Source of the DNA: a virus
DNA length: 27,613 nt
Reading direction: 5' to 3' (one strand)
IMG/VR virus record: IMGVR_UViG_3300042451_000405
Location: 1 to 27,613 of that record
Shown here: positions 1 to 27,613 of the stretch, piece after piece
Layout: every line of letters begins with the position of its first letter
Position numbering within the stretch: the first letter of the stretch is position 1
Program-made: the position numbers and the translations under genes
The notes under the pieces: generated by a model
The model's input: only the letters and a program-made list of their open reading frames with translations
The model's database searches: none
What the model was told of the DNA's origin: nothing

Positions 1-137
1 CAGACCCAAAAACATTCATTACAACTGTTGGATTGTTAAATGATGCAAACGAAATGATAGCAGTAGCTAAAACATCTCAACCAATTCCGAAATCATTTGA
101 TAAGGAAGTATTAATCAAAGTTAAACTTTCATTCTAA
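1..137 (+). CDS. C-terminal end of a virion-associated protein (partial)
   Basis: Only the last 44 codons are in the window, in the frame starting at base 3 and ending at TAA 135-137. The visible tail reads FITTVGLLNDANEMIAVAK and ends KVKLSF. It matches the C-terminus of the next gene (220-1080), which has YITTIGLYDNEMNMVAVAK followed by LPQPIKS, against TSQPIPKS here. The two genes are therefore neighbouring paralogues or share a C-terminal domain. I know this ITT.GL.(N/D)...AVAK ending from structural or baseplate-region proteins of T4-like phages, but I cannot give it a T4 gene number. It is followed directly by a Rho-independent terminator. Confidence 0.75.
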   Translation, partial: DPKTFITTVGLLNDANEMIAVAKTSQPIPKSFDKEVLIKVKLSF

Positions 138-160
138 TTAAACCTTAAACTTTTAATATG

Positions 161-184
161 AAATACCCCCGAAAGGGGGTTTTT
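161..184 (+). terminator. Rho-independent terminator
   Basis: A perfect six-pair hairpin: ACCCCC (165-170), a GAAA tetraloop (171-174), and GGGGGT (175-180), followed by four more T (181-184). It stands out strongly in this A+T-rich sequence. It lies 28 bases after the stop of the left-edge gene and before the ATATTTATAC motif of the next gene, so it separates two transcription units. No T tract follows the hairpin on the - strand, so it should act on + strand transcripts only. Confidence 0.92.
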
Positions 185-193
185 CGTTTAAAG

Positions 194-206
194 AATATTT
201 ATACTA
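194..206 (+). promoter_or_regulatory. Putative phage late promoter (ATATTTATA motif)
   Basis: AATATTTATACTA lies about 16 bases before the ATG at 220 and just after a terminator, where a new promoter is needed. It is one of about ten copies of the same motif before virion-type genes in this window. The promoter role is inferred from position and recurrence. Confidence 0.6.
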
Positions 207-219
207 AACCTCGAATTGA

Positions 220-1080
220 ATGATAAAAGAGATTCCAAAATCGGATATTGTTGTAAGACCACTTAAAGTTTATAAAGAATGGACTTTAGATGAAAATGAT
301 ATTACTCCAATATTTGGGTTAGAAGAAACAGGTTCTTTATTCGATACGGATACTGATGAAAAAAGTGCAGGAGTCCATAGAAGAATTATATATGAATCAA
401 TAAAATCTCAATTTTATACAAATGCATCAACCGCATCTATTTTAAGTGAAGTTGGTAGAAGGGAATCCTATGCATCTACAAATGAAAGGATACTGGAAAC
501 TGAATTTGCGTTAATAACAATACCTCAGCAAAAATATGGTGAAGGTCTTAAAATAGGAAGTGTGGTTTTAACAGATGAAACATTGGGAAGAACATATACC
601 GATGATGGCTACTCAAATCTTATAGATAGTGGTAGTAATATAAAAGGTAATATATTTTATGATAGGGGATTTGTAATTTTAACTAAAGATGTAGTAAGTG
701 GTTCTATTTTGAATCAATTCACATTGAACTATCGTTCAACTGTAACGATATATGAAAATGAAATCTTCTTGTCTGTATTAGAAAATGAATTCAATGTTTC
801 TCAAAACCCAAGCGCTGTTGATTGGAGTATTGATAAAAGTACTGGTAAAATAAAACTACATACTATTCAATCTTCCATAAACCCAACTAAGTTTGGTGGA
901 TTTGATGATTATGAATATAGTTCATCGATTGACCCAACTGGTTCTTATTTAGCACCATATATTACCACAATAGGATTGTATGATAATGAAATGAATATGG
1001 TAGCTGTTGCAAAATTACCACAACCAATTAAATCATTACCGGATTATCCTTTAAATTTTATAGTTCGTTTTGACACATAA
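220..1080 (+). CDS. Virion-associated protein, baseplate/tail region (paralogue of the left-edge gene)
   Basis: 286 residues, no signal peptide or membrane segment. The protein is polar and rich in Ser, Thr, Asp and Tyr, as is usual for beta-rich virion parts. The C-terminal ~45 residues (DPTGSYLAPYITTIGLYDN onward, ending IVRFDT) match the end of the preceding partial gene. The start at 220 is supported by the late-type motif 16 bases upstream and the terminator before that, which give the gene its own transcription unit. I recognise the C-terminal module as one common in T4-like phage structural regions, but I cannot assign an exact role. Baseplate or tail-completion component is an inference from context. 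Confidence 0.7.
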   Translation: MIKEIPKSDIVVRPLKVYKEWTLDENDITPIFGLEETGSLFDTDTDEKSAGVHRRIIYESIKSQFYTNASTASILSEVGRRESYASTNERILETEFALITIPQQKYGEGLKIGSVVLTDETLGRTYTDDGYSNLIDSGSNIKGNIFYDRGFVILTKDVVSGSILNQFTLNYRSTVTIYENEIFLSVLENEFNVSQNPSAVDWSIDKSTGKIKLHTIQSSINPTKFGGFDDYEYSSSIDPTGSYLAPYITTIGLYDNEMNMVAVAKLPQPIKSLPDYPLNFIVRFDT

Positions 1081-1082
1081 GG

Positions 1083-1098
1083 TTATATTTATATAAAG
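1083..1098 (+). promoter_or_regulatory. Putative phage late promoter (ATATTTATA motif)
   Basis: TTATATTTATATAAAG lies 18 bases before the ATG at 1116 and is one of the best copies of the motif shared by the late-type genes in this window. Confidence 0.65.
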
Positions 1099-1115
1099 TT
1101 AAATACTAAATAAAA

Positions 1116-1307
1116 ATGGCAAGTATCTTAGAAATATACGAAATGGGAGTACCAAAAACAGGTACCGCTAATACTAAAGGTGGTGATAAAACCTTAATTG
1201 AAGCTGATGGTGGATTGAATCTATCAAAGGATGAAAAAAGATTAGAAAAAAGTAGAGGTGGTAAATTAAATATTAAAAAATACTCCGATACTGTTATAAA
1301 GAAGTAA
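1116..1307 (+). CDS. Small late-type protein of unknown function
   Basis: 63 residues, basic and Gly/Lys-rich, with no membrane segment. It begins MASILEIYEMG and has a GGDKT segment and a C-terminal GGKLNIKKYSDTVIKK. It has its own late-type motif upstream, suggesting expression with the virion genes. Two (I/L)-x-E tripeptides near the N-terminus (residues 4-6 and 7-9) resemble sites cut by T4-type prohead proteases. An internal head protein is therefore one possibility, but this is weak. I do not recognise a named family. Confidence 0.6.
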   Translation: MASILEIYEMGVPKTGTANTKGGDKTLIEADGGLNLSKDEKRLEKSRGGKLNIKKYSDTVIKK

Positions 1308-1312
1308 AATCA

Positions 1313-1720
1313 ATGAGTTGGAAGTTTAATGGAATAGAGGTTATAGAAGAAAACACACCAGAAGGTGCGGTTGGTTTTGTCTATAAGATTATACACACTC
1401 CAACTGGTAAATTCTATATTGGTAAAAAATCACTTACTTCAACTCGTAGATTGAAACCACTAAAAGGTAAGGTCCGTAAAAGAGTTGTTAAGAAGGCTTC
1501 TGATTGGGAAAAATACTATTCTTCAAACGAATGGATTAAATCTGAAGTAAAAGAAGGTAGAGCTGGGGATTTTGATAGAGAAATCATCCAATTCTGCTTT
1601 AGTAAAAAATCACTTACATATTGGGAAGTTTGGTGGCAGTTCAAATTGGATGTACTATCAGACCCACAATCAATAAACGAAAATCTTATGGGAAAATTCT
1701 TCCGTAAGGATTTACAATAA
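1313..1720 (+). CDS. GIY-YIG nuclease-like protein (Seg-like)
   Basis: 135 residues. The N-terminal core GFVYKIIHTPTGKFYIGKKS has the two short strands of a GIY-YIG domain: VYK at 23-25 and YIG at 35-37. Basic residues follow (R45, R46), then WEKYYSSNEW near 65-74 and a Glu in the YWEVWWQF segment (E105), where the family's metal-binding Glu is expected. The C-terminus runs GKFFRKDLQ. The protein is little more than the nuclease core and lacks the long DNA-binding extension of free-standing homing endonucleases such as I-TevI. A resolvase or processing nuclease is as likely as homing. It starts 5 bases after the preceding stop, so it is probably co-transcribed with the 63-residue gene. Confidence 0.75.
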   Translation: MSWKFNGIEVIEENTPEGAVGFVYKIIHTPTGKFYIGKKSLTSTRRLKPLKGKVRKRVVKKASDWEKYYSSNEWIKSEVKEGRAGDFDREIIQFCFSKKSLTYWEVWWQFKLDVLSDPQSINENLMGKFFRKDLQ

Positions 1721-1728
1721 TTAAATTT

Positions 1729-1929
1729 ATGCAAATACCAGAAATAGCTAAAAAGTACGGAATTTCCGAAAACTTTCTAAATTCAAAGGAAGATGCGCAT
1801 ACTATTGCAGCAGCATCTCTTTTAGACCTTAAAAAAATGGTTGAACAAAATCAACCTAGAGAGGTAATAGCTAACAAATTACAATTCTTAGCGGATTTCC
1901 TAATAGACATCAAAAATTCTAACCATTAA
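1729..1929 (+). CDS. Small hypothetical protein, helical
   Basis: 66 residues, predicted almost wholly helical: EIAKKYGISENFLNSKED, then an Ala/Leu-rich helix (AAASLLDLKKMVE) and QFLADFLIDIKN. It starts 8 bases after the GIY-YIG gene and ends where the host-type promoter of the primase begins. The N-terminus IAKKYGIS looks faintly like a helix-turn-helix entry, but the rest does not complete one. No family recognised. Confidence 0.6.
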   Translation: MQIPEIAKKYGISENFLNSKEDAHTIAAASLLDLKKMVEQNQPREVIANKLQFLADFLIDIKNSNH

Positions 1930-1930
1930 A

Positions 1931-1962
1931 TTTGGTTATATCGAATAGTTTTTGTATATTTG
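1931..1962 (+). promoter_or_regulatory. Bacteroidota-type sigma-A promoter (early genes)
   Basis: TTTG at 1931-1934, 20 bases, then TATATTTG at 1955-1962. This is an exact fit to the Bacteroidota consensus of a TTTG upstream box and TAnnTTTG at about -7. A second copy with identical spacing lies before 14731. It would start transcription near 1968, ahead of the primase and gp47/46-like genes. Confidence 0.85.
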
Positions 1963-1981
1963 TGGAAAGTATATCCATATT

Positions 1982-2917
1982 ATGCTAAGTGGGAAAAACA
2001 GGCTATCGGTAATAACAATATTAGATTCGGCATTGGGGGTTGGTTCATCCTTAAAGGGGAACGAGCAAGCACATTACTGTCCTTTCTGTCACCATCATAA
2101 AAAGAAACTTCAAATAAACATAGATACTCAACAATGGCATTGTTGGGTTTGTGATGCGAAGGGTAAACGGATATCTTCTTTACTTAAAAAGGTAAAATCT
2201 GATTTAAAAGATATTCAAAGATTAAAAGATATCTATGGTGATGAGCCGGAAATATACATATCCGATGATTATCCAGAAAAGTTAGAATTACCAAATGAGT
2301 TTAAACAATTATACTTTAAACCAAAAGGTATTAATCCATCATATAAGCAGGCAATTCATTATCTTAATAAAAGAGGTATAACAATAGCTGATATTGTAAA
2401 ATATAATATTGGGTATTGTGATAGTGGTGATTATGCTGGTAGAATTATTGTACCATCATACGATGAGAATGGTGAACTTAATTATTTTGTAGCACGTTCA
2501 TTTTATGATAACAACAAAATGAAATACAAAAACCCACCCACAAGCAGAAACGTAATTGTATTTGAAAACCAAATTAATTGGAATGAACCAATTGTTTTGG
2601 TAGAGGGTGTATTTGATGCATTTTCGGTAAAAAGAAATGTAATTCCTTTATTGGGAAAATATCTTTTACAAAAGTTAAAAGATAAAATTATAGAAAGTGG
2701 AATTAAAGAAATAACAATTTTATTAGATTCTGATGCGATAGAAGATTCTACAAAGCACACTAACTATTTTATAAAAAACGGAATTAAAGTAAAAAACATT
2801 ATCCCATCTGATAAAGATGCTGGTGAAATGGGATTTGCTAAAGTAACAAATTTAATAAAAGAATCATCCGAAACTAAATGGGATGATTTGATTTTAACTA
2901 AATTAAAAAATCTATGA
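1982..2917 (+). CDS. DNA primase, Zn-ribbon plus TOPRIM (T4 gp61-like)
   Basis: 311 residues from the chosen start. It makes RNA primers for lagging-strand synthesis, normally with a gp41-type helicase, which is not in this window. Near the N-terminus is a zinc ribbon (CPFCHHH at 33-39 and CWVC at 54-57). The TOPRIM core follows: IVLVEGVFDAF with E208, then ILLDSDA with D249 and D251, the acidic residues that bind metal. T4 gp61 is about 340 residues, so the length fits. An in-frame ATG at 1952 exists, but it lies inside the promoter (-7 box 1955-1962). The ATG at 1982 sits 27 bases after the start of that box, like the 25 bases seen at the second host-type promoter. The 3' end overlaps the next gene by 4 bases (ATGA), indicating translational coupling. 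Confidence 0.9.
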   Translation: MLSGKNRLSVITILDSALGVGSSLKGNEQAHYCPFCHHHKKKLQINIDTQQWHCWVCDAKGKRISSLLKKVKSDLKDIQRLKDIYGDEPEIYISDDYPEKLELPNEFKQLYFKPKGINPSYKQAIHYLNKRGITIADIVKYNIGYCDSGDYAGRIIVPSYDENGELNYFVARSFYDNNKMKYKNPPTSRNVIVFENQINWNEPIVLVEGVFDAFSVKRNVIPLLGKYLLQKLKDKIIESGIKEITILLDSDAIEDSTKHTNYFIKNGIKVKNIIPSDKDAGEMGFAKVTNLIKESSETKWDDLILTKLKNL

Positions 2918-5900
2918 GTTTGAAGAGAATATACCATATAGCTGATATTCATATTAGAAACCTAAAAAGACACAAAGAATATCGTTTGGTATTTGATAAA
3001 ATGTTTGAAGAAATCCGCCAAAGAGGTACGGAAGATTCAATCATTTATTTGGCTGGGGATATAGCTCATGCTAAGTTAGAAATGTCACCTGAATTAATCA
3101 AAGAGATTAGTTGGTTATTTACTGAATGTTCGAAACATTGTCCAACAATTCTTATTGCTGGTAATCACGATTGTAATATGAACAATTCGGATAGATTGGA
3201 TGTACTTACTCCAATTGTAGAAGCATTAAATTTGACTGATTTTCATTATTTGAAAGATACACAGGTTTATTCAATTGGTGGTGTTGATTTTTCAGTATTT
3301 AGTATTTTTGATAAAAGAGATAATTGGATTACCGCAGATAAGATGTTTGGTAATAAAAAGATTGCTTTATTTCATGGACCGGTTGATTCATCACAAACCG
3401 ATGTTGGGTATGTGGTAAGCAGTAGACATTTTACAACTGATATGTTTGATGGATATGATTTAGCCCTATTGGGTGATATCCACAAAAGACAGGAAATGAT
3501 TTCTCCAAAAGGATGTAAGATTGTTTATGCTGGTTCATTGGTACAACAAAACTTTGGAGAAACCCTTGATAAGCACGGATTCTTAGTATGGGATTTAGAT
3601 ACCCTTACTTACGAAGAAGTTGATATTCCAAATGAATATGGATATTATACTTTGGATATTGATGGTGGTATAGTGCCTGATGTTGCTGATATTCCAAAAT
3701 ATGCTCGTTTACGAGTTAGATTATCCAACACCGATACGGCTGATACAAAGCGTATGGTAACGGAAATTAAAAAGAAATATGGTATTGAGGATTTCACTAT
3801 CATTAGAACGGATTCAATGAATAAATTGAAAACCGGAAATAGAATATCAAAGCTGGACTTCGAAGATATAACCGATGTAGAGTATCAAAACACCCTTGTT
3901 AAAGAATATCTACAAAGAATGATGCCATTCATATCCGATGAGGACTTAAACGGAATTGAGGACATACATAAAGAGATAGCTGGAAAGATTCAAAACGATG
4001 AGGTAATTCGAAACATAAGTTGGAAGCCCATAAAGTTCGAATTCAGCAATATGTTCTCCTATGGTGAAAGTAATAAGATTGACTTCACTAAAGTAGATGG
4101 ACTGATGGGATTATTCGCACCAAATACAGCAGGTAAATCCTCCCTATTTGATGCAATCTCCTTTTGTATGTTCGATAAGTGTAGTAGAGCATATAAAGCA
4201 TCCCACGTTATGAACAACCGAAAGGATACCTTCTTTTGTAAACTACACTTTCAAATAGATGGAGTAGATTACTTCATCCGTAGAGAAGCCCGAACTATTA
4301 ATAAGGGAAAGAATGTAAAGGTAGATGTGGAGTTTTGGAAAGAAGTAGGTGGTGAAGTAGAATCACTTAACGGAACGGAACGTAGGGATACCAACACCGT
4401 CATTGAACAATACGTTGGTAGATATGAGGACTTTGTACTAACTGCCCTATCACTCCAAGGTAACAATGCTCTCTTTATTGATAAATCACAATCGGAAAGG
4501 AAAGACCTCCTTGCTCAATTTATGGGATTGACGATATTTGATAAGCTGTATGAGGGGGCTAGTGAGGAGATTAAGGAAGTGGCAGCACTTATCAGAAATT
4601 TTAAGAGGACGGATTTTACGACAGAATTGGCGGAAAAAGAAACCGACCTGAAAGAGAAAAAGGTTAGATTGGATGAGTTGAATAATGAGATTAAAGAATT
4701 CAATAAATCTAAAGATTCTATACAAACTCAAATTTCTGAATTAAACAAATCCATAACACCAATTGATAAAAATCTTAACATCAAGAAATTAGAGGATTCA
4801 AAATCTGATTTGGTAACTAAGATAGCTAGTGTTGGAAATCAAATGGATGAGAAGGTATCTAAGATTGACGAATATCAAAACCTATTGGGTGAGGTATCAC
4901 AATCAATCAACCAACACGCCGAAGTAAATGGATTACCTATTGATGATGCAAAGAAACAATGGGATTCAGCTAAAGGTAAGTTAGTAGAGATACAACAACA
5001 AATAGATAAATTAGAAACACAATACGAAGGTAATTTAGATAAACTAAAACATTTGGAATCACATGAGTATGACCCGAATTGTAAGTTTTGTATGAATAAT
5101 GTATTTGTTAAAGATGCAATACAAACTAAAGAGACTGTTAAAGAGCAAGAGAAGCAATTAGAGGAGCTCAATTCAGCACACCATTCACTTATCAAGGCCA
5201 ATGAACCACTTGCTGAGGTTGAGGATGTATGGGAGAAATTGGTTGAGTTAAGAAACAAATACCAAAAGGGAAAAGTTATTAAAGAGAAAGCTCAAGCAGA
5301 ACTTAAATCATTGGAACATCAAAAGGAATTGTATGAAACTCAAATGGCTGGTGTGGAATTAGATATACAAAAGTACTACGATAATGAAGCCACAATATCA
5401 GAGAATCAAAAAATAGAAATAGCAATTTCTGAATTAGATGTTAAGAAAAAAGATATTGAGAAAAGTTTGGGTACATATAATAAAGAACTTTTAAGTATTA
5501 CTGGAAAGATTGGTTCAATTGAATCATTTATTATTGGTATAAAACAAAAAATGGATGATGTTAAGAATTTAGAAAACAAAAACCAATTATATACCTACTA
5601 TTTAGATGCAGTTAAAAGAGATGGAGTTCCATACGAATTGATTTCAAAAGCAATGCCTGTTATAGAGAATGAAGTAAATAACATTTTAGGACAGATTGTT
5701 GATTTTGGAGTTGTTATGGATGTTGATGGTAAAAGTATTAACGCTAAGATTGTTTATGAGGACCAAGAGTGGCCTTTAGAACTTTGTAGTGGTATGGAGA
5801 AATTCGTTAGCGGACTTGCGATTAGAGTGGCTCTGATTAACATATGTAATCTACCAAGACCTAATTTCTTAGTAATAGATGAGGGATTTGGTACATTAGA

Positions 5901-6057
5901 TTCCGATAACCTATCATCATTATTCTTATTAATGCAGTATCTTAAAACCCAATTTGATTTCATTTGGATTATATCACATTTAGACCAAATGAGGGATGTG
6001 GTTGATGGACTTATTGAAATTAAGAAAGAGAACGGATTCTCAAAGATTAATTTTTAG
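2914..6057 (+). CDS. Fused SbcD-SbcC (T4 gp47-gp46-like) recombination nuclease/ATPase
   Basis: 1047 residues. In T4, gp47 (Mre11/SbcD nuclease) and gp46 (Rad50/SbcC ATPase) are separate proteins that resect DNA ends for recombination-dependent replication; here they are one chain. The Mre11 part shows all phosphoesterase motifs: DIH at 11-13, GD at 48-49, GNHD at 83-86, H154, and GDIH at 187-190. The Rad50 part starts near residue 367 with Walker A (APNTAGKSS, 402-410). It continues with a Q-loop region, a long coiled coil broken by a zinc hook CKFC (723-726), the ABC signature CSGMEK (958-963), Walker B LVIDEG with D989/E990, and an ISH switch near 1013. Walker A has Ala where the first Gly of GxxGxGKS is usual, and the signature is CSGME rather than LSGGE. 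No frameshift or internal stop is seen. It overlaps the primase gene by 4 bases. Confidence 0.93.
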   Translation: MSLKRIYHIADIHIRNLKRHKEYRLVFDKMFEEIRQRGTEDSIIYLAGDIAHAKLEMSPELIKEISWLFTECSKHCPTILIAGNHDCNMNNSDRLDVLTPIVEALNLTDFHYLKDTQVYSIGGVDFSVFSIFDKRDNWITADKMFGNKKIALFHGPVDSSQTDVGYVVSSRHFTTDMFDGYDLALLGDIHKRQEMISPKGCKIVYAGSLVQQNFGETLDKHGFLVWDLDTLTYEEVDIPNEYGYYTLDIDGGIVPDVADIPKYARLRVRLSNTDTADTKRMVTEIKKKYGIEDFTIIRTDSMNKLKTGNRISKLDFEDITDVEYQNTLVKEYLQRMMPFISDEDLNGIEDIHKEIAGKIQNDEVIRNISWKPIKFEFSNMFSYGESNKIDFTKVDGLMGLFAPNTAGKSSLFDAISFCMFDKCSRAYKASHVMNNRKDTFFCKLHFQIDGVDYFIRREARTINKGKNVKVDVEFWKEVGGEVESLNGTERRDTNTVIEQYVGRYEDFVLTALSLQGNNALFIDKSQSERKDLLAQFMGLTIFDKLYEGASEEIKEVAALIRNFKRTDFTTELAEKETDLKEKKVRLDELNNEIKEFNKSKDSIQTQISELNKSITPIDKNLNIKKLEDSKSDLVTKIASVGNQMDEKVSKIDEYQNLLGEVSQSINQHAEVNGLPIDDAKKQWDSAKGKLVEIQQQIDKLETQYEGNLDKLKHLESHEYDPNCKFCMNNVFVKDAIQTKETVKEQEKQLEELNSAHHSLIKANEPLAEVEDVWEKLVELRNKYQKGKVIKEKAQAELKSLEHQKELYETQMAGVELDIQKYYDNEATISENQKIEIAISELDVKKKDIEKSLGTYNKELLSITGKIGSIESFIIGIKQKMDDVKNLENKNQLYTYYLDAVKRDGVPYELISKAMPVIENEVNNILGQIVDFGVVMDVDGKSINAKIVYEDQEWPLELCSGMEKFVSGLAIRVALINICNLPRPNFLVIDEGFGTLDSDNLSSLFLLMQYLKTQFDFIWIISHLDQMRDVVDGLIEIKKENGFSKINF

Positions 6058-6217
6058 TAGTTAGTACATTCTTTGGTAGGGGCTTATTAATAGAAGATAC
6101 TTTATCTTTTATTAGGGTCTCTACCAATCCACTTATCTTATATCCCTTTTCCTTACAAAATTCTTTTAATAATTGATGAACATCAGCATCAATTTGAATC
6201 ATAGCATATTTTTTCAT
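6047..6217 (-). CDS. Small ribbon-helix-helix (Arc/CopG-like) DNA-binding protein
   Basis: 56 residues, the only gene seen on the - strand. It begins MKKYAMIQIDADVHQLLKEF, a short beta strand (YAMIQID) followed by a helix. A Lys/Gly turn and a second helix (SGLVETLIKDKV) complete the ribbon-helix-helix pattern of dimeric repressors such as Arc, CopG and MetJ. The tail is Lys-rich. Its last 11 bases overlap the end of the gp47/46-like gene in convergent orientation. Its ATG is about 32 bases downstream of a - strand copy of the ATATTTAT motif. A regulator of phage or host transcription is a reasonable inference; an antitoxin is possible, but no toxin gene is adjacent. Confidence 0.75.
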   Translation of the reverse strand: MKKYAMIQIDADVHQLLKEFCKEKGYKISGLVETLIKDKVSSINKPLPKNVLTTKN

Positions 6218-6248
6218 AACAATTCTATATTTTTCTTTAGTTTTCTAA

Positions 6249-6261
6249 GATAAATATTTCA
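6249..6261 (-). promoter_or_regulatory. Putative promoter of the ribbon-helix-helix gene
   Basis: Read on the - strand this is GAAATATTTATCT-like, matching the late-motif core. It lies about 32 bases before the start of the only - strand gene, within the distance range seen on the + strand. Confidence 0.4.
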
Positions 6262-6277
6262 AAGTTTTATTTTTACC

Positions 6278-6292
6278 AAATACTTATAATTG
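6278..6292 (+). promoter_or_regulatory. Putative late promoter of the tail fibre gene (weak motif)
   Basis: AAATACTTATAATTG is a variant of the motif with C for T in the centre. The same ATACTTATA form occurs before the gene at 14392. It ends about 28 bases before the ATG at 6320. Confidence 0.4.
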
Positions 6293-6319
6293 ATTTCATA
6301 ATTAATTTGTAGGTACTGA

Positions 6320-9300
6320 ATGGCAATAATAAAAAAATACGCTGAGGTTTTATCGCAACCCCTAACATCATACACAACTTTTGTAAATGATGATGCGCCA
6401 AACTCTACATATTTTAGAGTTACCGAATTTAAAGATACATTTACAGGTGGTAAAAACGGATTCTTAATTGAAGGTAGTGAGCATTTAAAAGAAACTACTG
6501 AAATAAAAATTCAAATATTAGATGTGGAAGGTAATCCTGTCTATTATGAACCTGGTAATGGTATACCTGAATATTATGAAGGTAATTCCAAAATAATAGC
6601 TGTATATGTTTATGAAACTACACCTATTGGATTGGGTAAAATAACAATCTTAGGTGAATTAAAAACTTACATTGATGAAACTGGAATTGTAAGAGATGTT
6701 CCGGAAGATTGGGCTGGTGTTTATAATTGTAAATGGGAAAGAACATTTACAATAAACAAATTAATATCTAATGAAGATAAAGTTAGATTTTACAAAAGAC
6801 CAAAGGTAATAATTAATGAAATAGTAAAACCAATTTTTTCAAACATTGTAACCGCAGTAACTCAAACTGGTTATGTTGATGGTTTTGCACAAACACCTTC
6901 TGCCGGAGAAAGATTAACCGGTTTTACGTTACCAACAAATTACCTATTACAAATAAATAATAGTGCTACGGCTTGGACAGGTTCAGTAGTTGGAAGTACT
7001 ATAAATTTAACTAATTTAAATTTTTCATCGGTTGTTGATGATGTTATATCAAACAAAGATATTACTATAACAACACCATACACAGAAAATGGAATTGTAA
7101 AAGATATTTCTAATCAACCATATTCTGTAACATTTAACTATGTTGAGGGTATAGATAATTTAAAAACAGCATTAACAGGTTCTTTTGCAAAAATAACTTT
7201 AAGAGATTTAACAACTTTTGTTGGTGATGCTGCAAGGGTAAAAATATTTAGAAAATCACAATCAGATTTAGCAGATTATCAATTCATTCAAGAAATACAA
7301 TTAGAATCAAATGAAATTCTTGTTGATTTGGAATCAACTACTAAAAATTTAGAAAATTATGGAGTATTTGATGAAGTATTATATCCAAACTATTGGTTAA
7401 CATCATCTAATAATATAACAACTGAATTTAATCAAGACGTTTTATATAGTTCTATAAAATTAGATAGTTTAGGTGCTAATGAATTTTACACATCTAAATC
7501 ATTATCGTTAACTACTGATGCGGAATATACATTAGGATTTAATGTAAGATTGGCTCAGAATATATCATCGGATAACTACATAAAAGTTTATTTAAGTGGT
7601 TCTAAACAAACTACCTATAATAACGTAACATCAACAATAGGTGTTAAGAAAAATATAGTATCAATTACATCGGATAATTCAGTTCTTCAAAAAAGCCAAC
7701 TAAGTAGTAATTTTAAAGCAGAAGAAATTGATGATGCTAGATTATATTTTGAAGTAAAAGGAAATGGATGGTATGTTTCCGATGTTAGTTTAAGAGCATC
7801 GCAGGAAACTTCGTATTCACCTGATGAAATTACATTCATTCAACCAATACCAAGAACATTACCTGCTGAGACATTTACTTTCTTATTTCAATTTTACGAT
7901 ATTAATAACAACTACATTCCTGTAATTGTTGAAGAAAGTAAAACTTTTGATGGTGGTAATTTAAATCCTATTCAAAAGAGTTTAGAATTAATACCATCAT
8001 CTTTATATTTTCAATTTGATTCTGGTTCTGGTAATGGTAATCCGTTACCACCAACTGTGATAAGTTTTGATGTTGTTAAAAGTTACCTAACGGGTTCTGT
8101 AACATTTACATCACGTTCATTTGATTTTTTCAATAATGAATTATCATCATCTCAATATTCAACAACTGTAACACCTGGTTATTCTTGGTGGCAATTTCCT
8201 GGTTTGTTAAGTGATATCAATTCAGATTCACCATACCTAACAGTACAAAATTTTACTGGTTCAAGAGACCCACAATTGGAAGATATAGTTGTACAATTTA
8301 TTGAATATACAGCTCAATGTGAAGGTGTTGAAGATTCCGTGATTATTACGAGAGTAGTTGATGGTAAAGGTGGGGTTAATTATGAAATTAGACCGTATAG
8401 TGGAACTGTAATTAGAAACTCAAATCCATCATCATCTTTAGAAGTTCAAGCAATTAGAATTGATGGTGTAAACGAAATTAATTTAAGAAGTGGATTGCCG
8501 GCAGGACGTTCAGCTGTTCAACTTCACGTACAAAGTGGTTCTACTTATATCACACTTCAAGAAGCTAGTAATAAAAATTTTGTAAAAGGATTATCAGCTG
8601 GTCTAACTGGTAGTGGTCAATTAAATTATAATGCAATTTTTAAAAGAGAATCGATTGATACTCAAAGAACATTATATCTAATACCATCTGGTTCAGCAAA
8701 CCCATCAGCATCAATTTTAACTACTTTAACGTTAACTGATTTATTAGATGGTATTGATGCTGGTGTTGTATTATTTGATGCGGATACGTTTACAATAAAC
8801 CCAAGACTTACAAATACATTTACACCAATTTCTTCATCAGCTACTGCATCTTTTTATAAGAGAGGTACAACTGAAGGACCTATATCAGCATCTATTGAAG
8901 TATTCCCATCAATGTCAGTTAATTCTGATTTTGTACCGGAGTATTGGATGTACTATGTAACAAATAGTGTGAATCGGGAAATTAGTGTTGTTGCGTATGA
9001 TGAAAGAGGAAATGTAATACCATCTACACCTATTAATCAGTATATTGGTTCTCCGTTAACACAAAGTAAACAATTATTAGTAAACTTTACTTATACGGAA
9101 GAGTTTACATCGGCTTCGGTTAGTGTTGATAAATTGTTTACAATTATACCAGAAGGTAAACCGGGCGATGAATCTGTTGTGTTTGAAGTTACACCATCAT
9201 CCGTAACATTACAAGCAAATTCAAGAGGTATTGTAACTGATTACTCATCAACTATAACTGATGTAAAACTAAAACAAGGTTCTCGTTATTTAATTTTTAC

Positions 9301-12300
9301 GAGTAGTAGACAACCTGGTACATTCCATATAGCAACTGGTTCTATGGTTGGTAGAAATATTACACCGGGTAATGTTTACTTTGATAATTTATACACACAA
9401 TCTTTAATAGTAAGCGCTTCAACAAATATGACTGATTTGAGCGCTAGTATAGAATTACCTTTAGAGATTCAACCATACTACACATCATCAGTTTATACTG
9501 CAAGTGTTTTTCAAAATGTAACAAAAGTATTAGATGGTGCACCTCCTATCGAAATCATATTATCACCATTATCAGTTAACCTAACATCAGATGAAGTTGG
9601 AAATATTTCCGATTACTCAAATGCGGTAACAACTTTAAAAGTTAGAGAAGGTGATGATTATTTAACATATACAACTTCATCAACAATACCTGGTAGTTGG
9701 AGAGTACAATATATTAGTGGAAGTAATATTCAAACGGCATCACTACAATCTTTAATAACATCCTCAACCGATACGGCTGTTGTTAATTTTACAGCATTTG
9801 AATATCCACATGTATCGGCTAGTGCTTTATACAATATTAAAGTGTATCCATACGCATTAGGAAAGGGGCATACATACACATCATCGTTGTATGAAAGAAC
9901 TCAATTCTTTACTAAGAATGTTGCACAAAGTGCAGCGAGAACTGTAACATTAACATCTACTTCTGAAGTTGTAAACTTTGATGGCGATGGTGTAGTTGTA
10001 TCTCCTGAAGGCGATATTACATTAACGGCAATTGCATTTAATACTACCGGTTCTGCTTTCTATGAGTTTTACAAAGATTCGGTTCAATATTCACCTATAC
10101 AATCATCAAACACTTTTACAATTTCTTCTGGCGATGCTACCTCTCCTGGTCAAACGGCTACTTGGAGAGTTGATGTTAGGGATGGTAGTAATTTAGTAAC
10201 AGCTCCAGTTAGAGCACAAGCTCAAATTACAATTAGTGGTATAAAAGCTGGTGGTGAATCATATTCTGTAAACGTAACAAATGAAGTTGCATCTTTGGTT
10301 GGAGATGTTTGGGAACTAAATACAACGGGAAGTAATACACAAATAGTAGCAACTAAAGGAGACACTCAATTAACACACGTTAATTCATTTAGTCCACCAA
10401 CTTTAGATTTAAATGGTGACCCGATTGGTTCATTAGGAGAATATCAAGTAACAATACAATCAAAGCCGAATTATATAACTTTACCTAGTTCGTTGGTTAG
10501 TGGAAGTATAGTTCCTACTGTTAATAATATTGCTACAATAGGTGATATTGTTTCTTGGAATCAATGGGGTAATAATACAAATGCGGAAATTGTATATAAG
10601 ATTGATATAGAAAATGGTAGACAAATATTATTTAAAACACAATCATTATCAATTCAGTTTAATCCATATGGACCATATTCAACGCAATTATCAAACGAAA
10701 ACTCATCAATAGTTTACAAAGTAAGTGGTGAGGTAGAGTTAGGAAATACGGGAAATACAATTAGAGGGTTTAGAGGTGATACTGAATTAACAAATAGTTC
10801 ATCTTTTGCAAATCCACAAACTGATGCATTTGGAAATACTGGATATAAAAATCAATATAACGTTTCAATACATAATGTATCTGCAAATTTAGATTTAGCT
10901 GGTGCAATTGTTAGTGGAAGTTATCTAAGTGGAAATCCTGCTACAATAGGTCAATTAGATAGTTGGGGAAGTCCTGAAAGTATAGCAGTTGCTCAAATTG
11001 TATATAGGATAGATTGTGAGGGTAGAGAGAATTTATATAAAACACAATCTTTATCAATTCAATACGAAGGTAATACCGGACCTGGTATTGTAATGAGAGG
11101 ACTTTGGAATGAAGTTACCGATTACATTGGTTCAGTTGAAACAACAAATTATAGAAGGGATGCAATTATATTCCCAGACCCATCTGGTAGTAGTGGAGCA
11201 ACTCATTATTGGGCTGCATTAAGTGGTTCTGGTCCTTCTGGTGATGGACCTCAATTACCAACTTCACCAACATCACCATCGTATGTTGATACATCATATT
11301 GGCAATATTTGGGTGAGCAGGATTTCTTTGTATCAGCAAAAATAGCAATATTTGAAGAATCATTTGTTAAGAATACAATAAACGTTGGTAATAATCCGGG
11401 TTCAGCATTTGCAAACGTTGTAATAGCTGGTGGTAGAACTGACCCATATATTTCAATTGGACAAAATGGAACAGTTGGTGCTAGTGGTGACCAAACTACA
11501 CCTGGTGTTATTGGATATGACAGGGGTGGTATATTTTTAGGAGTTTATGAAGGTGGGGCAACTACATCGGGAAGATTCTCTATTATGACTCAACCTGGTG
11601 GAGCAAGTACTGCTGGTTTACTTTGGGATGGTGATACATTAACTATTATTGGTTCTATACGTCAAAGAGAGCCTGGTGTACCTGAAGGTTCATTTAGAGG
11701 GGCTTGGATAGATGGGGAAGATTATTGGATTGATGATACTGTAACTTACAACGGAGCAAGTTATATATGTACAGCTGTAAATGCTTCTACAAATGATACT
11801 AATATAAACACAGGTAGACCTGAATATGCAACGAATAGTTGGATGATATATGCTAACTCTGGTACATCTGGTGTAAATGGAGCTCCTGGTGCAAATGGTA
11901 CATCTGGTACGTCTGGGGCAGCTGGTAGTGTTGGGCCTGGTGTTGTATTTAGAGGTCCTTTCTCTACGGGAAGTGTTTATTATAAATCAACAAGTAGAAC
12001 CGATGTGGTACAACAAGCAGCTGGTGGTAGTAACTATTGGTTAGCAACAAATGCTGCATTAAATAATCAATCGGGTTCTAACTGGGGAGTTCCATCACCA
12101 TCATCATCAAATTGGCAATCTTTTGGTGCAGAATTTAGTTCAATTGCAACGGGTACTATTATATCTGAACAATCTTTTGTACAAAGTACGTTAAACGTTG
12201 GTACAAACATACAAGGAAGTTCTGCAAATATCGCTATAGTTGGGGGTTCTGCTCAACCATATATTTCCATAGGACAGGGAACTCAAGGATATAGTAGACC

Positions 12301-14353
12301 TGGTATATTCGTTGGAAATGATTCAAACAATTATAGATTATCATTGGTTAATAATGAACCAACCGCATCAGCAGCATATAGATATCTAAGATGGAATGGT
12401 ACTGGTTTGGAACTTAGAGGTAGTGTTGAGGCTTTAGATGGTGTTATTGGTTCTTGGAGAATTGTTGGTAACACAATACAATCATCAAATGACTCTATTA
12501 TATTGGATGCGGATGATGAATCTGTGAGTGTATATGATAGTAATGATACTCTTAGATTCCAAGCTAACGCGGATACGGATTTACCATCTTTATCAGCAGC
12601 AACAGCTGGTACTACTTCATTTTCAGGTTCTTCTTTCTTTAGTAAAACTAGCTTTAATGGTTCTAATATTGATGAGAGTGCATTCTTTTATTTTCAACCA
12701 AGTTTTACAACTGGAGCTGCTGGAAAATATGTAATAAAATATGTTTATAACCCATCTACTCTATCATCATATGCAAATGCAACCGGTTTTGGTAATTCAT
12801 ACCTTGTATTCCAATTGGTATTAGCACCATTATCTGGTGGTAATCCTGATTTGGGTAATTTGTATTATGGTAATAGTGCCAATGCATTTGCATATGGTAG
12901 TATGGGTGAGGATGATTTTAGGTCTGTTATTGGTACTACTAAAATTTTAATGGGAGATGGTTCTATAAAGTTTGCAAAAGATATAGAACAATGGGATGAA
13001 ATATTGGCTTGGGATTCTGAAAACCAAAAATTTGTATCAACCAAAGTTTCAAAAATCAGTTCAAGAGAAGTAAACGAAACTTATAAAGTAAAAGTTGGTG
13101 GAAACGAATTAGAAGTATCCGATACCCACACCTTTTGGGTAGAGGGTGAAACTGATGAACTTTGTGTATTGGAGTTAATACCTGGTAAATCTAAAATAAA
13201 TGTAAAAGTTGGAGATTTAATAGAACAAAAGATAGTTGAATATGTAGAAGTTATTGAACAACCAAATGAGGTGTATTCATTATCAGTTCCTAAATATGTA
13301 AACTATGTTTCTAATGATATTATTTCACACAACGTTTTTTATTTCGCTGAATATGATGTTGCATATATACAAAAACCATTAACTTTCGTAGTATCACCAA
13401 ATTTAGCAGCATCAACTCAATATAGAATAGGACTTGCAATTTCATATGAAATTAATTCAATAGATACTAGCGGTCTCCCATATTACCAAAACTCACAAGC
13501 AACAGTTCAGGCTAATATTGGTACATCCACATCAGCAACATACCAATTGGTATCAGCTGGTACGGTAGCAAATGGGGGTGGGTTTCAAACGGTAACAACA
13601 AATGCGGCATATCTTAGACACGATTCTACTATAACAACATATCCTACAACTTATTATACATCATATAGGGGTGGTATAAGTGGTGATACTTTGAGATTGA
13701 GAAAAGATAGTGGTGATGATACTACTATATTAAAAATTCAAAACATAGGAACTTCTGGTGCATTTACTGCAATAGATGTTGTTAGTGGTGCTGGTACGGT
13801 TGCTATTAATGGTAATCCAATGACGTTGGGTGAATCCGGTACGTTTTCGGCTAGTGGTGCAATTCGTAGTGGAAATAATGGTACTAGAGGTGGTTTATAC
13901 TTAGTAAACCCACCAACCGATGGTAGTGTGGGTGGACAAACTTATAGGGATGTAAGGATGAGTATTAGTGCTGGTGCATGGGAATTTAGAGTGTTTAGAG
14001 ATGGTCCATCATCAAGACGATATAAAAAAGAAATAGAAGATTGGAAATCTTATCCTGATTTATTAGAAAAATTACAACAAGTAAGAGTAAAAGAATTTAG
14101 ATATACTGAAGCTGACCCTAATAGTGAATACCCTAAAAAGCTGGCATTGATAGCTGAAGATTTACATGATGTAGGACTTACTGACCTTATTGGTTATTCT
14201 GATATTACCGATAGTGATGGTCAAATAATAGGGCAACAACCTGAAGATTTGGATAACAGAAACATATTATGGGCTGTTTGGGCTGGTGTAAATACACTTA
14301 TTGATAAAGTTAAACAAATGGAATCCCAAATGAGTTCTTCATTAGGTTTGTAA
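6320..14353 (+). CDS. Giant tail fibre with repeats, Hint domain and S74 chaperone
   Basis: 2677 residues, Ser/Thr/Gly-rich, many TGS and SGS triplets, no signal peptide. The N-terminal ~180 residues look like a distinct attachment domain. Tandem Ig-like units lie near residues 953-1202, and a second pair of repeats near 1314-1581. A third pair (1588-1715 and 1873-1986) carries FRG.(W/F)...Y openings, like carbohydrate-binding modules, and NVGxN...GG...PYISIGQ ends. Between them are another FRGAW module (~1790) and a collagen-like Gly-rich stretch (~1847-1875). A Hint domain occupies 2202-2338. The C-terminus is an S74 intramolecular chaperone with SSRRYK at 2564-2569 and LIAEDLHDVG. Such proteins are trimeric, host-binding fibres, and S74 folds the trimer and is then cut off. 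The size is extreme. The adjacent heptosylation cassette makes it a candidate glycoprotein. Exact fibre type (long fibre or baseplate appendage) is unknown. Confidence 0.9.
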   Translation: MAIIKKYAEVLSQPLTSYTTFVNDDAPNSTYFRVTEFKDTFTGGKNGFLIEGSEHLKETTEIKIQILDVEGNPVYYEPGNGIPEYYEGNSKIIAVYVYETTPIGLGKITILGELKTYIDETGIVRDVPEDWAGVYNCKWERTFTINKLISNEDKVRFYKRPKVIINEIVKPIFSNIVTAVTQTGYVDGFAQTPSAGERLTGFTLPTNYLLQINNSATAWTGSVVGSTINLTNLNFSSVVDDVISNKDITITTPYTENGIVKDISNQPYSVTFNYVEGIDNLKTALTGSFAKITLRDLTTFVGDAARVKIFRKSQSDLADYQFIQEIQLESNEILVDLESTTKNLENYGVFDEVLYPNYWLTSSNNITTEFNQDVLYSSIKLDSLGANEFYTSKSLSLTTDAEYTLGFNVRLAQNISSDNYIKVYLSGSKQTTYNNVTSTIGVKKNIVSITSDNSVLQKSQLSSNFKAEEIDDARLYFEVKGNGWYVSDVSLRASQETSYSPDEITFIQPIPRTLPAETFTFLFQFYDINNNYIPVIVEESKTFDGGNLNPIQKSLELIPSSLYFQFDSGSGNGNPLPPTVISFDVVKSYLTGSVTFTSRSFDFFNNELSSSQYSTTVTPGYSWWQFPGLLSDINSDSPYLTVQNFTGSRDPQLEDIVVQFIEYTAQCEGVEDSVIITRVVDGKGGVNYEIRPYSGTVIRNSNPSSSLEVQAIRIDGVNEINLRSGLPAGRSAVQLHVQSGSTYITLQEASNKNFVKGLSAGLTGSGQLNYNAIFKRESIDTQRTLYLIPSGSANPSASILTTLTLTDLLDGIDAGVVLFDADTFTINPRLTNTFTPISSSATASFYKRGTTEGPISASIEVFPSMSVNSDFVPEYWMYYVTNSVNREISVVAYDERGNVIPSTPINQYIGSPLTQSKQLLVNFTYTEEFTSASVSVDKLFTIIPEGKPGDESVVFEVTPSSVTLQANSRGIVTDYSSTITDVKLKQGSRYLIFTSSRQPGTFHIATGSMVGRNITPGNVYFDNLYTQSLIVSASTNMTDLSASIELPLEIQPYYTSSVYTASVFQNVTKVLDGAPPIEIILSPLSVNLTSDEVGNISDYSNAVTTLKVREGDDYLTYTTSSTIPGSWRVQYISGSNIQTASLQSLITSSTDTAVVNFTAFEYPHVSASALYNIKVYPYALGKGHTYTSSLYERTQFFTKNVAQSAARTVTLTSTSEVVNFDGDGVVVSPEGDITLTAIAFNTTGSAFYEFYKDSVQYSPIQSSNTFTISSGDATSPGQTATWRVDVRDGSNLVTAPVRAQAQITISGIKAGGESYSVNVTNEVASLVGDVWELNTTGSNTQIVATKGDTQLTHVNSFSPPTLDLNGDPIGSLGEYQVTIQSKPNYITLPSSLVSGSIVPTVNNIATIGDIVSWNQWGNNTNAEIVYKIDIENGRQILFKTQSLSIQFNPYGPYSTQLSNENSSIVYKVSGEVELGNTGNTIRGFRGDTELTNSSSFANPQTDAFGNTGYKNQYNVSIHNVSANLDLAGAIVSGSYLSGNPATIGQLDSWGSPESIAVAQIVYRIDCEGRENLYKTQSLSIQYEGNTGPGIVMRGLWNEVTDYIGSVETTNYRRDAIIFPDPSGSSGATHYWAALSGSGPSGDGPQLPTSPTSPSYVDTSYWQYLGEQDFFVSAKIAIFEESFVKNTINVGNNPGSAFANVVIAGGRTDPYISIGQNGTVGASGDQTTPGVIGYDRGGIFLGVYEGGATTSGRFSIMTQPGGASTAGLLWDGDTLTIIGSIRQREPGVPEGSFRGAWIDGEDYWIDDTVTYNGASYICTAVNASTNDTNINTGRPEYATNSWMIYANSGTSGVNGAPGANGTSGTSGAAGSVGPGVVFRGPFSTGSVYYKSTSRTDVVQQAAGGSNYWLATNAALNNQSGSNWGVPSPSSSNWQSFGAEFSSIATGTIISEQSFVQSTLNVGTNIQGSSANIAIVGGSAQPYISIGQGTQGYSRPGIFVGNDSNNYRLSLVNNEPTASAAYRYLRWNGTGLELRGSVEALDGVIGSWRIVGNTIQSSNDSIILDADDESVSVYDSNDTLRFQANADTDLPSLSAATAGTTSFSGSSFFSKTSFNGSNIDESAFFYFQPSFTTGAAGKYVIKYVYNPSTLSSYANATGFGNSYLVFQLVLAPLSGGNPDLGNLYYGNSANAFAYGSMGEDDFRSVIGTTKILMGDGSIKFAKDIEQWDEILAWDSENQKFVSTKVSKISSREVNETYKVKVGGNELEVSDTHTFWVEGETDELCVLELIPGKSKINVKVGDLIEQKIVEYVEVIEQPNEVYSLSVPKYVNYVSNDIISHNVFYFAEYDVAYIQKPLTFVVSPNLAASTQYRIGLAISYEINSIDTSGLPYYQNSQATVQANIGTSTSATYQLVSAGTVANGGGFQTVTTNAAYLRHDSTITTYPTTYYTSYRGGISGDTLRLRKDSGDDTTILKIQNIGTSGAFTAIDVVSGAGTVAINGNPMTLGESGTFSASGAIRSGNNGTRGGLYLVNPPTDGSVGGQTYRDVRMSISAGAWEFRVFRDGPSSRRYKKEIEDWKSYPDLLEKLQQVRVKEFRYTEADPNSEYPKKLALIAEDLHDVGLTDLIGYSDITDSDGQIIGQQPEDLDNRNILWAVWAGVNTLIDKVKQMESQMSSSLGL
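9176..9925 (+). repeat. Tandem Ig-like repeat pair inside the tail fibre
   Basis: Two protein repeats of about 120 residues, starting at 9176 (VVFEVTPSSVTL) and 9548 (IEIILSPLSVNL). Each is followed by a (G)(I/N)(V/I)(T/S)DYS(S/N) segment, then VK(L/V)(K/R).G..YL and a (P)G(T/S)(F/W) segment. The divergence shows an old duplication. They probably form stacked beta sandwiches in the fibre shaft. Confidence 0.65.
10259..11062 (+). repeat. Second tandem repeat pair inside the tail fibre
   Basis: Copy one 10259-10657 and copy two 10712-11062 code for related units. Shared parts include GDT(Q/E)LT, a Q(V/Y).V(T/S)I strand, (A)TIG(D/Q), an AEIVYKID/AQIVYRID strand, and an identical ending KTQSLSIQ. 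The unit length is about 117-133 residues. Confidence 0.75.
11081..12277 (+). repeat. Third repeat pair inside the tail fibre, with a module between copies
   Basis: Copy one 11081-11464 and copy two 11936-12277. Both open GPG(I/V)V(M/F)RG and contain a YW segment with aromatic residues. Both end (S)FV..T(I/L)NVG.N...(S)AN(V/I) followed by GG...PYISIGQ. Between them lie a separate FRGAW module (~11690) and a collagen-like segment (~11858-11941). The aromatic pattern suggests carbohydrate contact, which is an inference. Confidence 0.75.
12923..13333 (+). other. Hint (intein-like/BIL-type) domain coded within the tail fibre
   Basis: Residues 2202-2338 of the fibre. The entry SVIGTTKILMGDGSIKFAKD matches intein block A (normally C..GDT.V...DG....I.D), but with Ser in place of Cys1. 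Block B is EVSDTHTFWVEG (S-D-T-H for TxxH). Blocks F and G are EVYSLSVPKYVNYVSN and DIISHN. The domain is 137 residues, mini-intein size, with no homing endonuclease insert. The residue after HN is Val, not Cys, Ser or Thr, so standard protein splicing is not expected. This is the pattern of bacterial intein-like domains, which self-cleave, or of a decayed intein. The flanks, GEDDFR before and VFYFAEYDVAYIQ after, read as one interrupted beta-rich domain. Confidence 0.82.
14009..14353 (+). other. S74 intramolecular chaperone domain of the tail fibre
   Basis: The last 114 codons. SSRRYK (2564-2569) places Ser2564 five residues before Lys2569, the spacing of the Ser-Lys pair in endosialidase-type chaperones. 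ALIAEDLHDVGL and the helical ending (WAGVNTLIDKVKQMESQM) are also typical. The known function is to trimerise the fibre, then be released by self-cleavage next to the Ser. Confidence 0.88.
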
Positions 14354-14357
14354 AATT

Positions 14358-14384
14358 AAATTTATATATACTTATATATAAAGG
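14358..14384 (+). promoter_or_regulatory. Putative late promoter (doubled motif)
   Basis: TTTATATATA followed by CTTATATATAAAGG holds two overlapping approximate copies of the late motif in the short gap between the tail fibre and the gene at 14392. The second contains the ATACTTATA variant. Confidence 0.5.
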
Positions 14385-14391
14385 TAAAACT

Positions 14392-14670
14392 ATGGCATTA
14401 GAAACGAAACAATTACCAAAAGAAATAGTTGACAACTTGATTTCTTATAAAAATAATTACACCAATTCGGTGTATAATTTAGGAGAGTTGCATATGAGAA
14501 TTAGTTCACTAAAAAAAGAACTAAAGAAAATGGAAGAAGATACCATTTTATATGAAACTGATGTAGATAAAACATATGATATTCTAAACACCGCATTGGC
14601 GGATTTGGAAAAGCAGTATCCAAAGGGAGAAGTTAATCTTTTAGATGGTACTGTAACTTTTGAAAAATAA
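14392..14670 (+). CDS. Small coiled-coil protein, paralogue of the gene at 19217
   Basis: 92 residues, charged and helical (SSLKKELKKMEEDTILYETDVDKTYDIL), ending KQYPKGEVNLLDGTVTFEK. The gene at 19217 codes for a similar protein: GE(L/V)(H/Y)(M/V)R in the middle and a closing (K)(Q/K)YP(K/Q)G.(V/I)N..DGTV. The two copies flank the sugar-modification cassette. The late-type motif upstream and its position right after the tail fibre suggest a virion or fibre-assembly role, such as a chaperone or adaptor, but no family is recognised. Confidence 0.7.
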   Translation: MALETKQLPKEIVDNLISYKNNYTNSVYNLGELHMRISSLKKELKKMEEDTILYETDVDKTYDILNTALADLEKQYPKGEVNLLDGTVTFEK

Positions 14671-14681
14671 CCAATAAATAA

Positions 14682-14713
14682 TTTGGTTTTTTCAAAATAA
14701 TTTTGTATATTTG
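14682..14713 (+). promoter_or_regulatory. Bacteroidota-type sigma-A promoter (sugar cassette)
   Basis: TTTG at 14682-14685, 20 bases, then TATATTTG at 14706-14713. It shares AATTTGGTT at the upstream box and TTTTGTATATTTGT at the downstream box, in the same register, with the promoter at 1931-1962. The ATG at 14731 follows 25 bases after the start of the -7 box. Confidence 0.85.
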
Positions 14714-14730
14714 TTACAATTTAATTTAAT

Positions 14731-16899
14731 ATGCGTAAAAAGTTACTTTACATATGTCCCCATCTTTCAACCGGAGGACAACCTCAATATACGTTTAAAC
14801 AGGTAGAACATTTTATTAATGATTTCGAAATCGAAGTTGTTGAAATAAACAATAGCGGTGGTGATGCGTTTGTTGTACAAAAAAATCGTATAAAATCATT
14901 AGCCATATTACACACTTTGGGTGATGATAAATCTGAAATATTGCAGATTATAGAAAAATTTCAACCTGATATTATTCACTTTCAAGAAATACCTCAATTT
15001 GATTTATCAACTGATATCTTAGATAAAATTTTCACAAAGGATAGAAATTATTTTATAGTATCAACAACACATGGTTCATTTACAAATCCATCTGATATAG
15101 TATATCATCCTGATAGATACATTTTAGTTTCCGAATGGAGTAGAAGAAGATTTGAAGAAACTGGTGTTGAAACTATGTTGTGGGAATATCCAATTGAAGA
15201 TTTAAAACCAAATAGAAATAAAGCAAAAGAAATATTAAAGCTAGATTCAGATTGGAAGCATGTATTAATGGTTGGATTGTTTTCACCTGGTAAAAACCAA
15301 GCTGAAATATTTTCAGTAGCTAGACAATTAGAAAAATATAAAATTAAATTTCACTTTGTAGGAAACCAAGCTATGAATTTTGAGCATTATTGGTTACCAC
15401 TTATGAAAGATAAGCCTGATAATTGTGTAGTATGGGGTGAACGAACTGATACGGATACATTCTATGAAGCGTGTGACCTATTTTATTTTTCATCAACTTT
15501 AGAATTAAATCCATTATCAATTAAAGAGGCATTGAGTTGGAAGTTACCTTCATTATTCAGAAGGCTTCATACATTTTTGGATACATATGATAATAACCCA
15601 TTAGTAACTTATATTGATGATGATTTAAACATTACTAAAAGAAAAATATTAGAAATATTAAAACCTGAGTTTAATGAATTACCTGGTTGGTTTTCATATG
15701 ACAAACTTTATGATGAAGCAGTAGAAAAAGCTCCATTTAAAGCAAATTTTGTTGAGGTTGGTTCTTGGCTTGGAAAATCTACAAATTATTTAGTTGATAG
15801 AATAAAAGAATCAAAAAAGAAAATTCAATTTACTACAATTGATACATTCAAAGGAAACTTAAATGAATCATATTATCAAAAAAGAGTTGAATCATTTGGT
15901 GGAGATGCTTTTTACGAATTTGTAGATAACACAGTCATATCAAACAACTATGATAAATTTGATATTATAAAAGATACATCAGAAAACGCATCGAAGCAAT
16001 TTTCAAATGATAGTATTGATTTTATTATGTTAGATGGCGACCACTCCTATGAGAATACAATAAATGATATAAAACTTTGGTACAATAAAGTAAAACCGGG
16101 TGGATATATTACTGGTGATGATTATAATGTTTTTCCATCTGTTACAAAAGCAGTAAACGATTACTTTTATAATCAAATTAATAAAGTTGAATTATCTTGG
16201 GTTAGGAAAAAACCACGTATTCAGATTAAACATCTTTTGACAAGACCTGATGATATGAGAGAGCGTGTATCTATTCAATCTATTAAGCAATTAGCAAAAT
16301 ATGGAATAGATTATCAACCAATTGTAAACAAACCATACGAAGGATTAGCACCTGCCGAAAATTGCCGTAGACCGGAACATATTAGTAAAGATAATAAACC
16401 GGGTGAGTTGTGGCCTGGTGCAGGATTGGGTTGGATGACTGGTAGGCATTATGGATGTTATCTTGCACATAGAGGAGCTTTGGAAACTATTGATGATACA
16501 AACTATGATTATACATTAGTGTTTGAAGCAGATGCTTTCATCTATACTGGTTTAGAAGAATTCGTAGAAGCCGTTCATAAAGCATGTTTTATTTCAGAAA
16601 GAGATGATGTGTATTTCATTGGAATGGCAAACAACCCATCAAGAGAAAAACATAAGATTGATGATATGTTTAGTAAAACAGCATTTAATCAGGATTTAGC
16701 ACATGCTTATTTAATTCCAAACCGAACAAAAGGTTGGTGGATGGAAAGATTAAAAGATTGTGGTTGGGATGTTGGTGACCTTTGGTTTAATCATGTATTT
16801 GCAAATTATCCAAAACATAGATATACTACAAACAAAATGTATTCAAAACAAGCTGAAGGATATTCTCTTTTAGACTTAATGGTAAAAACTTGGAACTAA
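14731..16899 (+). CDS. Three-domain protein: GT4-like glycosyltransferase, SAM methyltransferase, GT25-like glycosyltransferase
   Basis: 722 residues, cytoplasmic. Domain one (1 to ~310) is a GT-B glycosyltransferase: an N-terminal YICPHLSTGGQPQYT loop, VLMVGLFSPGKNQAEI, and the E-x7-E nucleotide-sugar motif ELNPLSIKE (E258, E266). Domain two (~335-480) is a class I methyltransferase: FVEVGSWLGKST, the acidic TTIDTF, and IDFIMLDGDHSYENT near 435. Domain three (~508-722) looks like a GT25 (LPS/procollagen type) transferase: RERVSIQSIKQLAKYGIDYQ, then GRHYGCYLAHRGALE and LVFEADAFIY, where EAD stands for the usual EDD/DxD. It is first in a four-gene operon with its own host-type promoter, and the next gene starts one base after its stop. 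Acceptor and sugars are unknown. It may build or methylate a glycan on the heptose added by the next gene's product. Confidence 0.85.
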   Translation: MRKKLLYICPHLSTGGQPQYTFKQVEHFINDFEIEVVEINNSGGDAFVVQKNRIKSLAILHTLGDDKSEILQIIEKFQPDIIHFQEIPQFDLSTDILDKIFTKDRNYFIVSTTHGSFTNPSDIVYHPDRYILVSEWSRRRFEETGVETMLWEYPIEDLKPNRNKAKEILKLDSDWKHVLMVGLFSPGKNQAEIFSVARQLEKYKIKFHFVGNQAMNFEHYWLPLMKDKPDNCVVWGERTDTDTFYEACDLFYFSSTLELNPLSIKEALSWKLPSLFRRLHTFLDTYDNNPLVTYIDDDLNITKRKILEILKPEFNELPGWFSYDKLYDEAVEKAPFKANFVEVGSWLGKSTNYLVDRIKESKKKIQFTTIDTFKGNLNESYYQKRVESFGGDAFYEFVDNTVISNNYDKFDIIKDTSENASKQFSNDSIDFIMLDGDHSYENTINDIKLWYNKVKPGGYITGDDYNVFPSVTKAVNDYFYNQINKVELSWVRKKPRIQIKHLLTRPDDMRERVSIQSIKQLAKYGIDYQPIVNKPYEGLAPAENCRRPEHISKDNKPGELWPGAGLGWMTGRHYGCYLAHRGALETIDDTNYDYTLVFEADAFIYTGLEEFVEAVHKACFISERDDVYFIGMANNPSREKHKIDDMFSKTAFNQDLAHAYLIPNRTKGWWMERLKDCGWDVGDLWFNHVFANYPKHRYTTNKMYSKQAEGYSLLDLMVKTWN

Positions 16900-16900
16900 A

Positions 16901-18049
16901 ATGATTTACGATAACTTAGTAAAAAATAAAAGAAATATTGTTGAAGTACAAAATAAAGTTGTTACTCATTTTGTACGTGGTGCTTTTGTAGAAATAAAAG
17001 GACCGAAGGCAGCACAATATAAAGTTGAGTTCAGAGATAACAAAACGGGCAAACTACATTACTCTACTGAAATTAAAAATAATATGTGGACTAAATGTAG
17101 TATTGAACATTTTATGGAATGGAAAATTACCATTTATGAAAATGGTACGTTTTGGTATGAACACATATATGATGCTACCGATAAAAGAGTTTATATTGCA
17201 TTGGATTCAAAAGCATTGGGTGATTCTTTAGCTTGGATTCCCTATGCTGAGGCTTTTAGAAAAAAGCATGGTTGTAAAGTTATTGTTTCAACATTTATGA
17301 ATGATATGTTTGAAACAAAATATACAAACTTAGAATTCATAAAGCCTGGTACAAATGCTATGGATTTATACGCAATGTATACGGTTGGTTTATTTTATAA
17401 CGAAGATAGTTCAATAAATGGATTGAAGAATCCAACTGACCCAAAACACCAAACAATGCAAAAGATGTGTTCGGACATATTAGGTTTGGAGTTTGAAGAA
17501 ATTAAACCATTGATAAAAGAAAGACCTGTAAAGATTGACCACAACCTAAAACAGGTATGTATTGGTATTCACGGAACCGCTCAATCTAAATACTGGAATA
17601 ATCCAAATGGTTGGCAAGATGTTGTAGATTGGTTAAAAGGTAGAGGATATACAGTTAAACTAATATCAAAAGAAGATAACAATTATATGGGTAATAAACA
17701 CCCAGAAGGAATCGATAAACATCCAAACGGACCTATTGAATTGGTTATGGATGAATTGTTAAAATCAAAAGCATTTATTGGAATTGGTAGTGGATTAAGT
17801 TGGTTAAGTTGGGCATTGGATGTACCAACTGTATTGATAAGTGGGTTTTCATATAAGTGGGCCGAAATGAAAGATTGTGTTCGTATTGGTGCACCACAAG
17901 GGAAATGTGAAGGATGTTTTAATCGTTTAAGATTAGATGCTGGGGATTGGAATTGGTGTCCAGACCATAAAGGAACTGAAAGACAATTTGAGTGTACTAA
18001 ATCAATTACTTCGGAAATGGTAATTAAAGAATTGGAAAAATTCTTGTAA
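16901..18049 (+). CDS. TibC/Aah-type protein O-heptosyltransferase (GT9-like)
   Basis: 382 residues. This enzyme family transfers heptose from ADP-heptose to Ser/Thr side chains of bacterial autotransporter adhesins. Features that fit: an N-terminal beta-rich domain (AFVEIKGPKAAQYKVEFRDN, then a NNMW segment), the family stretch RVYIALDSKALGDSLAWIPY and KVIVSTFMND, and a GT9 C-terminal half with GIGSGLSWLSWALDVPTVLI. A four-Cys cluster at C336, C339, C353 and C365 lies where TibC has its iron-binding finger. It starts one base after the preceding stop. It overlaps by one base (TAATG) with the adenylyltransferase that would make its donor. The substrate is not shown by the sequence. The Ser/Thr-rich giant fibre just upstream is the best candidate; a host surface protein is the alternative. 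Confidence 0.88.
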   Translation: MIYDNLVKNKRNIVEVQNKVVTHFVRGAFVEIKGPKAAQYKVEFRDNKTGKLHYSTEIKNNMWTKCSIEHFMEWKITIYENGTFWYEHIYDATDKRVYIALDSKALGDSLAWIPYAEAFRKKHGCKVIVSTFMNDMFETKYTNLEFIKPGTNAMDLYAMYTVGLFYNEDSSINGLKNPTDPKHQTMQKMCSDILGLEFEEIKPLIKERPVKIDHNLKQVCIGIHGTAQSKYWNNPNGWQDVVDWLKGRGYTVKLISKEDNNYMGNKHPEGIDKHPNGPIELVMDELLKSKAFIGIGSGLSWLSWALDVPTVLISGFSYKWAEMKDCVRIGAPQGKCEGCFNRLRLDAGDWNWCPDHKGTERQFECTKSITSEMVIKELEKFL

Positions 18050-18438
18050 TGAATAAAATAATTTGGATAAATGGGTGTTTTGATGTTCTACATTATGGAC
18101 ATTTTAAATTGATTCAATATGCAGTTTCATTAGGTGGTAAGTTAATAATTGGTATTGATTCGGATGAAAGAGTTAAAGAACTAAAAGGTAAAGATAGACC
18201 TTTTCATACTCAAACACAAAGAGAATATTGTTTAAGACAAATTAGAGGTGTTGGTGATGTAGTTGTATTTAATACCGAAGATGAATTGAGAAATGTATTA
18301 GAATACTTAAAACCGGATTACTTTGTTATAGGTTCTGATTATATAAATAAACCAATTATTGGTGGACAATTTGCAAAAGAAATTAAATTCTTCGAAAGGA
18401 TAGATGAATTTTCAACAACAAAATTATTAGATGAGTAA
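18049..18438 (+). CDS. hldE (C-terminal domain-like): Heptose-1-phosphate adenylyltransferase (HldE C-terminal domain-like)
   Basis: 129 residues, a compact nucleotidyltransferase. INGCFDVLHYGHFKLIQYA holds the HxGH site (HYGH, 15-18). IGIDSDERVKELKGKDRP is the typical next segment, and STTKLL is near the end. In the HldE/RfaE2 branch this enzyme makes ADP-heptose from heptose-1-phosphate and ATP. The related glycerol-3-phosphate cytidylyltransferase (TagD) is the main alternative on fold alone, but a heptosyltransferase directly upstream and an HldE-like kinase directly downstream favour ADP-heptose. It is coupled at both ends: a 1-base overlap upstream and an 8-base overlap downstream. Confidence 0.88.
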   Translation: MNKIIWINGCFDVLHYGHFKLIQYAVSLGGKLIIGIDSDERVKELKGKDRPFHTQTQREYCLRQIRGVGDVVVFNTEDELRNVLEYLKPDYFVIGSDYINKPIIGGQFAKEIKFFERIDEFSTTKLLDE

Positions 18439-19174
18439 AGTATTAGTTATAGGAGAAAGTTGTACTGATGTTTTCATATACGGAAAAACAGAAAGAAAAT
18501 CACCCGAAGGTAAGGGACCTGTTTTCGTACCAACAAGAGAGGTGTATGGTAATGGTATGGCACTAAATACAGCAAACAATCTATCAGCTATGGGTGTTGA
18601 TGTAGATGTTTATTCTGATAATGGTGGTATAACTAAAACAAGATATGTAAACGAAACCACAAATGAATTGTATTTGAGAGTAGATGAAAATGATTCAGTT
18701 GATAGGATTGATATTTACAAATTGCCAGATTTAGCATTTTATAATGCCATCGTAATATCCGATTATTGTAAAGGTTTTTTAACCGAAGAAGATATACATA
18801 AGATAGCATCCATGCATAGTTTGGTTTTGGTGGATACTAAAAAGAAATTGGGGGATTGGTGTAAAAATATAACATTTATAAAACTCAATAGGTCTGAATG
18901 GCAAAATAATATCGATGAGATAAAAAAATACTCCGAATGGATTGATAAAAAATTAATAGTTACATTAGATAGTAGGGGTGCTACATATATGGGTAAACTG
19001 ATACCTACCGAAAAAGTTCAAAATGCAGATGTAAGTGGTGCTGGTGATACTTTTGTAGCAGGATTTACTGTAAAATACATAGAATCAACCAATATTGAAG
19101 AATCTATTCAATGGGCTAACTATTGTTCTGGACAAGTTGTAAAAGAAAAAGGTGTAACTGTGTTCGAAAAGTAA
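18431..19174 (+). CDS. hldE (N-terminal domain-like): PfkB-family heptose kinase (HldE N-terminal domain-like), short form
   Basis: 247 residues. VLVIGESCTDVFIYG and VYGNGMALNTANNLSAMG are the N-terminal sugar-kinase pattern. NADVSGAGDTFVAGF (about 198-212) is the PfkB signature with the catalytic base D206. In bacterial HldE this half phosphorylates heptose-7-phosphate at C1. The bacterial domain is about 315 residues, so this is a trimmed version; the losses seem to be in the lid and middle region. It overlaps the adenylyltransferase gene by 8 bases. The order is reversed relative to host HldE, where the kinase comes first in one chain. GmhA, GmhB and HldD homologues are not in the window, so heptose-7-phosphate would have to come from the host or from elsewhere in the genome. 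Confidence 0.85.
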   Translation: MSKVLVIGESCTDVFIYGKTERKSPEGKGPVFVPTREVYGNGMALNTANNLSAMGVDVDVYSDNGGITKTRYVNETTNELYLRVDENDSVDRIDIYKLPDLAFYNAIVISDYCKGFLTEEDIHKIASMHSLVLVDTKKKLGDWCKNITFIKLNRSEWQNNIDEIKKYSEWIDKKLIVTLDSRGATYMGKLIPTEKVQNADVSGAGDTFVAGFTVKYIESTNIEESIQWANYCSGQVVKEKGVTVFEK

Positions 19175-19180
19175 AAAACA

Positions 19181-19197
19181 ATATATTTATATATAAA
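19181..19197 (+). promoter_or_regulatory. Putative phage late promoter (ATATTTATA motif)
   Basis: ATATATTTATATATAAA ends 20 bases before the ATG at 19217, in the gap after the sugar cassette, where late transcription would need to restart. Confidence 0.65.
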
Positions 19198-19216
19198 TCA
19201 ACAAAAAAACAAAAAT

Positions 19217-19579
19217 ATGGCAGAATTAGATAAAGTTCCAACCAAAGCTCAAATCGAAATCGAAACTGTAAAGTTAGAGGAAGAAACACTTTCACAAATT
19301 TCAAATTTAAACGCAGATGTTAATAAATGCGTTTCAACATTTGGTGAAGTCTATGTTAGAAGAAAAGAGTTAACTGAAGAGTCTATGAGACTTGATGAGT
19401 TAGTAAGGGAAACTGAAGAATTGTTCAAATCAAAAAATGCAGAACTTAGAGAAGTTCTAGATGGTGTTGATGAAAAATACCCACAAGGTAGAATCAATAT
19501 GCAGGATGGTACTGTTCAGTATCAACCAGGAGCTCCTACTAGAAAGCAATTGAGAGAACAACAGGCACCAAAACAATAA
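19217..19579 (+). CDS. Small coiled-coil protein, paralogue of the gene at 14392
   Basis: 120 residues. A long charged helix (RRKELTEESMRLDELVRETE and on) is followed by KYPQGRINMQDGTVQYQP and a basic, Gln/Pro-rich tail (TRKQLREQQAPKQ) that the 92-residue paralogue lacks. The GEVYVR and YP.G..N..DGTV segments align with the gene at 14392. It has its own late-type motif. Position and expression suggest a virion or assembly role. No named family recognised. Confidence 0.7.
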   Translation: MAELDKVPTKAQIEIETVKLEEETLSQISNLNADVNKCVSTFGEVYVRRKELTEESMRLDELVRETEELFKSKNAELREVLDGVDEKYPQGRINMQDGTVQYQPGAPTRKQLREQQAPKQ

Positions 19580-19583
19580 ACTT

Positions 19584-19600
19584 AAATATTTATATAGTAT
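19584..19600 (+). promoter_or_regulatory. Putative phage late promoter (ATATTTATA motif)
   Basis: AAATATTTATATAGTAT ends 19 bases before the ATG at 19619. AAAGGA (about 19601-19605) follows and could act as a ribosome-binding site. Confidence 0.65.
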
Positions 19601-19618
19601 AAAGGAAATTACTATATA

Positions 19619-22426
19619 ATGAATGAGTTAACAAATTTCTTAATTGAATCAATTTTATCGGAAGCGGACAGTGTAAACAAAGTTATTGTTGTTTACTCTG
19701 GCCGCTTTCAACCGTTTCACAAAGGTCATTATGCAACATATGACCATTTAGTTAAAAAGTTCGGCAAAGATAATGTTTATGTTGGGACCTCCAACAAAAC
19801 CGATAATCAGAAATCTCCATTTGATTTTAAGGAAAAAAAAGCAATAATGACCAAAATGTTTGGTATCCCATCAAACAAAATAGTAATGGTCAAAAATCCT
19901 TATGCTCCATCTGAAATCTTAAACAAATATGATGAAGATACAACTGGATTTATTACAGTTGTTGGTGAAAAGGATGAAGCTAGATTAGGTGGTAAGTATT
20001 TTGAACCATATAAGGGAAAGGTTGAGATTGGATTTAAAGATAAGGGATACGTTTATATATCCCCAGCACAACCAAATGCTATTAGTGGTACTGATGTTAG
20101 AAATTGGCTAAGTAAAGGTACTGATGACGAAAAGAGAAAGAATTTTCTAAAAGCATATCCAAAATTTGATGAAACAATATACAAATTTGTAACATTAAAA
20201 TTGAAAAAAATAAATGAGAATATGCCAGGTGGAGCTGGTGTTGGTGTAAGTTTACCCGGTGGATATATTAATGGAGCACCAAATCCAAAAGATGTTAAAA
20301 AATTAAAAAAGAAGTTGGATAAAGATGGTAGTGAATATTATGAACCATATGCTTTGGGTGGTGGTATAAGTGAATACGCATCTATGGGTATGAGCCACAT
20401 ACAACATCCTATTGATAGAGAACCATTAAGACCGGAAGAAGAAATGGATTTAGATAATACCATAACTGAAATTCCAATGGCAGATTTGGTAAAAATTGAT
20501 TCTTATGCAGATAGACAATTGAATCCAATAGATGTGGTTCTTACTGATAAACACTTTTTCGATAGATTACAAGACGCAAGAAATAATAAAGAAATTTCAG
20601 CAGCAGAATTAACTGGTTTCTTTAAAAGGTTAGCAAAAAATAAAAAGAAGTTTTTTGAATTCCTAAATCAATATGGACAAGTAGTAGCTAAGGATAATAG
20701 AAGTAAAATTAATATTCCATTTATGAAACAGGCGAATAAAATAATCGCTAAAACCATAATGAGGAAAGATGGATTTCAAACCACATCTCCGCAATATCAA
20801 TTTGAAGATATTACTGAAGCAAATGCTGTAAGTGGCGGTAAAGTAAATAAATTTATAACTGGTAAGAATCTTACATTAAAAGGTAAAAAATACAGTGATA
20901 TCCATTTCGAATTAGTTAGTATAGATAATAACAAGCAAATTGTTAAATTAACGGTATTGGCACCAAAAGAAATATTTGGACAAGAAATAAACATCGATTT
21001 CAGAACATTAAGAAGAGGACCATTTTTGAAAACAAACACAAATGTATTTGAAAATATAACACTTCCTGTAAAAGTTGGTGATACTATCCTTATGGGTAAA
21101 TTCAAAAACAAAAAAGTAGTTGTTAAATCTATTGGTAAAGATGAACATGGTATGCCAACTATTAATGGTAAAAAAGCAACTACATTTAGAATCATAAAAG
21201 AAAACATAGAAGAATCAAAACTTCTTACTGAAGGTGGTGCTTATGGTCATATGAACCATCCATTTGATATTGAGATGAATCTTACATTTGGTGACCTTAA
21301 AAATATTGTAACCAAAGCTCTTAATGGTGATTTAGAATTGGCAAGAGAGAAAACTGATGGACAGGCATTGGCAATTAGTTGGGTAAATGGTAGATTAGTT
21401 GCGGCAAGAAATAAATCACATCTTAAAAGTAAAGGTAAAGATGCTATGGATATAAACGCTGTAGCAGCTAAGTTTGGTGGTAGAGGTGGATTGACAGATG
21501 CGTATAACTTCGCTATGAAAGACCTTTCAACGGCAATAGGAGCATTATCTCAAGCTCAAAGAGATAAGATATTCAAAGGTGGTAGTTGCTTTATGAACTT
21601 AGAAGTAATATACCCAACATCTGTAAACGTAATCCCTTATGGACAACCATTATTAGTATTTCACGGAACATTTGAATATGATGAATCTGGAAATATAATT
21701 GGAGAAAACCAACAAGCAGCTAAAATATTAGCTGGTATGATTAAGCAGATAAACGGACACGTTCAATCTAAATACACAATTCAAGGACCTCCAGTAACCA
21801 AATTACCAAAATCAGAACATCTTTCTAAACAACAAGCTAAATACTTAGCTAAGATTTCTAAATTACAAAGTGAATTTGGTTTAGCAGATAATCAGGGTGT
21901 AGCAGAATACCATCAGGCTTGGTGGACAAATTTTGTTAATAAAAACGCTAAAGGATTGGATGGACTTCAAAAAATTGGTTTAGTTAAAAGATGGGCTTTC
22001 TTAGATAAAACATTCCGAATAAAAGATATCAAAGATGATAAGATAAGAGCATGGGCTGAGCAAACTGATAAGCAAGACCAGCAAAAAATATCTAAGCAAA
22101 ATCTTATGAAATTTGAAGAAGTTTTCTTAGGAGTTGGTGCTGATGTATTATCGTTTATGAGTTCGGTTTTAACAGCAAATCCAGACGCTGCAAAAAGACA
22201 GATGGTTTCTAGATTAGAATCTACTATACAAACTATACAAAAGAAAGGTGACCCTAAGCAGGTTGAAAAATTAAAATTGGAACTTCAAAGATTAAATTCT
22301 TTGGGTGGATTTGATAAGATTGTACCAAACGAAGGTATTGTATTTGTATATGGTGGTAACACTTATAAATTAACTGGTGCATTTGCACCATTAAACCAAA
22401 TTTTGGGTATTTTCTACGAAAATTAG
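19619..22426 (+). CDS. Multidomain NMN-adenylyltransferase-like / polynucleotide ligase-like fusion
   Basis: 935 residues. The N-terminal domain (~20-195) is a nucleotidyltransferase of NMN-adenylyltransferase/cytidylyltransferase type: YSGRFQPFHKGH with HKGH at 34-37, and ISGTDVRNWL. A middle block (~300-395: TDKHFFDRLQDARNNKEIS, then AKTIMRKDGF) is one I recall from marine T4-like phages, without known function. The C-terminal part (~545-935) has covalent nucleotidyltransferase (ligase/capping) motifs: EKTDGQ with candidate lysine K578, FMNLEVIYP near 660, and EGIVFVYGGNTYKLTG near 905-920. Similar phage proteins are annotated cytidylyltransferase. The first 16 residues carry LIE and LSE, placed like the T4 capsid-targeting peptide (see findings). 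It is late-type and sits just ahead of the packaging genes. Joining an NAD+-forming to a ligase-like domain suggests NAD+ or nucleic-acid end repair, which is an inference. Confidence 0.82.
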   Translation: MNELTNFLIESILSEADSVNKVIVVYSGRFQPFHKGHYATYDHLVKKFGKDNVYVGTSNKTDNQKSPFDFKEKKAIMTKMFGIPSNKIVMVKNPYAPSEILNKYDEDTTGFITVVGEKDEARLGGKYFEPYKGKVEIGFKDKGYVYISPAQPNAISGTDVRNWLSKGTDDEKRKNFLKAYPKFDETIYKFVTLKLKKINENMPGGAGVGVSLPGGYINGAPNPKDVKKLKKKLDKDGSEYYEPYALGGGISEYASMGMSHIQHPIDREPLRPEEEMDLDNTITEIPMADLVKIDSYADRQLNPIDVVLTDKHFFDRLQDARNNKEISAAELTGFFKRLAKNKKKFFEFLNQYGQVVAKDNRSKINIPFMKQANKIIAKTIMRKDGFQTTSPQYQFEDITEANAVSGGKVNKFITGKNLTLKGKKYSDIHFELVSIDNNKQIVKLTVLAPKEIFGQEINIDFRTLRRGPFLKTNTNVFENITLPVKVGDTILMGKFKNKKVVVKSIGKDEHGMPTINGKKATTFRIIKENIEESKLLTEGGAYGHMNHPFDIEMNLTFGDLKNIVTKALNGDLELAREKTDGQALAISWVNGRLVAARNKSHLKSKGKDAMDINAVAAKFGGRGGLTDAYNFAMKDLSTAIGALSQAQRDKIFKGGSCFMNLEVIYPTSVNVIPYGQPLLVFHGTFEYDESGNIIGENQQAAKILAGMIKQINGHVQSKYTIQGPPVTKLPKSEHLSKQQAKYLAKISKLQSEFGLADNQGVAEYHQAWWTNFVNKNAKGLDGLQKIGLVKRWAFLDKTFRIKDIKDDKIRAWAEQTDKQDQQKISKQNLMKFEEVFLGVGADVLSFMSSVLTANPDAAKRQMVSRLESTIQTIQKKGDPKQVEKLKLELQRLNSLGGFDKIVPNEGIVFVYGGNTYKLTGAFAPLNQILGIFYEN

Positions 22427-22442
22427 GTTTTATTTAATTTCT

Positions 22443-22459
22443 ATATATTTATATATATT
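22443..22459 (+). promoter_or_regulatory. Putative phage late promoter (ATATTTATA motif)
   Basis: ATATATTTATATATATT ends about 19 bases before the ATG at 22478. It would drive the Cys4 gene and terminase, which are one base apart. Confidence 0.65.
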
Positions 22460-22477
22460 ATAACTATATAGATTAAT

Positions 22478-23161
22478 ATGGCTAAAGAATTTAATAAAAA
22501 GTTCATGCACCCAACCCGCCGTAAGTTGGTGGATATGGTATTGGAAGGTGGTGAATATCAAAAAGATACTTTTGTATCATTTGCTAATTCGGATAAAAAG
22601 AACGAAAAAAGAGAAGTTGGTGAAACTTGGACTGATTCCGATGGTAGTATTTGGGAACAAAAAGAATTTGGAAAAGTAAAGAAATCAGCATTATCAGATA
22701 CTATGGCTGAAGTTAGACAATACTTACAGCAATTAAATAGTTGCAAGAATAAAGAATGTAAAACTATTAAATTAAGTAAAACTGATAAAAAGATTGTTTC
22801 TAAAACCGGATATTGTTCAAACTGTTTAGCTGAAAAAGAAAGTAAGATAAAAATAGATGGACTTTGGGATGAATATGAATCATACAAAGTATATTCCAAT
22901 ATGATTGCATATGGTTCTGAAGTTTTAGCTCAACTTAATCAGGCATATAATGATGCTAAGCAGGAATATGAATATGCTAATGAAGATGGTTCAATCGAAA
23001 AATGGAGTATGGATAGACCTATTGAGGAATTGAAAGCCGAAATTAAGCAAGATATTGAAAATATTGAAAAAGAAATAGAAGATATTACTAAACGTAGAGA
23101 TGAGTCTTGGGAAAAATTAAAAGATAAAAACTACGATTTAATAAAAGCTCCAACGGTATAA
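22478..23161 (+). CDS. Cys4 (zinc-ribbon-like) coiled-coil protein next to terminase
   Basis: 227 residues. Four Cys (C89, C94, C113, C116; C-x4-C, 18 residues, C-x2-C) suggest a zinc ribbon. A long charged helix from about 180 to 217 (IKQDIENIEKEIEDITKRRD) suggests oligomerisation. The N-terminus is basic and the WTDSDGSIWEQKEFG stretch is aromatic and acidic. The stop is one base before the terminase start, so the two are surely co-expressed. In T4 the gene before gp17 is gp16, the small terminase, which is an oligomeric DNA-binding protein. Position suggests a packaging partner, but T4 gp16 has no such Cys4 site and I see no sequence match. An analogue is only a proposal. Confidence 0.65.
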   Translation: MAKEFNKKFMHPTRRKLVDMVLEGGEYQKDTFVSFANSDKKNEKREVGETWTDSDGSIWEQKEFGKVKKSALSDTMAEVRQYLQQLNSCKNKECKTIKLSKTDKKIVSKTGYCSNCLAEKESKIKIDGLWDEYESYKVYSNMIAYGSEVLAQLNQAYNDAKQEYEYANEDGSIEKWSMDRPIEELKAEIKQDIENIEKEIEDITKRRDESWEKLKDKNYDLIKAPTV

Positions 23162-23162
23162 T

Positions 23163-24758
23163 ATGGCGGAGAACGTACAGCAAAAAAAGAGTTTAAAGCA
23201 AATTATTGCTGAAGAATACATAAGGTGTTCCAAAGACCCTATACACTTTATGAAAAAATACTGTATGATTCAGCATCCGGTGAGAGGTAAGATACCTTTT
23301 CACCTTTTTCCGTTTCAAGAAAAAACTCTTACTGAATTTCACAAAAATCGATTTAACGTTGTTTTAAAATCACGTCAAACTGGTATATCAACTCTATGTG
23401 CTGGATTTGCACTTTGGAAAATGATATTCAATTCGGATTTTAACGTATTGGTTATTGCAACAAAGCAAGATGTTGCAAAGAATTTAGTAACTAAAGTAAG
23501 AGTAATGCATGAATTACTTCCTTCTTGGTTAAAGAATGGAAGTATGGAAGATAATAAACTTTCACTTCGATTAAAAAATGGTTCTCAAATTAAAGCGATT
23601 GCAAGTTCACCTGATGCAGGACGTTCCGAAGCACTTTCGTTATTGATATTTGATGAGGCTGCATTTATTGATGATATTGAAGAAATTTGGTTATCAGCAC
23701 AATCAACATTATCAACGGGTGGTAGCTGTATAGCACTTTCTACTCCAAATGGTGTGGGTAATTGGTTTCACAAAACTTGGGTTGGTGCTGAAGAACAAAC
23801 TAATGGGTTTATTCCAATTAAATTACATTGGACAGTTCACCCTGAAAGAGACCAAACTTGGAGAGCTGAGCAAGAACGATTGTTAGGTCCAAAGGGAGCA
23901 GCTCAAGAGTGTGATTGTGACTTCGTATCTTCTGGTGATACTGTAATACCACCTGAATTATTAATGTTTTATAAAGAAACATATTGTATAGAGCCAATAG
24001 AAAAGGGTGGTTTTGATGGTAATCTTTGGAAGTGGCAATATCCAGAATATACCAAATCATATATGGTTGTAGCGGACGTTGCTCGAGGTGATGGTTCTGA
24101 CTATTCAGCTGCGCATGTAATTGATGTGGTAAACGCTGAGCAAGTTGCAGAATATAGAGGTAAATTGGATACTAAAGATTTTGGAAACTTTTTAGTTACC
24201 CTATCAACTGAATATAATGATGCTTTACTTGTGATAGAGAACGCTAACATTGGTTGGGCGGCAATTCAGCAAGTAATTGATAGAGATTATAAAAACTTAT
24301 TCTATATGAGTAAAGATTTAAAGTATGTAGATGTTGAGAATCAATTTACAAATAGATATAGAGCTGAAGATAAAGGTATGATTGCTGGATTTTCTACCAC
24401 ATCTAAGACAAGACCACTTATCATTTCAAAATTAGATGAATATTTTAAAGATAAATCTGTAATAATTCGTTCAAATCGTTTGATAGATGAGTTATTTACT
24501 TTTATTTTTATGAATGGTAGAGCAGAAGCAATGAGAGGTTATAATGATGACTTGGTAATGAGTTTTTCAATCGGATTGTGGGTAAGGGATACTGCACTTC
24601 GTTTAAGACAAGAAGGTATTGACCTTACAAAGAGAGCAATTGGTGGTATTTCATCCAATTCACATGATGGTATATATGGTGGTGGTGGTTCTATGGGTGA
24701 TAACCCTTGGAAAATGAGAGTTGGTGATGATTTTGAAGATTTATCACAATGGTTATAA
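23163..24758 (+). CDS. Terminase large subunit (T4 gp17-like)
   Basis: 531 residues. This is the DNA-packaging motor ATPase and headful nuclease docked on the portal. ATPase domain: phosphate loop KSRQTGIST (69-77), Walker B LLIFDEAA with D164/E165, and coupling motif STPNG (193-197). Nuclease domain (RNase H fold): D305 in VVADVARGDGSDYS, E359 in LLVIENANIGW, and D462/D463 in GYNDDLVMSFSIGLW. The phosphate loop lacks the Lys of GK(S/T); Ile is in its place, and Lys69 at the start of the loop may serve instead, as in lambda-type terminases. The length is close to but under T4 gp17 (610). It follows the Cys4 gene after one base. Confidence 0.95.
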   Translation: MAENVQQKKSLKQIIAEEYIRCSKDPIHFMKKYCMIQHPVRGKIPFHLFPFQEKTLTEFHKNRFNVVLKSRQTGISTLCAGFALWKMIFNSDFNVLVIATKQDVAKNLVTKVRVMHELLPSWLKNGSMEDNKLSLRLKNGSQIKAIASSPDAGRSEALSLLIFDEAAFIDDIEEIWLSAQSTLSTGGSCIALSTPNGVGNWFHKTWVGAEEQTNGFIPIKLHWTVHPERDQTWRAEQERLLGPKGAAQECDCDFVSSGDTVIPPELLMFYKETYCIEPIEKGGFDGNLWKWQYPEYTKSYMVVADVARGDGSDYSAAHVIDVVNAEQVAEYRGKLDTKDFGNFLVTLSTEYNDALLVIENANIGWAAIQQVIDRDYKNLFYMSKDLKYVDVENQFTNRYRAEDKGMIAGFSTTSKTRPLIISKLDEYFKDKSVIIRSNRLIDELFTFIFMNGRAEAMRGYNDDLVMSFSIGLWVRDTALRLRQEGIDLTKRAIGGISSNSHDGIYGGGGSMGDNPWKMRVGDDFEDLSQWL

Positions 24759-24781
24759 ATTATACTGTTTTGATAATTTAC

Positions 24782-24796
24782 GATATTTATGATATA
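24782..24796 (+). promoter_or_regulatory. Putative phage late promoter (ATATTTATA motif)
   Basis: GATATTTATGATATA ends about 25 bases before the ATG at 24821, in the 62-base gap after terminase. Confidence 0.55.
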
Positions 24797-24820
24797 TGTC
24801 AAAATTAAAAGTAGACCAAA

Positions 24821-25258
24821 ATGATTAGACTTAAAAATATCCTAAAAGAAGATGAATATGTAAATAAAGCATATTCTATGGGGGATACACCAATCGATAA
24901 CCCAATTGATGATTATGATGAATTAGATGTTGAGCAAGAAGATATGGATGATTTTATTGCATATCTTAAATCTTACTCACAATCATTGGATGAGGCTAAT
25001 TGTAATTGTGTATTTGAAGCAGAGTATCAGGGTAGAGAAGTAAAGTTGGGTAAACCAATGCAGGGGGATGTTAAGAAATTTAAAGTTTATGTTAAAAACC
25101 CTAAAACTGGAAAGGTTGTTAAGGTAAACTTTGGAGACCCAAATATGAGAATTAAGAAGTCTAATCCAGAAAGAAGAAAATCTTTCAGAGCAAGACATAA
25201 TTGTGATAATCCGGGTCCTAGAACAAAAGCAAGATATTGGTCTTGTAGAAAATGGTAA
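24821..25258 (+). CDS. Small late protein with capsid-targeting-like N-terminus and conserved basic C-terminus
   Basis: 145 residues. The N-terminus MIRLKNILKEDEY has Leu8-x-Glu10, the position of the cleavage site in T4 internal proteins. An acidic part follows (DNPIDDYDELDVEQEDMDDF). The C-terminal ~75 residues are basic: KLGKPMQGDVKKFKVYVKN, VNFGDPNMRIKK, then NPERRKSFRARHNCDNPGP and ARYWSCRKW. I recognise this ending from many T4-like and marine phage proteins, where it is of unknown function. Cys and His in the block could bind metal. The gene lies between terminase and portal, with a late-type motif upstream, and the portal follows after 7 bases. An internal head or scaffold-associated protein is likely but not shown. 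Confidence 0.75.
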   Translation: MIRLKNILKEDEYVNKAYSMGDTPIDNPIDDYDELDVEQEDMDDFIAYLKSYSQSLDEANCNCVFEAEYQGREVKLGKPMQGDVKKFKVYVKNPKTGKVVKVNFGDPNMRIKKSNPERRKSFRARHNCDNPGPRTKARYWSCRKW

Positions 25259-25265
25259 ATAAATT

Positions 25266-27038
25266 ATGGCAGAACAAAATCAAGACAAAAGTTTTTTTGG
25301 TAGACTAAAGAAATTATTTTCAACTACAGCTATCGTTACCGTTGATAAAGATGGTAAGAGAAAAGTTGTAGATACTGAAGAAAGACAGGCTACAACTAAC
25401 TTAATGGCTTTAAGAGATAGATACACCAAATTACAAAGGTCATTCTATGAATCACAAGCATCAGGTCAATCGATGGCATATCACCAAGTTCGTAGAGAAC
25501 TTTTTAGAGATTATGATGCTATGGATAATGACCCAATTATAGCATCAGCTTTAGATATATACGCTGATGAATCAACAACAAAGAATGAATATGGAGATGT
25601 ATTGCAAATTCGTTCTTCAAATGAAAATGTTAGAGAAATCCTTCATAACTTATTCTATGATATTATAAACGTAGAATTTAATTTATGGCCTTGGACAAGA
25701 AACTTAGTAAAGTATGGTGATTTCTTTTTAGGATTAGAAATTGGTGAGGGTAAAGGAATTATAAACGTAATACCACATTCAATCTATTATACGGAAAGAT
25801 TGGAGGGATTAGACCCTAGCAATCCAAACTATGTAAAGTTTAAAGTTGAAATGGATAGAACCGGTAAGAGTGAGTGGGAAAACTTTGAAATGGCTCACTT
25901 CAGACTTTTATCTGATACAAATTTCCTACCATATGGTAAGGCTATGATTGAAAATGGTAGAAGGGTATGGAAACAATTATCTCTTATGGAAGATGCGATG
26001 TTAATCCATCGTATTATGAGAGCACCTGAAAAGAGAGTTTTCAAAATTGATATTGGTAATATCAACCCACAAGAGGTAGATAACTATATGCAGAAAATTA
26101 TTAACAAAATGAAGAAAGTTCCATTTGTTAATAAAGATACCGGTGATTATAACCTAAAATACAATATGCAGAATCTAACGGAAGATTTCTTCTTACCAGT
26201 TAGAGGTGGTGATAGTGGTACATCTATCGATAATTTAGGTGGATTAGAATATGCGGCAATTGATGATATTGATTACTTAAAAGCTAAATTATTTGCGGCA
26301 TTAAAAGTTCCAAAAGCTTACTTATCATATGATGAGAACGTTAATGGTAAAGCTACGTTGGCTGCGGAAGATGTTCGTTTTGCTAGAACTATCGAAAGAA
26401 TTCAAAGAACATTAGTATCAGAACTTACAAAAATTGCAGTAGTACATTTAGCAGCTCAAGGTGTTGATGATGCTGAAATTACAAATTTTGAATTGAGTTT
26501 AACAAACGCTTCTACAATCTATGAGCAGGAGAAAGTTAATCTTTGGACTGAAAAAGTTAGATTGGCAAGTGATTTGAAAAATCTTAATATGTTATCAACG
26601 GATTGGGCTTATCAAAACGTATTTGGTATGAGCCAAGACGAAGTTGATGTAGAAAGAGCTAAATTGGTATTAGACCTTAAACAAAGATTTAGATACACTT
26701 CAATAGAGCAGCAAGGACAAGACCCTACTGAAATGGAAAAAACTCCACAAAATGTTGAGGAAGAAATTGCTAGGTTAAAAACTGAAATAGAAGGTAATAA
26801 AGGTGGTAGACCAAGAGAAGGTAATACATATGGTAAAGATAAACACCCATATGGAAGAGACCCACTCGGAAATAAAGAAAACGAATCGGAAAGAAAACGT
26901 GAAAATCGTAATCTAGCCGCATCAAAAAAATCATTAGCACGTGAATATATAAACGGAATTTCATCTAAAAAGAAGGTTTTAATTGAAAAATCAGACCTTT
27001 TGGATGAAAAAAACCTATTGGATGACACCAAATTTTAA
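25266..27038 (+). CDS. Portal protein (T4 gp20-like)
   Basis: 590 residues; T4 gp20 is 524. The portal is the dodecameric head-tail connector through which DNA enters and leaves. Typical segments: RDYDAMDNDPIIASALDIYA and ADESTTKNEYGDVL early, NLVKYGDFFLGLEI, an IPHSIYYTERLEG part, EKRVFKIDIGNINPQEVDNY, and KVPKAYLSYDENVNGKATLA in the stem region. The C-terminus carries a Gly/Arg/Lys-rich extension (NKGGRPREGNTYGKDKHPYG) and a charged tail not needed for the portal fold. Order terminase, small protein, portal matches the T4 17-20-21 block. It starts 7 bases after the preceding gene, so it is read from the same transcript. Confidence 0.93.
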   Translation: MAEQNQDKSFFGRLKKLFSTTAIVTVDKDGKRKVVDTEERQATTNLMALRDRYTKLQRSFYESQASGQSMAYHQVRRELFRDYDAMDNDPIIASALDIYADESTTKNEYGDVLQIRSSNENVREILHNLFYDIINVEFNLWPWTRNLVKYGDFFLGLEIGEGKGIINVIPHSIYYTERLEGLDPSNPNYVKFKVEMDRTGKSEWENFEMAHFRLLSDTNFLPYGKAMIENGRRVWKQLSLMEDAMLIHRIMRAPEKRVFKIDIGNINPQEVDNYMQKIINKMKKVPFVNKDTGDYNLKYNMQNLTEDFFLPVRGGDSGTSIDNLGGLEYAAIDDIDYLKAKLFAALKVPKAYLSYDENVNGKATLAAEDVRFARTIERIQRTLVSELTKIAVVHLAAQGVDDAEITNFELSLTNASTIYEQEKVNLWTEKVRLASDLKNLNMLSTDWAYQNVFGMSQDEVDVERAKLVLDLKQRFRYTSIEQQGQDPTEMEKTPQNVEEEIARLKTEIEGNKGGRPREGNTYGKDKHPYGRDPLGNKENESERKRENRNLAASKKSLAREYINGISSKKKVLIEKSDLLDEKNLLDDTKF

Positions 27039-27053
27039 TAAACATTAAAAAGT

Positions 27054-27069
27054 TTATATTTATATGTGT
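27054..27069 (+). promoter_or_regulatory. Putative phage late promoter (ATATTTATA motif)
   Basis: TTATATTTATATGTGT lies 41 bases before the ATG at 27106, the longest spacing among the copies here. Confidence 0.6.
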
Positions 27070-27105
27070 TAGTTTACAGACGTAGATTAAATATAGGGTA
27101 AATAA

Positions 27106-27613
27106 ATGAAGAAAATTAAACACTCAAAGTTTAAGAATACTGGAGTGTTATTTGAGCTTTTAGTAAGACAGATAACATTAGAGGTTCTTAATGGCGATAA
27201 GACGGAAAACGCTAAGAAAATCGTAAAGGAATTCTTTGCGCAGGGTACTGAATTGAACAAAGAGTTGAGATTGTATGAACTCTTAACAAAAGAAAAATAC
27301 AGTTCCGAAAGTAGAGCAGAGAAATTTGTAGATACTGTGGCTGAGGCTCACACAAAATTAAATGCTATTAAATTAAATAAGGAAAAGTATAATCTTATTA
27401 AGGAAATATCATCTAAATTTGATATCGAACAATTCCTTTCATCGCCTATAACTAACTATAAAGTCCTAGCATCGGTATATAAAGTTTTTGAATCAAAAAT
27501 AACTAAAAACTACGATATTAAAGATGTATTTAATTCGAAAATTACCCTAATCGAAAATATTATATCAAAGCCCGTAAGTAGTAAACTAAACGAAAAGGTT
27601 AAAGAAGAGCAAA
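27106..27613 (+). CDS. Conserved T4-like phage protein after the portal (3' truncated by window)
   Basis: 169 complete codons are visible and the frame stays open to the edge. It begins MKKIKHSKFKNTGVLFELLV and is helical and charged, with RQITLEVLNGDKTENAKKIV and KEFFAQGTELNKELRLYELL. I recognise the opening (KHSKF.NTG.LFELLVRQIT) as conserved in T4-like phages, where it lies between the portal and prohead protease genes. Its function is unknown. Position suggests a prohead core or assembly role. Confidence 0.75.
   Translation, partial: MKKIKHSKFKNTGVLFELLVRQITLEVLNGDKTENAKKIVKEFFAQGTELNKELRLYELLTKEKYSSESRAEKFVDTVAEAHTKLNAIKLNKEKYNLIKEISSKFDIEQFLSSPITNYKVLASVYKVFESKITKNYDIKDVFNSKITLIENIISKPVSSKLNEKVKEEQ

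Follow-up and report, generated by a model that had tools for sequence, protein, structure and literature searches.

A TibC-type O-heptosyltransferase of an aquatic T4-like phage belongs to a separate branch associated with Gly-Thr/Ser-X repeat proteins and probably glycosylates phage fibres

What would a phage modify with a protein O-heptosyltransferase of the kind that bacteria direct at autotransporters, as E. coli does in decorating its adhesins with heptose? The question is raised by a 27.6 kb fragment of an aquatic T4-like virus from IMG/VR (27,613 nucleotides; 'the window' hereafter), which encodes primase, SbcC/D, a long fibre, terminase and portal. A first-pass annotation had described three overlapping or abutting genes, immediately downstream of the fibre gene, as a TibC/Aah-type heptosyltransferase with an HldE-type adenylyltransferase and kinase. 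The coordinates and overlaps of these genes were confirmed (16901–18049, 18049–18438 and 18431–19174, overlapping by 1 nt and then by 8 nt), but they do not adjoin the fibre gene; between them lie a small gene (92 aa) and a gene for a fusion protein of 722 aa (GT4-Methyltransf_24-GT25), which the first-pass annotation had overlooked and which forms part of the module. The features concerned are given below, where GTX denotes Gly-Thr/Ser-X triplet repeats.

6320..14353, + strand: tail fibre, 2677 aa, with a C-terminal S74-type chaperone signal; candidate acceptor (PHROG tail fiber, 2.1e-7)
11861..11941, + strand: short collagen-like stretch in the fibre, GTSGVNGAPGANGTSGTSGAAGSVGPG; candidate O-heptose acceptor (triplet count)
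14392..14670, + strand: 92-aa small protein between the fibre and the glycosyl cassette (position conserved)
14731..16899, + strand: fusion of GT4, Methyltransf_24 and GT25-like domains, 722 aa (Pfam)
16901..18049, + strand: Aah/TibC-type O-heptosyltransferase of the phage (GTX) subfamily, 382 aa (TIGR04414, fold, residues, tree)
18049..18438, + strand: compact HldE domain II-like nucleotidyltransferase, PHROG 7878, with HxGH motif (profile search)
18431..19174, + strand: compact HldE domain I-like PfkB sugar kinase, 247 aa, PHROG 8133, GAGD invariant (profile search, fold)
19217..19579, + strand: 120-aa protein on the far side of the cassette, likely paralogue of 14392..14670 (26% identity, weak)

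Viral contigs were scanned with the window heptosyltransferase as query; 130 relatives were confirmed and 80 retained. The module genes were collinear in approximately 35 related viral loci, and their arrangement is therefore not due to chance. As far as each contig reached, the order across the 35 loci nearest to the window was fibre, small gene, GT4 fusion, heptosyltransferase, (HldE-like genes), small gene, cytidylyltransferase-like gene and terminase. The heptosyltransferase was present in all 35 because it had been the search query. The HldE-like genes were optional; both were found in 20 loci, the adenylyltransferase alone in 6 and neither in 9, and in the last group the gap between the flanking genes was less than ~60 bp. 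The small genes at 14392–14670 and 19217–19579 bracket the cassette and are kept in relatives. The gene beyond them (19619–22426) has a NadR/cytidylyltransferase-like N-terminus followed by highly length-variable regions (782–1490 aa in relatives from the window lineage).

Profile searches upheld the family proposed for 16901–18049. The sequence matched TIGR04414 (hepto_Aah_TibC) at 273.9 bits (E = 1.9e-81), above the curated cut-off of 200, while TIGR02193, representing GT9 enzymes of LPS synthesis, scored 27.9 bits against a cut-off of 185. The only sequence matches in the PDB were to TibC (4rap/4rb4, E = 1e-48). An AlphaFold model (pLDDT 91) had TibC 4rap as its top Foldseek match over the full length (TM 0.86, 373 columns), and the N-terminal beta-barrel, GT-B domain and finger of the TibC fold were all represented in the model. 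The LPS heptosyltransferases WaaC and WaaF gave TM values of 0.38–0.49, on which basis an LPS GT9 identity was ruled out.

In TibC, Asp110 is the catalytic base, Thr226, Lys230, Arg286 and Trp305 contact the donor, and Cys339, Cys342, Cys358 and Cys370 bind iron (PMC4358343). The window enzyme has D108 as the base, and T226, K230 and W301 (TibC Trp305) at the donor site; equivalents of D110, T226, K230 and W305 are retained across the phage clade. A Cys4 iron finger, which the first-pass annotation had anticipated, is predicted at C336, C339, C353 and C365. The position of Arg286, however, is Val282 in the window, and V, I or L (A in one case) in nearly all phage-type enzymes, whereas nearly all classic, autotransporter-type enzymes keep the arginine. 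Since this residue touches adenine in TibC and its mutation abolishes or largely diminishes activity (PMC4358343), the nucleotide could differ, and its loss makes donor identity the weakest step of the mechanism proposed below. The tip of the thumb is YMGN-like in phage-type enzymes and (I/F)VWNH in classic enzymes; a hydrophobic pair in the thumb, Tyr-Met, aligns with Phe265-Val266. In phages outside the window lineage, the heptosyltransferase forms part of a larger polypeptide, joined to GT4, GT2 or methyltransferase domains. Two viral contigs (G041 and G062) had two TIGR04414 matches each, the second in G041 being weak and partial.

The likely partner of the enzyme was indicated by its genomic company. 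Chromosomal homologues occur in methanotrophs and Polaromonas, and the closest bacterial ones have genes for secreted proteins built of GTSGTAG-like triplets in their neighbourhood. Among 301 genomes from the Methylobacter order and 401 from the Polaromonas family, TIGR04414 matches over the cut-off fell into two score classes (~616–663 and 303–327 bits). A secreted GTX protein lay 8–154 bp away, on either strand, in nine of ten phage-type bacterial loci, while none of eight classic loci from these taxa had an adjacent GTX protein (Fisher p = 4e-4, with the bacterial GTX cases forming one clade); most of the eight were accompanied by large autotransporter-like repeat proteins instead. Across whole genomes, GTX arrays were found in 7 of 8 phage-type carriers versus 0 of 7 classic carriers. 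Three genomes with both the phage-type enzyme and a GTX protein (G110–G112) encoded a full HldE kinase.

In many phages, too, such triplets lie close to the enzyme, the longest run numbering 695. When viral contigs of at least 30 kb were picked solely by a (Gly-Thr-x)5 DNA pattern, the enzyme was encoded by 20 of 46, versus 1 of 33 controls picked by Gly-Pro-x (p = 2.8e-5, for phage sequences that are phylogenetically non-independent and in many cases fragments); the single positive control turned out to contain a GTX run of 79 triplets as well. Of 22 enzyme-bearing phage records of ~50 kb or more, 16 contained five or more GTX matches. None of 11 named or huge phages without an enzyme match, cyanophages with an HldE-like pair among them, reached that number. 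The pattern in reverse gave essentially no matches. Within viral contigs, gene and array were no closer than under random placement (mean percentile 0.50), and tight proximity is therefore not claimed for phages. Enzyme carriers without arrays were L427/G313, G025 and LR756504, the last being a huge phage with a 34% identical homologue and zero pattern matches. Another huge phage, LR756501 (735 kb), had a 40% identical heptosyltransferase and ~1,200 pattern matches.

Phylogenetic analysis placed the phage-type enzymes, together with those of the bacterial GTX loci, as a sister clade to the TibC-type autotransporter heptosyltransferases (support 100/100). Family, fold, catalytic residues, separate subfamily and the association with GTX proteins are each established by sequence. 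The bacterial GTX clade was nested inside phage diversity, which suggests that the enzyme was transferred from phage to bacterium. A broader history can be put forward tentatively, as something we consider possible but would not bet on: a TibC-type enzyme may, in phages, have exchanged beta-helical autotransporters for collagen-like GTX repeats as its target, giving widespread O-heptosylation of fibres in large aquatic phages, and may later have been captured by methanotrophs for their own secreted GTX proteins. Were this true, collagen-like fibres would be stabilised by heptose in place of hydroxyproline. One gammaproteobacterial MAG (L095) contains an intermediate enzyme, with Arg286 kept and GTX-repeat stretches on both sides, and may stand at the base of the change of partner. 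Two further MAG sequences labelled 'Rickettsiaceae' and 'Bacteroidetes' (L091 and L094) were discarded as bacterial homologues; they are really phage contigs, resembling L059 and L040.

The window fibre has a Ser+Thr content of 20.9%, and its Peptidase_S74 match (6.8e-4) was slightly below the cut-off. Of the nine Gly-x-x triplets that make up the stretch at 11861–11941, four are G[TS]x; no run of nine arose in 5000 shuffles. A similarly placed stretch occurs in the fibres of four relatives (L003, L004, L015 and L034), where G[TS]x content varies. Longer repeats are found in the giant fibres of window-lineage relatives (from more than 2,600 to 4,539 aa, the longest GTX run being 271 triplets), which lie ~30–50 kb from the cassette. 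In G005, where the enzyme is 75% identical to that of the window, they begin ~31 kb beyond it. Their absence from the window is to be expected, because it stops ~9.5 kb past the heptosyltransferase gene. The adjacent fibre, which had originally been suggested as the target, is retained as a candidate by virtue of its short GTX stretch, but the repeats of the relatives are mainly in giant fibres elsewhere. Autotransporter strand-loop-strand repeats (TIGR04415) had no match in the window, and none over the cut-off in 31 relatives.

A separate feature of the window fibre is an Intein/Hint-like domain at residues 2206–2338 (12935–13333), which matched PF14890 below the cut-off (E = 6e-5) and TIGR01443 above it (17.8 bits; cut-off 15.6). 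It ends ...IISHN-V, without the usual Cys, Ser or Thr next, and has counterparts, ~40% identical, in the L019, L021 and L027 fibres.

The HldE-type description of the two following genes held at the level of the top family, since 18049–18438 matched rfaE_dom_II best (TIGR02199, 101.9 bits) and 18431–19174 matched rfaE_dom_I best (TIGR02198, 107.2 bits), but both fell below the equivalog cut-offs (181.5 and 345, respectively). A TagD-type reading of the former was rejected, scoring 57 bits, under the 102 of HldE domain II. The kinase is ~70 aa shorter than that of HldE, retains the GAGD motif, and its model had HldA (4e8z) as top fold match by E-value. HldE-like genes also follow the heptosyltransferase in a separate lineage, L059. 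The sedoheptulose-7-P isomerase GmhA was found in 1 and absent from 30 of 31 phage records, many of them fragments, and neither GmhA, an epimerase nor GmhB adjoins the HldE-like genes in the window; phages lacking GmhA must rely on the host for the sugar phosphate. Pairs of this kind have long been annotated in phages (P-SSM2, S-SM2, S-CAM1), the related cyanophage pair sitting with a phosphoheptose isomerase and a nucleotide-sugar epimerase, and rfaE is known from pelagimyophages (PMC7029224).

Upstream, 14731–16899 matched Methyltransf_24 (2e-18), Glycos_transf_1 (2e-9) and, sub-threshold, Glyco_transf_25 (0.0087) in Pfam. A homologous GT4 is fused ahead of the heptosyltransferase in at least eight loci (L049, L054, L059–L061, L064, L065 and L079); by the logic of domain fusion, the window protein would act in the same pathway, where it probably extends or methylates the glycan.

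Because the phage branch of the enzyme travels with GTX proteins, repeat-rich tail fibres are its most likely target. The explanation we favour, at a probability of about 0.7, is that the cassette heptosylates the phage's own fibres on GTX repeats, with the HldE-like pair supplying the donor in part and the GT4 fusion modifying the glycan. Modification of a fibre had been offered at the outset alongside that of a host surface protein; it emerges as the likeliest role, ahead of a host autotransporter, with GTX triplets rather than general Ser/Thr richness as the putative acceptor signal. The donor sugar, acceptor residue, order of steps, location in the virion and benefit that follow are what we infer from this. 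The 382-aa TibC-fold transferase would place heptose, most likely from ADP-D,D-heptose, on Thr or Ser of the Gly-Thr/Ser-X repeats. The acceptor would be the short stretch at 11861–11941 in the window and, in relatives, mainly the long arrays of giant fibres ~30–50 kb away, which in the present case would lie beyond the 27.6-kb fragment. Where present, the HldE-like enzymes may raise or supply nucleotide-heptose from host sedoheptulose or heptose phosphates, and the GT4-methyltransferase-GT25 protein may then extend or methylate the glycan. The phage might benefit through stiffening, proteolysis resistance or masking of its long fibres.

Other explanations alter one part of this scheme or the whole of it. 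The enzyme and its GTX acceptor could be as described and the donor be something other than ADP-heptose, if the enzyme had changed its preference for nucleotide or sugar on losing Arg286 and the HldE-like pair made another activated sugar. The replacement of this residue by V, I or L in almost all phage-type enzymes is in keeping with such a switch, as are the optional occurrence of the HldE-like genes, their scores under the equivalog cut-offs and the difficulty of distinguishing adenylyl- from cytidylyltransferases in this superfamily. It is nonetheless unlikely, given that T226, K230, W305 and D110 are retained, that the top families of the pair are heptose enzymes, that the related cyanophage pair lies beside phosphoheptose isomerase and nucleotide-sugar epimerase genes, and that bacterial GTX carriers have a full HldE. 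The GTX association might instead be a by-product of lineage, such that certain large aquatic phages possess both repeat-rich fibres and glycosyltransferases without any functional link. The phage sequences are indeed related, and proximity within contigs did not go beyond chance; yet the partner swap recurs in bacterial chromosomes, between adjacent genes in varied orientation, and classic paralogues of the same bacterial order have no GTX neighbours. Moreover, Flavobacterium phage immuto, which is related by TerL but for which no enzyme match was recorded, is without arrays. We consider a by-product distinctly improbable on these grounds.

Nor is it at all probable that the cassette alters a host surface protein or LPS, thereby blocking superinfection or changing adsorption. 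Phage glycosyltransferases can modify host O-antigen, according to a passage in PMC7029224, and GT4 and GT25 domains are frequent in LPS synthesis. Against this, the fold is that of the protein O-heptosyltransferase TibC rather than WaaC/WaaF, the cassette lies between fibre and terminase genes, and the enzyme is associated with phage-encoded GTX proteins. Least credible of all is the idea that the HldE-like genes are auxiliary metabolic genes unrelated to the fibre, serving host LPS or ADP-heptose signalling (e.g., ALPK1); although cyanophages in which the window enzyme gave no match also have such pairs, here the genes overlap the heptosyltransferase gene, and they follow it in lineage L059. 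A gut host and an ALPK1 connection, raised speculatively in the first-pass annotation, found no support. The enzyme's named carriers were uncultured huge phages and one Microcystis phage, methanotrophs and Polaromonas have the chromosomal homologues, and the named terminase closest to that of the window was from a Flavobacterium phage from a Baltic Sea mesocosm (57%), the Microcystis phage following at 55%.

Comparison with described systems shows where the locus departs from them. The window enzyme shares with TibC/Aah BAHT (TIGR04414; PMC4358343) the full-length fold, catalytic Asp, Thr/Lys/Trp donor contacts and Cys4. However, the phage enzymes lack Arg286, have a YMGN-like thumb tip, are phage-borne and often fused to GT4, GT2 or methyltransferase domains, and are partnered with GTX repeats, without an autotransporter or strand-loop-strand acceptor. 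On this comparison, the enzyme is classed as a sister branch that probably works in BAHT-like fashion and not as an autotransporter heptosyltransferase. The HldE-like pair resembles HldE/HldA/HldC and PHROGs 7878 and 8133 (P-SSM2, S-SM2, S-CAM1) in its top families, compact size and cyanophage-like pairing; it differs in being coupled to an O-heptosyltransferase that is unmatched in those cyanophages. A further counterpart is Microcystis phage Mel-JY01 (PP395634), where the C-terminal part of WWT39291 is a heptosyltransferase 48% identical to that of the window, nearby ORFs contain GTX arrays, and the gene order up to terminase is similar. In Mel-JY01, however, the enzyme is fused with GT4 in one 1226-aa protein, and no HldE-like pair was seen in the stretch read. 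The same protein (L082, 4750–8430) is annotated merely as 'methyltransferase FkbM', despite its GT4 and O-heptosyltransferase domains.

Glycosylation in mycobacteriophages reportedly affects the C-termini of capsid and tail-tube proteins, using other enzyme families and involving neither heptose nor GTX repeats. That phage-encoded glycosyltransferases modify virion proteins there is credited to Freeman 2023 by PMC12619734. The open-access library to which the search was confined contained no paper joining heptosyltransferase, collagen-like and phage, nor any with GTX repeat-rich fibres as a heptosyltransferase target class. The initial statement that no such phage system had been described therefore stands for the heptosyltransferase within that library, but not for the HldE-like pairs, long annotated in P-SSM2 and S-SM2. 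What is new is the phage sister clade, the loss of Arg286, and GTX proteins as partners in place of autotransporter repeats. TIGR04414, a curated family, splits into two branches with different partners, and so an automatic name such as 'autotransporter strand-loop-strand O-heptosyltransferase' would be misleading if given to phage members. Phage fibres would gain a specific glycosylation code (which enzyme, which repeat), testable through a mass signature of +192.06 Da per heptose. Glycosylation could also explain the persistence of very long Gly-Thr/Ser-X repeats in large aquatic phages, and the enzyme is a potential new tool for modifying collagen-like repeats.

Elsewhere in the window, positions 2914–6057 form one ORF of 1047 aa in which SbcD-like and SbcC-like parts are fused. 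A small gene at 1313–1720 matched PHROG 447 ('NAD synthetase') together with two homing endonuclease PHROGs.
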